64,000 nucleotides of DNA from Cellvibrio sp. 79 (GTDB lineage: Bacteria > Pseudomonadota > Gammaproteobacteria > Pseudomonadales > Cellvibrionaceae). Positions 1-64,000 of this stretch are shown here, piece after piece; the stretch's first letter is position 1; every line of letters begins with the position of its first letter. A program made the translations under genes and the position numbers. Location: assembly GCA_003056245.1 (NCBI GenBank), contig MVDH01000001.1, positions 361,028 through 425,027 on the forward strand, read 5' to 3'. Under the pieces are notes generated by a model. The model saw nothing but the letters and a program-made list of their open reading frames with translations, did no database searches and was not told where the DNA came from.

Positions 1-766
1 CAATATTATTGTGTCGCCGCTCAGCCGCGCGCTGACATTCTTTGCACTGGGTCCGGTGGTGGTCGCGCGCAATCGGCTCGTCACCCAGGCAACCACTGGT
101 AAAGGTCTGGACGTGATTGCAACGACGGTATTGCATGGAAATCTCGGCATCAGCAATGAATGGACGCTGGGATTGTTGTTGCTGTGGATTTTAAAACTCG
201 GCGGCAAACTGCCTGTTAATGACAACATGCCCAACCTTTGTACGCTGTCAAAAACCTTCGGGGCAATTAATCTTTTTGTGCAACCACCCACCTTGTGGCC
301 GCCACTTTCACGCAATTGGTTTACCGGAAAAACATTGTTTACCGAAAACCAGGTTTCACTGGATGTCACCAACGAGCCGCTCGCTTTTGCGTTGAGTTCG
401 ATTGCGCTGTTCTCACTCGATGATATTGGTTTTACCGATAACCAACTCGAATTGAGCTCAACGAATTTTTTCCTGATCGCTAATGCCATTATCGGTGCGG
501 GCAGCGTGCGCGTTGCGGATAATCGTTTTGCAGAAACCTGGATGCGCGCATTTTTCTCCGGCTTTTTTGTCGGTGCCATGAATACCACCACCGACAACCA
601 ATCCACCCATTGCCTGAAAGCTTTCGCACCACAGCCGAATATGCTGGTGTTAAAAGACAATATCAGCTTGTCCGAATTTTTCTGCCCTGGTGCCTGTGGT
701 GATAAACGTGCAGCAGTAGCTGAACCTAATGAAAATGTCACCGTGGTGACAGGAGGCAAGCAATGA
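1..766 (+). CDS. C-terminal part of a beta-solenoid-like protein (5' end outside window)
   Basis: The frame is already open at base 2, and the first GTG at 11 has no ribosome binding site, so this is the end of a gene that begins left of the window. About 254 residues are visible. They show short hydrophobic strands separated by polar turns carrying the pattern (T/A/K)DN (TDNQ, ADNR, TDNQ, KDN), which suggests a right-handed beta-helix or similar solenoid. No catalytic motif, signal peptide or membrane segment is visible in this part. Its stop overlaps the next start by 4 bases (ATGA), so the two genes are translationally coupled. Together with the downstream DUF4157 gene this suggests an accessory or cargo gene of an injection-system locus; that role is inference. 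The family was not recognised with certainty. Confidence 0.6.
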   Translation, partial: NIIVSPLSRALTFFALGPVVVARNRLVTQATTGKGLDVIATTVLHGNLGISNEWTLGLLLLWILKLGGKLPVNDNMPNLCTLSKTFGAINLFVQPPTLWPPLSRNWFTGKTLFTENQVSLDVTNEPLAFALSSIALFSLDDIGFTDNQLELSSTNFFLIANAIIGAGSVRVADNRFAETWMRAFFSGFFVGAMNTTTDNQSTHCLKAFAPQPNMLVLKDNISLSEFFCPGACGDKRAAVAEPNENVTVVTGGKQ

Positions 767-1722
767 TCAGCAAATCCAAAAATAACGGACGCTCTACTTT
801 CATCGCCGACAATATTGAAGCGGAAACGATTCGCAAACAATTTATCGAGGCACCGTTAAATGCCGCGCGCCAATCCTCCATTCATTTGGGTCTGGATTTG
901 TTGGATTTTATGAGTGCATTGCCCGATGCCTTTATCGCCGCTGAAGAGCGTGAATTAAAACGGTTATCGCGCACATCCAAAGACAAAAATGATTTGCGCA
1001 TTGAACAATTGAAGCTTTCCATTGAACGCACCCGGTTAATTCGCGATAACGCTAATGTGGGAAAATCCCGGATTGATCGCGCACTGGTTGCACTCTCGGA
1101 AGAGGGCAATATTTTTCACGGCTTTGTATCGGATACCAATGCGAATCCGCGCGCAGGGCTTACTGTGCGAATCACTGTTGCACGGGAAAATGAAAGCGGT
1201 ACATCGCGTTCAGCAATTACTGATGACGATGGTTATTTCAGTATTTCGCTTGGTAGCGACAAAACCTCATCTACCAAACGCAATAATTTAAATCGCCAAA
1301 AAATGTCCGGTAAGTTGGCTGATTTGTTTGCAACACAAAACAATGCGACCAGTACAAATAATACAACCGGCACTCCCAATACCAATGCAGAAGCAGTAAC
1401 AAATGAGGGCAATGACGTTTTGGCGGAGGTTACGATTTTTAATGAGCGTGAGTTGGTTTATCAAGACGAAGTACCGTTGATTATTAGTGAAGGGACGGCT
1501 TACCGCGAATATGTCGTTGACATAAAATCCAGTGATGCGCAACGTTATGTCGGTAATGTATTAACCCGTGAATTACACGACACACAGAAACTCACCAAAA
1601 ATTGCCAGTTTGATGAAATCAAAACCTACCAGCGTGTTCCCTTTGCCAGTACCGATGAAGCGGAAGCGAATGGTTTTGATTATTGCGCGTATTGTTTTGG
1701 CAAGGAGAAATCCAGACGTTAA
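763..1722 (+). CDS. Carboxypeptidase regulatory-like domain protein with C-terminal CxxC motif
   Basis: 319 residues, starting inside the stop of the previous gene. Residues 1-110 are charged and mostly helical. Residues 115-165 resemble a carboxypeptidase-regulatory-like beta-sandwich (GNIFHGFVSD, then DDDGYFSISLG), and matching strands return at about 220-255 after an Asn/Thr-rich low-complexity insert at about 190-215. The C-terminus (C281, then an F-x-S-T-x-E-A-x-x-x-G-F segment ending C308-x-x-C311) recalls the zinc-binding tip of Ada-type proteins, though only three cysteines are present. There is no signal peptide. Such proteins are found beside eCIS_core proteins; a structural or adaptor role in a contractile-injection or effector locus is inferred from position only. 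An 86-base gap separates it from the DUF4157 gene. Confidence 0.65.
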   Translation: MISKSKNNGRSTFIADNIEAETIRKQFIEAPLNAARQSSIHLGLDLLDFMSALPDAFIAAEERELKRLSRTSKDKNDLRIEQLKLSIERTRLIRDNANVGKSRIDRALVALSEEGNIFHGFVSDTNANPRAGLTVRITVARENESGTSRSAITDDDGYFSISLGSDKTSSTKRNNLNRQKMSGKLADLFATQNNATSTNNTTGTPNTNAEAVTNEGNDVLAEVTIFNERELVYQDEVPLIISEGTAYREYVVDIKSSDAQRYVGNVLTRELHDTQKLTKNCQFDEIKTYQRVPFASTDEAEANGFDYCAYCFGKEKSRR

Positions 1723-1808
1723 TGTATGAAGAAATATCAGGTGGTAAATAGTCGATGTAACAGCACAATCATGGCCACAATCTGCAATTTTTTTGACAGG
1801 AGACGAAC

Positions 1809-2762
1809 ATGCGATTGATCGAAAAAACTCAAATGGGTGAGCTGGCAAAAGCGAGTAAGCCGAGCCAGAAACCAGCATCATCGGTGACGCAAACGTCGTC
1901 AAAAGGCGGTTGTACCTGCGGCGGCACTTGTCCGCGTTGCAAAAGCAAACTGGCCGGAACAAAAATCAGCGCTCCCGGCGACAAGCATGAGCAAGACGCT
2001 GATCAAATAGCTGAAAAAATGCTCGGTACAACAACCGAAAAAAAGAATTCTGTCACCACTGAAAATGTGCAAAGTAGCAGTTCCGTAACGTACGCTGGTG
2101 ATAACCAAATTGGCTTATCGGGGCAACCACTAAGCCCGGAATTACGCGCCCGGTTTGAATCCGGTTCCGGTGCGGATTTTTCCCAGGTCCGGCTTCACAC
2201 AGGTATCGAAGCCCAGGCATTGGCTGCACCTTTGCACGCAGAGGCTTTTACGCTCGGGCGCAATATCGTCATCGGCGATCCAAATTTCCAGGCGTCGTCG
2301 CCTGCAGGAAAAAATTTACTAGCCCATGAGTTGGCCCATACCATCCAGCAGGGCGCTGCACCGCATCCCGCTATGAGCACAACGGTTGCCGCACCGATGA
2401 TCATGCGCCGATTAATCAGAACGGCACCAATTAGTTTTTTATGTGGTGGCTCCGATCCGTTTATTCGCAGTCCGAATAGCGGTTTCATGCATTTGAATTC
2501 CGGGGAAACATCTATTTCCATCAACACCAGTATCCGTTGGGACCGGCCGGGATGCAGCGGCGATATTTTTTTCACCCTGAAGCGACATCGGTCCCTTATC
2601 TGGGACGCCGATGAAGGCGAGAGAACAATGCCGGTAGGTACTGGCGGCTCTGCAACCTGGTCGGGCCTGGAAGAAAATGCCGATTATTATTTTGAAATCC
2701 GCTCTACCAATTCCAATCCCAATTGCTGTTTAACGGGAAGTTTTGATGTGAATACGCCGTGA
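1809..2762 (+). CDS. eCIS_core (DUF4157) domain protein with HELAH motif
   Basis: 317 residues with a good ribosome binding site (AGGAGA) 6 bases before the ATG. Residues 35-44 hold a four-cysteine cluster (C35, C37, C41, C44) that could bind metal. Residues about 105-182 form the eCIS_core/DUF4157 domain: LSPELRARFESGSG, then FSQVRLHTG, AFTLGRNIVIG and the zincin-like HELAHTIQQ with H173, E174 and H177. In established examples this domain marks proteins associated with extracellular contractile injection systems or polymorphic toxins and may act as a peptidase. Residues 205-317 look like an all-beta, fibronectin-III-like domain with several cysteines, and no known toxin domain is recognisable. 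It lacks a signal peptide, which fits loading into a particle. No tail, sheath or baseplate gene is inside the window. Confidence 0.75.
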   Translation: MRLIEKTQMGELAKASKPSQKPASSVTQTSSKGGCTCGGTCPRCKSKLAGTKISAPGDKHEQDADQIAEKMLGTTTEKKNSVTTENVQSSSSVTYAGDNQIGLSGQPLSPELRARFESGSGADFSQVRLHTGIEAQALAAPLHAEAFTLGRNIVIGDPNFQASSPAGKNLLAHELAHTIQQGAAPHPAMSTTVAAPMIMRRLIRTAPISFLCGGSDPFIRSPNSGFMHLNSGETSISINTSIRWDRPGCSGDIFFTLKRHRSLIWDADEGERTMPVGTGGSATWSGLEENADYYFEIRSTNSNPNCCLTGSFDVNTP

Positions 2763-3089
2763 TATTTTTTTCAAGAAGATAAAAAACGTTTGATATTGAC
2801 ACGCACAAAATCTTTTTAATGTTCGGCATTTTCCAAAGTTTTGGTTGATTGTTGAGGCCGGTAAATAAATGTAGTGAATGAGGAGCAACGGAGTAGCTTT
2901 GCGAGAAGGTATGATGTTATTTTAAGCTTTTCGGGTTTGATCTATGCTTTGGTAGCTTGCCTCCTAATACACAGGATGACTGATAATACACAGGATGACT
3001 GATAATACACAGCATGACTGAATTAGCAAAACTTGAATATTTAAAATGTTTACCTTTCGTAAAGCCAGTTAAAAACAAGGAGTACATGT
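2763..3089. other. 327-base gap between the DUF4157 gene and the next gene
   Basis: AT-rich spacer without a supportable gene. It contains the three-copy 19-base tandem repeat at 2965-3021 and ends in the ribosome binding site of the next gene (AAGGAG before 3090). No clear terminator hairpin follows the DUF4157 stop. Confidence 0.5.
2965..3021 (+). repeat. Tandem repeat, 19-base unit, three copies
   Basis: Three adjoining copies of the unit TAATACACAGGATGACTGA at 2965-2983, 2984-3002 and 3003-3021. The first two are identical and the third differs at one base (G to C). The array sits about 70 bases upstream of the next start codon, so it could be a repeated protein-binding site or simple slippage. 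Confidence 0.9.
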
Positions 3090-3536
3090 ATGTTAAAAAG
3101 AGTTTTATTTCTGCCTGCCATTGTTTTCCCGCCAAAGTCCTTCGCTGATTCTCTAACTTGCGGTGGATCGGTTATTGAGGTTGTGGATGCTCCATCAGCA
3201 GCAGCCCCATATTTCCAATTGATGATTAAGAGTGACTTGATCAATAGAAACTACAAATTTGAAATACAGAAAGATAATCTATTTGTCCGCTGCGAAGAAA
3301 CAAAACAAGGGGTGCCAATTCTTCTCATTAATCATTTTTGCGGGGGTAGTGGTTGTGCCGATTTTGGTAACTTTGGAATTATTGAAGTGGAAACTGGCGC
3401 AATACTTCTTGAACCAGACCAGCCTTTCGATGGAAATAAAGAAAAGGCCGAGGAAATCATGGGGCGATATATTGGGGAATTTACCTGCTCCGCTAATAAT
3501 GAAATTTGTATGCATTCAAAAATAGAGTTGGGTTAA
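3090..3536 (+). CDS. Small secreted cysteine-rich protein of unknown function
   Basis: 148 residues with an AAGGAG ribosome binding site 7 bases before ATG. Residues 1-19 look like a signal peptide (positive Lys-Arg, hydrophobic core, then SFA-D), giving a mature periplasmic or secreted protein of about 129 residues. Six cysteines follow (in TCGG, VRCE, FCGGSGC, FTC and EIC contexts), enough for three disulfides, which supports export. No family was recognised. Base composition is more AT-rich than the housekeeping genes and the flanking gaps are long, so it may be an acquired single gene. The tandem repeat lies just upstream. Confidence 0.6.
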   Translation: MLKRVLFLPAIVFPPKSFADSLTCGGSVIEVVDAPSAAAPYFQLMIKSDLINRNYKFEIQKDNLFVRCEETKQGVPILLINHFCGGSGCADFGNFGIIEVETGAILLEPDQPFDGNKEKAEEIMGRYIGEFTCSANNEICMHSKIELG

Positions 3537-3713
3537 CAAAAATAATTAACAAAAAATCATAAATCAGTTTTTGCTCGATAGCAGAGCCGTAACTCCGCAT
3601 GATATTAAAATCATCATAAGTGAAAAGATGAACTTCAAAACTTCCCGCTTGTCGTCATATAGGGTATGCACTGATTTATAGAAGTGAATGTGGCTTTATT
3701 GTGGAGGTTCACA

Positions 3714-4115
3714 ATGACATATATTGATTGTTTCCTGACTCCTGTTCCTCGTACAAATAAAACAAGTTACGAAAAGCTTGCACGGATTTCTTCTGATGTG
3801 GTGCGCGAATATGGTGCGTTGCGAGTTGTGGAGTGCTGGCTGGATGAAACGGGTACAAATACTTCGACATATCATGCAGATAATGCGCGACAACCTGCGA
3901 ATAATTACGGAACTATGACAGCGGCGGCCGGTGCTAACAATGATGAAACCGTAGTGATGTCGTGGATTGAGTGGCCTGATAAACGTAGCCGGGATGAAGG
4001 TATGCAGAAGGTTATGTCTGATGCGCGTATGCAGTTCGATAATATGGAACCGGTGTTTGATGGCACTCGTCTAATTGCAGCAGGGTTTCGCCCCATGCTG
4101 GATCATTCCGGTTAA
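3714..4115 (+). CDS. DUF1428 (YbaA-like) family protein
   Basis: 133 residues from the ATG at 3714, chosen because GTGGAGG precedes it by 5 bases; an in-frame ATG at 3684 lacks such a site. The order of motifs matches E. coli YbaA: YIDCFLTPVP at the N-terminus, YGALRVVECW, ETVVMSWIEWPD, then the VMSDARM segment and VFDGTRLIAAGF near the end. This family is a small ferredoxin-like (dimeric alpha-beta barrel type) fold of unknown biochemical role and is cytoplasmic. It stands alone here with gaps of about 180 and 270 bases, so no pathway can be assigned from context. Confidence 0.85.
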   Translation: MTYIDCFLTPVPRTNKTSYEKLARISSDVVREYGALRVVECWLDETGTNTSTYHADNARQPANNYGTMTAAAGANNDETVVMSWIEWPDKRSRDEGMQKVMSDARMQFDNMEPVFDGTRLIAAGFRPMLDHSG

Positions 4116-4389
4116 TGCCTCATCTTGCGGATGTGTTAATTAAAATCATACTGCCTGCATTTTTGCTCAACGTAATATTGTGGTTTGGTATTACCAGCGC
4201 CGATTAAATTATTCGTTAATATCCCCCTTTACAGGTTTATGTCATCTTGTCGCGTAAGGCTACTGTCGGAAAAATGCGTTCCGCTTTATAGTGCTTCGCT
4301 ATTTCATTTGTTTGTGTAGTTCTGATGAGTGCGTATATCCGGCTAACCAAAACGCCCGCTTCATATTGAACATTACCGAGTAATTAAAC

Positions 4390-6459
4390 ATGGTTAACGA
4401 GCATGAACATCTCGCTGAGTCAGTGCGTTTAAATTGGGAATCTTTATTCTCACTGGTGGAGCGGGCGCCTTTTGGTTTATATATTATCGATTCGACTTTC
4501 CGTATTTCATTGATGAATGCCGAATCAAAAAAACGCGCATTTCGAAATGTTAATCCGGTAATAGGACGTGATTTTGCCGAAGCTATTCGCGTGCTTTGGC
4601 CTGAAGATGTGGCTGTGTCAATCATTAATAAATTTCGCCACACGCTGGATTCCGGTGAGCCTTTTTTCTCACTTGATTACATTGAACCGCGGGCTGACAT
4701 TGATGCAGTGGAAGCTTATGAGTGGGAGCTACATCGCATTACTCTTCCTGATGGTAAATACGGTGTTGTGTGTTATTTCTACGATTCGACGCAATTAAGG
4801 GAATCCGAACAGGCGTTGCGCCGCAATGAAACCTGGTTAAAAGGCCAAAAGGAAGCCTTTATGGCATCCATTAACGGTGCACCGCTGGAAGAATCCCTGG
4901 ACATGCTGATTCGTTGTGCAATCAATTTCATGGATGACGGTGGGAGGGCTTCGTTTTTCCTCCTTAATCCTGAAGGCAAAACTATTAATCACGTTACCGG
5001 GATGGGCGACGAATACACGCGTGCAATAGGGGATTTTCCAGTAGGCCCGGATTCTATTGGCTGTGGTCTGGCTGCTCATCGGGGAACGCCATTAATTTAT
5101 CCGGATGTGGATGCAGATCCTGATTGGACCCGGCATTTATGGATTGCACGTCGCTTTGATTTCCGGGCGACCTGGTCATTTCCGGTACGGATCACCGGCG
5201 GAAAAATTGTCGGTACGTTTTGCATGTATTATCGGCAACCACGCGATGCAGTGGCGCGTGACATGGAGATTGCCAGTACGCTTACCAATGCTGCTGCCGT
5301 GATCATGGTGCATCATTTAGCGATGCAAGAGCGAATTCGAACGGAGCAATTTTTGCGTGAGGCGGATCATCGCAAAAATGAATTTCTTGCATTGCTCGCT
5401 CATGAGTTACGTAATCCGTTGGCCGCGATTCGCAATGCCGGGCAAATTTTATTGCGTGCAAATGGTGACGCACAAACGTCGCGTTTAGCGGCAGAAATTT
5501 TAAATCGACAAGTGGACCATATGGTTCGACAAGTGGACGATTTGCTTGATGTGAATCGTATTACCCAAGGCAAAATTGAGCTTAGAAAAGAAGATATCGA
5601 TCTGACACAAATTATTAGCCATGCTATCGAAACGAGCCGTTCGCTATTCGAGGAGCTTGATCAGGAACTGATTGTAACTCTACCCACTGATTCAATTTGT
5701 ATTCATGGCGATCCTATTCGTTTAACACAAGTGATTAGCAACCTTCTGAACAACGCGAGTAAATTTACGCGGAAAGGTGGAAAGATCTGGCTTAATATCG
5801 AATTGGTCAATTATGTGGCGGTGATTCGTGTTCGCGATAATGGTATTGGCATTGCAGAATCTGATTTGAAACAGATTTTTGAAATGTTTGTGCAGTTGGA
5901 TAAGTCACTGGAGCGCACTCGTAACGGATTGGGCCTGGGGCTGGCGTTAGTGAAAAGTTTGGTTGATATGCACGATGGTACAGTGGAGGCGCGTAGCGAA
6001 GGAACGGGTTGTGGCAGCGAGTTTGTTATCACGCTTCCGGTTTTGTCCGGGCGAGTTCCCGCACACCCAATGATTGAACAAGGTGGTGCATCTAACAATG
6101 TCGATTCGCTACGCATATTGATTGCTGATGACAATCTTGATTCCGCCAACAGCCTTGCTGCGCTCCTTGAATTAATTGGCCATGAAATAGAAGTTGCCCA
6201 CGATGGGCTCGAGGCAATAACAAAAGCGGAGGCGTTTGATCCGGATCTAATTTTGTTGGATATCGGCATGCCGGAAGTGAATGGTTATGAAGCAGCTCGT
6301 CGAATTCGCAAAGCGCGTAAAGAAGGTTTCAAATTGGTAGCCTTGACCGGTATGAGCCAGGAGGAAGACCGGCGCCTCTCGCTGGAGGCCGGTTTTGATG
6401 CGCATTTAATCAAGCCGGTAGATCTTGCATCGCTGACTGAATTTCTAATTAGAAATTAG
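4390..6459 (+). CDS. Orphan hybrid sensor histidine kinase (PAS-GAF-HisKA-HATPase-REC)
   Basis: 689 residues, soluble, with no membrane segment. Order: a PAS-like domain at about 15-135 (LFSLVERAPFGLYIIDS), a GAF domain at about 155-305, and HisKA at about 325-395 with the H-box HELRNPLAAI and phospho-acceptor His338. The HATPase_c domain at about 440-550 shows the N-box NLLNNASKF, DNGIGI and GLGLGLALVKSL. A receiver domain at about 575-689 has the phospho-acceptor Asp624 in ILLDIGMPEVNG. Presumably a cytoplasmic ligand or light/redox-type signal sensed by PAS or GAF drives autophosphorylation and internal transfer to REC. No DNA-binding output or partner regulator is adjacent, so the downstream target is unknown. 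The arabinanase gene follows 443 bases downstream; a link is speculative. Confidence 0.9.
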   Translation: MVNEHEHLAESVRLNWESLFSLVERAPFGLYIIDSTFRISLMNAESKKRAFRNVNPVIGRDFAEAIRVLWPEDVAVSIINKFRHTLDSGEPFFSLDYIEPRADIDAVEAYEWELHRITLPDGKYGVVCYFYDSTQLRESEQALRRNETWLKGQKEAFMASINGAPLEESLDMLIRCAINFMDDGGRASFFLLNPEGKTINHVTGMGDEYTRAIGDFPVGPDSIGCGLAAHRGTPLIYPDVDADPDWTRHLWIARRFDFRATWSFPVRITGGKIVGTFCMYYRQPRDAVARDMEIASTLTNAAAVIMVHHLAMQERIRTEQFLREADHRKNEFLALLAHELRNPLAAIRNAGQILLRANGDAQTSRLAAEILNRQVDHMVRQVDDLLDVNRITQGKIELRKEDIDLTQIISHAIETSRSLFEELDQELIVTLPTDSICIHGDPIRLTQVISNLLNNASKFTRKGGKIWLNIELVNYVAVIRVRDNGIGIAESDLKQIFEMFVQLDKSLERTRNGLGLGLALVKSLVDMHDGTVEARSEGTGCGSEFVITLPVLSGRVPAHPMIEQGGASNNVDSLRILIADDNLDSANSLAALLELIGHEIEVAHDGLEAITKAEAFDPDLILLDIGMPEVNGYEAARRIRKARKEGFKLVALTGMSQEEDRRLSLEAGFDAHLIKPVDLASLTEFLIRN

Positions 6460-6902
6460 TTTCTATATGACAGCGCGCAGGAGCAACATCGCCTATCGTA
6501 TCAATTTTTATGAAGCAGAAAATTTTTGAGCTCGTTTAAAACACATCTAAATCTACCTTATACAATTTTTTATTAATGAAAATAAGTTTCCATATAAAAA
6601 ATAAGATCGTAAATATCTTTAATTTATCTTATAAAATTATAAAAAATATGCACTACTTCAATGTTGTCCTTTCTATTTAACCAGTTCGTACTCGTCATTT
6701 ACCGGATAATTGCTCAATCTGAGCAGAGCTACAACAGTCCTTCGCGATAATTATGCTGTATATCGATGTTGATAATTTATCTATAAAAACAACTGATTGG
6801 ATATCTGCCATTTGCGGCGATGTTGGTAATTCGGGCGATGCCATCAAGTTTGGGTATTTGTGCTTCCCAATAAAATTATCGAATACGATGGCGAGAATAA
6901 CC
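6460..6902. other. 443-base AT-rich gap upstream of the arabinanase gene
   Basis: No supportable gene. The first 200 bases are very AT-rich with no strong terminator hairpin after the kinase stop. The open frame from 6753 into the arabinanase has no ribosome binding site and would place 50 non-signal residues before a good signal peptide, so it is taken as untranslated leader. The promoter of the arabinanase gene must lie here, but no operator could be named with confidence. Confidence 0.45.
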
Positions 6903-9245
6903 ATGAATAAAATATCTTTTGTAAAAGCAGGGCTATGGGGTATTGGCCTATTGTGTGCGAGTCAATCTGTCATGGCCGCATGTATTTATAAAATTTCCAG
7001 CGAATGGAGCACCGGTCTGATTGGTGAAATTACCGTTACCAATAATGGTTCCAACGCGGTGAATAGTTGGAGTGTAGGTTGGCAGTACGCTAATAATCGG
7101 GTAAGTGGTTCATGGAATGCTACTATCACCGGTAGTAACCCTTACGTTGCCAATAATTTAAATTGGAATGGTGGTTTGCAGCCGGGGCAGAGTGCAACGT
7201 TTGGAGTGCAAGTGGAAAAAAATGGAAGCACTGCGGACGTGCCCGTCATAACTGGAAGTTTATGCAACGGCGTTGTTTCATCTATTTCCAGCAGTGCACC
7301 GATAAGTTCTTCCAGATCTTCATCATCTGTATCTTCAAGTTCTTCGGTAATTGTTTCTTCATCGAAATCGAGTTCGCTACCTGTAAGCTCATCTTCAAAA
7401 TCCTCGTTATCAAGTTCTTCAGTATCAACCAATGTCAGTATTTTACTAGAAGAAAACCAAACAGGATTTTGTGCAGTCAATGGAACCATTGACAGTAATA
7501 ACGCCGGTTTTACCGGTGCTGGTTTTGCAAATTCAACCAATGCAGTTGGCGCAGGTGTGGATTGGTCAATCAATGTAAAAACGGCGGGCGCTTACCGTTT
7601 CAAATGGCGTTACGCGGCAACGGCGGCGCGCTCTGCGGATTTAATTATTGATGGAAATATTATTTCTTCCAATATTATTTTTCCCGCATCCGGTGCCTGG
7701 ACTACCTGGGTCGATAGTAATGCAATTAATCTAAACCTTGAAGCGGGCACACATAAAATACGTTTACAAGCGGCGGGTAGTGAAGGTCTGGTCAATGTGG
7801 ATAGTCTCACTGTTTCCGGTGCAAATTTAACACCTGCAAATTGCGATACGATTTCTACACCGATTAGTTTGGTTAATCCGAGCTTTACCAATATTGCGGT
7901 GCATGATCCATCAGTAATTTTTGCTAACAATCAATACTATGTTTTTGGTTCGCATTTATCTGTCGCAAAATCACCGGATCTTATGCGCTGGACACGCGTT
8001 GCTGAAGGTGTGAACTCCAGTAATTCCATCTTCAATAATGTGAATAGCGAACTTTCCGAAGCATTGTCCTGGGCGCAAACGACTACGCTCTGGGCTCCGG
8101 ATGTTGCATACGTTAACGGCCGTTATTTGATGTATTACAACGCGTGTAAAGGTGATTCACCGGTATCTGCGTTGGGTATTGCGTCATCATCAAAAATTGA
8201 AGGGCCGTATTCTGATAAAGGTTTGATTTTACGCTCGGGAATGTGGGGACAAATCAGTGAAGATGGAACAGTTTATAACGCGTTAGTGCATCCGAATACG
8301 GTTGATCCATCTGTTTTTTATGACAACAGCAACCGCTTGTGGATGATTTATGGTTCCTATTCCGGCGGCATTTTTATTATGCAATTAAATGCATCAACCG
8401 GATTTCCGCTCAGTGGCCAGGGCTATGGCAAACATTTAATGGGCGGCAATCATTCTGTGATTGAAGGCGCTTACGTGATTTATAGTCCTGAAACCAATTA
8501 TTACTACATGTTCGTTAGCTTCGGCGGGTTGGACGCAGCGGGTGGTTACAATATTCGCGTGTCTCGTTCAAGAAATCCGAATGGCCCTTATGTTGATGCA
8601 AAAGGCACTGACATGCGCAATGTTAAAGCGAATCCAAATGTGCCGTTGTTTGATACGGCGAGTCTTGCACCGCACGGCGTGAAATTAATGGGAAATTATG
8701 TATTCGCGAATACTAATAACCAATTGGGTTATGTTTCTCCTGGCCACAATTCTGCGTATCGCAAGCCTGCAACCGGCCAATACTTTTTGGTATTCCACAC
8801 ACGTTTCCCCGGCCGCGGTGAAGAGCACGAAGTGCGCACCCATGAATTTTTCTTTAATACGGAGGGTTGGCCGGTAGTATCTCCATTACGGTATGCAGAA
8901 AAAATCGATGCCAATGATCCGGCGCGTAGTCGATCTGCATTGGAAGCAGTTGCTGCTAATGAAATTCCCGGTACTTACCAATTGATTAATCACGGCAAAG
9001 AGATTTCAGCAACGATTAAATCTTCCAGCAACATTCAATTGGCAAGTGGTGGTGTAATTACCGGAACCTTGCCAGGTAGTTGGACATTTGATGCCAACAC
9101 CCGCGCGACAACTGTTGTGTTGGGTGGTATTACCTACCGCGGCGTTATATCGCGGCAGTGGAATCAGGTTCGCACCCGATTTGAAGTGACTTTCACGGCA
9201 TTGTCAGGAGATGGCACGGCGGTGTGGGGAATTAAATCCAATTAA
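6903..9245 (+). CDS. Secreted GH43 endo-arabinanase-like enzyme with CBM2 and CBM35-like modules
   Basis: 780 residues from the ATG at 6903, which begins a clear signal peptide (MNKISFVKAGLWG to VMA-A). Modules in order: CBM2 at about 26-115 (cellulose binding, with surface Trp residues), a Ser-rich linker at about 126-178, a CBM6/35-type module at about 180-310, a GH43 five-bladed propeller at about 325-650, and a C-terminal beta-barrel domain of the kind found on endo-1,5-alpha-L-arabinanases. The three GH43 acidic residues are visible: Asp335 (HDPSVIF), Asp468 (VDPSVFYD) and Glu521 (VIEGAY). It should cleave arabinan side chains of pectin outside the cell while anchored to cellulose. Single-gene unit closed by the terminator at 9272. 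The exact specificity (endo-arabinanase versus arabinofuranosidase) is inferred from the C-terminal domain. Confidence 0.9.
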   Translation: MNKISFVKAGLWGIGLLCASQSVMAACIYKISSEWSTGLIGEITVTNNGSNAVNSWSVGWQYANNRVSGSWNATITGSNPYVANNLNWNGGLQPGQSATFGVQVEKNGSTADVPVITGSLCNGVVSSISSSAPISSSRSSSSVSSSSSVIVSSSKSSSLPVSSSSKSSLSSSSVSTNVSILLEENQTGFCAVNGTIDSNNAGFTGAGFANSTNAVGAGVDWSINVKTAGAYRFKWRYAATAARSADLIIDGNIISSNIIFPASGAWTTWVDSNAINLNLEAGTHKIRLQAAGSEGLVNVDSLTVSGANLTPANCDTISTPISLVNPSFTNIAVHDPSVIFANNQYYVFGSHLSVAKSPDLMRWTRVAEGVNSSNSIFNNVNSELSEALSWAQTTTLWAPDVAYVNGRYLMYYNACKGDSPVSALGIASSSKIEGPYSDKGLILRSGMWGQISEDGTVYNALVHPNTVDPSVFYDNSNRLWMIYGSYSGGIFIMQLNASTGFPLSGQGYGKHLMGGNHSVIEGAYVIYSPETNYYYMFVSFGGLDAAGGYNIRVSRSRNPNGPYVDAKGTDMRNVKANPNVPLFDTASLAPHGVKLMGNYVFANTNNQLGYVSPGHNSAYRKPATGQYFLVFHTRFPGRGEEHEVRTHEFFFNTEGWPVVSPLRYAEKIDANDPARSRSALEAVAANEIPGTYQLINHGKEISATIKSSSNIQLASGGVITGTLPGSWTFDANTRATTVVLGGITYRGVISRQWNQVRTRFEVTFTALSGDGTAVWGIKSN

Positions 9246-9271
9246 TTGTTATTAGAAACGTTGGGAAAAAT

Positions 9272-9301
9272 AAAAGTCACCTGACCTACAGGTGACTTTT
9301 T
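9272..9301 (+). terminator. Rho-independent terminator after the arabinanase gene
   Basis: Perfect 12-base arms, 9272-9283 and 9289-9300 (core GTCACCTG / CAGGTGAC), with a 5-base loop and a T run at the 3' side. The arm also begins with AAAA, so it can work in both directions. Confidence 0.9.
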
Positions 9302-9370
9302 AATCATTAATTCAGCACTAAGAGTCAAAGCAAGGCAATGTGAATTTTCGATTGCTGATGAAACAAGTTA

Positions 9371-9390
9371 TACTGGTTGCCCAACCAGTA
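9371..9390 (+). promoter_or_regulatory. LexA-like SOS box upstream of polB
   Basis: A 20-base palindrome with ends TACTG and CAGTA spaced by 10 bases (inner halves GTTGC and CCAAC), the arrangement of the gammaproteobacterial LexA site CTG-N10-CAG. It lies 15 bases before the polB ATG at 9406. polB is the SOS gene dinA in E. coli, so both position and target agree. The fourth base of each half (G/C instead of T/A) departs from the strongest consensus. Confidence 0.75.
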
Positions 9391-9405
9391 ATTATTTATT
9401 TATCC

Positions 9406-11787
9406 ATGCTGACAAATGCTTTTTTATTGACCCGCCAATGGCGCGATACCCGCGATGGGGTTGTGCTTGATTTATGGTGGGCTACCGGGGCGGGTAGCTG
9501 CTGGACGCAAATTACCGCACAGGAAGTGGTATTGTTTGTGTTGCGTGAACAAGCAGAGGATATTCGCCAATTACTCAAATCCCTGCGTCAGTGGCGCATC
9601 GCGGAAGTCGAATTAAAAACTTTTCACAATCAACCAGTCAACGCGCTTTATTTTAAGCAGCACCGCATTGCGCGCGATGCGCAGGATATTTTTCAGCAGC
9701 AAGGCATCAGCTTTTGGGAAGCGGATATTCGTCCACCAGAGCGCTATTTAATGGAGCGCTTTATTACGGCGGCTGCACAAATTGAGATTTCATCGAATCA
9801 AATGCCTTTGCGCAATCCCCGGCTTGCTCCCGTTGGCGATAGCCAATGGCGTCCATCCTTGAAGATGCTGTCGCTCGATATAGAAACCTCTATGGATGCC
9901 AAACAACTTTATTCTATTGGTGTTTGGTGTGATGCGGGGCAAAAAGTATTTATGGTTGGTGCGGGAGAAAATACTGAAACCGTTATTTTTTGCGCTGATG
10001 CCAAACAGTGCTTGCTGACTTTTTTTGAATTTCTACAGGCTGCTGATCCGGATATTTTGATAGGTTGGAGCGTAGTGCAATTCGATTTACTGGTGCTGGA
10101 GAAAATCTGTAAGAGCCTGCAAATGGAATTGCAATTGGGGCGCGGTGGCCAGGCGATTCATTGGCGCCATGACGATGCGGATACCGGGCGCAGTTATGTG
10201 GTCATTCCCGGGCGCGTGGCGCTGGATGGAATCGAATTATTAAAAGCTGCCAATTACACCTACGAAAGTTATTCGTTGCAAAACGTTTCGGAAAAATTAC
10301 TCGGACAGGGAAAATTGCTGAGTGGCGATAACCGTGGTGAAGATATTACGCAGTTATTCAATAGCGATAAGCTTGCATTAGCCGAATATAACCTGCGCGA
10401 TTGTGAACTGGTGTGGAAAATTTTTTTGCAACAGGAGCTGCTGGCATTTGCCATGGAGCGCAGTCAATTAACCGGCGTGTTGTTAGATCGTATTGGCGGT
10501 TCGGTCGCCGCTTTTGAATATTTGTATTTGCCGAGATTGCACAGGCGCGGTTACGTTGCGCCGAATCTGGGGGAACTGGAATCGGATATTTCTAGCCCTG
10601 GTGGTTATGTGATGAATTCGCAACCGGGCATTTATGACAATGTATTGGTGCTGGATTTCAAAAGCCTATACCCGAGTATTATCCGCACGTTTTTAATAGA
10701 CCCTTGCGCTTTTTGGGTTGCACAACACCGGCAACTTGATGAGAAGCAAACGGTACCCGGTTTTAATGGTGCCTACTTTGCGCGTGATGATCATATTCTT
10801 CCACACATCATTGAACAATTATCGGCGGCCCGTGACCGGGCCAAGCAACACAAGGATGCACCATTATCCCACGCAATAAAAATTATTATGAATTCGTTTT
10901 ATGGGGTGCTTGGTTCCTTCGGGTGCCGTTTCTTTGATCCGCGCGTTTGCAGCTCCATTACCTTGCGCGGCCACGATATTATCCAACGCAGCCGGGATTG
11001 GATTGAACAGCAAGGCTACGCTGTTATTTATGGTGATACTGATTCGCTATTTGTATGGTTGGAAAATAATTGCAAAGGTTTGCCAGCAAAAAATCCGGCA
11101 CAGTGCGATGTTATTGGATCGCGCCTCGCTAAAGAATTAAACCAATGGTGGCAGCAAACGTTGCTAACAGAATTTAATATCAAAAGCGCGTTGGAAATTC
11201 AATACGAAACCCATTATCTGCGTTTTTTAATGCCCACCATTCGCGGGTCGGAACTGGGTACAAAAAAACGTTACGCCGGATTAATTGAAGTGAACGGCGA
11301 ACGTGAAATGGTATTTAAGGGTTTGGAAAATGTACGCACCGATTGGACTCAATTGGCAAAGGAGTTTCAGGCTGAACTTTATCGCAAGGTTTTTGCTGGT
11401 GAAGATTATCTGGATTTTGTGCGTTCTACCAATGATGAAGTTCTGGCAGGTAAGCGGGATCTGGAATTAATTTATCGAAAACGTTTGCGCCGCCATTTGC
11501 ACGAGTATCAAAAAAATGTTCCGCCCCATGTACAGGCGGCGCGCAAGTATGTGCACCTGACGGGAGGTTCCATGCGGCGTGGGGATTGGATCAGTTATTT
11601 GATTACTACCAATGGCCCTGAACCCGTGGGACAGTATGAGGTGGATATGTCGTTGCGCCAAAGCCCGATTGATTACCAACATTATATCGATAAACAATTA
11701 ACGCCGGTTGCCGATAGTATTTTGCATTTCCTGAATGAATCCCTGAATCAATTAGTGGATCAACAGCTTTCATTATTTAGCAAATAA
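9406..11787 (+). CDS. polB: DNA polymerase II (family B), SOS-inducible
   Basis: 793 residues, close to the 783 of E. coli PolB, aligning end to end. The start ATG at 9406 (MLTNAFLLTRQWRDT) matches the E. coli N-terminus (FILTRHWRDT); an upstream GTG at 9340 would put the LexA box inside the gene. Exonuclease motif SLDIETS is near residue 160; polymerase motif A is DFKSLYPSIIRTF, motif B is KIIMNSFYGVLGS and motif C is YGDTDS. The last residues contain QLSLF, the sliding-clamp-binding motif. The enzyme restarts and bypasses at damaged forks with 3'-5' proofreading. Likely controlled by LexA through the box at 9371. The stop codon lies in the first unit of a 15-base tandem array. Confidence 0.96.
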   Translation: MLTNAFLLTRQWRDTRDGVVLDLWWATGAGSCWTQITAQEVVLFVLREQAEDIRQLLKSLRQWRIAEVELKTFHNQPVNALYFKQHRIARDAQDIFQQQGISFWEADIRPPERYLMERFITAAAQIEISSNQMPLRNPRLAPVGDSQWRPSLKMLSLDIETSMDAKQLYSIGVWCDAGQKVFMVGAGENTETVIFCADAKQCLLTFFEFLQAADPDILIGWSVVQFDLLVLEKICKSLQMELQLGRGGQAIHWRHDDADTGRSYVVIPGRVALDGIELLKAANYTYESYSLQNVSEKLLGQGKLLSGDNRGEDITQLFNSDKLALAEYNLRDCELVWKIFLQQELLAFAMERSQLTGVLLDRIGGSVAAFEYLYLPRLHRRGYVAPNLGELESDISSPGGYVMNSQPGIYDNVLVLDFKSLYPSIIRTFLIDPCAFWVAQHRQLDEKQTVPGFNGAYFARDDHILPHIIEQLSAARDRAKQHKDAPLSHAIKIIMNSFYGVLGSFGCRFFDPRVCSSITLRGHDIIQRSRDWIEQQGYAVIYGDTDSLFVWLENNCKGLPAKNPAQCDVIGSRLAKELNQWWQQTLLTEFNIKSALEIQYETHYLRFLMPTIRGSELGTKKRYAGLIEVNGEREMVFKGLENVRTDWTQLAKEFQAELYRKVFAGEDYLDFVRSTNDEVLAGKRDLELIYRKRLRRHLHEYQKNVPPHVQAARKYVHLTGGSMRRGDWISYLITTNGPEPVGQYEVDMSLRQSPIDYQHYIDKQLTPVADSILHFLNESLNQLVDQQLSLFSK

Positions 11788-11865
11788 CAGTTTAGCAAAT
11801 AACAGTTTAGCAAATACCAATTTGGTAAATACCAGTTTGGTAAATACCAGTTTGGTAAATAAACC
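11776..11865 (+). repeat. Tandem repeat, 15-base unit, six copies, starting inside polB
   Basis: Six adjoining 15-base units from 11776 to 11865. Units 1-2 read TTTAGCAAATAACAG, unit 3 is intermediate, units 4-5 read TTTGGTAAATACCAG, and unit 6 ends differently. Unit 1 codes for the last residues (Phe-Ser-Lys) and stop of polB. The unit length is a multiple of three and the array runs straight out of the gene, which suggests slipped duplication of the 3' end. Confidence 0.92.
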
Positions 11866-11964
11866 GTGTAGTGAGCACCTGTAACAGATCGTATCCTGCA
11901 GGAACCTGGTACTGTGAATTGAGTCGATAATTGACGTATTAATTTTTCCAATGGGAACCTTATT

Positions 11965-12165
11965 ATGAAATGGTTTTTTTTAGGTCTTCTTGTATTGATT
12001 TCAGCGTGCAGTCAACGCCAGGTTTACGACTCCCTACAAACCAACCAACGCAATGAGTGTGAGTTGCTGAGTGGTGTACAGCGTGAGGAATGTTTAAAAC
12101 GCCTCAATCCGGATTATCAAACCTATAATCGTCAGCGTCAGGAATTGTTGAAAGAAAAGCGATAA
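11965..12165 (+). CDS. Small lipoprotein of unknown function
   Basis: 66 residues. A short signal peptide ends in the lipobox LISAC (Cys15), predicting lipidation and membrane anchoring. The mature part is polar and charged with two cysteines (NECELL and EECLKRL) and a basic C-terminus (LLKEKR). It resembles short lipoproteins common next to housekeeping genes in gammaproteobacteria, but no family was recognised. It follows the polB repeat array and stands as a separate unit. The ribosome binding site is weak. Confidence 0.65.
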   Translation: MKWFFLGLLVLISACSQRQVYDSLQTNQRNECELLSGVQREECLKRLNPDYQTYNRQRQELLKEKR

Positions 12166-12224
12166 AAGAAAGTCGTCAGTTAAAAAATTGTTCGTAAAAG
12201 AAAATAGTAATTTAAGGGCTGGTA

Positions 12225-12254
12225 TTGTGAGGTAGTTGTCGTTCGGGCTATAGT
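12225..12254 (+). promoter_or_regulatory. Candidate sigma-70 promoter for the SUKH gene
   Basis: TTGTGA at 12225-12230 and TATAGT at 12249-12254 with an 18-base spacer, about 30 bases upstream of the start codon at 12286. Confidence 0.4.
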
Positions 12255-12285
12255 CCGCCTCCCTTAGTTATTAGCAGGTTGCCCC

Positions 12286-12696
12286 ATGGCCGATATCGAT
12301 GAAGTTCTGGATTTACTGCGCGAATACAATGAACCCGTGCCGGTACCTTTGGAATTACCCGATGAAGACCGTTTGGTCGAGATAGAAGAGGAAATTCTTC
12401 TGCCGATCCCACGCGAAATGCGGACCTTTTTATTGGAAGCCAGTGACGTGGTTTACGGTGGTATAGAACCAGTGACCGCTGCCGATCCCCATTCCCATAC
12501 TTATTTACCAGAAGTTACTGCTGTTGCCTGGTCCCAAGGTGTGCCGCGTTACCTGATGCCGCTCTGTGAAATCAATGGCAATTACTATTGCGTTGAGCCG
12601 GAAGGTGAGGTGGTATTTTGGCGCGATGGCGATTTAACGGATGAAACCTGGCCTTCGGTATGGCATTGGATCAGGGATGTGTGGCTGGAGTCTTGA
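12286..12696 (+). CDS. SMI1/KNR4 (SUKH) family protein
   Basis: 136 residues, acidic. The pattern fits SUKH: LPIPREMRTFLLEASDVVYGGIEP (the fold's entry motif), PLCEINGNYYCVEPEGEVVFW in the middle, and WHWIRDVWLES at the end. SUKH proteins are often immunity proteins to polymorphic toxins, but this conserved stand-alone type also occurs in many gammaproteobacteria without a toxin neighbour. No toxin gene is adjacent here. Cytoplasmic. An immunity role is therefore possible but not supported by context. Confidence 0.8.
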   Translation: MADIDEVLDLLREYNEPVPVPLELPDEDRLVEIEEEILLPIPREMRTFLLEASDVVYGGIEPVTAADPHSHTYLPEVTAVAWSQGVPRYLMPLCEINGNYYCVEPEGEVVFWRDGDLTDETWPSVWHWIRDVWLES

Positions 12697-12828
12697 TGGA
12701 CTCCCGCAGGAAGACGCGAGTCAGATCACGAAAACAGATTCTTGTGCCACACGAAATTTTCCGCTGGGCTACACTCAATCTCCTAGTCACTGATCGGTGA
12801 CCTCATAAATGCGTAACGAGAATTTGCT

Positions 12829-13620
12829 GTGCGATTATCTTCTGCCCTAACCTTGAGCATACTTCTGGCCTTGGCCAGCGGATCGCTTTTGGCCGATGAG
12901 CAGGCTGCCGTGGAAAAGGCAGGGGAGGGGAAGTCGCAGGAATCCAGTCTTTCTGATTTTGAAGCCCAAGTTCGCCGGGTAGCTGAACAAACGGCGGCAG
13001 ATGAAAAGGCGCGCAAAGAGCAGGAGCGAAAGGAATATGAAGCCGCCGCGAAAAAGCAGGAATTCAAATTCTTTAAATATCGCAAAGATGGTGCGGTAGC
13101 TTACTCGGACCGTCAGCCCCACAAGACAGATTTTGAAGTTATCGTTTATAACTCCTGCTATGCCTGTAACCCGCTTTCACGTATTGATTGGCGTGGCACC
13201 CGTTTGTATCTCACTGAATTTACTTATTCCATCAGCCGTAATGCGAGCAAGTATGGCGTCGATCCGGCGCTAGTGCGTGCAGTTATCCATGCGGAATCCA
13301 ACTTTAATCCACTGGCTCGTTCGCGCAAGGGGGCCAATGGTTTAATGCAGCTAATGCCGGGCACTGCGCGCGATATGGGCGTAAAAGATGTAGCGAATGC
13401 CGCAGATAATATTGAAGGTGGAGTGAAATATCTCGCCTGGCTGCTTAAACGTTTCAAAGGTGATATCACCCTCGCCACTGCCGCCTACAACGCAGGGCCA
13501 GGTGCGGTGGAGAAATATCGCGGTGTTCCGCCATTTGACGAAACCAAAACCTATGTATTCCGTGTGAACATCCTGCATCAACGCTATAAAACTCAATTGG
13601 CATCCCTCGCTCGTAATTAG
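12829..13620 (+). CDS. Soluble lytic transglycosylase (SLT/GH23)
   Basis: 263 residues from a GTG at 12829, chosen because it gives a clean signal peptide (MRLSSALTLSILLALASGSLLA). A charged, Ala/Glu/Lys-rich helical stretch follows at about 30-80, then a DUF4124-like segment (RKDGAVAYSDRQP). The C-terminal SLT domain is at about 130-255 with catalytic Glu156 (HAESNFNP), GLMQLMPGTA and AAYNAGPGAV. It cleaves peptidoglycan glycan strands to 1,6-anhydro products in the periplasm. An out-of-frame ATG at 12809 opens a 13-codon frame across this start. The ribosome binding site is weak (CGAG). Confidence 0.9.
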   Translation: MRLSSALTLSILLALASGSLLADEQAAVEKAGEGKSQESSLSDFEAQVRRVAEQTAADEKARKEQERKEYEAAAKKQEFKFFKYRKDGAVAYSDRQPHKTDFEVIVYNSCYACNPLSRIDWRGTRLYLTEFTYSISRNASKYGVDPALVRAVIHAESNFNPLARSRKGANGLMQLMPGTARDMGVKDVANAADNIEGGVKYLAWLLKRFKGDITLATAAYNAGPGAVEKYRGVPPFDETKTYVFRVNILHQRYKTQLASLARN

Positions 13621-13820
13621 CGTTTAGCGTTATTTCGCCTGCTCCCTCATATATCGATCTCGCCAAAGATTTGGCATTTATATACGTTTTCATAACAAAA
13701 AAATCTAATTTCGATGTCATTTCTTGCTCAAATAACAAGCACTTTTGCCGCTATAGAGATTAGCCCTCAATCTTTGTGATGTGGGCATCCTTAAAATTTT
13801 CAGCAAAAGTGGATGGCATT

Positions 13821-14885
13821 ATGATTATTTCAAACGCCTGGATTGGCATGGCCGCACAGCGGGATTATCGCGAAGAACATAACGTTACTGAAAGTATGGA
13901 AATGTGGTTGGATCAGCCACCGAACGAGCGAACATTTGCGGAGCACATTGCACCGCCAGAACCGGAAGTGGATTTGTCGCGGGTTGGATCATTGCTGGCG
14001 ATGTATCGTACAAAAGAAACGCTGGATTTAACTCCCCAAATGGATTCGCGTTCGCGGTTAAACCTGATGATTTTGGAGTCGCTCTATAAATCCATCACCG
14101 GGAATGAATTAAAAGTCACCACACCCGATGAAATGCGTACAAAAATAAAAGCGAAGATGGATTCACTTGAGGTGGAAACAACTCCGCCTGCACGCGCAAT
14201 TGCAACGCGTGTTAACACCGGACCCGGCGTGGTTTATCAACGCCACGAGCGCTACCAGGAACAAGAAGCGCTAAAGTTTCAGGCCGTTGGGGTTGTACGT
14301 ACGGCTGACGGTCGTGAGATCGATTTTTCCGTCGCCATGAATATGAGCAGGGAATTTGTGCAGGAGTCTAATCTTGATTTACAAGCGGGCAGCAAAAAAA
14401 TCGATCCGTTAGTGATTAACTTTGACGGGCAGGGCGCTGCGCTCAGCCAAACCCGTTTTGAATTTGATCTGGATAGCAATGGAACTGCTGAACAAATTGC
14501 GCAGCTGCGTCCAGGTAGTGGTTACCTTGCATTGGATAAAAATGGTGATGGCACCATTAATAATGGCAGTGAATTATTCGGCCCCAGTAGCGGGCGCGGT
14601 TTTGCGGAACTCGCTATATACGATGAAGATGGAAATAATTTTATCGATGAAGGCGACAGTATTTACCATCAGTTGCGTATCTGGATGACCAATGAAGATG
14701 GAAGTACGCAATTAGCAGCTTTGGGCGATAAAAATATCGGTGCGATTTTTCTCGGGCATGTGTCATCGCCATTTCAGTTAAAAGATGAAAATAATAACTC
14801 GCTGGGCGAAGTGGTTAATTCCGGTGTCTATTTAACAGAGGATGGTAAAGCCGGTGTTATTCAGGAAATTAATTTAAGTGTGTAA
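13821..14885 (+). CDS. EF-hand-type calcium-binding protein of unknown function
   Basis: 354 residues from the ATG at 13821; the in-frame ATG at 13776 adds residues without a better ribosome binding site. There is no signal peptide. Residues 1-100 are mixed and polar, 120-190 contain a conserved-looking FQAVGVVRTADGREIDFSVAM segment, and 195-290 carry three Asp-rich EF-hand-like loops (DLDSNGTAE, DKNGDGTINNGSELFG, DEDGNNFIDEGD). The end is an all-beta tail. Proteins of this architecture are common and uncharacterised in gammaproteobacteria; calcium binding is the only supportable property. Convergent with argF, with a shared terminator between. Confidence 0.7.
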   Translation: MIISNAWIGMAAQRDYREEHNVTESMEMWLDQPPNERTFAEHIAPPEPEVDLSRVGSLLAMYRTKETLDLTPQMDSRSRLNLMILESLYKSITGNELKVTTPDEMRTKIKAKMDSLEVETTPPARAIATRVNTGPGVVYQRHERYQEQEALKFQAVGVVRTADGREIDFSVAMNMSREFVQESNLDLQAGSKKIDPLVINFDGQGAALSQTRFEFDLDSNGTAEQIAQLRPGSGYLALDKNGDGTINNGSELFGPSSGRGFAELAIYDEDGNNFIDEGDSIYHQLRIWMTNEDGSTQLAALGDKNIGAIFLGHVSSPFQLKDENNNSLGEVVNSGVYLTEDGKAGVIQEINLSV

Positions 14886-15082
14886 TAAAACCAATTTCAA
14901 TTTTCTTTAAGGCAACAAACCCAAGGGCGGGGCTCGTTGCAGTGGTCGAAACAACAGTAATTGTAATTTGATATCTAGAGCTTGTTGTTTATTTGGCATT
15001 GTAATCTTTTGGGCTTTTTGTTTGTTTTTGGTACAAAAAAAAGACAACATTGTCTATCTTGGGGTGTTTTTGGTGCGCAATA

Positions 15083-15108
15083 AAAAACCCGCCAAAAAGC
15101 GGGTTTTT
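15083..15108. terminator. Bidirectional terminator between the EF-hand gene and argF
   Basis: Arms 15083-15092 (AAAAACCCGC) and 15099-15108 (GCGGGTTTTT), 10 pairs, with a 6-base loop. It has A and T runs on opposite sides, so it serves both converging genes. Confidence 0.9.
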
Positions 15109-15132
15109 AAATTTTCAAAACAAGAATGGTAG

Positions 15133-16056
15133 TTATTGATTAAACAGGAACTCCATCAATGCATTTTGTGCATGCATACGGTTTTCTGCTTCTTCCCATA
15201 CAACTGAATCAGGTGCATCCAGAATTTCTGCACTGACTTCTTTACCGCGGTAGGCCGGCAGGCAATGCATAAATACTGCATTACTATTGGCATGACTCAT
15301 TAGTTCTTTGTTGACTTGATAACCAATGAAGATTTTTTCACGCTGTTTCTTTTCATCCTCCTGACCCATGGAAGCCCAGGTATCAGTGACCACCAGATCA
15401 GCACCGGCAACGGCTTCACGCGGGTCGTTCGTTAAAGCCACGCGCTGTTGGTAGGGCAATACAAACTCATCTTCCGGTTCAAAGCCTTTAGGTGTAGCAA
15501 TACGCAATTCGAAATCACACAGCTCGGCAGCCTGGATATAGGAGTTACACATGTTATTACCATCACCTACCCAGGCAACGGTCTTGCCCGCGAGCGAACC
15601 GCGTTGCTCAACGTAGGTCTGGATATCCGCGAGCAACTGGCAAGGATGGAATTCATCGGTCAAACCGTTGATGACAGGTACGCGTGAGTATTCGGCGAAG
15701 CGCTCGACAGTGTCATGACCAAAGGTACGGATCATCACCATATCGACCATGCTGGCAATGCAGCGTGCAGCGTCTTCGATGGGTTCACCGCGACCAAGTT
15801 GCGAATCCTTGGTCGAGAGAAAAATTGCATGGCCGCCCAGTTTGGCAACGCCGGATTCAAAGGAGACGCGGGTGCGGGTAGAGTTTTTTTCGAAAATCAT
15901 TGCCAGCACTTTGTTATCGAATAAGGCTGGGGCTTTGCCCTGGCGCAGCAGGGCTTTGAGTTCGATGGCACGCGCGATGATGTGCTGGAGTTCGTCGCGA
16001 TTAACGTCGTTCAGGGTTAGGAAATGTCTCGGCGCCTTGGAGGGAACCATAATCAT
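15133..16056 (-). CDS. argF: Ornithine carbamoyltransferase (anabolic)
   Basis: 307 residues, the usual length. It joins ornithine and carbamoyl phosphate to make citrulline in arginine synthesis. Carbamoyl-phosphate binding motif STRTR is near residue 60; HPCQ is near 135; the ornithine-side motif HCLPAYRG is near 270 and its Cys is the catalytic one. Cytoplasmic, normally a trimer. It follows argD on the same strand with a 41-base gap that holds a GC hairpin, so the two are probably one operon. An alternative start two codons inside (MVPSKAPRH) cannot be excluded. Confidence 0.96.
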
Positions 16057-16073
16057 GCTCTTTATATTGCAGC

Positions 16074-16091
16074 GCGCGCGTTATTGCGCGC
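16074..16091 (-). other. GC hairpin in the argD-argF gap
   Basis: Arms GCGCGC at 16074-16079 and 16086-16091 with a 6-base loop (AATAAC read on the minus strand). There is no T run after it, so it is more likely an RNA-stability or pausing element than a terminator. Confidence 0.4.
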
Positions 16092-16097
16092 ACTTGT

Positions 16098-17261
16098 TTA
16101 AAACTCTGTAACCAGCTGGGCCACTTTGGCAACCAGCTCATCCGCTTCTGCATCCGTAAGGATGAAGGTAGGCAGTAAACGGATGGTATTCAGTGAAGTA
16201 ACATTGATAAGTACACCCAGGTCACGGCCTTTCTGAACCAGGTCGCCACAAGGTGCGTTCAGTTCGATGCCGATCATCAATCCTTTACCGCGAATGTCGA
16301 CCACTTTGGCATTGCCCGCCAATGCCGTTTTAAAATCATTCAATAGCTTATCGCCCAGCACTTTGGCGCGTTCGATCAAACCTGAACTTTGCAGGGTTTC
16401 TACTACGGCTATGCCCGCGCTACAGGCAAGTGGATTGCCGCCGAAGGTTGTACCGTGGTTGCCCGCTTGCAGAACTTCTGCGGCTTTACCGTGTGCGAGG
16501 CAAGCACCGATTGGCATACCGTTGCCCAGGCCTTTGGCAGTAGTGACTACATCCGGCAATATGCCGTTATGTTGGTAGGCGAAGTAAGTACCGGTACGAC
16601 CGTTACCAGTCTGGATTTCATCCAGCATTAACAGCAATTGGTGTTGATCGGCGATAGCACGTAACTCGTTCAGGTAATTGGCAGCAGGTACGCGCACACC
16701 ACCTTCACCTTGAACTGGTTCAACCAGGATAGCGACGATATTGTTGTGTGCCGCGATAGCTGCTTTTACCGCAGGTACATCGTCGTAAGGAACCCGGATA
16801 AAACCTTCCACCAGTGGCTCAAAACCGATTTGTACTTTGGTATTGCCTGTGGCAGTCAGGGTTGCCATGGTTCTGCCATGGAAGCTATTGGTCATCACGA
16901 TGATAGTCGGGCTCTTCACCCCCTTATCATTGCCGTATTTGCGCGCGATTTTGATTGCCGCTTCGTTGGCTTCTGCACCGGAGTTGGAAAAGAAAACCTT
17001 ATCCATACCGGAAACCTGGATCAGCAGGTCACCCAGGCGTTGTTGCTGGGGGATGTTGTATAGATTGGAGGTGTGTACCAGTGTTGCCGCTTGTTCGGAA
17101 ATGGCTTTGGTCACTGCTGGATGGCTATAGCCAAGGGCGCACACAGCGATCCCGCTGATGCCATCCAGATAAGATTTGCCTTGATCGTCCCACACTCGGC
17201 TACCTTCGCCTCTGGTGAGGGTAAGGGTTCTGGTGCCGTAAGTGTTCATCAGGCTAGTCAT
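16098..17261 (-). CDS. argD: Acetylornithine aminotransferase
   Basis: 387 residues. The start at 17261 is chosen because GGAG lies 6 bases before it, while the in-frame ATG at 17273 contains that GGAG inside its second codon region. It is a class-III PLP aminotransferase converting N-acetylglutamate semialdehyde to N-acetylornithine (and often succinyldiaminopimelate in lysine synthesis). Visible motifs: GISGIAVCALGYSHP near the N-terminus, NSGAEANEAAIKIAR, LDEIQTGNGRTG and the PLP lysine in TTAKGLGNGMPIGA. Cytoplasmic. First gene of the argD-argF pair. Confidence 0.96.
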   Translation of the reverse strand: MTSLMNTYGTRTLTLTRGEGSRVWDDQGKSYLDGISGIAVCALGYSHPAVTKAISEQAATLVHTSNLYNIPQQQRLGDLLIQVSGMDKVFFSNSGAEANEAAIKIARKYGNDKGVKSPTIIVMTNSFHGRTMATLTATGNTKVQIGFEPLVEGFIRVPYDDVPAVKAAIAAHNNIVAILVEPVQGEGGVRVPAANYLNELRAIADQHQLLLMLDEIQTGNGRTGTYFAYQHNGILPDVVTTAKGLGNGMPIGACLAHGKAAEVLQAGNHGTTFGGNPLACSAGIAVVETLQSSGLIERAKVLGDKLLNDFKTALAGNAKVVDIRGKGLMIGIELNAPCGDLVQKGRDLGVLINVTSLNTIRLLPTFILTDAEADELVAKVAQLVTEF

Positions 17262-17316
17262 GGCAATCTCCATAAAAAAACAAAGCCGCAGGCCGATCAG
17301 GGAAAGGCCATCAGGC

Positions 17317-17332
17317 GATTAATATTCATTAG
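17317..17332 (-). promoter_or_regulatory. Possible ArgR half-site upstream of argD
   Basis: Read on the minus strand the bases are CTAATGAATATTAATC; the left half agrees with the ARG box (TGAAT followed by A/T), the right half is poor. It lies about 55-70 bases before the argD start, a sensible place. It is a weak match in an AT-rich spacer. Confidence 0.25.
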
Positions 17333-17516
17333 TAAGCAGAGGGATTTTTTGCAAGTCAGAAACTGGTTACTGACGGCGGATCGCGGAAATTACGTTACGC
17401 GCGGCAAAAAATAGGCAGCAAATATATAAGTTATTGCGAATATTGGCAAATTTGCTGCCGCATGGCACTTTTTATAACAATTTGGAGATACTTTTTATAA
17501 TTGCACAGAGCTATTT

Positions 17517-19970
17517 TTATGAAAGGTTGAAGTTATTCCCCTGCACAAATTCCTTCGCAAAAATAATGTCATTCTTCAAATGGAAGCCTACATCTGGCGG
17601 TTGGATAAAAAAACCTTCAAACAAACGTACACCTTGTACCCATAAGCTGGAAAGGTTGCGTGAGTTTTCAATTTGGGTCGCAATTGCCTGAACTCCCTTT
17701 TTATTGGCCAACCCGACAAACTGCCCCAGCAATTTCGGGTTATTACCTTCATTGGTGAGTTTGGGTGAAAGGCGCAGGAAGCTAAACGGTAATTGCTCCA
17801 ATATTTCCAATGCTTGTTCATTTTCTCCGGCACGGGTAATGCAGATGCTACAGCGAATATCCTGCAAGGCTTTGGCGATCTCGCGCGCCTGATGGAAATG
17901 ATTGATTAGCCAGCTTTCCTCCAGCATGAACACCAACCGGTTGTCACCGCGCAAACGCGATGATCGCAGGACGTTGGCAGTAAAGGAAAAGAACGAACTC
18001 TGTTGCAGGGTTTCTTCTGCCAGATGGATAAATAGTGTCGCAAGTTCCCGCGTACTGCTGTTGTCAGCAATCGCCGAAACGGCTTGCTGCAATACCCAGC
18101 GATCCAGCTCAAGGCGTTTTCCCGGTTGGGTAAGCCGGTTCAAAAATTGTCCGGCAGGTATGGGTTCACCGCCGTCATTTCGCAGGCGGGTGAGCACTGA
18201 AAAATGCTCGATTTGCGCTTCTTCCAAGCTAATAATGGGTTGGAACGCTAGGAGCAAGTCACGGCTGAATTCTATCTGGGCAGCGGGTTGATTTTTAATA
18301 GTAAGGGGTGATGGTGCGGTTGGTGCTGGCGCAAAGTCATCGATGGTATTTTCTTCTACGGTCCCCAATTGCTCTTCGAAAGCGTGCTCCGCGCGCAAGA
18401 GCGCATTGTTGGCAGTCGCAAGGCTGGATTCAAGCATGACCACACCCAGTTTAACGGCCAACGAAACTTGCTGGCCTTTTACATTAAAGCTATGACCGCT
18501 TAAATATTTACTGATTTGCTCTGCACGCTGCCGATGAAATTCCGGGCTGCGTTTGCCCGCAAGAACACAGGCTACGAGATTGGATAGATCAGCCCATTGT
18601 TCATCGCTGCCAAGGGTTTCATCAAGCAATTCACAAAAATGTTCATGCAGGCGAATCAGTTCCACCTGTCCCAATTGTTGGCCGAGCTCAGACAATTTAT
18701 CCACGCTGACGTAGTAGAGTGCGCTGGTTTGCCCCCCCATGGTACTGGTGTGTAATTCCTCTTCAAGGGCACTGAAAAAATAACTGCGATTGATCTGCTG
18801 GGGTTTTTGTGTATGGCGGGTGATCCTCGCCACGCGTGTTTTAAGCAACGTGGTGTCGGTGAGTGCCTGCCGGCAACGTTCAATCAAATCGTTGGCTTCA
18901 AACGGTTTTGTGAGCAGTGCGTTAACGCCCAGCGCGCGAATATTGCGATGCAAATTAATGTCGGTATCAGCAGTGACAAATATTATCGGCAACAATAAAA
19001 AGTCTGGATCCTGGCGCAGCAACACTGCCAGCTCCATGCCGGTAATATCCGGCATATGCATATCCAGAATGACCAGATCCGGTTTGAATTCCGCTGCACG
19101 TTGCAAACTATGCAGGGGCTGATTTACACAAAGAACCTCCATGCCCGCATAGCGCAACACTTCGGCTTGCAAGTTGGTAACGGATTCGTCGTCGTCCACC
19201 ACCATCACGCGGTAAGTTTTGTTGTTCTGGTTGATTAATTGGATCAGTTTTTCTATCAGAAAATTAAAATCGATGGGTTTAATCAGGTAGTCGCTGCTGC
19301 CAGCGCGTAACGCGCGTAGCTTCGCATTCAAATCGGTTCTCCCTGACATCAGTACGATGGGGGTGTTCTGCAGCAAGAGCGCCTTGATTTTGCGCAAATT
19401 ACCTAAAGCCTGTAGGCCTGAGCCTTCAAAATCCGGATCAAATAAAATGATGTCCGGTGAGTCCAGGTACAATCGCTGCATACAGGTTTGGGGATTATCA
19501 AAATATTCGACAATAAAACCGGCGTTGCGCAAATACGCAGTGCAAAGTGTTGCAAGCGTGCGATCAGGGTCGATTAGAAATACAGTTTTTTCTGTGGCTT
19601 CCGGTCTGGTATCGGATGCTGTTGTAGGTTCGGTGTGTTCCTGTTGGCTATTGAGGCTTTCAGTTAATTGTTTAACCAGCTCTTCAACTTGTGCATATTC
19701 AGGGCCGCCAAAATTACGCCCCAATGCTTTCATGTCGCGAATGTAGCTTTCCAGTTGTCCCGCTTTTTGGCGTAAATCGGCAAAACCGAAGCTGGTCGAC
19801 GTCTCTGTCATTTTGTGCGCGAATTGCTCAAGGGCGGCAATGCCTTGCTCGCTCCAATTGAGATGGCGCAGATGACCCCAAATCAATTCAAGCTTGCGTG
19901 CTTGCTCGGGCAGGTTCGCTGCAAATTGTTGACGCAATTTTTCTAGCTGGTTATGAAATTCTTGTGGCAT
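17517..19970 (-). CDS. HPt-REC-REC protein with degenerate GGDEF and EAL domains
   Basis: 817 residues from the ATG at 19970, which has AGGA 7 bases before it; an ATG six codons upstream (19988) lacks this. Order: an HPt-like helical domain at about 1-100 (FAHKMTETSTSFGF in place of the usual HxLKG), a first receiver at about 125-250 (acidic site DPDFEG), a second receiver at about 255-375 (ILDMHMPDITG, good acceptor Asp), a GGDEF-like domain at about 400-530 without the GG(D/E)EF signature, and an EAL-like domain at about 565-810. In the latter EAL is replaced by SVL (FSVLTRL), the DDFG(T/S)G loop by ITRAGENE, and the K-x-D motif by LRLSPKL. It should neither make nor degrade c-di-GMP and is more likely a phosphorelay-controlled scaffold or binding protein. 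It lies upstream of argD on the same strand. Confidence 0.85.
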   Translation of the reverse strand: MPQEFHNQLEKLRQQFAANLPEQARKLELIWGHLRHLNWSEQGIAALEQFAHKMTETSTSFGFADLRQKAGQLESYIRDMKALGRNFGGPEYAQVEELVKQLTESLNSQQEHTEPTTASDTRPEATEKTVFLIDPDRTLATLCTAYLRNAGFIVEYFDNPQTCMQRLYLDSPDIILFDPDFEGSGLQALGNLRKIKALLLQNTPIVLMSGRTDLNAKLRALRAGSSDYLIKPIDFNFLIEKLIQLINQNNKTYRVMVVDDDESVTNLQAEVLRYAGMEVLCVNQPLHSLQRAAEFKPDLVILDMHMPDITGMELAVLLRQDPDFLLLPIIFVTADTDINLHRNIRALGVNALLTKPFEANDLIERCRQALTDTTLLKTRVARITRHTQKPQQINRSYFFSALEEELHTSTMGGQTSALYYVSVDKLSELGQQLGQVELIRLHEHFCELLDETLGSDEQWADLSNLVACVLAGKRSPEFHRQRAEQISKYLSGHSFNVKGQQVSLAVKLGVVMLESSLATANNALLRAEHAFEEQLGTVEENTIDDFAPAPTAPSPLTIKNQPAAQIEFSRDLLLAFQPIISLEEAQIEHFSVLTRLRNDGGEPIPAGQFLNRLTQPGKRLELDRWVLQQAVSAIADNSSTRELATLFIHLAEETLQQSSFFSFTANVLRSSRLRGDNRLVFMLEESWLINHFHQAREIAKALQDIRCSICITRAGENEQALEILEQLPFSFLRLSPKLTNEGNNPKLLGQFVGLANKKGVQAIATQIENSRNLSSLWVQGVRLFEGFFIQPPDVGFHLKNDIIFAKEFVQGNNFNLS

Positions 19971-20128
19971 AAAATCGTCCTGATACATTCGTCTTTAGTA
20001 TAGAAGCTGTTTGCCAATTAAGAGTTCAGGCGCTCGATGTAAAAAATAGTTTTAATAGATGAGTCTATGATAGCCATCCTACACAATAACGCCTGTTTAA
20101 ATATTCGCTCTATGAGTCTCGTCACGCT

Positions 20129-22177
20129 ATGAAATCAACTTCTGTTTTATCCATCGGTTGCTCGCTGACCTTGGTGTTTATATCCATTACAAGTAACGCA
20201 GAAAAAATACCAGCCCCGCTGGAAACATTAGTGATATATGGTTCGCAGCCGGATCAATGGAAATTGGAGCGCCAATCTATTATTAACACGCAGGCCGGGT
20301 TTAGTGTCGGGGCGCGTTTGGACCCCGCTGAATTATTGACGACTATTCCCGGTGTGCAAGTGGATTCGCGGACAAATTATGCGCAAGACACTCGCATCAG
20401 TTTGCGCGGTTTCGGGGCCCGGTCTGCGTTTGGTGTGCGCGGCATTGATTTGCTGGTAGATGGTATTCCTATGTCCACACCTGATGGTCAGGGGCAATTA
20501 TCCAGTGTGATGCTGGATACCGTTACTGCTGCGCAAGTGTTGCGTGGACCTTTGGCATCGCTTTACGGTAATAGCTCGGGTGGCGTGATATCACTGCAAA
20601 CCTCCGCGCCTGAAAGAAGCTTGTTGAGTGTGGCTGGCACCAGTAGTGATCAGGGCTTGGAACGCTATCAAATGCAGGGCGATTTCCGTCAGGGCGATTT
20701 TGCCCTGCGCGGCCAATTAGCAGATACACGTCTGGATGGTGATCGCCCTCATTCCGCCGCAGAACGTGAGCAAGCGGCAGTGCAATTATTCTATAACATT
20801 GCTGATGATCTGGATTTGCGTGTTAAACATGAGCAGAGTGACGATCCATTATTGGAAGATCCTCTGGGGTTAACTCCGGAGCAATGGCACGCAGATCCCT
20901 GGCAAAAAAATTCACTCGCTGAAACCTACAACACACGTAAAAGTATCAAGCACCAACAAACCTCAATCAGCCTGCGCGAAGAAGATGGCGCAACTCGTTG
21001 GCAAACCTCGCTCTGGCAAGGCAAACGTGACATTACCCAATACCTCGGTTTTGTCGGCGATGGGATTGCGGGCAGTGGGGGTGTTGTGGATTTAGCGCGG
21101 GATTTTGCTGGCGGTAGTGCAACGGTCACACGTAGCGCCGCATTATTTTCAATGCCAATTGAATTAAGTGTGGGCGCTGAAATGGCGCAAATGGAAGATC
21201 GCCGTCGCGGTTATGTCAATAATTTGGGAGTTGCGGGAGATTTGCGCCGCAACGAATTGGGTGAGGTTAGCAGTCGCGATCTTTATTCGTTAATCCAATT
21301 AAATCCTGTGCAACAATTTACGATTTATAGCGGTGTCAGGCGTACCTGGCTCGATGTAGCGGTAGATGATTATTTTATTGTTCCCGGTAATCCGGATGAT
21401 TCGGGTGCGCGCGATTATCGCGAACATTCTTATGCGTTCGGTGGCAATTATCAATTCGATAATTATTGGGAAATCTTTGCCAGTACTGGTCGCGGGTATG
21501 AAACTCCAACCCTGACAGAAATGGCTTATAGCGCTAATGCCACGGGTCTGAATATCCAATTGGAAGCAGCGATTAATCGTCAGCATCAATGGGGATTGCA
21601 ATATCATCAAGAGAATCAACTACAAGTATCGCTCACACATTTTATAATCAATACCGAAAATGAAATTGTGGTGGATCAATCTGTTAATGGCCGTACCAGT
21701 TTTCGTAATGCAGCGGAAACAGAGCGTGAGGGGGTAGAATTATTTGCACGCTTTACCCTGAATGAGTTGTGGCAATTACAAGCCAGCGCGCAATCCATGC
21801 AGGCTGATTATTCCGCAGGTCAATGGGATGGCAAACAATTGCCCGGCGTTGCGCGCGAACAATATCAGGTTGGCGTAGAATGGTTGCCTTTGGGCAGTAA
21901 ACTATTGCAAGTAAATTTAACAGCACAACATCGTTCGCGTATTTTTACGGCCGATAATAATCAAGTCGCTGCCCCCGGTTTTCACACGATGGATTTTAGT
22001 ATTCAGGGGGAATATGCAATTCAATCCTGGGGTATAAACTGGTGGTTAAAGTTAGCGAACCTGAGCGATGAAAATTATGTGGGATCAGTGGTAGTTAACC
22101 AAAGTAATGGCCGGGCTTTTGAACCGGCCTTGGGGCGCAACTTTTCGGGAAGCGTAAAAATCACCCATCATTTTTAA
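20129..22177 (+). CDS. TonB-dependent receptor, YncD/PqqU-like
   Basis: 682 residues with a signal peptide (cleavage after SNA, about residue 24), then a TonB-box-like LETLVIYG, a plug domain at about 60-165 and a 22-strand barrel ending in aromatic Phe (ITHHF). The plug matches E. coli YncD closely: GVQVDSRTNYAQDTRISLRGFGARSAFGVRGI, then LLVDGIPMSTPDGQGQ and VLRGPLASLYGNSSGGV. YncD is now known as PqqU, the importer of pyrroloquinoline quinone. Uptake of PQQ or a similar cofactor is thus the best guess, but close relatives with other substrates exist. No ABC or inner-membrane partner is adjacent. hrpB follows after a short gap. Confidence 0.88.
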   Translation: MKSTSVLSIGCSLTLVFISITSNAEKIPAPLETLVIYGSQPDQWKLERQSIINTQAGFSVGARLDPAELLTTIPGVQVDSRTNYAQDTRISLRGFGARSAFGVRGIDLLVDGIPMSTPDGQGQLSSVMLDTVTAAQVLRGPLASLYGNSSGGVISLQTSAPERSLLSVAGTSSDQGLERYQMQGDFRQGDFALRGQLADTRLDGDRPHSAAEREQAAVQLFYNIADDLDLRVKHEQSDDPLLEDPLGLTPEQWHADPWQKNSLAETYNTRKSIKHQQTSISLREEDGATRWQTSLWQGKRDITQYLGFVGDGIAGSGGVVDLARDFAGGSATVTRSAALFSMPIELSVGAEMAQMEDRRRGYVNNLGVAGDLRRNELGEVSSRDLYSLIQLNPVQQFTIYSGVRRTWLDVAVDDYFIVPGNPDDSGARDYREHSYAFGGNYQFDNYWEIFASTGRGYETPTLTEMAYSANATGLNIQLEAAINRQHQWGLQYHQENQLQVSLTHFIINTENEIVVDQSVNGRTSFRNAAETEREGVELFARFTLNELWQLQASAQSMQADYSAGQWDGKQLPGVAREQYQVGVEWLPLGSKLLQVNLTAQHRSRIFTADNNQVAAPGFHTMDFSIQGEYAIQSWGINWWLKLANLSDENYVGSVVVNQSNGRAFEPALGRNFSGSVKITHHF

Positions 22178-22234
22178 TACTCATTAATAAATTGCTTGAT
22201 AATAATTGCCATCATTTTTAGTGGATTTTTTTCT

Positions 22235-24652
22235 GTGATTAATCTGGATGCTTTGCCCCCATTACCCCTGACGCAACTGCGCGACGATTTTTTTAACGCC
22301 GCGCAACAAACCCCTTTGTTATTGGAAGCAGAGCCGGGTGCAGGAAAGTCCACGCTTGCGCCTTTATGGGTTTTGGCAAGTACAGCCGACAATAAACAAG
22401 TATGGCTCATCCAGCCGCGTGTATTGGCGGCGCAGGCATTGGCCGGGCGGCTTGCAGAATTATTGCAAGAAAAATGCGGCGATACGGTAGGTTACCAGGT
22501 GCCTTACGATTCACGGGTCAGTAATCGCACGCGTTTGGTATTGATGACTCCCGGCGTTTTGCTGCAACATTTATTGCAAAATCCCGCATTGGATAATGTA
22601 GCTTGCGTGATGCTGGACGAAATTCATGAGCGCGCCGTAACGCAGGACCTTGCCTGGGTATTTCTGCAAGAAGCGCAAATTTTACGGGATGATTTGCGGT
22701 TAGTACTGATGAGCGCAACACCGGACCCGGCGCTGCAACAACAAATACCCAATCGGTTGTTTGCAACGGGCCGTTGTTATCCTGTCACTCTGGAATATCA
22801 CCCGCCTAAACAATTACCCAATCAGTTTTCGGAAAAAGTGGATGAGCATCTGCTACGTGTTTTGCGTAATCAAGCTGATTGGCAACAAAAAACAGTGTTG
22901 GTGTTTTTGCCTGGATGGAGGGAGATAGATGATTGCGCCCAGATGATTGCGCGTCATTTTCCAGCACAAAAAACTTTCCGTTTACACAGTCGTGTTGCTA
23001 TTAATGAGCAGCATCAAGCATTGGACCCTGCCCAAGGGGCTCGCGTTATTCTCTCAACGAATATTGCTGAAACATCATTAACTATTGCCGATGTAACGCT
23101 GGTGATTGATTCTGGCTTGGCGCGCCGTGTTGATTACGAACAGCGCACCGGCATTTCACGTTTGCGTACAACACGTATCAGCATGGCCAGCGCCGAGCAA
23201 CGTCGCGGCCGTGCAGGGCGTGTGCAAGCAGGACATTGCATCCGCCTCTGGTCGCAAGATCAATCACTCGCCGCTGCTGATTTACCCGAAATTCGCGCAA
23301 CCGACTATCTGCCACTTGCATTGCGTATTGCCCATTGGGGCAGCCCCCCGGAATCATTGCCCTGGTTAGAAAAACCCAACGGACTTGCACTTGTTTTTGC
23401 ACAGCAACAATTGCAACAAATGCAATTGCTAAATGAACATGGCGCTATTACTGATGCGGGTAAGCGAGTCAGTGAATTGGGAACCCATCCACGCATTGCC
23501 GCGTTTTTATTGTTGCACTCCCACTCGATTAACCGTTCCTCGCTGTTGCTCGCACTGGCATTGCATTTTGAATTATCGGCTGAACAGGATATCAAAGAAT
23601 TAATTGAAAATGCGGAGGTGGAACTTACTCGTAATCGACAATGGCAACAGCAACAAAAGCGCTGGCTAAAAGTTATGGATATAAAAATTATTGAAGGAGA
23701 AGTTGCCGCTGATTTGCTTGCTCGCGCGTTCAGTGACCGTATTGGTTATCGCCAGGAGTCGGGAAAGTATCGATTGAATTCAGGCATCAGTGTTGAATCA
23801 CCACTCACCAGCCAATGGGCGGTATTGCCGATCATTAATACCAAGCCTAAAAGTCATACCGGCGTTGGTGTGGCCGTTCAATTAAATTTGGATACACAAC
23901 GGCAATTAAGCCAGCATCAGGTGCAACTGGAATACAAGCAGCAAATTTGGCAACTGCACAATACCTGGAAAATGGGCGGAGTCGTTATCGATGAACAATT
24001 CATTCCGCTGGCAAGCAATGATGCTCCGCGTTATTTAACGAAACATATCCAGCAATTGTGGCAAGAAAAAGGGCGCGTGTATTTTCGCTGGAGTGATAAT
24101 GCCAATCGGTTGTTGCAACGCGCGCGTTTGCTGGCTGGCCTTAACCTGTGCGAGTTACCAGCACTCGACGATGAAACACTTTGCCAATCACTTGAACAAT
24201 GGTTAGCTCCTTTTCTAACAGTGACGACGCAATTGGATAATCTACCCTGGCTGCAAGGAGTGGAATTTTATCTGGGTTATGATGCTTGCCAGACAATGTC
24301 AAAATTACTACCCGAGAAAATTGATTTGCCTAGCGGGCGCAGTGTAACTGTGGAATTCATTAATGAAGGTGGTGCGCAAGTGGCGGCCAAGTTGCAGGAA
24401 TTTTTTGGTTGCGAGCAACTGCAATTGGCGAATGGAAAAATTCCGCTGCAAATTCATTTGTTGTCCCCTAATGGCAGCCCTTTGGCTATCACTACTAATC
24501 TGCAAACGTTTTGGCAGCAAGCTTATCCTGATGTGCGCAAAGAAATGCGTGGCCGTTATCCGCGCCATCCCTGGCCGGACAATCCTCTGGAGCATGAAGC
24601 TACTGCACTTACCAAGCGTAAATTGGCGTTGCAACAAAACCCTAATGGTTAA
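22235..24652 (+). CDS. hrpB: ATP-dependent RNA helicase HrpB
   Basis: 805 residues from a GTG at 22235; a longer TTG-initiated frame from 22196 would add hydrophobic residues not seen in the family. E. coli HrpB has 809. DEAH-box superfamily-2 motifs: Walker A EPGAGKST, DEIHER (motif II), SATPD (motif III), and QRRGRAGRVQAG (motif VI), followed by the ratchet/HA2 domain and the C-terminal HrpB-specific region (RGRYPRHPWPDNP). Cytoplasmic; its RNA substrate remains poorly defined in the family. It lies 57 bases after the TonB receptor and may be co-transcribed. Ribosome binding site weak. Confidence 0.94.
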   Translation: MINLDALPPLPLTQLRDDFFNAAQQTPLLLEAEPGAGKSTLAPLWVLASTADNKQVWLIQPRVLAAQALAGRLAELLQEKCGDTVGYQVPYDSRVSNRTRLVLMTPGVLLQHLLQNPALDNVACVMLDEIHERAVTQDLAWVFLQEAQILRDDLRLVLMSATPDPALQQQIPNRLFATGRCYPVTLEYHPPKQLPNQFSEKVDEHLLRVLRNQADWQQKTVLVFLPGWREIDDCAQMIARHFPAQKTFRLHSRVAINEQHQALDPAQGARVILSTNIAETSLTIADVTLVIDSGLARRVDYEQRTGISRLRTTRISMASAEQRRGRAGRVQAGHCIRLWSQDQSLAAADLPEIRATDYLPLALRIAHWGSPPESLPWLEKPNGLALVFAQQQLQQMQLLNEHGAITDAGKRVSELGTHPRIAAFLLLHSHSINRSSLLLALALHFELSAEQDIKELIENAEVELTRNRQWQQQQKRWLKVMDIKIIEGEVAADLLARAFSDRIGYRQESGKYRLNSGISVESPLTSQWAVLPIINTKPKSHTGVGVAVQLNLDTQRQLSQHQVQLEYKQQIWQLHNTWKMGGVVIDEQFIPLASNDAPRYLTKHIQQLWQEKGRVYFRWSDNANRLLQRARLLAGLNLCELPALDDETLCQSLEQWLAPFLTVTTQLDNLPWLQGVEFYLGYDACQTMSKLLPEKIDLPSGRSVTVEFINEGGAQVAAKLQEFFGCEQLQLANGKIPLQIHLLSPNGSPLAITTNLQTFWQQAYPDVRKEMRGRYPRHPWPDNPLEHEATALTKRKLALQQNPNG

Positions 24653-24819
24653 AACGCACGAGTTAATTGGTAACTTAATTAGCTAATTATCAGTTTTAAA
24701 ATTTCCTTTTGTGATAACGCTTTCGCATCACGTTGAATTTACCTTTGGCGTGAGATTTCCCTGTCTATACTCATAATTCGTCCGCCAGTGCGGATTACCG
24801 TCAGTGGGAATCCAAAACC

Positions 24820-25932
24820 ATGAATAAATCCCTGTTGTTAGCCATTATTCTGGGCTGTGCTGTTTTTGCTCATGCCGAAGAAGATGTTGCACCGGCCGCT
24901 TATGCGATCGCCGGGGCGTTGACCTTGGAATCGGTAACTAATCTGGATGGTGGTGTTAAAGAAGGCACACGCGAGTTAGCCAATCTGGATGTTACGCTCG
25001 CCATCGATACCGAACAGGCAAATTGGTGGAACAATGGTGAGTGGTTTATTTATGTGTTGGGCGATACCGGCAAAGATCCGGCAGAATACACCGGGGATGT
25101 GCAAGGTATATCTAACATTGCGACTGATGAGTCGCTAAAAATTTATGAATTCTGGTATCAACACAATTTTGCTGATGGCGGTGTAAAAGTGTTGTTTGGT
25201 TTGCACGATTACAATTCCACCTTTTATTCGCTCGACGCGGCCGGTTTATACAATCATCCTTCGTTTGGTATCGGGCCGGATACGTCGCAAGTTGGCCCCT
25301 CTATTTTTTCCACGACATCGACCGCGTTACATTTTACGTTTCAAGGTGAGCATCAGTATTTATTGGCTGCTGTTTACGATGGCATTCCCGGTGATCCGGA
25401 TAACCCACGCGGCACACATATCCAGTTCAATAATGGTGATGGTTTATTCAGTGCAGTTGAGTGGGGGTGGACCAACGACGCAAACGATAAAGTTGCCATA
25501 GGTGCCTGGCAACAAACCGCGGAAGTTGAAAATCCTGTCGATGGAAATATTAATGATGATAATACTGGCGTGTATGTGATTGCTGAGAAAAATATTAATG
25601 ATGTGGCCGGTGTTTTTTTGCAGTTAGGTCGTGCCGATGATCTCTACAATCAACTGGAGTATTACGCCGGTACAGGAATTACATTTAATAATTTCCGGGT
25701 TGACGGTGATGGTTTTGGTTTGGCAGTAGCCCATGCGCGCAACGGCGATCCTTATCTTGCTAATAACGAAGATTCAGAACGCGCGGAAACAGCATGGGAG
25801 CTCAGTTATTTTTCTCCGATAATCGATCATTTAAGTGCGCAGGCAAGTCTGTATTACATTCAGAATCCCTCGATGGATAAAACACTGGATGATGCTGTGG
25901 CTTTAGGGGCGCGAATTTACATTGAATTTTAA
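24820..25932 (+). CDS. OprB-family carbohydrate porin
   Basis: 370 residues. Signal peptide 1-19 (MNKSLLLAIILGCAVFAHA). The mature part is a beta-barrel with OprB/carbohydrate-selective porin traits: LDVTLAIDTEQANWWNNGEWFIYVLGDTG, YEFWYQHNF and LKVLFGLHDYNSTFY-like strands, a C-terminal strand ending in Phe (ARIYIEF). It likely passes sugars through the outer membrane, consistent with a polysaccharide degrader. It is shorter than Pseudomonas OprB (about 420). The chemoreceptor gene follows after 41 bases on the same strand, suggesting a two-gene operon for uptake and sensing. Confidence 0.82.
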   Translation: MNKSLLLAIILGCAVFAHAEEDVAPAAYAIAGALTLESVTNLDGGVKEGTRELANLDVTLAIDTEQANWWNNGEWFIYVLGDTGKDPAEYTGDVQGISNIATDESLKIYEFWYQHNFADGGVKVLFGLHDYNSTFYSLDAAGLYNHPSFGIGPDTSQVGPSIFSTTSTALHFTFQGEHQYLLAAVYDGIPGDPDNPRGTHIQFNNGDGLFSAVEWGWTNDANDKVAIGAWQQTAEVENPVDGNINDDNTGVYVIAEKNINDVAGVFLQLGRADDLYNQLEYYAGTGITFNNFRVDGDGFGLAVAHARNGDPYLANNEDSERAETAWELSYFSPIIDHLSAQASLYYIQNPSMDKTLDDAVALGARIYIEF

Positions 25933-25973
25933 GCAGGCTTGTTGAAAGCAATTAATAAGCGGGTGAGGAAGGA

Positions 25974-27572
25974 ATGAGTATCAGACAATCGATTATATGG
26001 GTGGTCGCCGGGTTTATCGCATTGATCGGCATCAATACGTTTGTAGGCTTAAATTCCACCGAAAAACTGGGCGGTTTATTGGATTACATTTCCGGCCCGG
26101 CATGGAATGCGGCGGACGGGGCTATGGAGGGGCAAATTGGCTTGGAAGCACAAATTATTGTGCTGCAAAAATTATATTACCGGGAAAAAAGTCTGGCAGA
26201 AATCCAGACTCATCTGGATGGTGCTATCGCTATGGAGGAGGATGCTTTAGGGCGTATGAAAAAATCCGGTCTTATGGGTGATGCAACCGTAGCAAAACTG
26301 GATCCGTTATTAACCCAATATCATCAAACACGCAGTGCACTTCTGGCAAAGTTGCAGGCTGGTAGTGACGCAACCCAGGAATACAACCAGTTAAATAATT
26401 TAATGGATCAGTTGCTGGGCTTTATTGGTGAAATGGAAGAGGAAGCAGATAGTAAAGTAGAAAGTGAAACCGGTAATGTGGCGCAATTGCAAAGTTCAGC
26501 CAAATATAAATTACTGGGCGCATTGCTGGTCAGTATTGTATTGGCAATTGTTATCTTTAAATTTGCCAATAATATGATTGTGCAGCCTATTTCACGGGTG
26601 ACTGATAATTTACGTGAATTGGCATCGGGTTCTGGCGATTTAACCGCGCGCCTTAGCGGCGAGAACCAGAATACCGAAGTAGGGCGTTTATCACTTGCAT
26701 TCAATATGTTTGTGGAAAAGTTGCAGCATTTAATTGGTCAGGCGCAGCAAAGTAATAAATCCCTCACTGAGGCGAGTGTGCAAATCACGCATTCAATTGA
26801 CCAAACTGCGAAAGGTATAGAAGTGCAGTTTTCTGAAATCTCCCATGTGGTATCGGCGGTAGATCAAATATCTTCAATGTTGGATAAAGTGGTCGATGCA
26901 GCCGTGCAAGCGAGTGATGCGTCGATTCAGGCCACTAACACCACCGGTGCCGGAAATAATGTTGTCGCATCGGCACAACAAGGTGTTGATGAGGTCGTGA
27001 AAGAAGTTGATAAAGCCTCACAGGTAATCTCAGCTCTGGTGGCGGACAGTCGCAATATCGGTTCCATGCTGGAAGTCATTCGCAGTATTGCAGAACAAAC
27101 TAATTTGCTCGCGTTAAATGCAGCCATTGAAGCAGCGCGCGCCGGTGAAAGCGGACGTGGTTTTGCGGTAGTGGCGGATGAAGTTCGCAGCCTTGCATCG
27201 CGTACCCAGGAATCAACCAAAGCAATTGAAACCATCATCGCTAATTTGACATCCGGTTCTGGTAAGGCAGTGGAAGTAATGGGGGATGCCCAGCAAAAAG
27301 CGCTGGTTATTAAAGAAAGAATTTCCGATACCTCCCATGCATTTTCCAATATTGTGGTGGCGGTAGATCAAATCCAGAAAATGAATACTGAAATCGCCCG
27401 CGCGACTGGCGAAGAAAAACATTCAATGCAGCAAATTACCGGCAGCATGAATACTATTTTGCAGCAGGCGCGTCGTAATCATGATGCGGGCGAACAAGTG
27501 ACTCGTTCGCGTGAACATCTGGAATTGGAGGCACGTAAATTGGATGGATTGTTACGTGAGTTCCGCACCTGA
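25974..27572 (+). CDS. Methyl-accepting chemotaxis protein
   Basis: 532 residues with ribosome binding site GGAAGGA just before ATG. TM1 at about 7-27, a helical periplasmic sensor at about 28-175 (helical-bundle type, no Cache motif seen), TM2 at about 178-198, HAMP at about 199-252 (MIVQPISRVTDNLRELASGSGDLTARL), and the cytoplasmic signalling coil with hairpin tip EQTNLLALNAAIEAARAGESGRGFAVVADEVR at about 370-400. There is no C-terminal CheR-binding pentapeptide. It signals ligand binding to CheA/CheW. Operon position after a sugar porin suggests sensing of a carbohydrate or its breakdown product; ligand unknown. Confidence 0.94.
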   Translation: MSIRQSIIWVVAGFIALIGINTFVGLNSTEKLGGLLDYISGPAWNAADGAMEGQIGLEAQIIVLQKLYYREKSLAEIQTHLDGAIAMEEDALGRMKKSGLMGDATVAKLDPLLTQYHQTRSALLAKLQAGSDATQEYNQLNNLMDQLLGFIGEMEEEADSKVESETGNVAQLQSSAKYKLLGALLVSIVLAIVIFKFANNMIVQPISRVTDNLRELASGSGDLTARLSGENQNTEVGRLSLAFNMFVEKLQHLIGQAQQSNKSLTEASVQITHSIDQTAKGIEVQFSEISHVVSAVDQISSMLDKVVDAAVQASDASIQATNTTGAGNNVVASAQQGVDEVVKEVDKASQVISALVADSRNIGSMLEVIRSIAEQTNLLALNAAIEAARAGESGRGFAVVADEVRSLASRTQESTKAIETIIANLTSGSGKAVEVMGDAQQKALVIKERISDTSHAFSNIVVAVDQIQKMNTEIARATGEEKHSMQQITGSMNTILQQARRNHDAGEQVTRSREHLELEARKLDGLLREFRT

Positions 27573-27581
27573 TTTTTCTGC

Positions 27582-27607
27582 AATAAAATAGTCGCAGCGA
27601 TTTTATT
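27582..27607. terminator. Weak bidirectional terminator candidate after the chemoreceptor
   Basis: Arms AATAAAAT (27582-27589) and ATTTTATT (27600-27607) around a GTCGCAGC core. The stem is all A/T, so stability is doubtful; placement after the stop codon is right. Confidence 0.35.
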
Positions 27608-27797
27608 TTATCAACTCAGCGTTGGTAACGCCTATGACACAAGTATGGAAAGGGAATGCTGCGAGGATTGTGAAAGGATTGGTGATCAACTATGGAAAAA
27701 CTGTGAAAGCGTTAACTCTGGAAGAAAAATGCAGGAGAAAGTGAGGAAGTGACTGGGGTTTGGGCCTTCCGTGGCCCTTGTGACCGGTAATAAATAA

Positions 27798-28460
27798 TCA
27801 GGAAATTTGCAGGCGATAACCCACACCGTACACGGAATGGATAATATCGTCATTACAAATAGGTTGTAATTTTTTGCGTAATTTGGTGATGTGCGAATCC
27901 ATGGTTCGATCGCTAACAATGCGATGATCGGTGTACGCATTTTTCAATAAAGTATCGCGCGAAATCACCCGTTGTTTATTCAGTAATAAAGTTTCCAGGA
28001 TACGAAATTCAATACTGGTTAATTCAACGCATTGATCGCCCACGCACGCATATTGGCGTTCTTTATCCAGCCGCAAACCGTCTTCTTCGGCGGTCTCTGT
28101 TTTACCGGTGCGACGTAATACCGCTTTTACACGCGCTACCACTTCACGTGGACTGAATGGTTTGCAAATATAATCATCAGCACCCAATTCCAGCCCCAGT
28201 AAACGATCAATTTCTTCCACCTTAGCGGTGGTCATAATTATAGGGACTTGTGACGTTTTGCGTACTTCCTGGCAAATGCTTAAACCATCGCGTTTTGGCA
28301 ACATTAAATCCAGCAATACCAAATCCCATTTTTCGGTGAGGATTTTTTGCAGCGCCAGTTCACCATCGCTGACCAGTGTCGCCGCAAAATTTTCGCTGGT
28401 GAGGTAGTCTTGTAAAATTTCACCCAGATCAATCTCATCTTCCACAATCAAAATATTCAT
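27798..28460 (-). CDS. OmpR-family response regulator, BaeR-like
   Basis: 220 residues: a receiver domain at 1-120 with acceptor Asp51 (VLLDLMLP) and a winged-helix DNA-binding domain at about 130-218 (DRTMDSHITKLRKKL, GVGYRLQIS). The signature EEIDRLLGLELGADDYICKPFSPREVVARVK is nearly identical to E. coli BaeR. It overlaps the kinase gene by 4 bases (ATGA), so they are one operon, the kinase first. BaeSR responds to envelope stress and controls drug efflux in E. coli; no efflux gene is adjacent here, so the regulon is unknown. Confidence 0.92.
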   Translation of the reverse strand: MNILIVEDEIDLGEILQDYLTSENFAATLVSDGELALQKILTEKWDLVLLDLMLPKRDGLSICQEVRKTSQVPIIMTTAKVEEIDRLLGLELGADDYICKPFSPREVVARVKAVLRRTGKTETAEEDGLRLDKERQYACVGDQCVELTSIEFRILETLLLNKQRVISRDTLLKNAYTDHRIVSDRTMDSHITKLRKKLQPICNDDIIHSVYGVGYRLQIS

Positions 28461-29968
28461 GCTGATACCTGTAATGGCAAAGTCACTGTAATTTTCAAGC
28501 CGCCGAGCTCGCTGTTGCTAATTCTGATTTGTCCTTCATGCGCTTCCACAATGTTGCGACAAATACTCAGACCCAAACCGGCGCCACCCGTTTCACGGCT
28601 GCGTGAGGATTCCGCGCGATAAAGCCGTTCAAATAATTTTTCATGGAGATCAGCATCAACGCCGGGAGCAGAATCATCAATTACCAGAACGGCAGCACTG
28701 TCTGTTTTGCTGAGGGATATTTTAATCCGTCCCGGGGCTTCGGTGTAATTGATGCTGTTATTCAATAAATTCAAAAGCAATTGTTGTAATCGTTCTGCAT
28801 CGGCGAAAATCCACAACGGCTCTTTGCTGATATGTTGCTCCAATATCAAACCTGCCTGGGTAAGTTTGTCTTGCAGCGAGGCACTGGTTTCCTCGAGGAT
28901 TTCGCTAAAATCACAGTCCTGTTTGCGGTAGCTCATTGCACCTATATCGGTGAGCGATAATTGATATAAATCATTAATCAGGCTTGCAAGGCGCGTCGCA
29001 TGTTTTTGCAAGCGTGCGATAGCTTTTGCATCAAATTTACGAACGCCATCTTCCAATGCTTCAAGGTCTGCTTTCAACACGGCAAGTGGCGTGCGCAATT
29101 CATGGGAAATATCGGCAACCCAGCGTTTGCGCGCTTGTTCCGTTTGTTCCAATGTGTGGGCTAAATGGTTAAGGTGTTCTGCGAGTGTCGAAATTTCATC
29201 TTGCCCCTTGGGCGTGAGCCGCTGTTGATAATCGCCGCTACTTAAACGTTGCACGTGAGCTGCCAGTCGCTTGACACGTTGGGTCAGCAAATAAGACAAC
29301 GGAATTGCACAACCTAATGCAATCACCAGGGCAACCATTGCCATAATTAAAAAATGATTTTGTTGGCGTTTGGCGAATTCGTTATCGCGTAAATCACGCA
29401 AGGCTGGATTCATGGGCGTGCCTAGATAACCAATACATTTTTCTTCTCCATCGACAGTAATGTACAGGTCGCTATAGAAATAAGTTTCGTTGCGCCATTT
29501 TTTTCCCGCGATAACTTTCTTTTTTTCATTAAGCAACACAAAACGTTTATAGGGTTGATGCCGCAAGAAGTCATCCATGTCTTGTGGCGCACGATCACGA
29601 TTGCCTTTGGTGTCACGATGAATAAAAAAACGTTCTTGTCCGTTGTCAGGATCATTGTTGCTAAATTCCGGTGGTAGCGGAAATGGAATGGGGCGCTCAC
29701 CACGCTCACGTAAATTTGCTCCGTATTGCCACACAAATAATTCCCAGTAATTACGATTTACCTTGAATGCATCCCAATTGCCCGCCATGCGATACTGACG
29801 CTCCAGTGCGTTAATAAGCCGGGCGTTGCGTGCGGTTTCTTTTTGCTCCATGTAATGATTAAAACCGCGTTCAAAACTCAAGCGCGAATATAAAAATAAT
29901 CCGCTGGTTAACAACACGGCAAAGAAGGCAAACACCAAAAATACTTGTATGCGTAAATTGAATTTCAC
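28457..29968 (-). CDS. Sensor histidine kinase, BaeS-like
   Basis: 503 residues from the GTG at 29968 (VKFNLRIQ), which lines up with the BaeS start (MKFWRPGI); a longer frame upstream encodes no family-like sequence. TM1 at about 8-28, a periplasmic sensor at about 30-205, TM2 at about 207-228, HAMP at about 229-282, HisKA with the H-box ISHELRTPLAVLKADLEAL, N-box LLNLLNNSINYT, then DSAPGV and GGAGLGLSICRNIVEAHEG. The sensor domain is about 60 residues longer than in BaeS and rich in charged residues, so the input signal may differ. First gene of the pair. Confidence 0.92.
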   Translation of the reverse strand: MKFNLRIQVFLVFAFFAVLLTSGLFLYSRLSFERGFNHYMEQKETARNARLINALERQYRMAGNWDAFKVNRNYWELFVWQYGANLRERGERPIPFPLPPEFSNNDPDNGQERFFIHRDTKGNRDRAPQDMDDFLRHQPYKRFVLLNEKKKVIAGKKWRNETYFYSDLYITVDGEEKCIGYLGTPMNPALRDLRDNEFAKRQQNHFLIMAMVALVIALGCAIPLSYLLTQRVKRLAAHVQRLSSGDYQQRLTPKGQDEISTLAEHLNHLAHTLEQTEQARKRWVADISHELRTPLAVLKADLEALEDGVRKFDAKAIARLQKHATRLASLINDLYQLSLTDIGAMSYRKQDCDFSEILEETSASLQDKLTQAGLILEQHISKEPLWIFADAERLQQLLLNLLNNSINYTEAPGRIKISLSKTDSAAVLVIDDSAPGVDADLHEKLFERLYRAESSRSRETGGAGLGLSICRNIVEAHEGQIRISNSELGGLKITVTLPLQVSA

Positions 29969-30206
29969 TGTGACTGGCAACCTTTTAGTGTCGGGGTAAT
30001 AGACAGGAGATATGGACAGAATATGCAAAATTGCCGGTTTGGCAAACCCGGGGAGATTGGCCTGCCCGCAATGACTGGGGTAAAATGCCAATACTTGAGC
30101 AAATTACTCGGATATACCGGCTTGCCTGTTGTTCCGGAAACAGTGTTGAAGAGAGCTAATCCCTTAACGAGATTCAGTCCCACGCAGATTATCGAGGTAG
30201 ATAAAG

Positions 30207-30524
30207 ATGGACACGTTAGAAACGATCAAGCAACAAATCAGTGAAAACGCGGTGATCCTGTATATGAAAGGCTCGCCCAGCGCCCCGCAATGCGGTTTTT
30301 CCATGCGTGCTTCACAAGCCTTGATGGCATGCGGGCAGCGTTTTGCGTATGTAGATATTTTGACCAACCCGGACATTCGCAGCGAACTGCCCAAATTTGC
30401 CAATTGGCCAACGTTCCCTCAATTGTGGGTGAAAGGTGAGCTGATTGGCGGTTGTGACATAGTGACCGAGATGCACGAGAAGGGTGAGTTGAAGCCCCTG
30501 ATCGATGCGGCTGTTGCGGAATAA
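30207..30524 (+). CDS. grxD: Monothiol glutaredoxin (Grx4/GrxD)
   Basis: 105 residues, aligned throughout with E. coli GrxD. Active site CGFS with Cys29; WPTFPQLWVKGELIGGCDI is the glutathione-binding region. Proteins of this type bind a [2Fe-2S] cluster with glutathione as homodimers or with BolA and deliver Fe-S clusters. Cytoplasmic. Single-gene unit divergent from the BaeS-like kinase, with 238 bases between them. Confidence 0.96.
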   Translation: MDTLETIKQQISENAVILYMKGSPSAPQCGFSMRASQALMACGQRFAYVDILTNPDIRSELPKFANWPTFPQLWVKGELIGGCDIVTEMHEKGELKPLIDAAVAE

Positions 30525-30588
30525 CACAGCGGGCGGCTTCTTATCATCACGGGAAGTCGCCACCTCCTCCTGAATATCCCTCTTTTGA

Positions 30589-30888
30589 TTAAGCCAGCGC
30601 AAAAAACAGCAATACCGCAGCACCTATCAGGCTAATTGCACACAGTGACAAGCCAATAAAGCGTTGCCGTGCGCGCTTTGCATCGTCATTTTGATCCTGT
30701 AATTCGTGGGCACGCCAAGCGAGTGCTTTGGATTTTTCCAATTTTGTTCGCACCTGCAGCAGGGCTTCAATATCTTCCTTCAATTGCTGGCTTGGGTCTG
30801 TGCGATGCTCTTGTTCGAGCTGTTTGAGTTTTTTATCCAGTTGCGCGAGCTTGATGTCCAGCGCGGCGGATACCTGGCGAATTTGCAT
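30589..30888 (-). CDS. Small coiled-coil protein with C-terminal membrane anchor
   Basis: 99 residues from the ATG at 30888 (MQIRQVSAALD); a GTG ten codons upstream abuts a purine run and is less likely. Residues 1-70 are highly charged and helical with heptad-like spacing (LAQLDKKLKQLEQEH, LLQVRTKLEKSKALAWRAHELQ). Residues 77-98 form one hydrophobic segment (FIGLSLCAISLIGAAVLLFFALA), giving a tail-anchored topology. No family name recognised. Convergent with grxD, divergent from corA. Confidence 0.6.
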   Translation of the reverse strand: MQIRQVSAALDIKLAQLDKKLKQLEQEHRTDPSQQLKEDIEALLQVRTKLEKSKALAWRAHELQDQNDDAKRARQRFIGLSLCAISLIGAAVLLFFALA

Positions 30889-31085
30889 AGCGAATGCTCT
30901 GGAAAATGATCGATTCACCTTAGCAGAAGCCGGATTTTTTTGCTGGCTTCATAATCAGCATATCGATTTATGGATAAAACCTAATAAAATACTTTAAGTT
31001 TTAACGACCTGTGCTATAAACCTGCCAGCTTTCGCGTCCGGCTTGTTGTTAAAAGCTGACTTGTTATTAGAGGAGAACAGCACCC

Positions 31086-32042
31086 ATGTTGAGAATGTTT
31101 AAAGTACAAGGTAATGCGCTGCGCGAGGATAAGCAGCCGGATGAGAATACCCGCCTTGCGCTGAATAACGCTCTCTGGATTGATGCCCGTGAACCCTCTG
31201 ATGAAGAGCGTGAAGAGCTGAATACCTTTTTGCGTGCTGAGTTACCGGAATCTGATGATGTGGAAGAGATTGAATTCTCCGCACGTTATTTTCAGGATGG
31301 TGTCGGTATCCATGTTCACTCCCTGTTTCTCGCTCCCGGTGAGTCCGGCCGCCACAGTACTGCGACTGTCGCATTTATTTTGCAAGATAAACGCCTGATC
31401 ACTGTGCGCGATGGCGATCTGGCGGACTTTCGCTTGCTGCGTATGCGCGCCCGCGCAGGTCATGTGCATGTCGCATCATCGCAGGATTTGCTGGTCACCA
31501 TATTCGAGCAGAAAGTGGAAAACCTTGCGGATGCGCTCGAAGACATCCATCGCAAGCTTGAAGAAGTCAGCCATATGGTGCTGGAGGATAAAGAAGCGGA
31601 ACTGGAAGATGCGATTGACCAGCTTGCTAAATTGGAAGATAGCAATGGAAAAATCCGTTTGTGCCTGATGGACACCCAGCGCTCAATTTCCTTTTTGCAG
31701 CGTCACCTGCGTGAGTCGTTCGAGTTGCAGGAAACCGCCCGCGAGATCAAGCGTGACGTAGATACGCTAATGTCACACACCGCTTTCCTGTTCGACAAGA
31801 TCAACTTCCTGATGGACTCAACCCAGGGTTTTATCAATATCGAACAGAACCAGATCATCAAGATCTTCTCCATCGCTGCCATGGTGTTCCTGCCTCCAAC
31901 TGTGGTTGCGAGCGCTTACGGGATGAACTTTGAATACATCCCCCATTCGGATTGGAAGTATGGGTTTGTGGTTGCGGTTTTATTGATGTTGCTATCGGCA
32001 ATATTGCCTTATTGGTATTTCAAGCGCAAAGACTGGCTGTAA
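31086..32042 (+). CDS. corA: Magnesium/cobalt transport protein CorA
   Basis: 318 residues with ribosome binding site AGAGGAG before ATG. The large N-terminal cytoplasmic domain (about 1-250) is followed by two membrane helices; the loop after TM1 has the selectivity motif YGMNF. The end (PYWYFKRKDWL) and the stretch FINIEQNQIIKIFSIAAMVFLPPTVVAS match E. coli CorA nearly residue for residue. It forms a pentameric inner-membrane channel for Mg2+ (also Co2+, Ni2+). Single gene closed by the terminator at 32066. Confidence 0.96.
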   Translation: MLRMFKVQGNALREDKQPDENTRLALNNALWIDAREPSDEEREELNTFLRAELPESDDVEEIEFSARYFQDGVGIHVHSLFLAPGESGRHSTATVAFILQDKRLITVRDGDLADFRLLRMRARAGHVHVASSQDLLVTIFEQKVENLADALEDIHRKLEEVSHMVLEDKEAELEDAIDQLAKLEDSNGKIRLCLMDTQRSISFLQRHLRESFELQETAREIKRDVDTLMSHTAFLFDKINFLMDSTQGFINIEQNQIIKIFSIAAMVFLPPTVVASAYGMNFEYIPHSDWKYGFVVAVLLMLLSAILPYWYFKRKDWL

Positions 32043-32065
32043 GCAAGATAAGCCTGAATTTCGAA

Positions 32066-32097
32066 AAAGTCGTGAAGCCTGCTTCACGGCTTTTTTT
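32066..32097 (+). terminator. Rho-independent terminator after corA
   Basis: Arms CGTGAAGC (32072-32079) and GCTTCACG (32082-32089) with a CT loop, then GC and a run of seven T. Confidence 0.92.
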
Positions 32098-32215
32098 ATG
32101 GCTGATAACGCTGCCAAGGTAAGTCTGTGTAAAAAAGTTACGTTCCCTAGTGTTATGGCTTTATTTGGCGCCAAAATACACTAGGATTGATTCAGGTGTA
32201 GTACAACGGCAGGCA

Positions 32216-33298
32216 ATGGCATTGAGCGTAAAAGAAGAGACTGGCAGAGGTTTAAGCTTTGTAAAACGAGTTTATCCCGCGCGCGCGTTAGGGTTGGGGT
32301 TGGGAGCGCTGGCTGTGGGGGCGGCACTGCTTCCTCAGCAATACCATCCGGTATTTTGGGCGTTATGGGCGCTTAACGGATTTATCTGGCCGCATCTGGC
32401 GTACTTCAAGGCATTGCGCAGCCCAACGCCTTTTCAAACCGAGCGGCGGCACTTGTTGTTTGATAGCAGTAGCGGCGGGTTTTGGGTTGCCGCCATGGGC
32501 TTCAATCCCCTTGCTAGCTGCATGATCATTATGATGCTGTGGATGAACAACATCGCTGCTGGTGGTGTGCGGTTATTTCTCAAGGGTGTGGGTAGTAGTC
32601 TGGCGGGTTTGATAGCGGGTTTGCTGATATTTGGTTGGCACCCCAACCTTGAGAGTGACCAGCTGATAATCTTTTCATGTTTGCCTATGCTCATTGCTTA
32701 TCCGGTCGCAATTGGCTCTATCACTTATCGCCTGGCGATCCAATTACACAAGCAAAAAGAATTGCTTAAGCAATTGAGCCGGGTTGATGGGCTGACCGGA
32801 CTCTACAATCGCCATTACTGGGAAACTCGTGTCACCGATTTGATGGCGATGGTTAAACGCACGGCCCAACCGCTGTCCTTGATTTTGCTTGATGTAGACC
32901 ATTTCAAATCCATTAATGACACTCATGGGCACCTTGCCGGTGACCAGGTATTGCAGCAGCTCGCCCGTTTGCTGCGATTGAATTTACGTGAAAGTGAACT
33001 GTTAGGGCGTTATGGCGGTGAGGAGTTTGCACTGGTGTTACCCAACACGGGTAAAGAAGCCGCCTATGCAACAGCTGAACGGTTGCGACGTGTGGTGCAG
33101 GTTGCTCATTTCAACTCTGATAGAGGGGCTGGTGATTTGAAATGCACAATTAGCCTGGGGGTAGCTAGTTATCACACCGGCTTTCAGGACTACAACGACT
33201 GGTTCCGCGCTGCGGATGGCGCGCTTTATACTGCCAAGGAGCAAGGGAGAAATAGAACTGTGTCCGCTGGCGGAGCGACAGACCTTGTCTCAGCTTAA
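32216..33298 (+). CDS. MASE2-type diguanylate cyclase (AdrA/DgcC-like)
   Basis: 360 residues from the ATG at 32216; a GTG-led frame from 32150 adds residues unlike the family and has no ribosome binding site. Residues 15-180 contain about five membrane helices of a MASE2 sensor (ALGLGLGALAVG, VFWALWALNGFIW, YPVAIGSITYRLA). Residues 195-350 form the GGDEF domain: DGLTGLYNRHYWE, DVDHFKSINDTHGHLAGD, and active site GGEEF. The usual inhibitory RxxD five residues before the site reads ESEL, so product inhibition is probably absent. It makes c-di-GMP from two GTP; in enterics AdrA drives cellulose synthesis. Confidence 0.9.
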   Translation: MALSVKEETGRGLSFVKRVYPARALGLGLGALAVGAALLPQQYHPVFWALWALNGFIWPHLAYFKALRSPTPFQTERRHLLFDSSSGGFWVAAMGFNPLASCMIIMMLWMNNIAAGGVRLFLKGVGSSLAGLIAGLLIFGWHPNLESDQLIIFSCLPMLIAYPVAIGSITYRLAIQLHKQKELLKQLSRVDGLTGLYNRHYWETRVTDLMAMVKRTAQPLSLILLDVDHFKSINDTHGHLAGDQVLQQLARLLRLNLRESELLGRYGGEEFALVLPNTGKEAAYATAERLRRVVQVAHFNSDRGAGDLKCTISLGVASYHTGFQDYNDWFRAADGALYTAKEQGRNRTVSAGGATDLVSA

Positions 33299-33303
33299 AA
33301 CGT

Positions 33304-33621
33304 TTATTCCTCGACCCATTCCCAGCGTAGCGGCTGGCCAAAATCATCAAGAATCACTTTTTTGCGCGGTCTGGGTTTTTTAGCTTTCAGGGGCGAGGCA
33401 GGTTTTTTGCGTGCTTCAATGGCGGCGACGACTTCCGGTAAGGGGGTTCGATCTTCGTGGCTGGTGCCTTCAAAAAGCGCGACCAATGGACCGGTAGGGT
33501 CCATGCGACCACTTAGGCCACGTGGAACTTCATTGACCTGGCCGCCGCCATCCAGATACTGGCGGACTTGCTCTTCCAGTTCCTGATGCAGTTGTCGACG
33601 GGTTTTTGTGGGTTTGATCAT
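33304..33621 (-). CDS. Small basic/acidic conserved protein, possibly SutA-like
   Basis: 105 residues from the ATG at 33621 (MIKPTKTRRQLHQELEEQ); the in-frame ATG at 33699 would add residues overlapping the queE promoter area. The segment EEQVRQYLDGGGQVNEVPRGLSG resembles the conserved core of Pseudomonas SutA (FLSRGGKVQEIEPN), an RNA-polymerase-binding regulator of slow growth. The C-terminus is Lys/Arg/Pro-rich, then DDFGQPLRWEWVEE. Similarity covers only one short motif, so SutA-like function is a guess. It converges with the cyclase gene, only 5 bases from its stop. Confidence 0.6.
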   Translation of the reverse strand: MIKPTKTRRQLHQELEEQVRQYLDGGGQVNEVPRGLSGRMDPTGPLVALFEGTSHEDRTPLPEVVAAIEARKKPASPLKAKKPRPRKKVILDDFGQPLRWEWVEE

Positions 33622-33842
33622 GGAATCCAAACGACCTTTTAAGCCAGATAAAGTGGGTAAAAAAACGAGCGCATCAAAAGAAACGCGGCCTGCCAGCATA
33701 ACAGTCTGCTTGCGGGCAGATCAAATTCCCGACAATTAAATCAGGCGTGCGCGGCGTTGCGCGAGTGACGCGCCTCGCATCGGGCGCTACGTTCCGGTAA
33801 ACTGCGCATCTGTTAATCGCCTGCCGTATCCGCGCCCCTGTT

Positions 33843-34493
33843 ATGACCCAAGCCAGCCTTAAAATCACCGAAATCTTCTACTCGCTCCAGGGTGAATCCA
33901 ACACAGTAGGTTTACCTACGGTGTTTGTCCGTCTGACTGGCTGTCCTTTGCGTTGCGGCTATTGTGATTCCGAGTACGCATTCTATGGCGGCGAACGTTT
34001 GTTGCTGGATGAAATCCTCGCGCGCGTTGCAGCCTACAACCCCAAATATATTTGCGTCACCGGCGGCGAGCCTTTGGCCCAGCGTGAATGCCTGACATTA
34101 CTAACCTTGTTGTGTGATGCCGGTTATAGCGTTTCGCTGGAAACCAGTGGAGCGTTACCGGTTGATGATGTGGATCCGCGTGTTGTCAAAGTTATGGATT
34201 TAAAAACCCCTGGCTCCAGTGAGTCCGGGCGCAATCGCTGGGAAAATATTCCACTGCTCAGCGAGCAGGATCAAATTAAATTTGTGATCTGTAATCGTGA
34301 AGATTACGAATGGGCGCGTTTCAAGCTCGATGAATATCAATTAAATACCAGAGTGGCAGAAGTGCTTTTCTCGCCCAGCTTTGGTCAGATAACACCACTG
34401 CAATTGGCTGAATGGATTCTTGCCGATAATTTGCCAGTGCGTTTCCAATTGCAATTGCACAAAATATTGTGGAATGACACTCCCGGTCATTGA
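33843..34493 (+). CDS. queE: 7-carboxy-7-deazaguanine synthase
   Basis: 216 residues. Radical-SAM enzyme converting 6-carboxytetrahydropterin to 7-carboxy-7-deazaguanine in queuosine (preQ0) synthesis. The [4Fe-4S] cysteines are C34, C38 and C41 (CPLRCGYC); the SAM-binding GGEPL (VTGGEPLAQ) follows. It ends in a short loop LHKILWND typical of the proteobacterial type. Cytoplasmic. queC follows on the same strand after 109 bases, as in Pseudomonas. Confidence 0.95.
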   Translation: MTQASLKITEIFYSLQGESNTVGLPTVFVRLTGCPLRCGYCDSEYAFYGGERLLLDEILARVAAYNPKYICVTGGEPLAQRECLTLLTLLCDAGYSVSLETSGALPVDDVDPRVVKVMDLKTPGSSESGRNRWENIPLLSEQDQIKFVICNREDYEWARFKLDEYQLNTRVAEVLFSPSFGQITPLQLAEWILADNLPVRFQLQLHKILWNDTPGH

Positions 34494-34602
34494 TTATTTC
34501 TTTGGACTTTTCTATTTATTCGGACGTTTCTATTTTTTGAGGGCTGGTTTTCTTACTGGTTTCTTATTTTTTTCAGTGCTCTCGTTTTTCAGGTAACTAG
34601 TT

Positions 34603-35280
34603 ATGTCGTACAAAAAAGCTGTGGTGCTTGTTTCCGGTGGTTTGGATTCCACTACTGTCCTGGCCATAGCGCGCAGTGAAGGCTATGAATGCTACTCCAT
34701 GAGTTTTGATTACGGCCAGCGCCATCGCTCGGAATTACTCGCTGCAGAACGCACAGCAAAAGCACTCGGTAGTGCTGATTACAAAGTCATTAAGCTGGAT
34801 TTGCGCTCTATTGGCGGCTCTGCATTAACTGATGAGTCGATCGCTGTACCGGAAGAAGAAACCGGCGGCATTCCAATCACCTATGTTCCGGCACGCAATA
34901 CGATTTTTTTGTCGATTGCATTAGGGTGGGCGGAAGTGTTGGGTTGCGATGATATTTTTATCGGTGTTAATGCGGTGGATTTTTCCGGTTATCCGGATTG
35001 CCGTCCTGAATACATCGCCGCTTACGAAACCATGGCAAACCTTGCTACGCGCGCTGGTGCGCAAGGCAATAAATTACATATTCGCACACCGCTAATTAAA
35101 TTGACCAAGGCGGAAATTATCCAGCAGGGAATTGCGTTGGGGGTGGATTACAGCCTCACAGTTTCCTGTTATCAGGCGAATGATCAGGGTGAGGCCTGCG
35201 GTAAGTGCGATAGTTGTCGCCTGCGTAAAATTGGATTTTTACAAGCGGGTATTGCTGATCCTACACGTTATCGCGCTTGA
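34603..35280 (+). CDS. queC: 7-cyano-7-deazaguanine (preQ0) synthase
   Basis: 225 residues. ATP-dependent conversion of 7-carboxy-7-deazaguanine to preQ0. N-type ATP pyrophosphatase P-loop [11 protein letters not shown] at residues 8-18; the zinc site is formed by the C-terminal cysteines in [17 protein letters not shown]. Ribosome binding site AGGTAA nine bases before ATG. Second gene of queE-queC. In Pseudomonas tRNA-Lys and nadA come next; here a large GGDEF-EAL gene stands between. Confidence 0.96.
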
Positions 35281-35348
35281 TCAACTGGCAATTTATTTAG
35301 GATCTTTCATTGAAGAAAATTATTTCCAGCAGGCGGATTTTGACGCTA

Positions 35349-38300
35349 CTAGCAATAATTGCGTGCAATTAATTGTTGTTCAAAATCCGCAACCGGCATA
35401 GGTTTACCAAAGAAGTAACCCTGGAACATAGTGCAGCCATTTTGTTCCAGGAACATTTTCTGTTCCTCGGTTTCCACACCTTCGGCAATCACTTGCAAAT
35501 TCATATTTTGCGCCATGGCAATAATCGTGCGCGCGATAATCGCATCGTTGGGATCAATCGCAATATCGCGCACAAAAGTCTGGTCAATTTTCAATTGCCC
35601 CAGCGGTAAACGTTTGAGGTAAGACAGTGATGAATAACCAATACCAAAATCATCCATGGAAAATCCGATCCCTTCATCTTGCAGTTCCTGCATTTTCTCA
35701 ATACTTTGATCGACATTTTTTAACAGAGAGCTTTCTGTGAGTTCCAGCTTTAACAAGCGTGGATTTACACCGCTGGTTTTTACAATCTGTAAAACATCTT
35801 CCACAAAATAAAGTTGATTAAATTGAATCGGGCTTACATTCACCGCGAGGCTCAGGTTGGCGAAGGCGGGGTTGGTGCTCCATTTTTGTAACTGCTCACA
35901 GGCTTGGCGAATAACCTGGCGACCAATATTCACAATCAAACCGGTTTGTTCGGCAACAGGAATAAAATCGGCTGGTGAAACCATACCGTTTACCGGGTGC
36001 AGCCAACGCAATAATAATTCCGCCCCAATGGCTTTGCCTTGATGGTCGATCTGTACTTGATAATAAGGAATTAGCTGTTGATGGGATTCATACGCGGTAC
36101 GCAAATCTGCTTCAATTGCCGCGCGTTTTTCCAGGCGGGATTGCATGTTGGGATCGAAAAACCGAATCGCATTACGACCACTGTCTTTTGCCTGATACAT
36201 AGCAACATCGGCATGACGTAATAAATCATCGATACTGCGTGTTTGCCCTTTAAATAAATTTACACCAATACTGATCGTGCAGTGATAAACCGTTTGCATT
36301 AGCGGGTAGGGAAGGTTGATTAAATCATGCAATTCTTCTGCGCGTTTTTTTGCTTCCATCGCCGCCGCTTCTGCTTCTTCCCCAAGGTTATCAAATACCA
36401 CCACAAATTCATCACCACCCAGGCGTGCAGCCAAATCGGTTGAGCGAATTACGCTGCTGATTCGCTCGGCAACCTGAACGAGCAATTGATCGCCAATATG
36501 ATGGCCGCGGGTATCGTTTAATAATTTAAAGTGGTCGATATCGATAAATAGTAATGCCCCATGTTGATTAACGCGCGCACTTTGCGCGGTCAGTAACTTT
36601 AATCGGTCTTGCAGCATGCGTCGGTTGGGCAGCCGTGTCAGTGGATCAAAAAATGCAAGGTTATAAATTTTTTCCTGATCTTGTGCTCGTCGTAATTCGC
36701 CGCCAATACGATCAGCGAAAATAAGTAACAACGAACTGATTTGTGGGGTAACCGGCATGGGTTGCTCTGCCATAACCATCAGGATACCCACGGGCTTACC
36801 GCTGGCGTTTCGTATACCTACACCCATGTAACTTTCAATCTTTAACGAATAAAAAATTTTATCTTTTGGGTAGCGTTGCTGTACGTTTTCAGTGACAAAA
36901 CAGAGATTTTCCGCTACTACATCGGCGCAAGGTGTATCGTGCAAGGTGTAATTGAAATTTTCCTGCAGCTCTCCATTCTTTAGATAAGTATGCGAGGTTG
37001 CATGATCAGGATCATCCGGATTAATCAGGCTTATCAGCACATGCTCTGCACTAATTGCATCTGCCAGGGCTTTTAATATGGTGACAAAAAAATCCGGTGC
37101 AGAGGCAGCATCGGCGGCGGCGGCAACCAATGCAAGATCGAGCCCTTTACGTTCAGTGATATCCTGTACCGTACCCTGTATAAATGCTTCACCGTTATCA
37201 ATAATCTGGTCACCCTGTAGCTGTAACCAATATTTCTGGTTGGCAATTTCCAGCCTGAGTTCTAATGCGATTGGTTTTTGCGATGTTGCATTTTCATGCA
37301 AAGCATTTTGTAAGCTCTCGTGTTCATCCCGGTGAATAAATTCAGCGATAAAATCGCACATCTTGCCGTGCAGTTTTTCATCGGGAAGTGCAAATATTTC
37401 TTGCATGGACGGGCTAAAGCTATAGATATCGGTAGCGGGGTTCCAGCTCCAGTGAGCAACACGTGCCATAAGTTGCGCGCTTTTCAGGCGCTGCTCACTT
37501 TGACGCAAAGCACTTTCAATTTGTTTACGCTCTGCCAATTCCTGTTCAACTTGCAATAACGCTTTGCGTTGCGGACCAAGGTCGATATCAAGGCAATACA
37601 TTTCCTTATAATCCGGCGCATCAATAAGTACATGATTGGAATAAACCCAAACTTCTTTGCCATCTTTTCCAATCAATGCTAATTCACCGGAAGGTATAGC
37701 GGCATCTTTTTCGTGCCAGTCCTCAATGCCCTGATGAACTATATCGCGCATAAATTCCGGGATAATTAAATCTTCCAGTTTTCTTCCCATTGCTTCAGCG
37801 GCGCTAAAACCGTAGAGATCTTCGCTGGCTTTATTCCAGAAGATAACTTCATGAAAGCGGTTGTAGCCTTGTACGGCAATGTTGCGCGTGGTTTCGAAAA
37901 TATTGCGGAAGCGTTGTTCGTTGGCGAGATCGGTTTGGTGAGTGTGTACACGCTTGGTGATATCGCGCGCGAGGCAAATAAAGCGATCATCTTCGCGGCG
38001 CAATGCCGGGCGTTTGGCGATTGACAGCTCGTACCAGAAAATCTGGCCGTCCTGTTCAATCATTATGCTTTTCCCTTGGGATATGCCCCAATTATCTGCT
38101 TCTCCCAAGGCGCTTATCCATACCGACACTGAACTTGATGATAGTGTTTCGGAAAGATTTTTCCCCAATAGTACTGGTGCAGATAGGGTGTGGTGTTCGT
38201 TGCCACCATTAAACGAAATGACTTGCCCTTCGCGATCTATTTCAAACAGCAAGTCGGGAATCGCATGAAGCACTGCTTCCAGATATTGCTTTTGTTGTTC

Positions 38301-39236
38301 TTGCTCCTGATTGGATTCGCCCAGTTGATATGTGGTTGTGGCAATTTCGGTATGCGCTGCGGTAATCATTAACCCGAGGATTGCCATGCTGGCGGCGTAA
38401 ATCCAGATCACCCAATAACTTAATTGCCAATCCGGTAATGCGAATGGCCCCAAATGATGCACGCTGGACCAAATTGCCAGAAAACTGAATCCGATGGTGG
38501 TTAGTGCTGAACCGGGCAAACCAAAATTCAGTGCTGCCCAGGCAACACAGACAAAACTGATAAAGGCGATGGGTAAATGAATGTTGTCAGCATAATTATT
38601 CAGCGGGAAACACAGTAAGCCGACGATCAGGCTGATGGTGAATACGATAAAAAAGTCCAGTTTTTGCGCAAGGATTTTATCGATATGTTTTTTATTGATA
38701 TTTGCCAGTAATGGTGTTGCCAGAAATACCCCGAGAGTATCTCCCATCCACCATACCAAGCCTATATAGAGTGCGGACTCCAGCGTCTGGTGTTGTTGCA
38801 AGCTAATGATGATGCCGCCGCTAATTGCAGAAACCAACATGCCCAGCGAGCAAAGGGTTAGAAAACAAAGTGCGTTGTTTCTGTGCAAGTAAGTGATATT
38901 GCAGTTGGCCCAGCGTAGTAGCCATACACTGATAAGTGGTGCGAGGGTATTCGTGGCAGCTAATAATAAATCAGTGATGAAGGATGAGGTGCCGGTGGTC
39001 AGATTTAATAGCAAGGCCGCAAAAAATACTCCCGGCCACAGTCCGGGTGACCAGCGATAGAACGCCGCAACTGCAATGCCGCTGGGCAACCAGAAGAGCG
39101 TGACCTTGTCATTTTCAAAAGGAACATAGAGGCCGAGCCAGCCAGTAAGGCAATATGCCAGGAAAACCAGCAGTAACTGGCTTGCCCTGGATGGAGTGGA
39201 CTGAGAACTTCTTTCACCGGAGGAGGCAAAAAGCAT
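35349..39236 (-). CDS. MASE1-PAS-PAS-PAS-GAF-GGDEF-EAL membrane protein
   Basis: 1295 residues. MASE1 membrane sensor with about eight helices at 15-305, three PAS domains at about 315-430, 440-560 and 575-695, a GAF domain at about 700-855, GGDEF at about 860-1030 and EAL at about 1040-1290. The cyclase site is intact ([14 protein letters not shown]) and the inhibitory I-site RSTD sits five residues before it. The EAL domain keeps the key features, with AELLLRW for EAL-x-RW, [41 protein letters not shown], and EGVET. Both c-di-GMP synthesis and breakdown are therefore possible, controlled by membrane, redox or ligand signals. It is convergent with queC and monocistronic. Confidence 0.93.
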   Translation of the reverse strand: [1295 protein letters not shown]

Positions 39237-39600
39237 GCATCTGTCTCGTTATCGACTTGGACCAAACCTACAACAACCTGGCCTATCACTCCTGATACGC
39301 GTCTTAGATCTTTTCTGTCGCTTACAAGAATTTCTTTAGACCATTAAAGATTTTTTTAAGGATAGGTTAGTTTTGGTACTGTGTCGTGAAAGTTTTTCCT
39401 TACGCAAATTTCCTTCAAGCCCGACATCCTTTGTTGGCCAAATATTTCGGAGGCTTGGGGGGTTGAACTTTTTGCTGATAAATCTAGCAAAAAGATTCTT
39501 TAATAACCAAGCTGTCTTTACCGGTGCGCTATTGTGCACTATTTCAAAAAAAATGCTTGTTTTTTCATTTCAAAACATTATTATACGCGCCTCGCATTTA
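39237..39600. other. 364-base gap upstream of the tRNA-Lys genes
   Basis: Contains the promoter of the tRNA unit at its right end (39557-39584). The first 300 bases are AT-rich; short open frames here run into the tRNA and lack ribosome binding sites. No other element was seen. Confidence 0.5.
39557..39584 (+). promoter_or_regulatory. Promoter of the tRNA-Lys unit
   Basis: TTGTTT (39557-39562) and TATTAT (39579-39584) with a 16-base spacer, about 16 bases before the mature tRNA. The discriminator after the -10 is GC-rich (ACGCGCC), as in stable-RNA promoters under stringent control. Confidence 0.65.
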
Positions 39601-39676
39601 GGGTCGTTAGCTCAGTCGGTAGAGCAGTTGGCTTTTAACCAATTGGTCGCTGGTTCGAATCCAGCACGACCCACCA
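39601..39676 (+). tRNA. tRNA-Lys (TTT), copy 1
   Basis: 76 bases with an encoded CCA end. Acceptor stem GGGTCGT pairs with ACGACCC, D-loop AGCTCAGTCGGTAGAGC, anticodon loop CTTTTAA with anticodon TTT, and T-loop GGTTCGAATCC. All expected invariant positions are present. Identical to copy 2. Confidence 0.98.
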
Positions 39677-39722
39677 CTTAACCAAAGTGTGCTTTGAAAA
39701 GTGTATTTGCGAACCTGATTCA

Positions 39723-39798
39723 GGGTCGTTAGCTCAGTCGGTAGAGCAGTTGGCTTTTAACCAATTGGTCGCTGGTTCGAATCCAGCACGACCCACCA
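39723..39798 (+). tRNA. tRNA-Lys (TTT), copy 2
   Basis: 76 bases, identical to copy 1 across the whole gene including CCA; the 46-base spacer between the two is unique. Likely co-transcribed with copy 1 and ended by the terminator at 39835. Confidence 0.98.
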
Positions 39799-39834
39799 TA
39801 TTCGGTATTGCAATTCATCAGTTGTAATCCAGCT

Positions 39835-39864
39835 AAAAGGGCACTTTAATAAGTGCCCTTTTTT
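39835..39864 (+). terminator. Rho-independent terminator after the tRNA-Lys pair
   Basis: Arms AAAAGGGCACTT (39835-39846) and AAGTGCCCTTTT around a 4-base loop, followed by more T. Twelve pairs; also works in the other direction. Confidence 0.93.
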
Positions 39865-40024
39865 ATTGGTCGTTTGTTTGTACTTGTTTGGATGAATGTT
39901 CGGTGAGTGTTGTTACAAGCTGTCATGTCCGCTGCATGGGTGTGATAAAATTGCGCGCAAATTAACTCATCTTCATATTCGGGTAATGTCCTTAATGGAG
40001 ATGCGTGTTCTCTGAGGCGATTTC

Positions 40025-41080
40025 ATGTCTGAATTTATCAATTTGGCTGCACGCGATTCTGCGGCGCAGGATCTCGTTAAGCAACATCTTGCGCGTGTCT
40101 GGAGCGCTCCACAATATACTCCCGAACAAGAAGCTGAATATAAGCATCGGATTAAATCCCTGCTCAAACAGCATAATGCTGTGTTGGTAGCTCACTACTA
40201 CACTGATCCATTGATTCAGGCGCTGGCGGAAGAAACCGGTGGATGCGTGTCTGACTCATTGGAGATGGCGCGCTTTGGCAAAAATCATTCGGCGGATACC
40301 CTGATTGTTGCCGGTGTGAAGTTTATGGGTGAGACCGCCAAAATCCTCACTCCGGAAAAGCGCGTCCTGATGCCAACCCTTGAGGCGACTTGTTCGTTGG
40401 ATCTGGGTTGCCCTATTGATGAGTTCTCAGCATTTTGCGACCAGCATCCCGATCGCACGGTAGTAGTGTATGCCAATACCTCCGCTGCAGTAAAAGCGCG
40501 CGCGGATTGGGTCGTGACCTCTAGTATTGCGCTGGATGTGGTGGATTACCTGGATCGCCAGGGTAAAAAAATCCTTTGGGCGCCGGACAAGCATCTGGGA
40601 GCCTATGTGCAGCAAAAAACCGGCGCCGATGTATTGCTCTGGGATGGTGCTTGTATCGTTCATGAGGAGTTCAAGGCTAAAGGCGTTGAAGACCTGAAAT
40701 TGTTGTATCCCGATGCGGCGGTATTGGTTCATCCCGAATCACCCAAAGCGGTGGTGGAACTCGCTGATGTGGTGGGTTCCACCTCACAACTGATCAAGGC
40801 GGCGCAAACCCTGCCTAATCGCGAATTTATCGTGGCCACTGATCAAGGTATTTTCTACAAGATGCAGCAGGTCAACCCCGATAAGGTTTTCCATATTGCA
40901 CCCACGGCGGGCAGTGGTGCTACTTGCCGTTCTTGCGCCAATTGTCCGTGGATGGCAATGAATGTGCTGGATAACCTCGCATCAGTATTTGAGCGGGCTG
41001 ACAATGAAATTCATGTGGATCTGGAGCTCGGCAAGCGGGCAATGATTCCCTTGCGGCGCATGCTGGATTTCAAAAAATAA
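40025..41080 (+). CDS. nadA: Quinolinate synthase
   Basis: 351 residues, [4Fe-4S] enzyme that condenses iminoaspartate with dihydroxyacetone phosphate to quinolinate in NAD synthesis. Three cluster cysteines are recognisable in [11 protein letters not shown], in the [11 protein letters not shown] region and in [17 protein letters not shown]. Other signatures: [20 protein letters not shown] and [17 protein letters not shown] lies 8 bases before ATG. The queC/tRNA-Lys/nadA neighbourhood is conserved with Pseudomonas. Monocistronic, with a gap of 128 bases before dapA. Confidence 0.96.
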
Positions 41081-41208
41081 GTATTCGTGTATCTTCGCCG
41101 TGTTTTGCTTGTTTCGCGCTGGTCCACTCAGTACCATTGCGCCTCTTTAATTTGATTAACTCATTTTTTTGTATTGCTAACCGTTGTCGTTAGCTAATGG
41201 AGACCCCG

Positions 41209-42081
41209 ATGATTCAAGGCAGTATGGTTGCCCTGGTTACCCCGATGCATGCAGATAACTCCCTCGATTGGGCCGCACTGCATAAATTGGTGGACTGGCA
41301 TCTGGAGCAGGGGACCCATGCAATTGTTGCAGTAGGTACTACGGGTGAGTCTGCAACCTTGAATGTTGAGGAGCATTTGGCGGTTATCAAAAAAGTGGTT
41401 GATCAGGTAAATGGTCGTATTCCGGTCATTGCTGGTACCGGCGCAAACTCTACTTCTGAAGCTGTCGAGTTAACCCAGGCAGCCAAAGATGCTGGCGCTG
41501 ATGCCTGCTTGCTGGTCACACCTTATTACAACAAGCCTACCCAGGAAGGCCTGGTGTTGCATCACACTCATATCGCGCGTGCAGTTGCCATCCCTCAAAT
41601 TCTTTATAACGTCCCTGGTCGCACCGGTGTTGATATGAAGCCGGAAACTGCCCTGCGCCTTGCCTCTGTGCCCAATATTATTGGTATTAAGGAAGCGACC
41701 GGTGATCTTGTTCGGGCAAAATTGCTGATTGATGAAGCTCCTGGTGATTTTGCGATTATTTCAGGCGACGACGCGACTGCCGTCGATTTAATTCTTTTGG
41801 GGGGCAAAGGGGATATTTCTGTCACCGCGAATGTCGTACCTGCGGCCATTGCACGTATGTGTGAATTGGCACTGGCAGGTAAGGCGGAAGAAGCGCGTGC
41901 AATTAATGAGCGTCTCTTGCCTTTGCATACTGCCATGTTTGTGGAATCCAACCCGATTCCTGTGAAATGGGCCGTTGAACAATTGGGCCTGATTCAACCG
42001 GGTATTCGCCTGCCTCTGACCCGTCTGTCTGAGCAGTATCACCAACAGGTTAAAACGGCGCTGCAGGCTGCCAACGCATAA
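41209..42081 (+). CDS. dapA: 4-hydroxy-tetrahydrodipicolinate synthase
   Basis: 290 residues from the ATG at 41209, which has GGAG 6 bases before it; the ATG at 41197 overlaps that site. It condenses pyruvate with aspartate semialdehyde, the first step of the lysine/diaminopimelate branch. The Schiff-base lysine is in IGIKEATGDL (about Lys161), the catalytic tyrosine is Tyr133 (LYNVPGRTG), and VGTTGESATL binds substrate. Cytoplasmic tetramer. First of the dapA-bamC-MBL-purC string. Confidence 0.96.
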   Translation: MIQGSMVALVTPMHADNSLDWAALHKLVDWHLEQGTHAIVAVGTTGESATLNVEEHLAVIKKVVDQVNGRIPVIAGTGANSTSEAVELTQAAKDAGADACLLVTPYYNKPTQEGLVLHHTHIARAVAIPQILYNVPGRTGVDMKPETALRLASVPNIIGIKEATGDLVRAKLLIDEAPGDFAIISGDDATAVDLILLGGKGDISVTANVVPAAIARMCELALAGKAEEARAINERLLPLHTAMFVESNPIPVKWAVEQLGLIQPGIRLPLTRLSEQYHQQVKTALQAANA

Positions 42082-42114
42082 GTGTTGTCTTGCTTGCTGC
42101 CGATGAGATGATTC

Positions 42115-43329
42115 ATGAGTCCTATTAAAAAAATGGCTATAACAAAAACCAAATTCTTTGGTGTCACGCGCGCCCTCACATTGCTTTGCGTTTTGGGGCT
42201 GGGTTTTTCATTGTCGGGTTGCGGCATGTTTTTCGGTGAGGAAGGTGTTTTCCGCAATCGTGAAGCTGATTATTTGAAAGCGGACAATATTCCGCCATTA
42301 GTCCTTCCTCCGGGTAAAAAGTCTGAAACGATGGGGGAGTTGTATCCAATTCCTCCTATTACTGCTTCGGATTTTGGTTATGACCCCGATGCAGATAATT
42401 ACGAAATTCCTCGTCCTATGCCGTTGGCCGCTAACTCTGAACAGGAAAATGTCAAAATCCAGCGTGTAGGTGGCGAAAGCTGGATTCTGATTAATGCAGC
42501 ACCTGGAGAAGTGTGGCCAAGAATTCGCAACTTCCTCAATGTAAATACCCTGGCGGTAAGCAAGGCAGATATTGGTAAAGGCATCATCGAAACAAGTTGG
42601 CTGCAATTCAAAACTGATTTGAACACCTATGATCGCTATCGTATGCAGATTGATCAGGGCGTGCAGCCAGATACCACGGAAATTCATATCACGCACATGA
42701 GTGTTCCAACGACCGAAAAACCCACGGTTGATACTCCCTGGCCGAAGCGTTCCGTTAACGCCGAGCGTGAAAAGTGGTTACTTGATGAATTGGCAGCGAC
42801 TCTGGCGAGCGAAACAGGCGAGGGTGGTACTTCCTTGTTGGCGCAGGATATCGGTGGCTCCGTAAAAGCTAACTTAAGCATGGTCAGTGGTGAGCCATTG
42901 ATGATAATTAAGCTGGATAGAGTGCGTGCACTGGCAACCTTGAGTTATGCAGCTAAAAAAGACGGTTTCACCACCTTTGATGTCGATGGTGAAGCTGGCT
43001 TCTACTACGTCGAATATATAAACCCGGAAGAGAATAAGCCGGGTTGGCTAAAGCGCTTGTTCCGTATCGGTTTGAACCCCAAGCCTCCTGTATCGCCTTA
43101 TACGCTGGAACAATTAAAAGGTAATCTGCCGGCGGGTGAAGCATTTGAAAAAGCACCGCGTTCGGATCGGGACGAAGAAAAGGTTAATCCTGATGCGCCG
43201 GGTTATATTTTGGTTATTACCGGTTCGGACAATAACTTTGTGGTGCGCGCGCGCGATCCGTACGGTAAGCGTTTGACGACCCATGAGGCGCGTGAGCTAC
43301 TGACTGTTTTGCGTAAAAACCTGATTTAA
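42115..43329 (+). CDS. bamC: Outer membrane assembly lipoprotein BamC
   Basis: 404 residues. Signal peptide with lipobox LSGC at about Cys36. After the lipid anchor comes the unstructured BamC segment that binds BamD (READYLKADNIPPLVLPPG), then two helix-grip domains, the first around GGESWILINAAPGEVWPRIRNFL and the second around SGEPLMIIKLDRVRALATLSYA. It is a non-essential part of the BAM complex that inserts beta-barrel proteins. Longer than E. coli BamC (344). The dapA-bamC order is classic. Its stop overlaps the next start by one base. Confidence 0.93.
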   Translation: MSPIKKMAITKTKFFGVTRALTLLCVLGLGFSLSGCGMFFGEEGVFRNREADYLKADNIPPLVLPPGKKSETMGELYPIPPITASDFGYDPDADNYEIPRPMPLAANSEQENVKIQRVGGESWILINAAPGEVWPRIRNFLNVNTLAVSKADIGKGIIETSWLQFKTDLNTYDRYRMQIDQGVQPDTTEIHITHMSVPTTEKPTVDTPWPKRSVNAEREKWLLDELAATLASETGEGGTSLLAQDIGGSVKANLSMVSGEPLMIIKLDRVRALATLSYAAKKDGFTTFDVDGEAGFYYVEYINPEENKPGWLKRLFRIGLNPKPPVSPYTLEQLKGNLPAGEAFEKAPRSDRDEEKVNPDAPGYILVITGSDNNFVVRARDPYGKRLTTHEARELLTVLRKNLI

Positions 43330-44099
43330 TGACGGCGTCACTGCGTTTTGCTTCATTGGGAAGTGGTAGTCGGGGTAATTCGACACTGGTGGAGTGGAAT
43401 TCGGGGACGCTGCTGATTGATTGCGGTTTCAGTGTTAAGGAAACCAACCAGCGTTTAGAGCGATTGGGAAAGCGTGCGGAGGATTTGACGGCGATATTGG
43501 TCACTCATGAGCATGCCGATCATATCAAAGGAGTTGCGCCTCTTTCCCGTCGTTATAATTTGCCGGTGTATATGACACCGGGAACTTATCAAAGCCGTGA
43601 TCTGGGTGTGTTGCCGGATTTGCGTTTGATAGAAGGTTATGCCCCCTTTGAATTGGCTCAGCTTAAAATAATCCCGGTTGCGGTTCCCCATGATGCGCGT
43701 GAACCGGCTCAGTTTATCTTTGAGTGTCTGGGGATCAGGCTCGGTGTATTAACGGATTTGGGTAGTATCACCGCTCATGTGGAAGGGTATTACCAGGATC
43801 TGGATGCGATGGTGCTTGAAGCTAATCATGATCCTTTTATGCTGGCTTCCGGCCCATATCCGCCATCGCTAAAGCAGCGTGTCGGTGGTTTGTGGGGGCA
43901 TTTGAGCAACCAGCAGGCAGCGGGTTTCTTACAGCGATTGAATTGCGCCCGATTGCAGCATTTGGTTGTGGCTCATATTAGCCAGCAAAATAATTCGCTG
44001 GAGCTAGCCCAGGCTGCTCTGGCACCTGTCACGGCCGAGGTTAAACAAATAACCTATGCCTGCCAGAACCAGGGTTTCGACTGGTTATCGGTTTATTAA
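43329..44099 (+). CDS. MBL-fold metallo-hydrolase (YycJ/PA1012-type)
   Basis: 256 residues, ATG overlapping the bamC stop (TAATG). Metallo-beta-lactamase fold: [14 protein letters not shown] at the N-terminus, metal motif THEHADH at about 59-65, further ligands in [15 protein letters not shown] and VVAHIS. Family members are single-domain hydrolases, with a related Firmicute protein (YycJ/WalJ) having nuclease activity; the substrate here is unknown. Cytoplasmic. Conserved neighbourhood between bamC and purC in pseudomonads and relatives. Confidence 0.9.
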
Positions 44100-44130
44100 T
44101 TTTTATCTTTCAGACATAGCAGGTCTATCA

Positions 44131-44841
44131 ATGGAAAAGCGCGAACAACTCTACGCTGGCAAAGCCAAATCTATTTTCGGAACCGATGATCCGGATCACG
44201 TAATCATGCTGTTCCGCAATGACACTTCAGCGTTTGATGGCAAGCGTGTGGAGCAGTTGGATCGCAAAGGTATGGTGAACAATAAATTCAATGCGTTCAT
44301 CATGACTAAGCTGCAAGACGCGGGCATTCCCACTCACTTTGTTAAGCAATTATCGGATACGGAATCTCTGGTAAAAACTATGAAGATGATTCCGGTTGAG
44401 TGTGTGGTGCGTAACCTTGCCGCTGGTTCTCTGGTGCGTCGTTTGGGCGTGCAGGAAGGTTTGGAATTGAATCCTCCAACCTTTGAATTGTTCTTGAAAA
44501 ATGATGCTCTGGGTGACCCCATGGTTAATGAATACCATGTTCAATCCTTTGGTTGGGCCACTGCTGAACAGTTAATACGCATGAAAGAATTAACCTTCAA
44601 GATTAATGCAGTACTGAAGGATTTGTTTGCTGCGGGCAATATGTTACTGGTGGATTTCAAAGTTGAATTTGGAATTCACAAAGGTGAAGTGATTCTTGGC
44701 GACGAGTTCTCACCAGACGGTTGCCGTTTGTGGGATAAAGACACCCGTGAAAAGCTGGATAAGGATCGCTTCCGTCAGAACCTGGGTAATGTGGTTGAGT
44801 CATATGAGCTGGTTGGACAGCGTCTGGGCTTAACGTTTTAA
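44131..44841 (+). CDS. purC: Phosphoribosylaminoimidazole-succinocarboxamide synthase
   Basis: 236 residues from the ATG at 44131 ([16 protein letters not shown]), the standard family start with AGG 8 bases upstream; the frame is open from 44056 inside the previous gene. It ligates aspartate to CAIR in purine synthesis. Motifs: [36 protein letters not shown] and [13 protein letters not shown]. Cytoplasmic. Last gene of the dapA string, followed by a terminator. Confidence 0.97.
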
Positions 44842-44856
44842 TTTGCCTTGCTGCAG

Positions 44857-44883
44857 CAAAAAGGGGCAGTAGCCCCTTTTTTT
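44857..44883 (+). terminator. Rho-independent terminator after purC
   Basis: Stem AAAAAGGGGC / GCCCCTTTTT with a short AGTA loop and a T run to 44883. Confidence 0.9.
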
Positions 44884-44993
44884 ATACACAGATTGTGTGT
44901 GATAAAGCGCAGCAGTGAATTTTGATGAATCCTATCTATACTCAACAATAATCTTGGCCAGGCCGGAAGGCTTCCCAATATGGAGAATCGACT

Positions 44994-45269
44994 GTGAACG
45001 AACGCCGCTTATTTGAGCGCACCTCAACCTCGGTGCGTGTTGAAATGTCCCATCCGAGTTTTGGAACTATTGTTGGTTTTGCCAAGGATATTTCTGACGG
45101 TGGTGCTCAGGTGCAAATTGAAAACCAGGTTTGCCCACCAGTAGGTACTGAAGTATCGGTAAAATTTAAAAAAGCCGTAGGGGCAATAAATGCAGAGCCT
45201 GTGCGTATGCGTGTTGTGCATCAATTACGTAATACTATCGGTTTAATGTTTGTGCGCGGTGCTACCTGA
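44994..45269 (+). CDS. Single-domain PilZ protein
   Basis: 91 residues from a GTG at 44994 with GGAG 8 bases before it. The c-di-GMP-binding motifs of PilZ are both present: R-x-x-x-R in RRLFER at the N-terminus and D-x-S-x-x-G in DISDGG at about residue 30. No membrane segment. It should bind c-di-GMP and pass the signal to a partner, fitting the several cyclase and phosphodiesterase genes in this window. Convergent with the leucine-rich-repeat lipoprotein gene. Confidence 0.88.
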   Translation: MNERRLFERTSTSVRVEMSHPSFGTIVGFAKDISDGGAQVQIENQVCPPVGTEVSVKFKKAVGAINAEPVRMRVVHQLRNTIGLMFVRGAT

Positions 45270-45277
45270 TTTTATTA

Positions 45278-45297
45278 CGCCCCGCGCTCGCGGGGCG
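45278..45297. terminator. GC-rich hairpin between the convergent PilZ and lipoprotein genes
   Basis: Arms CGCCCCGCG (45278-45286) and CGCGGGGCG (45289-45297) with a 2-base loop, right after the PilZ stop. The T run is poor on both sides, so the strength of termination is uncertain. Confidence 0.5.
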
Positions 45298-45321
45298 CTC
45301 CCCTTCCTGGTTAATTCAATG

Positions 45322-45849
45322 TCATCCGCTTTTTTTGCAGTGCTCAGGTAATTTCAATTGCGGTTTGAGAGAGGCCAGGTTTTGCGCAAGCTGATATAGA
45401 TCCTTACAAGCCATGTTCGGATTGCCAGTCAGATCCAATGTCTGTAAATGCAATAAGTTTAGAAGCGGTGCAGGATTTTTAATCTGATTGTTGGTCAACA
45501 CCAACACTTCCGTGCGTCCCAGTTTTCCCAGTTCGCTGATATCACTTAGCTGGTTATTGGCAAGGTTTAGTTCGGCCAGTGCAAAAAACTTATCCAGGCC
45601 TGCAACGGAGGTTATTCCTGCATTGCTGCAATTCAAGCGAATTAATTCTTCTGCTTTGGTGATGTTTAAATCAGAAATTGTTTGTTCGACGCAAACTTTC
45701 AGCTTTTCATCTGCGATCTGATAGTTTTTAAATAACGGCGCAGGGGTATAGACAGTTTTATCGTTGACGCTCACTGAATAATTTTTACAACTGATTAGAG
45801 CAGCGCTGCAAAGCAACGTGAACACCAGTAACGGAAATTGAATTCGCAT
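45322..45849 (-). CDS. Leucine-rich-repeat lipoprotein
   Basis: 175 residues. Signal peptide with lipobox LISC (Cys21). Residues about 75-165 carry four to five leucine-rich repeats (IRLNCSNAGITSVAGLDKF, LAELNLANNQLSDISEL, EVLVLTNNQIKNPAPLL, LQTLDLTGNPNMACKDL) of the bacterial SDS22-like kind. Probably a membrane-anchored periplasmic or surface protein-interaction module; partner unknown. Single gene. Confidence 0.82.
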   Translation of the reverse strand: MRIQFPLLVFTLLCSAALISCKNYSVSVNDKTVYTPAPLFKNYQIADEKLKVCVEQTISDLNITKAEELIRLNCSNAGITSVAGLDKFFALAELNLANNQLSDISELGKLGRTEVLVLTNNQIKNPAPLLNLLHLQTLDLTGNPNMACKDLYQLAQNLASLKPQLKLPEHCKKSG

Positions 45850-46089
45850 AATACTTGTCCTGTAGTTTCTGATAGGGAAATTCCTATGATTTCTGAAATT
45901 GTGACTTGGTGTTCACTTTAAACAGATGGCCGGATTACAGCAATGTTAGAATCTAAAATTCAGTATGGGTTCAGTTGTTGTCATCGACAATTCATTCACA
46001 CCAGCTATGATTTTGCTGCCCACTGTAAACATTTATGCTGTTTGCAGGTCTGAAAAAAAACAATATGTTTGTTCTATTGGAGATTTACT

Positions 46090-46749
46090 ATGAAATATCT
46101 AATTGCCTTGATTCTGTCTATCGGTCTGATTGGTTGTACAACTACAGATCCTTACACTGGCGAACAAAAAACCAGTAAAACCGCTAAAGGCGCAGGTATC
46201 GGTGCAATCGCAGGTGCTGTGTTGGGAGCGGCAACTGGCGACAACGCTAAGGATCGTCGTGAGCGTGCACTTAAGGGTGGCCTTATTGGCGGTGCGATTG
46301 GTGGCGGTGTAGGTAATTATATGGATCGCCAGGAGAAAAAATTGCGCGAGGAATTACAAGGTACCGGTGTACAAGTGCAGCGTGATGGTAACAACCTGAC
46401 ATTGATCATGCCCGGCAATATTACCTTCAACACTAACAGTGCTGATATTCGCTCTAACTTTTATGATGTTCTCAATTCGGTTGCCAAGGTATTGGCGGAA
46501 TTTAACCAAACGTCAATTCGCGTAACAGGCCATACTGACTCAACCGGCGGCGATAAAATTAACCAGCCTTTGAGTGAGCGTCGTGCAGACAGCGTAGCTA
46601 CATACCTGCGCAGCCAAAAGGTTAACAGTGCACGTATCCAGTCTTATGGTTATGGTTCACGTTATCCCGTTGCCAGCAACGATACTGCAACCGGTCGTGA
46701 ACAAAACCGTCGTGTAGAGCTGGAGTTGGTTCCTAACGAAAGCAATTAA
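46090..46749 (+). CDS. OmpA-family lipoprotein, YiaD-like
   Basis: 219 residues from the ATG at 46090 with GGAG 8 bases upstream; the ATG at 46069 does not give a signal peptide. Lipobox LIGC (Cys16). Residues 30-90 form a glycine-zipper-like segment (GAGIGAIAGAVLGAATGD, GGLIGGAIGGGVGNYMD); the C-terminal OmpA domain at about 110-215 has the peptidoglycan-binding TGHTDSTGGDKINQPLSERRADSV. It anchors the outer membrane to peptidoglycan and closely resembles E. coli YiaD. Closed by a terminator. Confidence 0.92.
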   Translation: MKYLIALILSIGLIGCTTTDPYTGEQKTSKTAKGAGIGAIAGAVLGAATGDNAKDRRERALKGGLIGGAIGGGVGNYMDRQEKKLREELQGTGVQVQRDGNNLTLIMPGNITFNTNSADIRSNFYDVLNSVAKVLAEFNQTSIRVTGHTDSTGGDKINQPLSERRADSVATYLRSQKVNSARIQSYGYGSRYPVASNDTATGREQNRRVELELVPNESN

Positions 46750-46773
46750 TTCCTGCGATATTTTTTGCCCTGC

Positions 46774-46806
46774 AAAAGGCCGCTCGGGAAACCGGGCGGC
46801 TTTTTT
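46774..46806 (+). terminator. Rho-independent terminator after the OmpA-like gene
   Basis: Imperfect stem AAAAGGCCGCTCGG / CCGGGCGGCTTTTTT with a short A-rich loop and a T run. Confidence 0.85.
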
Positions 46807-46900
46807 CTTGGATCGAAAACGGCGCAGTAGCAATAATTGCGACCCGCATTACTACCATGGATAATGCTTGCTCTCCTTTTCCTCTTATTTGTGTTTGCTC

Positions 46901-47722
46901 ATGATTCAATCTATTGCTGTTTTAGTTGAGGATTTATCCTTGCGCTCTGAGGCGGAATTGCTTGCTGTCAAATTGCAAACTCCGTTATTGCTTGAGCAAT
47001 CGTCAGCGGAAATCACTGACTATGAGTTTGTAGTTGTATTTAATGAAACCGGCATTGCCTTGCAACAAACAGGGCGCAAAGCTCCGGGCCCTATTCGTGC
47101 AGAATTTACTGAGGGAGCGGTAGATCACCGGCGCAAATTTGGTGGCGGCAAAGGGCAAATGATTGCCAAAGCGGCAGGCATAAAAGCGGGGTGTTATCCG
47201 CATGTATTGGATGCAACAGCGGGCCTTGGGAAAGATAGTTTTGTTTTGGCAAGCCTTGGCTGCAAAGTCACTATGCTGGAGCGATCGCCCATTGTGCAAG
47301 CGATACTGAGTGATGGTTTAGCGCGCGCGTTGGATTTTGCGCGCGCACACGATGTGGAATTATTTTCTTTATTGCAACAAATGACACTGGTCACCCAGGA
47401 CAGTAATGAATATTTATCCGCGCTGGATTCTGCTGCATTTCCCGATGTAATTTATCTTGATCCCATGTTTCCCGAGCGGCAAAAAAGTGCAGATGTAAAA
47501 AAGGAAATGGCGGCTTTCCATTCAATTGTTGGTAAAGATGACGACGCAGATTCATTGCTGCCGCTGGCCTTGGCTCGCGTTAATTATCGCGTAATCGTAA
47601 AGCGCCCACGTAAGGCTCCGTTTTTGAATAACCAAACACCTTCGTATCAACTGGAAGGAAAGTCCAGCCGTTACGATATTTACACTATTAAAAAATTACC
47701 TGAGCAGCTCAATAATAATTAA
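46901..47722 (+). CDS. rsmJ: 16S rRNA (guanine1516-N2)-methyltransferase
   Basis: 273 residues from the ATG at 46901; the frame opens earlier only at a TTG without support. RsmJ/YhiQ family: RRKFGGGKGQMIAKAAGIK, SAM-binding LDATAGLGKDSFVLASLGC at about 105-125, ERSPIVQAIL, and catalytic-type DPMFPERQKSA with VKRPRKAPFL near the end. It methylates G1516 of 16S rRNA. Cytoplasmic. Convergent with hemN. Confidence 0.94.
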   Translation: MIQSIAVLVEDLSLRSEAELLAVKLQTPLLLEQSSAEITDYEFVVVFNETGIALQQTGRKAPGPIRAEFTEGAVDHRRKFGGGKGQMIAKAAGIKAGCYPHVLDATAGLGKDSFVLASLGCKVTMLERSPIVQAILSDGLARALDFARAHDVELFSLLQQMTLVTQDSNEYLSALDSAAFPDVIYLDPMFPERQKSADVKKEMAAFHSIVGKDDDADSLLPLALARVNYRVIVKRPRKAPFLNNQTPSYQLEGKSSRYDIYTIKKLPEQLNNN

Positions 47723-47733
47723 TTGGTACTCAC

Positions 47734-49137
47734 TCAAATTATTTTTGAATAACGAATGGGCATTACATTATTGGTAGCCTTTTGTAGATATTCATCAAAT
47801 ACCATGCACACCCGACGTATCAACAAGCGCCCTTTGTTAAGCACTTTAATTCCGCTGTTGTCGATAACAATTAAACCTTCGGTAATCATGGGATGCAACT
47901 GTTGCAGTTCATCGCGAAAATGTTGCTGCGGGTTGATATCAAATGCCCGTGCAATTTCATGGAATGATAATTCGCAGTAACAAATCAATCGGTTGATTAC
48001 AAAGCGGCGCAGTAAATCTTCCTGATTCAGGGTGAAACCTTTTGCGATAGGCAATAAACCCATATCCATTTTTTGTTGATAGCTATTTAAATCCCGCGCA
48101 TTTTGTACATACACGTTATCAATCATGCTAATTGAGGAAACACCTACCGCAAGCAAATCGCAATTGCCATGGGTGGAATAACCCTGAAAATTCCTTTGCA
48201 GTTTCCCCTCGCGTTGCGCAATTACCAAATCATCATCCGGTTTGGCAAAGTGATCCATACCGATATAAACATAACCCGCGTTTTGCAGGGTTTCTATTGC
48301 AAAATGCAGCATCGCCAGTTTTTCAGATGGGCCAGGTAAATCTTCGTCGCGGATGAGCTTTTGGCTTTTAAACAAGTGTGGCATGTGGGCGTAATTAAAT
48401 AACGATAAACGATCCGGCTCCAAATCAATCACTTTCTGTAATGTTTCCTGCAGCGATTGTTTGCTTTGCAACGGTAATCCATAAATCAAATCCATACTGA
48501 CGGATTGATATCGTTGTTCACGCAATCCACGAGTAAGGCCTGCAACTTGTTCATAAGTGTTAAAACGATTTACTGCTTTTTGCACGCGCTCATCGAAATC
48601 CTGCACGCCCATACTGACACGGTTAAACCCGAGCTGGCGCAAATGTGCCATGGTATTAACACTCACGCGTCCCGGATGAATTTCAATAGCAAACTCGCCG
48701 GATTTATCATCGGCAAATGTAAACAAGCGACGGCTCGCATTCATCAGTAGCGACATTTCTTCATTGCTAATAAATGTGGGCGTTCCTCCGCCCCAATGTA
48801 ATTGTTGAACTTCTTTGCCGGGGTCAAACATATCCGCGTAAAGTGATAATTCCTGGATCATGCGCTGGATGTAGGGCAGGGAACGGCTTTTGTTGTTAGT
48901 CACAATTTTATTGCAGCCGCAGTAATAACAAAGGCTTTCGCAAAAAGGGATATGGAAATACAGCGACAACGGCCGGTGCGCGAGATTGCTGCGCACTATC
49001 GCTCGAAATAGCGAAGACTGGCTAAACGATTCCTGGAACTGTGGTGCGGTCGGGTAGGAGGTGTAGCGTGGTCCCGCCAAATCATAACGCTGGATAAGCT
49101 GTTCATCCCACTCAATAGGCTGTTCAAAAATAGACAT
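47734..49137 (-). CDS. hemN: Oxygen-independent coproporphyrinogen III dehydrogenase
   Basis: 467 residues. Radical-SAM enzyme that decarboxylates coproporphyrinogen III in haem synthesis without oxygen. The cluster motif has C66, C70, C73 and C75 (CESLCYYCGC), matching E. coli HemN spacing; GGGTPTF is the SAM-binding site. Full-length HemN type, rather than the HemW paralogue, judged by length and the C-terminal domain. Likely induced at low oxygen by an FNR/Anr-type regulator through the box at 49195, about 64 bases upstream. Confidence 0.95.
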   Translation of the reverse strand: MSIFEQPIEWDEQLIQRYDLAGPRYTSYPTAPQFQESFSQSSLFRAIVRSNLAHRPLSLYFHIPFCESLCYYCGCNKIVTNNKSRSLPYIQRMIQELSLYADMFDPGKEVQQLHWGGGTPTFISNEEMSLLMNASRRLFTFADDKSGEFAIEIHPGRVSVNTMAHLRQLGFNRVSMGVQDFDERVQKAVNRFNTYEQVAGLTRGLREQRYQSVSMDLIYGLPLQSKQSLQETLQKVIDLEPDRLSLFNYAHMPHLFKSQKLIRDEDLPGPSEKLAMLHFAIETLQNAGYVYIGMDHFAKPDDDLVIAQREGKLQRNFQGYSTHGNCDLLAVGVSSISMIDNVYVQNARDLNSYQQKMDMGLLPIAKGFTLNQEDLLRRFVINRLICYCELSFHEIARAFDINPQQHFRDELQQLHPMITEGLIVIDNSGIKVLNKGRLLIRRVCMVFDEYLQKATNNVMPIRYSKII

Positions 49138-49194
49138 GGCGCTGCACCTGTTGCTGACATATCGCCATGGTAAAAACTTGTGATGTTCTCCGAA

Positions 49195-49208
49195 TTGATA
49201 TGGATCAA
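49195..49208. promoter_or_regulatory. FNR/Anr box between hemN and the 2OG oxygenase gene
   Basis: TTGATATGGATCAA, a perfect match to the TTGAT-N4-ATCAA consensus. Its centre is about 64 bases from the hemN start and 62 from the divergent oxygenase start. hemN is a known FNR/Anr target. Confidence 0.88.
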
Positions 49209-49263
49209 GCCTATAATGGCCGCCTGGATCGATGATGCGATTTTTTTAACGAAGAAGAATGCT

Positions 49264-49878
49264 ATGTCTTATGCCCGCCCCCTCCTGCATGACAACTATG
49301 ATGAAATTGCCGATGCGCTTGCAGGCCCTGGTTTTATTATTCTGGACGGTGTTTTTCCCCGGCAATTAACGCTGGGGTTGGTCGATCTTATTGCTGAAAG
49401 GGCGCGCCAGCTTAAGCGCGCGGGGATTGGTCGCGAGGGCGATTACCAACTCGATGATTCAGTGCGCGGAGATGCGATCCAATGGCTGGAGTCGGGGCCA
49501 GAGGTTGTCACAGAATTTTTATCTGCCATGGATAAACTGCGGCAGGCATTGAATGAGCGTTTGTATCTCGGTTTATTTGATTATGAAGCTCACTTTGCCA
49601 GCTATGCGCCAGGGGCGTTTTACAAAAAACATCGGGACGCATTTCGGGGAAAATCGGGGCGTAAACTTTCCAGTGTTTTTTATTTGAATCCGGATTGGGA
49701 TTTAGCGGCGGGCGGTGAATTGGTGCTTTATGATGAAGCAGGAGAGCAAGAGTTGGTGCGGGTCGCACCAGAATGCGGCAGGTTAGTATTATTTCTCAGT
49801 GAAGACTTTCCGCATGAGGTGCTGCCAGCGCGGCAATCGCGTCAAAGTATTGCTGGCTGGTTTCGTATCAAGTCATAA
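49264..49878 (+). CDS. 2OG-Fe(II) oxygenase, prolyl-4-hydroxylase-like
   Basis: 204 residues from the ATG at 49264; an upstream frame from 49180 crosses the FNR box and is unlikely. Double-stranded beta-helix oxygenase: iron ligands H123 and D125 (KHRDAF) and H184 (FPHEVLP), 2-oxoglutarate-binding R193. The sequence (LSSVFYLNPDWDLAAGGELVLYD) resembles SM-20/PHD2-type enzymes, including the Pseudomonas prolyl hydroxylase PPHD that modifies elongation factor Tu. EF-Tu is therefore the best-guess substrate, by family only. Divergent from hemN. Confidence 0.85.
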   Translation: MSYARPLLHDNYDEIADALAGPGFIILDGVFPRQLTLGLVDLIAERARQLKRAGIGREGDYQLDDSVRGDAIQWLESGPEVVTEFLSAMDKLRQALNERLYLGLFDYEAHFASYAPGAFYKKHRDAFRGKSGRKLSSVFYLNPDWDLAAGGELVLYDEAGEQELVRVAPECGRLVLFLSEDFPHEVLPARQSRQSIAGWFRIKS

Positions 49879-50174
49879 GGTTTTCGGAATTGAAGGGCGT
49901 ATTGGCCTAATGTCTGATTATTTTTAGGCAATAAATCCTTTGGCTTATTTATAAAAGCGGCCAGATAGTTTTAATAAGCGTGAATGAGTAATTTGAGTTC
50001 GCAGCGAGCCTCTGGCAGTTGGCAATGCTTTTGCAAGAGACTGGGCGTCGCTTGCTGAAATTCTTCCGGGATGGAAGAAACGGAAACCAGGGATGTGTTT
50101 TTCAGCGGGCACTATAACAATGAAAATGCTCAGAGAAACAATAAGCGAGGCCGCGCATGCTTAAGGAAGTCACC

Positions 50175-51629
50175 ATGAGTGAAATGAAAATAGATTGGCA
50201 GGATTATCACTCCGGCCATTTCTATGATGAACTGATTAGTGCGCCCGGCAGACCCCGACCTGAAACCAAACATCTCATCCAATATCTCGCTTCATTGTCA
50301 GGCGAGGAATTGCAAGAACGTAAACTCTCCGCTGAATTAGCCATTAAAACCATGGGCATTTCATTCACGGTTTATAGTGATGCAGGCAATATTGACCGCG
50401 AATGGCCCTTCGATATTATTCCGCGCATTATTCCGCAACGCGAATGGCAAAAAACCGAACGCGGATTAATCCAGCGTTTAACTGCTCTGAATTTATTTAT
50501 TAACGATATTTATAACGACCAGAAAATTATTAAAAACAAAGTCGTTCCCGCGTATTTATTTGAAGATTCGGTCAATTTCCGTAAAGAGTGCATGGGCATG
50601 AAGCCCGCGTACGGTGTGTGGTCGCACATTTGCGGCAGCGATTTGATTCGCGATAACCACGGCGAATTTTTTGTGTTGGAAGATAACTTGCGTGTTCCTT
50701 CCGGTGTGTCCTACATGCTGGAAAATCGCAAAGTCACCAAGCGTGTATTTCCCGAGTTATTTGAAAATCACAATATTGTTCCGGTGACGGATTACCCGAA
50801 CCAATTGTTCGATACACTTGCATCGCTTTCGCCGCGCAAATCTGATCGCCCGGAAATTGTTGTGCTTACACCGGGCATTTATAACTCCGCTTATTTTGAA
50901 CATTCCTATCTCGCGCAGCAAATGGGTGTGGAATTGGTAGAAGGTAGTGATTTGGTGGTCGATAGTGATGATTGTGTTTATATGCGCAGCATTGATGGCC
51001 TTAAACGGGTTGATGTTATTTATCGCCGCATTGATGATTTATTTTTGGACCCGGAAATTTTTAATCCGGATTCAGTGCTTGGTGTGCGCGGTTTAATGCG
51101 TGCTTGGCTAAAAGGAAATGTCGCTTTGGCGAATGCGCCGGGTGCCGGTGTTGCGGATGACAAAGTTATCTACACCTATGTGCCGGACATGATCAAATAT
51201 TATTTGGGCGAAGAACCCATTCTTCCCAATGTACCCAGCTATTTGTGCGTAGATAAAAAACAATGCGACCATGTGCTCGCCAACCTCGATAAATTAGTGG
51301 TGAAGCCGGCTAATGAATCCGGTGGTTACGGCATGATTATCGGCCCGCAGGCGAGTAAAAAAGAATTGGAAGAATTTGCGCTGCGCATTAAGGCCAATCC
51401 GCGCAATTATATGGCACAACCATTAATTTCTTTATCTACTGCTCCGATTCTCACCAATGGCAACGCAGAGCCACGCCATATTGATTTGCGTCCTTTTGTA
51501 TTGCAGGGCAAAGAACATTGCGTAACGCCCGGTGGTTTAACTCGCGTTGCCATGCGCAAAGGTTCTTATGTGGTGAACTCATCGCAAGGCGGTGGTAGTA
51601 AAGATACCTGGATTGTGGTGGAGGACTAA
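50175..51629 (+). CDS. Circularly permuted type-2 ATP-grasp protein
   Basis: 484 residues from the ATG at 50175 with AAGGA 8 bases upstream; the ATG at 50157 is less well placed. COG2308-type family. Visible features: WPFDIIPRIIP near residue 80, VLEDNLRVPSGVSYMLENR at about 170-190 (acidic and Asn metal-site residues intact), RIDDLFLDP, and the Gly-rich VVKPANESGGYGMIIGP at about 380 (ATP loop). The C-terminus has RPFVLQGKEHCVTPGGLTRVA. Such enzymes are predicted peptide or amide ligases that work with alpha-E, transglutaminase-like and Anbu proteins; the product is not established. The alpha-E gene follows after 2 bases. Confidence 0.93.
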   Translation: MSEMKIDWQDYHSGHFYDELISAPGRPRPETKHLIQYLASLSGEELQERKLSAELAIKTMGISFTVYSDAGNIDREWPFDIIPRIIPQREWQKTERGLIQRLTALNLFINDIYNDQKIIKNKVVPAYLFEDSVNFRKECMGMKPAYGVWSHICGSDLIRDNHGEFFVLEDNLRVPSGVSYMLENRKVTKRVFPELFENHNIVPVTDYPNQLFDTLASLSPRKSDRPEIVVLTPGIYNSAYFEHSYLAQQMGVELVEGSDLVVDSDDCVYMRSIDGLKRVDVIYRRIDDLFLDPEIFNPDSVLGVRGLMRAWLKGNVALANAPGAGVADDKVIYTYVPDMIKYYLGEEPILPNVPSYLCVDKKQCDHVLANLDKLVVKPANESGGYGMIIGPQASKKELEEFALRIKANPRNYMAQPLISLSTAPILTNGNAEPRHIDLRPFVLQGKEHCVTPGGLTRVAMRKGSYVVNSSQGGGSKDTWIVVED

Positions 51630-51631
51630 TC

Positions 51632-52600
51632 ATGTTGTCCCGTGTTGCAGAACGAATTTATTGGTTGGGCCGCTACATGGAGCGCTGTGAAAATACCGCG
51701 CGCCTGGTCAATGTAAATTCCAATTTGCTGCTGGATTTACCCAGCGGTGTACGGGTAGGTTGGGGCTCGCTGATCGACATCAGCGGCACCGGCAGCTACT
51801 TCAAAAAAGATACCTTAAGTGCAGACGAAAAAACCGTTGTGCATTTTATGTTGGCGGATAAAGAAAATCCTGCTTCATTAATTAATTCACTTAGCTTTGC
51901 ACGTGAAAATTCACGTATCACCCGCGAAATTATGCCGATGGAAGCGTGGGAATTAATTAACGATTTGTATCACTACATTCGCGATCGCGCAGACAAAGTG
52001 ACTTCACGACGCGATCGAAACATTATTTTATTGCACGTTATTAGTAACGTGCAGCAATTTACCGGTTTGCTCGCTGGCTGCATGAGCCATAACAATGCCT
52101 ATGATTTAATTCGCATTGGCCGCAACATCGAACGCGCCGATATGAGTACACGTATTGTCGATGTGGGCTTGGTGAATTTATTACCGCATTTATCCATTGG
52201 CGGCACAGAAGTGTTGGAGCCCTACGATAACATCCTCTGGATGAGCGTGCTGCGCTCTCTTAGTGCATACCAGATGTATCGCCAGCATGTTCGTGACCGT
52301 GTTAATGCCAATGCGGTAGTGTCTTTCCTGCTGCAAAATGAAGATTTTCCACGCGCTGTTGCCCACTGTTTAAAGCAGCTGGAGCTGTGTTTATGGGCCC
52401 TGCCGAACAGTGAGAAGGTGTTAGCTGCCATTGTAAATATTCAGCACAAACTGGATGAAGCAAATCTGGACCAGTTATTGCAATCTGGATTACATGAGTA
52501 CATTGATGAACTGCAATTGGAAATTGGAAATCTCCATTTCAAAATTGCTGAAACCTGGTTCCTGCCGATGATAATGGCACAGGAACAAAAGTCGGCCTGA
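51632..52600 (+). CDS. Alpha-E domain protein
   Basis: 322 residues, all helical, starting 2 bases after the ATP-grasp stop, so translationally coupled. COG2307 type: MLSRVAERIYWLGRYMERCENTARLVNVN at the N-terminus and RIGRNIERADMSTRIVDVG in the middle. The domain is nearly always encoded beside or fused to a type-2 ATP-grasp protein and is thought to be its partner; biochemical role unknown. The expected transglutaminase gene is not downstream; a terminator and repeats follow. Confidence 0.93.
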   Translation: MLSRVAERIYWLGRYMERCENTARLVNVNSNLLLDLPSGVRVGWGSLIDISGTGSYFKKDTLSADEKTVVHFMLADKENPASLINSLSFARENSRITREIMPMEAWELINDLYHYIRDRADKVTSRRDRNIILLHVISNVQQFTGLLAGCMSHNNAYDLIRIGRNIERADMSTRIVDVGLVNLLPHLSIGGTEVLEPYDNILWMSVLRSLSAYQMYRQHVRDRVNANAVVSFLLQNEDFPRAVAHCLKQLELCLWALPNSEKVLAAIVNIQHKLDEANLDQLLQSGLHEYIDELQLEIGNLHFKIAETWFLPMIMAQEQKSA

Positions 52601-52666
52601 TTTTCTGATTTAAATGTATCGATGCAAATCGACACAACTTTCTTGCGTGTTGTCTCTCTGAGACCT

Positions 52667-52690
52667 GGCCCGTTGTTCGGGCCTTTTTTT
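52667..52690 (+). terminator. Rho-independent terminator after the ATP-grasp/alpha-E block
   Basis: Arms GGCCCG (52667-52672) and CGGGCC (52678-52683), loop TTGTT, then seven T. Confidence 0.9.
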
Positions 52691-52747
52691 CGCCTCTAAT
52701 TTAAGCCGTGGTTTGTTTGCCAATACAATCTTTTTTTGCGAAGGGAA

Positions 52748-52809
52748 GGGTTCAATAAATTGAACCCCTACGCGCAAACATTTCCGTAGGGGCGCAATTT
52801 ATTGCGCCC
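52748..52809. repeat. REPIN 1 (two facing REP elements)
   Basis: Two 24-base REP units in opposite orientation. The right unit (52786-52809) begins with GTAG followed by arms GGGCGCAAT / ATTGCGCCC around TT. The left unit (52748-52771) is its mirror: arms GGGTTCAAT / ATTGAACCC, then CTAC. CCCCTACG (52765-52772) and CGTAGGGG (52785-52792) can also pair, so two mutually exclusive folds exist. GTAG plus hairpin is the signature of REP elements moved by RAYT transposases. Confidence 0.85.
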
Positions 52810-52876
52810 AATGTTTATCTGCGCATTTGCACATTGATAATAAAAAATCGGATTGGAATTTCGAACGTTGAACCAA

Positions 52877-52998
52877 GGGTTCAATAAAATGAACTCCTAC
52901 ATAATCGGATTGCAGATTGGTAAATTAATGGATTGTTGGATTGTTGGATTGTTGGATTGTTGGATTGTTGGATTGTAGGGGCGCAATTTATTGCGCCC
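52877..52998. repeat. REPIN 2, with an expanded spacer
   Basis: Left REP unit (minus orientation) at 52877-52900 with three changes that weaken its stem; right unit at 52975-52998 identical to the right unit of REPIN 1. The 74-base spacer is much longer than in REPIN 1 (14 bases) and contains the 8-base tandem array. The right unit is followed by seven T and may end transcription of the plus strand. Confidence 0.8.
52930..52977 (+). repeat. Tandem repeat, 8-base unit, six copies
   Basis: GGATTGTT repeated five times without change, then GGATTGTA, running directly into the GTAG of the right REP unit of REPIN 2. Probably a slippage-prone array of variable length. Confidence 0.93.
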
Positions 52999-53030
52999 TT
53001 TTTTTGCCGCGTCATTGAATTTTTTTTGTA

Positions 53031-53846
53031 TTAGGTGTTAGATGGTTTCCTTTTTAATCTCCGCCATAAAAACCTCAATACAAAAAATAGAATTATAAAA
53101 AATACTAACCAGGGCAGAAGATAAGCGGTACTGGTAATCGCACCGGCAATTCCCTCGGCTAAGTTACCTTTGAACTCATCCAGCGCATCACTCACAGGCT
53201 GCCAAAAAGAATTTTCAACGCGACTGGATAAACGAACGTTAATAATGTCCATTTCCACGCGTTGCATTAATACTTTGTTGTTTCCGCTTAAATATTCGAG
53301 TTGCGATTGGGTGTTGGCGATTTCCTGGGATACTTTAATCAGGGATTCGATATCGTCTTTGGCTTGTTTTTGTAGGTCTAGTAAATTTTCCTGATAGGAC
53401 TGCAATAACTTGATGCGTTTTTCGGTATCGAAAATTTGTGTCGAAAGGTCTTCCACGGTGGTGGACTGATTGGTGATTTCGCTCTCGGTGCCGGCGAGTG
53501 CCAGGAATTTTTCTACTCCCGCTGGTGCAACCCTGACTCTGATTTTTCCATAGCTGTAATTACCGGCAGAAAGTTCGGACTCCAGAATCGTACAGTTATT
53601 TTTCCTGTCGTCCGCACAATGATCGGTTAGGGTTTTGTATTTATTGGCGAGTGCTTCTTTTTGGAGTTCTACGCTAAGGTTATGTTCATAGGAGAGGTAA
53701 GGATTGGTTTGTCGCTGGGCAACCAACCCGGTTTTCATCATCGGGCTTGAGCTTTCTGCGGCTTTTTTGTTATCACTGCTTTCGCAGCCGCTTAAGTAGA
53801 GTAGAAGTAGGATATAAGTGAGGCCTGTTGCAATAACCTTGGTCAT
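53031..53846 (-). CDS. DUF4349 lipoprotein
   Basis: 271 residues from the ATG at 53846 (MTKVIATGLTYILLLLYLSGC), chosen because it opens a lipoprotein signal with lipobox LSGC (Cys20) and has TTAGG upstream; the ATG at 53891 adds 15 polar residues. The central DUF4349 region includes a long coiled coil (LSTQIFDTEKRIKLLQSYQENLLDLQKQAKDDIESLIKVSQEIANTQSQLEYL) and the C-terminus a membrane helix (YLLPWLVFFIILFFVLRFLW) and a basic tail. Such proteins may sit in the cell envelope as stress or scaffold factors; function unknown. The gene is flanked on both sides by REPINs and is oriented opposite to the ATP-grasp block. Confidence 0.85.
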   Translation of the reverse strand: MTKVIATGLTYILLLLYLSGCESSDNKKAAESSSPMMKTGLVAQRQTNPYLSYEHNLSVELQKEALANKYKTLTDHCADDRKNNCTILESELSAGNYSYGKIRVRVAPAGVEKFLALAGTESEITNQSTTVEDLSTQIFDTEKRIKLLQSYQENLLDLQKQAKDDIESLIKVSQEIANTQSQLEYLSGNNKVLMQRVEMDIINVRLSSRVENSFWQPVSDALDEFKGNLAEGIAGAITSTAYLLPWLVFFIILFFVLRFLWRRLKRKPSNT

Positions 53847-53971
53847 AGTAGAACCTAATCCGTTGTTGGTTTCTGTGTTTAATACATTCATGGTAAATGT
53901 ATTGCACTTAATAATAGTGCGACTGGCTTTACTCTTCCTGAACAGAATTTATGGTTAGGTTTGTAGATCAA

Positions 53972-54034
53972 GGGTTCAATAAATTGAACCCCTACGGTGG
54001 AATTATTTCCGTAGGGGCGCAATTCATTGCGCCC
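53972..54034. repeat. REPIN 3
   Basis: Left REP unit at 53972-53995 (arms GGGTTCAAT / ATTGAACCC plus CTAC) identical to REPIN 1; right unit at 54011-54034 begins GTAG with arms GGGCGCAAT / ATTGCGCCC and a TC loop. The 15-base spacer is related in sequence (TTTCC before GTAG) to that of REPIN 1. Confidence 0.85.
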
Positions 54035-54058
54035 AATAATCACCGCGCAAATGTTCCC

Positions 54059-54082
54059 GCAGGAGGGCAATTCATTGCGCCC
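54059..54082 (+). repeat. Degenerate REP element
   Basis: 24-base unit with GCAG in place of GTAG and a damaged left arm (GAGGGCAAT) but an intact right arm ATTGCGCCC. Same orientation as the right unit of REPIN 3; ends 20 bases from the flavin reductase stop. Confidence 0.6.
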
Positions 54083-54101
54083 TGTATATTTTGAATACGT
54101 T

Positions 54102-54677
54102 TTATTTTTCTTCCGAATAACGACTTGATGTTCTGAACGATTCCCCGGTCATATAAAATTCCCCGCCCGCCATATAATGAATGCTGCGTTTTTGCGGGTC
54201 GTCGGAAAAATTCCAGCGGCCGTTCAGGAATTGTTCGGCATCCGCATAAGCCGCAACTACTTCGCCGACAATTGGGTCCATTTCTTCTGCGCCTTGTTTG
54301 ATAACCTTACACTCTAGCCAGCCAATGCAATCTTCAATAAAGGGTGCGGCGATTTTTGAAGCGGGAAATGTACTGATATTAAAACGGGAAAATTTATCGA
54401 CATCGCGACCGGATAGGTCACCGACATCCAATGTGACTTTTGCGATTTTACGCATCGGGAATTGCAAACCAAATTCACCACTGGCATTAACCAGCTCGCG
54501 TGTGTAAGTGTTTTTATCGATAACGACAGCAACGCGCGCGGGTGAAAAATCCAGCGGCATTGTCCAGGCAGCGGCCATGATGTTACGTTTATTGCCATGG
54601 GCGCTGGTGATAATACTGACCGGACCATGGTTGAATAATTTGTAACTGTCTTTTAATGGAATGGATGTGTGTGCCAT
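54102..54677 (-). CDS. Flavin reductase-like (FMN-binding split barrel) protein
   Basis: 191 residues from the ATG at 54677, one base after the stop of the upstream outer-membrane protein gene, so coupled to it. Flavin_reduct domain: PVSIITSAHGNKRNIMAAAWTMPLDFSPARVAVVIDKNTYTRELVNASGEFGLQFP is the FMN-binding half. Family members reduce flavins with NAD(P)H or use bound FMN for other redox work. Cytoplasmic. Substrate not predictable; pairing with an outer-membrane protein is unusual. Confidence 0.85.
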   Translation of the reverse strand: MAHTSIPLKDSYKLFNHGPVSIITSAHGNKRNIMAAAWTMPLDFSPARVAVVIDKNTYTRELVNASGEFGLQFPMRKIAKVTLDVGDLSGRDVDKFSRFNISTFPASKIAAPFIEDCIGWLECKVIKQGAEEMDPIVGEVVAAYADAEQFLNGRWNFSDDPQKRSIHYMAGGEFYMTGESFRTSSRYSEEK

Positions 54678-54678
54678 A

Positions 54679-55236
54679 TTAAAACGCGACTCCACTGCTA
54701 ATGTAAAAAGTCCATGAAGAGGCTTTGCTCTCGCGGAATTCACCAAAATGCTGGAAGTCTACACCCGCACCCAGCATTAAATGTTCAAACGGTTTAATAC
54801 CTATTTCGGCGCTGGCTTCAAACATATCCTCTTCGGTTTCAACACCATTATTAAATGTGAAGGTGCCGCGCCCCAAACCGATGCCACCCATCAGGTAGGC
54901 GTTATAGGGGCTATCAATTGCATCGTAATTAATACCCGCCAACCCTATGGCAAAGGTTTTTACATCCACCTCTCCAGTGCCTGTCGTTTTATCATCAAGA
55001 TCGGCATTGCTTCGTTGATGGGATAAGTAGACCGGGCCAATCAGTACGCGCCCACTGTTACTGTTATTAAAGGTCATCTCGTATTGTCTGAAGTTATCGT
55101 CGGTTTCAAATTCATCCTCGTCTGCGTCTATTCCTCCCCAAGGTGAATATTTCACTTGCACTACTACAGGCAAATCCAGCGCAGACACTGTGGTGCTGCC
55201 GAAGGCAATGAATAACGCGAAGAAAATGGATTTCAT
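54679..55236 (-). CDS. Outer-membrane beta-barrel protein
   Basis: 185 residues with AAGGAAAA ribosome binding site. Signal peptide 1-19 (FGSTTVSA-L). The mature part alternates strands and acidic turns (DADEDEFETDDN, DLDDKTTGTGEVD) and ends in a typical last strand SSWTFYISSGVAF with C-terminal Phe, the BAM recognition signal. Probably an 8-strand barrel of OmpW/OmpX style; ligand unknown. First gene of a pair with the flavin reductase. Confidence 0.75.
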   Translation of the reverse strand: MKSIFFALFIAFGSTTVSALDLPVVVQVKYSPWGGIDADEDEFETDDNFRQYEMTFNNSNSGRVLIGPVYLSHQRSNADLDDKTTGTGEVDVKTFAIGLAGINYDAIDSPYNAYLMGGIGLGRGTFTFNNGVETEEDMFEASAEIGIKPFEHLMLGAGVDFQHFGEFRESKASSWTFYISSGVAF

Positions 55237-55391
55237 TATTTTTCCTTGTGTTGAGGTTAACAGCCAATCGATTTCTAACGGGCGCGCAATAGAGAAAATT
55301 AATGGATGGCGAATAGCTTAATGGATATGTGGCGGGCAAGCTACGGCACCTTTCGATTTAACAGCTCAATAAATAATAAGTGGAAGATGCT

Positions 55392-55502
55392 ATGAATTAC
55401 AGCGATGGGAATAACAGTAGCGAAAATAAAGACGGTGCAAACCCAGCGGTCAAACACATTGTTGTTGCTTATTTAACGCCGTTTTTTTTGTTGCTTGTTT
55501 GA
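55392..55502 (+). CDS. Possible 36-residue membrane peptide
   Basis: ATG at 55392 with GGAAG 6 bases upstream, then 36 codons: a polar N-terminus (MNYSDGNNSSENKDGANPA) and a hydrophobic C-terminus (HIVVAYLTPFFLLLV). It lies on the plus strand in the 296-base gap between two minus-strand genes. A short open frame with a good start site can arise by chance; conservation is untested. Confidence 0.22.
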   Translation: MNYSDGNNSSENKDGANPAVKHIVVAYLTPFFLLLV

Positions 55503-55532
55503 AAGTTGGTTATCAAGATCCGCAGCACTTTT

Positions 55533-56435
55533 TCAGAGCCCGAAGATGTCATTCTCTTCCACGCGTTGTACATCTACCGATACCAGCAATTGTGGTGAAT
55601 GGCCGCCGCCAAAAATTACGCCTTTTAATGGTGTTACATCGGAATAATCACGGCCCCAGGCGGTGGTGATATGTTGCGCGCTGGTGAGTGTATTATTGGT
55701 AGGGTCAAATTCATACCAGCCTTCGCCCGGTGAATAAACGGCGAACCATGCGTGGGTTGCGTCGGCCCCAATTAATTTTTTCTCTCCTGGCGGTGGCAAG
55801 GTCTCCAGATAACCACTGACATAACGCGCCGGGTAACCGAGTGAACGTAAGCAACCAATGGCGAGGTGCGCAAAATCCTGGCACACGCCGCGTTTGTGTT
55901 TCAATACATCAGCGAGTGGTGTAGCCACATCGGAAAATTGTGGGTCATAAGTAAAATCTTTATAAATCCGTTGCGTTAAATCCATAACGGCTGATAAAAA
56001 CGGGCGGTCATCACTAAAGCTGGATGACGCGTAATCGGCCAGGTCCGGGTGTTGCTGCACCATGGGGGAATCGAGCATAAATTCGCGTGCGCAAATAGTT
56101 TCCCAATCTTTATTGTTTTTCAGTAAATATTTTACGTAAGCGCAAGGCGTACCAAAATCCAGATTGATATTGCCGCCGGTTTCCTTGATGTTGATATCGC
56201 TAATAATGGTTACATCCAGTTCGCTGTGATCTTTTTCAATTGCAAATTGCAAAAAACGGTTACCGAAATAATCCTGGTGTTGCGCCTGGCTTGATACGGC
56301 GGGCGATAATTTAATTTCTGTATGTTCAACTTTTTGTCGTTCAGTTGTGCGTGGCAATACGTAGGCGAGGTTGTAACAATGACTTACCGGTAAGGAATAT
56401 TGATAGCGTGTGGTATGGCGAATGCGGTATTTCAT
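55533..56435 (-). CDS. Transglutaminase-like cysteine peptidase
   Basis: 300 residues. N-terminal beta-sandwich (bacterial transglutaminase-like N, MKYRIRHTTRYQYSLPVSHCYNLAYVLPR) at about 1-150, then the catalytic core with C185 (RGVCQDFAH), H228 (THAWFAVY) and D244 (FDPTNN). Predicted to cut or cross-link peptide bonds; in this genomic context it is the expected partner of the ATP-grasp/alpha-E ligase. Cytoplasmic, no signal peptide. Its start overlaps the stop of the fused ATP-grasp gene by 4 bases. Confidence 0.93.
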   Translation of the reverse strand: MKYRIRHTTRYQYSLPVSHCYNLAYVLPRTTERQKVEHTEIKLSPAVSSQAQHQDYFGNRFLQFAIEKDHSELDVTIISDINIKETGGNINLDFGTPCAYVKYLLKNNKDWETICAREFMLDSPMVQQHPDLADYASSSFSDDRPFLSAVMDLTQRIYKDFTYDPQFSDVATPLADVLKHKRGVCQDFAHLAIGCLRSLGYPARYVSGYLETLPPPGEKKLIGADATHAWFAVYSPGEGWYEFDPTNNTLTSAQHITTAWGRDYSDVTPLKGVIFGGGHSPQLLVSVDVQRVEENDIFGL

Positions 56436-58981
56436 AGTTGGTCCTGCCAGTCAGTATTTTTTACTAGCAGTTGTGGACCTTCAGCGTGATCGAAGTAGCG
56501 CTGACCTACAGTTTTTGCCGCATTGGTAATCAGGTATTGCAAGCGTGATAGGAGTTGATCCAGCTCCGTGCGAATACCGGTTTCCGCTTTGGCGAGTTGT
56601 TTAACATCACTCAACTTCAAGGCGGTAGTGGCTTCCAAAAGAAACTTATGTTCAGCACTAAATGTTTCGCGGTCATCCGGTAATTCCGCAAAATGTTTTT
56701 CCAGCTGGCTGAGTTGATAAATCAGTGAGCGCGGGTTTTTAGGATTGAGCATAATCATTTCCAACCCTTGCTCAATGCGAATTCCGTTTTGGTAGCGACG
56801 ACGATACGGAATTAATGCTTCACCACACATCAGGCTGGATTCAATTAAAATTTCCTGCTCTATTTCATCAAAGCGTGCGCAGAGTAATGAACGTAAGCTG
56901 GAAATAATTTGCAGCGCCCGCTCAAGCCGACGGCCCATTTCCATAAAATGCCAACCGTTACCACGCGTCATGCTTTCATGGACCAATCCGGCAAACGCGA
57001 GCAGGGTAGTAATCATCGGCGCGAGCGCGTCTTCCAATGCTGACAAGGACGCCGGTTCAAGTGAGTTTTTGAGTTGTGCCAACTCATCGCCAATATCGTT
57101 GATAACACGTTGGGTATCGCTGGAAAGTTGCTCTTTGACTTGTTCGGCCGAGTTAATCATCGCGGTTAAATTATTCGCAACACTGCCCACGCGGTTAGGG
57201 TCGAGAATAATTGCAATCATTTCCGGCTCGGGGTTTTTCAGCAAAGCCGGTTGCAAGCTGGTGAAGCCGGGGTAGGTAGATGTCACGTGAGTGACCGCGC
57301 ACAGTAACGCGCGTTCTACTGCATCGGGTAATTTTTCGGTTTTGTTGGTTTGGATAAAAACGGTACGCAACAAACGCAATGCGGATTCCGCACGCTCGGC
57401 GTAGCGGCCAATCCAGAATAAATTTTCTACTACGCGGCTGGGTAATTCGCTGCTGCTTTCCTGTGTGGGTTGTACATCCACCGGGCGCAAACTGATTTGT
57501 TTTTCCGGCTCTGATGCGAGCACCCAGGTATCTTTGGAAACAGAACCGCGCTGGTTGGAAATAATTTTTTTGCCGGTATCCAGATTCACGCGCGTGAGTC
57601 CGCCCGGCATTACCGCATAAGAACTTTCGCTCGCTACCGCAAATGTGCGCAGCACCGATGCACGCGGTAAAATTTTTCCCTGGTGCCAGGTGGGCGTGTG
57701 CGCACCGGCAACATATTCCTGCGCCGCAAATTGATAGGGGTTTTTGCGGATGCGATTTTGCCAGGCTTGCAGTTTGGTATCGTCCAGATCTGCGCCATAG
57801 GCTTCATATAAACCGGGGCGGCGATAAGTGGGTTTGATAATTAACTCTTTTAAATTTGCACACACATAGTCAAGGTCATCCGGATTACCGCACCACCAAC
57901 TTTTTACAGAAGGTAATTGCAACTCGCGGCCAAACAACGCGCGCGATATCGCTGGTAGATAACGCAACAGCGCCGGGTTTTCCAATACACTGGAGCCGAG
58001 CGGGTTGGCGATTGCCACGCGACCCATGCGCGCGACTTCCAGTAAACCGGGAACACCCAAACGCGAATCACCTTTTAGTTCTACGGGATCGCAATACACA
58101 TCGTCAACGCGACGCAGGATTACATCTACGCGTTTTAATCCATCCAGCGCTTTCATCCACACATAACCATTGCGCACACTTAAATCGCTGCCTTGCACCA
58201 ATTGGAAACCCAAATAGTTGGCGAGATACGCATGTTCAAAATATGCTTCGTTATAAGTACCGGGTGTGAGGACTACGATGCGCGCGATGCCGCCGTTGGG
58301 ATTTAATTCGTGTAAACGCTGACGCAAGCGCGCAAAAAATAATGAGAGGCGATGAACATGGCTATCGCGAAATAAACTGGGAAACACACGGTTCATGACT
58401 GTGCGATTTTCCAACGCATAACCTGCACCGGATGGCGCCTGGGTACGATCTGCCATTACACGCATATGGCCATCGGGTGCGCGCACTAGATCCACACCGT
58501 GCAAAATTAATTGATGGGTGCCGGGTAATTTCACCCCGTGGCACGGGCGCAAAAAACCTTGATGGGAAAATAATAATTCCGGGGGAATAACGCCCTGGCG
58601 AATTAATTTGCGCTCGCCGTAAATATCCTGCAGCAACACATTAAATAATTCGGCGCGCTCAATCAAACCGGTTTCAATCTGGTTCCATTCATCACTATTA
58701 ATTAGTAACGGAATCGGATTAAGTTGCCAGCTTTGGTTTGCATCCGGCTCATCGTAAATTTTGTAGGTTGCACCATCATCGCGCAAAATGCGGCGCGCTT
58801 TTTTCTGGCGTTGTTCAATAGTGTCTTGCCCTAATGCTTCCAGGCTATGTAATAAATATCGCCAGTAGGGGCGAATTTTCCCTTCTGCGTCGTAGGCTTC
58901 ATCTACCCCTTGTTGTGGTGAGGGGTAGTTAAAAGCCCCCTGGCTGGTATTGACTGTGTTTTCCATAAGTGTGGAATTCAT
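56432..58981 (-). CDS. Fused circularly permuted ATP-grasp/alpha-E protein
   Basis: 849 residues: type-2 ATP-grasp at about 30-505 joined by a short linker to alpha-E at about 520-835 (LPSRVVENLFWIGRYAERAESALRLLRTVF). It is a paralogue of the two plus-strand genes at 50175 and 51632, here as one chain. Compared with that paralogue the acidic EDN triad is replaced (MADRTQAPSGAGYALENR for LEDNLRVPSGVSYMLENR), and the Gly-rich loop is changed (IIKPTYRRPGLYEAYGAD for VVKPANESGGYG). This is a known subfamily difference and suggests altered substrate or nucleotide chemistry. Middle of the minus-strand cluster. Confidence 0.93.
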   Translation of the reverse strand: MNSTLMENTVNTSQGAFNYPSPQQGVDEAYDAEGKIRPYWRYLLHSLEALGQDTIEQRQKKARRILRDDGATYKIYDEPDANQSWQLNPIPLLINSDEWNQIETGLIERAELFNVLLQDIYGERKLIRQGVIPPELLFSHQGFLRPCHGVKLPGTHQLILHGVDLVRAPDGHMRVMADRTQAPSGAGYALENRTVMNRVFPSLFRDSHVHRLSLFFARLRQRLHELNPNGGIARIVVLTPGTYNEAYFEHAYLANYLGFQLVQGSDLSVRNGYVWMKALDGLKRVDVILRRVDDVYCDPVELKGDSRLGVPGLLEVARMGRVAIANPLGSSVLENPALLRYLPAISRALFGRELQLPSVKSWWCGNPDDLDYVCANLKELIIKPTYRRPGLYEAYGADLDDTKLQAWQNRIRKNPYQFAAQEYVAGAHTPTWHQGKILPRASVLRTFAVASESSYAVMPGGLTRVNLDTGKKIISNQRGSVSKDTWVLASEPEKQISLRPVDVQPTQESSSELPSRVVENLFWIGRYAERAESALRLLRTVFIQTNKTEKLPDAVERALLCAVTHVTSTYPGFTSLQPALLKNPEPEMIAIILDPNRVGSVANNLTAMINSAEQVKEQLSSDTQRVINDIGDELAQLKNSLEPASLSALEDALAPMITTLLAFAGLVHESMTRGNGWHFMEMGRRLERALQIISSLRSLLCARFDEIEQEILIESSLMCGEALIPYRRRYQNGIRIEQGLEMIMLNPKNPRSLIYQLSQLEKHFAELPDDRETFSAEHKFLLEATTALKLSDVKQLAKAETGIRTELDQLLSRLQYLITNAAKTVGQRYFDHAEGPQLLVKNTDWQDQL

Positions 58982-59123
58982 TGCGCTTATTCAGTAGGTT
59001 TTTGTATGGGGCATTTGTTGTTATCGTTGATTGTAACGCGCTTTGCCGGGTTTGCCCCGCTGACAACGCGCCACAAGCTACACAGCGTGCAACGTGTGAC
59101 CGTGCGAATGCGCGAAGGGTTCA

Positions 59124-62100
59124 TTAACGGCGCAAATCGAGTGTGTGCGGATATTCATCCGCCGGTTCTTCCGCTGGCGGAGCCATGGGGCGCGGTGGGT
59201 GTTTATGCTCAAAGAATTCGCGCAAAATTTTCCCGGCGGGTGTGATTGGTAATGCGCCGGGTGTGTGGTTGATATCAAAGAAGCGATTGCCGCGCCGCGA
59301 TTCCGCTTCATTTGCATTGACCGGGAAGCGGTCATAGTTGCGCCCGCCCGGATGGCTGACGTGATAACTGCAACCGCCGATACTTTTGCCGTTCCAGGTA
59401 TCAATCAAATCAAATGTCAGTGGTGAATGAATTCCAATTGTGGGATGTAATGCCGAAGGCGGTTGCCAAGCGCGATAACGCACCCCACCCACAAATTCAC
59501 CCTGCTTTCCCGTTGGGTTCAAACACACGCGGCGGCCATTACACGCGAGTACATAGCGACCCGGTGTCAGGCCAGTCACTTTGACCTGCAATCGTTCTAC
59601 GGATGAATCCACATAGCGCGAGGTACCAAAGCTGCTGACTTCCTCGCCTAATACATGCCAGGGCTCAATCGCCCAGCGCAATTCAATTTGAATATCATCC
59701 AACTGCACACGACCATAATGCGGGAAACGAAATTCTTCAAAGGCAGCGAGCCACTCAAGCTGGAATGGATAACCATTTTGATTTAAATCGTTTACCACAT
59801 CGCGCAAATCTTCCCATACATAGTGTGGCAGCATAAATTTATCGTGCAATAACGTTCCCCAGCGCACGAGCGGTTGGCGATAAGGATTTTTCCAGAAGCG
59901 ACTGATCAAACAGCGCAACAATAAAATTTGCACCAGCGACATGCGCGCATGCGGCGGCATTTCAAAACCGCGAAACTCCAAAATGCCCTGGCGCCCGCTG
60001 GCACTGCCCGGCGAATATAATTTATCGATACAAAATTCGGAGCGATGAGTGTTGCCGGTAATGTCGGTTAATAAATTGCGCATTAACCTGTCGACTAGCC
60101 AGGGTTGTTCAACAATTCCTTCCGGCATTTGTTTGAAAGCAATTTCCAGCTCGTAGAGCATTTCATCGCGGCCTTCATCCACGCGCGGTGATTGACTCGT
60201 TGGCCCAATAAATAATCCGGAAAATAAATACGAGAGGCCGGGATGGTGTTGCCAATAAGTGACAAGGCTGCGCAATAAATCTGGGCGCCGCAAAAACGGA
60301 CTGTTTGCGGGTGTCGATCCACCAAAGGTAACGTGGTTGCCACCGCCGGTACCGGAGTGACGGCCATCGAGCATAAATTTTTCGGTGCCCAAACGGCATT
60401 GTCGTGCATCTTCGTAAAGTGCTTCGGTATTTTTTACCAGATCATTCCAGGTTTCTACCGGGTGGATATTCACTTCAATCACGCCGGGATCGGGCGTAAT
60501 TAAAAATTTCTTCATTCGATGATCTTTGGGCGGCTCATAACCTTCAATGATTACCGGAATTCCCAACGCTGATGCAGTGTCTTCAATTGCTTCAACCAAG
60601 GCAACATAGTGCTCAAGGTAGGCTAGCGGCGGCATAAATAAATGCATGCGACCTTCGCGGACCTCAAAACAGATTGCCGTGCGAATAACATAGCCGTCTT
60701 CGATGTATGATTTTTTCGACGCGGCTTGCGTGACTTTAGGTTGTGCAGTTGTAGCCGATGATGGCGATTTTTTTTCTGCAATTAATTGCGTGTACTGTTT
60801 ACCGCTGAGTGCCAATGGTTCGCGTTCTTCCAGCGGATCATTTTCCGGCTGGTAACGTTCATAGTCATGTTCGGGGAATTCGAGCGAATTTAATGGCAAG
60901 CGTAAACCGAGCGGTGAATCGCCGGGAATTAATAACAAGTTATCCGCACGTAATTTCCAGCGTCCGGTAAGCCAGTTTTGCTGGGAATAATTCCATTCAA
61001 TCGGTAATACGTAGCCGGATTCCGTGTTTAATCCGCGCGCTAATAATCTGGCGATGCGCCGCCGTTCCAAATCATCTTTTAAATCTGCTTTGAGTGGATC
61101 TATATCGGCCGGTAATTTTTGTTCAGCCCATAGGTAATAAAGCGTGTCTTCATACGCGGGAATAATATGTTCGCTATTCACCTGGAGTTTGTCGCAGAGT
61201 GTTTGTGCGAATTTTTTAGCATCGAGGTGCGTTAAGCCATAATCTTTATCCACGCGTGCGAGCAATGCCGGGTTGCGCCACAAATCCTGGCCGTCGGTAC
61301 GCCAGAAGCAACCCAGAGCCCAGCGCGGCACTTCTTCGCCCGGGTACCATTTGCCCTGCCCGTAATGCAATAAACCATTGGCGGCGAAAGTACTGCGCAT
61401 ACGCAGTAATAAATCTTTGGCAAGACGCAATTTATCTGCACCCAATGCACCGGTGTTCCATTGTTCGGATTCCATATCATCGATGGAAACAAACGTGGGC
61501 TCGCCACCGGTGGTGAGGCGTACATCCTGCTCAATTAATTCTTTATCGATCACTGCGCCCAATGCATTGATCGTCGCCCATTGTTCTTCGGTGTAAGGTT
61601 TGGTTACGCGCGGATCTTCAAGGATACGAAACACTTCATTGCTGTAACTGAATTCGACTTCGCATTTACTGGTTGCACCGGTGATGGGCGCGGCGGAAAT
61701 CGGATCGGGTGTGCAGGCGAGGGGAATATGGCCTTCGCTCGTTAATAAACCGGAGGTTGGATCAAGGCCAACCCAGCCCGCACCGGGGATAAAAATTTCT
61801 GTCCACGCATGTAAATCCGTGAAATCTTTTTCCGGGCCGCTGGGGCCGTCGAGTGCTTTTACATCTGCCGTTAGTTGCACTAAATATCCCGATGCAAAAC
61901 GCGCGGCATAACCGAGGTGGCGAAAAATTTGTACTAGCAACCAGGCGCTGTCGCGGCAGGAACCTTTGGCGAGTGTTAAGGTTTCTTCGCAGGTTTGTAT
62001 GCCCGGTTCAAGGCGTACACCGTAACCAATATCCTGTTGTAATTGTTGGTTGATGGTCACCATAAAATCGTTGATGTGCCATGGCTTTTCAGTCACCTGA

Positions 62101-62519
62101 CGATGGCGAATTTCAGTTTTGATTTTATTAACCAGTTTGCTCAGCAGTGGTCCCGCTTCATTAATTTCCAGGTAGGGTAGTAATTCGCGTTTTAATTGCG
62201 GGTCGTATTCAAAGGGAACATGTTCCGCATAATCTTCCACAAAAAAATCGAAGGGATTGATGGAGGTCATTTCCGCAATCACTTCCACTTCAATTGTTAA
62301 ATGCTTGCACTGCTCGGGGAAAACCAGGCGCGCCTGGAAATTACCGAACGGATCTTGTTGCCAGTTAATAAAATGTTCGGGTTCAATTTTTAACGAATAG
62401 CTATGGATTTTGGTACGGCTGTGTGGCGCCGGGCGCAGGCGTAACACGTGAGGAAAAAGATTGGTCAGACGATCAAAGTGGTATTCAGTCTTATGGTGAA
62501 TGGCAACGCGAATAGCCAT
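59124..62519 (-). CDS. Transglutaminase-DUF2126 protein
   Basis: 1131 residues from the ATG at 62519, preceded by GGAAGGAAA; the frame opens 25 codons earlier without such a site. An N-terminal transglutaminase-like unit at about 1-290 has C188 (GSCRDSAW), H237 (DLHAW) and D253 (LDPTSG). Then DUF2126 (COG4196) at about 330-1125, starting TTGGEPTFVSIDDM and including a glutamine-synthetase-like segment (GTGGGNHVTFGGSTPANSPFLRRPDLL). That part is thought to be a second amide ligase. The protein thus combines a predicted peptide-cleaving and a predicted peptide-forming activity. Ends with a Pro-rich tail (APPAEEPADEYPHTLDLRR). First gene of the cluster after parDE. Confidence 0.93.
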   Translation of the reverse strand: MAIRVAIHHKTEYHFDRLTNLFPHVLRLRPAPHSRTKIHSYSLKIEPEHFINWQQDPFGNFQARLVFPEQCKHLTIEVEVIAEMTSINPFDFFVEDYAEHVPFEYDPQLKRELLPYLEINEAGPLLSKLVNKIKTEIRHRQVTEKPWHINDFMVTINQQLQQDIGYGVRLEPGIQTCEETLTLAKGSCRDSAWLLVQIFRHLGYAARFASGYLVQLTADVKALDGPSGPEKDFTDLHAWTEIFIPGAGWVGLDPTSGLLTSEGHIPLACTPDPISAAPITGATSKCEVEFSYSNEVFRILEDPRVTKPYTEEQWATINALGAVIDKELIEQDVRLTTGGEPTFVSIDDMESEQWNTGALGADKLRLAKDLLLRMRSTFAANGLLHYGQGKWYPGEEVPRWALGCFWRTDGQDLWRNPALLARVDKDYGLTHLDAKKFAQTLCDKLQVNSEHIIPAYEDTLYYLWAEQKLPADIDPLKADLKDDLERRRIARLLARGLNTESGYVLPIEWNYSQQNWLTGRWKLRADNLLLIPGDSPLGLRLPLNSLEFPEHDYERYQPENDPLEEREPLALSGKQYTQLIAEKKSPSSATTAQPKVTQAASKKSYIEDGYVIRTAICFEVREGRMHLFMPPLAYLEHYVALVEAIEDTASALGIPVIIEGYEPPKDHRMKKFLITPDPGVIEVNIHPVETWNDLVKNTEALYEDARQCRLGTEKFMLDGRHSGTGGGNHVTFGGSTPANSPFLRRPDLLRSLVTYWQHHPGLSYLFSGLFIGPTSQSPRVDEGRDEMLYELEIAFKQMPEGIVEQPWLVDRLMRNLLTDITGNTHRSEFCIDKLYSPGSASGRQGILEFRGFEMPPHARMSLVQILLLRCLISRFWKNPYRQPLVRWGTLLHDKFMLPHYVWEDLRDVVNDLNQNGYPFQLEWLAAFEEFRFPHYGRVQLDDIQIELRWAIEPWHVLGEEVSSFGTSRYVDSSVERLQVKVTGLTPGRYVLACNGRRVCLNPTGKQGEFVGGVRYRAWQPPSALHPTIGIHSPLTFDLIDTWNGKSIGGCSYHVSHPGGRNYDRFPVNANEAESRRGNRFFDINHTPGALPITPAGKILREFFEHKHPPRPMAPPAEEPADEYPHTLDLRR

Positions 62520-62749
62520 AAAAATTTCCTTCCAATAATCGTGTGTGGACCATGCTGGTGCACCTGGATGTGCATCAGGTTGGGAAAAGGGCAAGTTATT
62601 ATCATCCGCAATCGTTGTGGTGCTGTGACACTCACACTTATTGTGGATTTACTTGCGCGCTTTGTAGCTCGGGTCGCGGCTCAGGATAGGTAAGGCAATA
62701 TTTGCACCATGAGTGCATATGCATTTTTTATTAGAAGTTGCAGCTGATG

Positions 62750-63064
62750 CTAGTTTTCAATTTCGCTTTGCAATACAGAAATATAATCTTGTCCTCCGTA
62801 GAAAATGCCAGTAATTGAAATCTGATCATTATCTACAACGAAGGCAATGACAGTTTGTTTTCGGTAATTGGTGAGACGCAAACCAGGCCTTATTTCGTCA
62901 CGCTTGGTTCCTCGGAGAGGGAAAGTATTGAGGTTTTCACAATAATTGATAATAGAACTGGTGTAATTGAAAGCAATAGTGGATGAGGCCAAATTAGCCA
63001 AATAGTGATAGATAGTTAATAGCTGTTCCTCAGCTTCAGGGGAAAATACAACCTTGTATTTCAT
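62750..63064 (-). CDS. parE: ParE/RelE-superfamily toxin
   Basis: 104 residues. ParE-type fold: MKYKVVFSPEAEEQLLTIYHYLANLASSTIA, then CENLNTFPLRGTKRDEIRPGLRLTNYRKQTVIAFVVDNDQISITGIFYGGQDY. ParE relatives inhibit gyrase; RelE relatives cut mRNA on ribosomes. The end pattern (GIFYGGQDY) fits ParE. Its start overlaps the antitoxin stop by 4 bases, antitoxin first, as in parDE modules. Confidence 0.88.
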   Translation of the reverse strand: MKYKVVFSPEAEEQLLTIYHYLANLASSTIAFNYTSSIINYCENLNTFPLRGTKRDEIRPGLRLTNYRKQTVIAFVVDNDQISITGIFYGGQDYISVLQSEIEN

Positions 63065-63330
63065 TTTGACTTGGCGTGTTCTCCTGCCAGACGTGCTCGT
63101 AGTGAACTCACAGACACTGCACGAGTTGGATCAGCCTTCAGCGCGTCATATGCAGGGCCAACGTGATTGTGTAGCCAATCTTCAATAGCTTTATCGCGCG
63201 CAAGGAGCGCACGTAATCCATCGCGAATAACTTCACTTTCGCTCGCATATTCCCCTGTTTGTACTTTGGCTTTAACTACATCTGCCATTTCATTGGGAAG
63301 CGTGATACTAAGTTGTTGGGTTGTTCGCAT
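63061..63330 (-). CDS. parD: ParD-like antitoxin
   Basis: 89 residues from the ATG at 63330; the longer frame (to 63402) has no ribosome binding site and adds residues foreign to the family. Ribbon-helix-helix DNA-binding N-terminus (TTQQLSITLPNEMADVVKAKVQTGEYASESEVIRDGLRALLARD), then a flexible Arg/Lys-rich end that would wrap the toxin. It should repress its own promoter, which must lie in the 84-base gap downstream of the anbu stop. Confidence 0.88.
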   Translation of the reverse strand: MRTTQQLSITLPNEMADVVKAKVQTGEYASESEVIRDGLRALLARDKAIEDWLHNHVGPAYDALKADPTRAVSVSSLRARLAGEHAKSK

Positions 63331-63414
63331 GGTATGTTTACTCGAACCTGGGCAGGATTTAATCATATTCCTGTAGTTTGATGACGTCCAGATAATGAGC
63401 AACTAATTAATAAA

Positions 63415-64000
63415 TCAATTCTGCGGCGGCGGTGGCAACTGCAAGAAAGCCTGGACTATCTGGTGGTCCCATGACTTGGTGAGGTTGCGCAGGTATTCGT
63501 TGTCGGCAGCGAAGGAGCTGTGTTTCATTATGCCGCTGTCGGTGGCATAAACCATCAATTCAATCGGCGGGCCAACCGTGAGGTTGGAGCGCATGGTGGA
63601 GTCCATGGAGACCAGCGCGCACAGCGATGCAGTTTCCAATGAGGTTTCCGGTTTGAGGATACGGTCGAGAATCGGTTTGCCGTATTTGCTCTCGCCAATT
63701 TGCAGGTAAGGTGTTTGGTCCGAGGTGGTGATGTGATTACCCTGCGGGTAAATCAGGGTAACGGCTGGAGTATCCAACCCGATTTGCCCACCCAATAAAA
63801 AGCTCGCTTCAAAGCTTACGTTGCTATTGTGCTGCGCATGTTTTTCCTGGATGGCGACACTGATTTCGCCCACATAGTCTGCAGCGTCATGGACGCTGCT
63901 CACCGTGGCGAGGCTTACCTCAGCACCGTCTTTTATATCTTTACGGATTTTGGCAATGACTGACTGGGTAGTAGCAAGGTTACCCGCCGAATTGATCACT
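63415..64000 (-). CDS. Anbu proteasome-like protease (5' end outside window)
   Basis: The last 195 codons of a gene running off the right edge; the frame is open to the end. Anbu (ancestral beta-subunit) features: SAGNLATTQSVIAKIR, ASFLLGGQIGLDTPAVTLIYPQGNHI, TPYLQIGESKYGKPILDRIL, and LVSMDSTMRSNLTVGPPIELMVY. The N-terminal catalytic Thr is outside the window. Anbu is a proteasome beta-subunit relative, found as a helical or ring assembly, and is habitually encoded with ATP-grasp, alpha-E and transglutaminase genes, exactly as here. Short Pro-rich tail LPPPPQN. Confidence 0.93.
   Translation of the reverse strand, partial: VINSAGNLATTQSVIAKIRKDIKDGAEVSLATVSSVHDAADYVGEISVAIQEKHAQHNSNVSFEASFLLGGQIGLDTPAVTLIYPQGNHITTSDQTPYLQIGESKYGKPILDRILKPETSLETASLCALVSMDSTMRSNLTVGPPIELMVYATDSGIMKHSSFAADNEYLRNLTKSWDHQIVQAFLQLPPPPQN

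Follow-up and report, generated by a model that had tools for sequence, protein, structure and literature searches.

The system formed by Anbu (ancestral beta subunit), an ATP-grasp protein and an alpha-E protein has been known for years and, in the portions available of two accounts of it (PMC6376114, PMC5666114), has no product assigned. According to the accessible part of one, proteasome inhibitors bind Anbu, an open-ring dodecamer is formed, and a role in peptide synthesis is held less likely than one in protein degradation (PMC5666114). The accessible part of the other gives Thr1, Asp17 and Lys32/33 as the catalytic residues and describes Y. bercovieri Anbu as showing no peptidase activity and as making no specific contact with the proteins encoded beside it in the operon (PMC6376114). 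From a different direction, the available sections of a study of a B. cenocepacia ntrC mutant have genes for a DUF404/407 protein, a DUF403 protein, a transglutaminase and a large transglutaminase protein down by log2 8.2, 9.4, 9.4 and 6.0, and list the cluster among common targets of NtrC and sigma-54 (PMC5491218). The Cellvibrio locus considered here has, in our judgment, a chance only just short of even of being a nitrogen-stress-induced amide (peptide) ligase/hydrolase system in which one ATP-grasp ligase is active and a fused copy serves as its pseudo-ligase partner. A ligase predicted to be active, another predicted to be dead, two separable exits and promoter sites that hint at timing together make a question that can be put to the test.

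The window, by which is meant the whole 64,000-nucleotide stretch of Cellvibrio sp. 79 DNA analysed, carries the families in two convergent blocks with other genes in between, namely those for a DUF4349 protein, a flavin reductase and an outer-membrane-type protein that has no Pfam match. The original prediction of Anbu/peptide-ligase families in two blocks had the families right, as judged by Pfam and PDB, but its gene structures needed correction. Block 1, on the plus strand, consists of a circularly permuted ATP-grasp ligase (50175..51629; PF14403, E 1.8e-167), whose frame opens at 50157 with an ATG at 50175 that by eye has the better ribosome site, and a standalone alpha-E protein (51632..52600; PF04168, E 9.6e-88). 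Block 2, on the minus strand, holds Anbu (63415..64000; PF00227; PDB 5loy, E 5.7e-70), a ParDE pair, a transglutaminase-DUF2126 fusion, an ATP-grasp-alpha-E fusion and a transglutaminase-like protein (55533..56435; PF08379 and PF01841). Anbu was correctly recognized as a family, but what had been taken as complete within 50175..64000 is cut by the window end, the whole gene being of 239 aa and ending at about 64134. The second transglutaminase and DUF2126, earlier read as two proteins, are by Pfam one (59124..62519; PF08379, PF01841 and PF09899 at 1348 bits), with a frame that opens at TTG 62594 and a likely start at ATG 62519 behind GGAAGG, in a conserved region. Its DUF2126 domain, a putative amidoligase, is complete (positions 2-826 of 826 in PF09899) and the protein has no match by sequence in PDB; a literature search on DUF2126, with most subscription journals outside its reach, found no paper. 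Similarly, the supposed second ATP-grasp and alpha-E pair is a single 849-aa frame (56432..58981; PF14403 and PF04168 by Pfam).

ParE (62750-63064) and ParD (63061-63402), also on the minus strand, are adjacent with overlapping genes and have the Pfam domains PF05016 and PF03693 for the pair. Among the loci mapped they lie between Anbu and DUF2126 only in the window's own genome (the window, L003 and L012), they are missing from a 96%-identical relative, L074, and 109 plasmid records carry related pairs, with 60-80% identity at the DNA level. A place for them in the system was considered and rejected, as they fall outside the conserved set.

The families had been said to co-occur, and across genomes they do so with strong positive associations (Fisher p 1.2e-2 to 2.5e-28, uncorrected for kinship among genomes); the independent distribution that had been named as the contrary outcome was not found. 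Alpha-E is always present with Anbu (43 genomes) and with DUF2126 (51) among 100 family genomes, but Anbu is missing from 23 of the 51 with DUF2126, and DUF2126 from 15 of the 43 with Anbu. Anbu and DUF2126 are thus separable modules around one shared ATP-grasp/alpha-E pair; it follows that the DUF2126 branch needs no Anbu, and Anbu as a necessary part of that branch was discarded. A search at phylum level, which lay outside the fused/separate test, found alpha-E in at least 156 of 299 genomes. Peptidase_Mx, the product of a neighbouring gene in an Anbu-only genome (L147), has no match in the window's genome nor in any control genome.

Could Anbu instead be at the centre, a proteasome-like peptidase responsible for protein turnover during nitrogen starvation, with the ligases tagging its protein substrates? 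We think this unlikely, though a contender to be kept in view. The inhibitor binding and open-ring dodecamer (PMC5666114, as far as that account is accessible) would suit it, as would the near confinement of Anbu to genomes with alpha-E (41/43 and 43/43 in two sets, a weak Anbu match at E 4.8e-4 in G091 having been removed ahead of the count), but the 23 of 51 DUF2126 genomes without Anbu and the lack of detected peptidase activity in the available text on YbAnbu (PMC6376114) weigh against it. Gene order also has a bearing. The set proved syntenic within Cellvibrio when the gene-order check that had been proposed was made. In the sister genomes G216 and G258 a distant four-gene operon is the only place where the standalone pair and Anbu were found, and this joint occurrence as a unit favours tagging; DUF2126, the fusion and the transglutaminase are retained there. 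The resident pair of these two sisters has been swapped for one that is 54-55% (ligase) and 28-29% (alpha-E) identical, and its exchange while the fusion was retained argues against a tight, specific complex of fusion and pair.

The reading with one active ligase and a pseudo-ligase partner draws on the residues of the two kinds of ATP-grasp. By sequence the standalone ligase matches the structure 3n6x at E 1.2e-218, and the best PDB fold matches of its model include glutathione, glutathionylspermidine and trypanothione synthetases. In the accessible part of a report on trypanothione synthetase the Mg ligands are Asp330, Glu344 and Asn346, and the lysines in contact with the ATP phosphates are Lys513 and Lys548 (PMC3581523); the mapping of such residues onto the present proteins is by fold and motif order only. 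E175-x-N177 together with K336 is present in 71 of 72 separate ATP-grasps, the window's standalone copy included, and the single exception is a mis-sorted fused piece. None of E175, N177 or K336 occurs in any of 76 fused ATP-grasps, with N being replaced by R in 72 of them (both sets are of non-identical stretches, some genomes being represented twice and the window's own included; a tree took in 36 of the 72 separate ligases). The standalone ATP-grasp is accordingly the one predicted to be an active ligase, and the duplicated version that had been envisaged gives way to one predicted working ligase rather than two branches, since the fused ATP-grasp is without the predicted catalytic residues.

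Fusion and separate alpha-E go together in 13/13, 50/51 and 24/24 genomes of three sets, the lone exception being a genome that is 68% complete; the last set comprises 24 of the 31 loci L086-L116, with 7 omitted, and was checked for alpha-E alone rather than for an adjoining ATP-grasp. Whether a protein was fused or separate was decided on the length of its frame and its score: G156 (845-aa frame) and G084 (937) were placed with the separate ones on alpha-E scores of 320 and 302 bits, G084 having a map of standalone type and G156 being unmapped, while of the family set G237 (748-aa frame), G227 (791) and G241 (542, on a short contig) were taken as fused and G213, in fragments, was not. Among genomes with alpha-E, the association between the fusion and Anbu is negative (p 0.023 for the class set and 6e-4 for the family set). 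Given the loss of the predicted Mg and ATP residues from all 76 and the nearly constant company of a separate alpha-E, the fused protein is probably a pseudoenzyme. Its model (pLDDT 85.5) keeps the ATP-grasp fold. Identity to the window's proteins across eight Cellvibrio genomes is 95-98% for the standalone ligase, 83-94% for the ATP-grasp part of the fusion and 68-88% for its alpha-E part. A literature search for inactive ATP-grasps found no paper with those phrases, most subscription journals being beyond its reach.

That the fused ATP-grasp has remained an enzyme, acting through other residues or with another donor so that the locus has two working branches, we judge improbable. In its favour R109, R167, R290, R291, D298 and R445 (fused numbering) reach at least 95% conservation in fused and separate sequences alike, K383 is still K in 42 of the 76, and relatives at 33-96% identity are, going by record titles, spread over several phyla. 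However, none of the 76 has either of the predicted Mg ligands or the first ATP lysine, the GGYG loop is not conserved among them, and, of the genomes examined, only the incomplete one has a fusion without a separate alpha-E. Two working branches were set aside for this residue loss.

The timing of expression is suggested by sites ahead of both blocks. GG-N10-GC is the textbook spacing for sigma-54. Such sites stand before block 1 (TGGCAATGCTTTTGCA, 50020..50035, plus strand, 10 of 11 consensus letters) and before the DUF2126 operon (TGGTGCAAATATTGCC, 62694..62709, minus strand, 8 of 11). The pattern TGG-N8-TTGC, chosen once the sites were known, is found ahead of the ATP-grasp gene in 11 of 13 Cellvibrio genomes (13 of 13 when relaxed) and ahead of the DUF2126 gene in all 12 that have that gene; it is found upstream of each of nine other genes in no more than one genome, and ahead of Anbu there is no sigma-54-type site in any of the 13. 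With N9 as control there were matches in 4/13 before the transglutaminase gene and 1/13 before Anbu, and with N7 in 3/13 before ATP-grasp, 1/12 before DUF2126 and 2/9 before a 2OG gene. The relaxed pattern occurs elsewhere before MscS-type (1/6), DUF4349 (1/3) and 2OG (2/9) genes, against a background of 0.11 per 300 bases and strand. Single matches in the window are at chance frequency (45 with up to two mismatches, 48 expected), so it is conservation across related genomes of a single genus that carries the promoter claim; this conservation suggests that the sites of the two blocks are alike, of sigma-54 type. As far as sequence can tell, then, unrelated expression of the blocks, the other contrary outcome that had been named, is not indicated. 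The genes rpoN and ntrC are present. A palindrome, TGCAC-N5-GTGCA, that overlaps the second site in several genomes was entertained as an NtrC site and dropped, its spacing differing from that of NtrC sites.

In P. putida, by the accessible parts of two studies, the promoter of PP_2688 (ATP-grasp) is 3.7-fold up in nitrogen limitation and that of PP_2685 (Anbu) is nitrogen-agnostic (PMC8050072), and PP_2685 itself is only 1.1-fold up in the wild type (PMC7801951). This contrast matches Cellvibrio, where a sigma-54-type site precedes ATP-grasp and none precedes Anbu. Under the same limitation PP_2686-2688 rise 14-, 16- and 20-fold in an rpoN mutant versus 13-, 11- and 15-fold in the wild type (PMC7801951, in part), which speaks against strict sigma-54 dependence there. 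The expression data from relatives disagree, those of B. cenocepacia favouring dependence on RpoN and NtrC and those of P. putida speaking against strict RpoN dependence. That the two blocks are neighbours by descent only, with separate pathways, is a shade less probable again than a working fused enzyme. In its favour the blocks are far apart or on separate contigs in G216, G244 and G258, other genes lie between them in the window, and the fusion is absent from 36 of the 49 class genomes that have alpha-E. Against it, other genera (L135-L145) carry the pair, DUF2126 protein, fusion and transglutaminase as one same-strand run, the fusion is accompanied by a separate alpha-E, and sigma-54-type sites are on both blocks.

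Returning to the single-ligase system, fold and motif suggest that the standalone ATP-grasp with alpha-E would activate a carboxylate by ATP and join it to an amine, on the model of glutathionylspermidine synthetase and glutathione synthetase chemistry. The transglutaminase-DUF2126 fusion may then add or exchange further amide groups on the same substrate, and the papain-fold transglutaminases, plus Anbu where present, would cut the product. The lone transglutaminase, whose C185, H228 and D244 reach at least 95% conservation across 71 sequences, is predicted to have an intact Cys-His-Asp triad (the triad assignment is ours); C187, H236 and D252 of the domain in the DUF2126 fusion (72 sequences), and T2 (after Met), D18 and K33 of Anbu (61), are conserved to the same degree. 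Ligation and cleavage together could yield a reversible amide store, a tag or a conjugate. The fused ATP-grasp-alpha-E protein, having kept the fold and several arginines and aspartates, may assist the intact pair by holding substrate, as a scaffold or in a regulatory role. More tentatively, and with odds that we would place somewhat against it, the fusion is an ancient and widespread dead copy, kept only beside an intact ligase, that holds or redirects substrate for DUF2126, giving one ligase with two exits, Anbu and DUF2126, in nitrogen stress. If true, the ATP-grasp fold would have taken on an unusual role here, that of a pseudo-ligase which depends on its intact paralogue.

How then does the locus stand beside what has been described? 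In E. coli Gss the partner of the ligase is a cysteine amidase, which is one likeness to the present set. Gss and trypanothione synthetase share with the standalone ligase the ATP-grasp fold and, in the same order, E-x-N and two lysines; they differ from it in that there is no significant sequence relation (profile comparison with E. coli Gss gave no significant match) and in that the hydrolases here are separate genes. The structure 3n6x, from Methylobacillus flagellatus, is a close homologue of the standalone ligase, its name of 'putative glutathionylspermidine synthase' being the depositor's label. B. cenocepacia I35_5080-83, NtrC-dependent in the available sections of the study concerned, has as here an ATP-grasp (DUF404/407), an alpha-E (DUF403), a transglutaminase and a large transglutaminase protein that we infer to be of the DUF2126 type; unlike Cellvibrio, those four genes include neither a fused second ATP-grasp nor Anbu (PMC5491218). 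The Anbu operon of Pseudomonas and Yersinia has the same four families as here, ATP-grasp, alpha-E, transglutaminase and Anbu, and T2, D18 and K33 of the present Anbu agree with the catalytic residues of that system. That operon, however, is single and of conserved order, whereas the Cellvibrio locus is in two blocks and adds to the set the DUF2126 fusion and the pseudo-ligase fusion.

Two blocks, one per strand, lie within 14 kb of the window according to gene calls and Pfam. The plus-strand block opens with a circularly permuted ATP-grasp frame (50157-51629, the ATG at 50175 being judged by eye to have the better ribosome site), and a standalone alpha-E gene (51632-52600) follows two bases later. 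The minus-strand block comprises a transglutaminase-DUF2126 fusion, an ATP-grasp-alpha-E fusion, an unfused transglutaminase and Anbu (63415 to about 64134, beyond the window end), with a ParD/ParE pair (62750-63402, minus strand) between Anbu and the DUF2126 operon; the stop of the ATP-grasp-alpha-E fusion and the start of the unfused transglutaminase overlap. The closest relatives with a genus name in the homologue search are Cellvibrio; among 13 genomes of that genus, the window's own included, the standalone alpha-E, the fused alpha-E and Anbu are each present in all 13 and DUF2126 in 12, being absent from G256, and gene order is identical in most of the Cellvibrio locus maps. No mapped locus has ParD/ParE except those of the window's own genome; 109 plasmid records carry related pairs (60-80% DNA identity). 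The putative transglutaminase triads, as we assign them, and the Anbu Thr/Asp/Lys show at least 95% conservation. Upstream of the ATP-grasp gene, on the same strand, is a 2OG-Fe(II) oxygenase gene (49180-49878), likewise placed in 10 other Cellvibrio genomes and five relatives having Anbu only.

Of the ligase positions predicted to hold Mg and ATP, E175-x-N177 and K336 are kept in 71 of 72 aligned standalone sequences, the sole exception being a fused piece sorted into the wrong class, and E175, N177 and K336 are each found in 0/76 fused sequences. The GGYG loop shows no conservation among fused ATP-grasps, and at position K383 42 of the 76 have K and 31 have R. Modelled with AlphaFold, the standalone ligase (pLDDT 86) matched glutathione synthetases, Gss and trypanothione synthetase by fold, and so did the fusion; profile comparison of the ligase with Gss gave no significant match, and residue correspondence with the solved synthetases is by fold and motif order. 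In E. coli Gss we take the ligand positions to be D318, E330, N332, K498 and K533, residues its sequence does carry there. Trypanothione synthetase is described as binding two Mg ions through Asp330, Glu344 and Asn346, with Lys513 and Lys548 contacting the ATP phosphates (PMC3581523). A separate alpha-E accompanies the fusion in 13/13 class-set genomes, in 50/51 of the family set, where only G182, a genome 68% complete, lacks it, and in 24/24 genomes reached via homologue loci, 24 of 31 loci entering that check; the converse fails, with 36 of the 49 class-set genomes that have alpha-E carrying the separate form alone and no fusion. Between the window and eight Cellvibrio genomes, identity is 95-98% for the standalone ligase, 83-94% for the fused ATP-grasp part and 68-88% for the fused alpha-E part. 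We predict that the fused protein is a pseudo-ligase dependent on an active standalone ligase, an aspect that specialists may not expect, though Iyer et al. (2009) may already mention it.

The original prediction treated these families as one linked set. Among 166 genomes of the class, alpha-E occurs in 49, Anbu in 43 and both in 41; DUF2126 occurs in 32, with alpha-E in 32/32, and in 11 of the 13 with the fusion. In the family set (100 genomes) the counts are alpha-E 66, Anbu 43, DUF2126 51 and fusion 51, with alpha-E accompanying Anbu in 43/43 and DUF2126 in 51/51, and the fusion and DUF2126 together in 50; Anbu and DUF2126 coincide in 28, DUF2126 is without Anbu in 23 and Anbu without DUF2126 in 15. 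Fusion and Anbu are negatively associated among genomes with alpha-E (p 0.023 in the class set and 6e-4 in the family set, Fisher, relatedness ignored). In loci of other genera (L135-L140, L144, L145) the genes for the pair, DUF2126 protein, fusion and transglutaminase stand together in a single run that Anbu does not adjoin; L141-L143 have the same run with Anbu at its front, and in six genomes with Anbu only (L146-L151) the pair and Anbu are face to face. The families are thus not independent, as predicted, but Anbu and DUF2126 can each be added to the shared ATP-grasp/alpha-E pair without the other. Two Anbu genes each are present in G084, G101 and G140; in the first (L178) the two flank the ATP-grasp and DUF2126 genes, and one copy has an internal stop. 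In L147, from an Anbu-only relative, a zinc-ribbon Peptidase_Mx gene (1837-2856) overlaps alpha-E and sits between it and Anbu; a search for Peptidase_Mx in the window's genome found none, and matched no control genome either.

The pair and Anbu were exchanged, probably in a single event, in the sister genomes G216 and G258, whose standalone ligases are 94% identical to each other. Both are without the resident pair and resident Anbu, retain DUF2126, fusion and transglutaminase, and have at another site a four-gene operon (ATP-grasp, alpha-E, transglutaminase, Anbu) with 54-55% (ligase), 28-29% (alpha-E) and 45-46% (Anbu) identity to the window proteins. In a tree of 36 ligases that of G258 and L172 form their own group (100/100, bootstrap not settled).

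A sigma-54-type GG-N10-GC element lies upstream of the ATP-grasp gene, as TGG-N8-TTGC in 11/13 Cellvibrio genomes and by the relaxed pattern in 13/13, both foreign-operon genomes among them; a second such element precedes DUF2126 in 12/12. The strict pattern, with a background of 0.05 per 300 bases and strand, occurs in at most one genome before each of nine other genes in the region; one of the nine is Anbu (0/13), which has instead a conserved TTGAC...TTAACCT element that we read as sigma-70-like. The spacers separating conserved parts of the sigma-54-type sites differ between genomes. Since plain consensus matches are not enriched across the window (45 found against 48 expected) and the 13 genomes are related, the case for these sites is purely one of conservation. 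The window's genome has both rpoN and ntrC. Of two TGCAC...GTGCA inverted repeats kept in part of the genus, one (62703-62717) overlaps the second promoter site and the other (62559-62574) lies close to the DUF2126 start.

Published expression data make nitrogen control of these genes already known for relatives; for Cellvibrio, and for the arrangement in two blocks, such control is predicted. In a B. cenocepacia ntrC mutant I35_5080-83 are reported down by log2 8.2, 9.4, 9.4 and 6.0, and listed as common targets of NtrC and sigma-54 (PMC5491218). For P. putida on nitrate versus ammonium, PP_2685 (Anbu) is given as up log2 4.44 and PP_2688 (ATP-grasp) log2 3.99, whereas of their two promoters tested in isolation only that of PP_2688 was responsive (3.7-fold), that of PP_2685 being nitrogen-agnostic and tac-like (PMC8050072); nitrogen limitation is also reported to raise PP2685-2687 (PMC3325844). 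Predicted sigma-54 regulons include a proteasome-type protease COG (PMC12316311), a Bradyrhizobium CP_ATPgrasp_1 gene has a predicted RpoN site (PMC13207237), and marine metagenomes are described as associating DUF403/404/407 and Bact_transglu_N with urea domains (PMC3597751). Sigma-54 dependence in relatives is disputed by one data set: the paper attributing PP_2685-2688 to NtrB/NtrC tabulates, for PP_2686-2688 in an rpoN mutant, increases of 14-, 16- and 20-fold versus 13-, 11- and 15-fold in wild type, where PP_2685 rises 1.1-fold (PMC7801951, Table 2).

Because the ligase is related in fold to synthetases joining peptide carboxylates to amines and has cysteine amidases as neighbours, the product would most likely be a reversible amide conjugate, made and cut during nitrogen shortage; the P. 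putida rpoN mutant data make the overall reading of the locus slightly less likely. One account prefers protein degradation as the role (PMC5666114); another describes a Yersinia ATP-grasp releasing phosphate and an Anbu without peptidase activity (PMC6376114), and a review table that draws on a thesis includes, for activity against nematodes, a metagenome clone carrying a set of ATP-grasp, alpha-E, transglutaminase and protease (PMC7764037). The kind of system is already known; what is new is the combination in this locus, predicted from sequence to be a form with one active ligase, a dependent pseudo-ligase, two separable exits and a promoter-site type in common.
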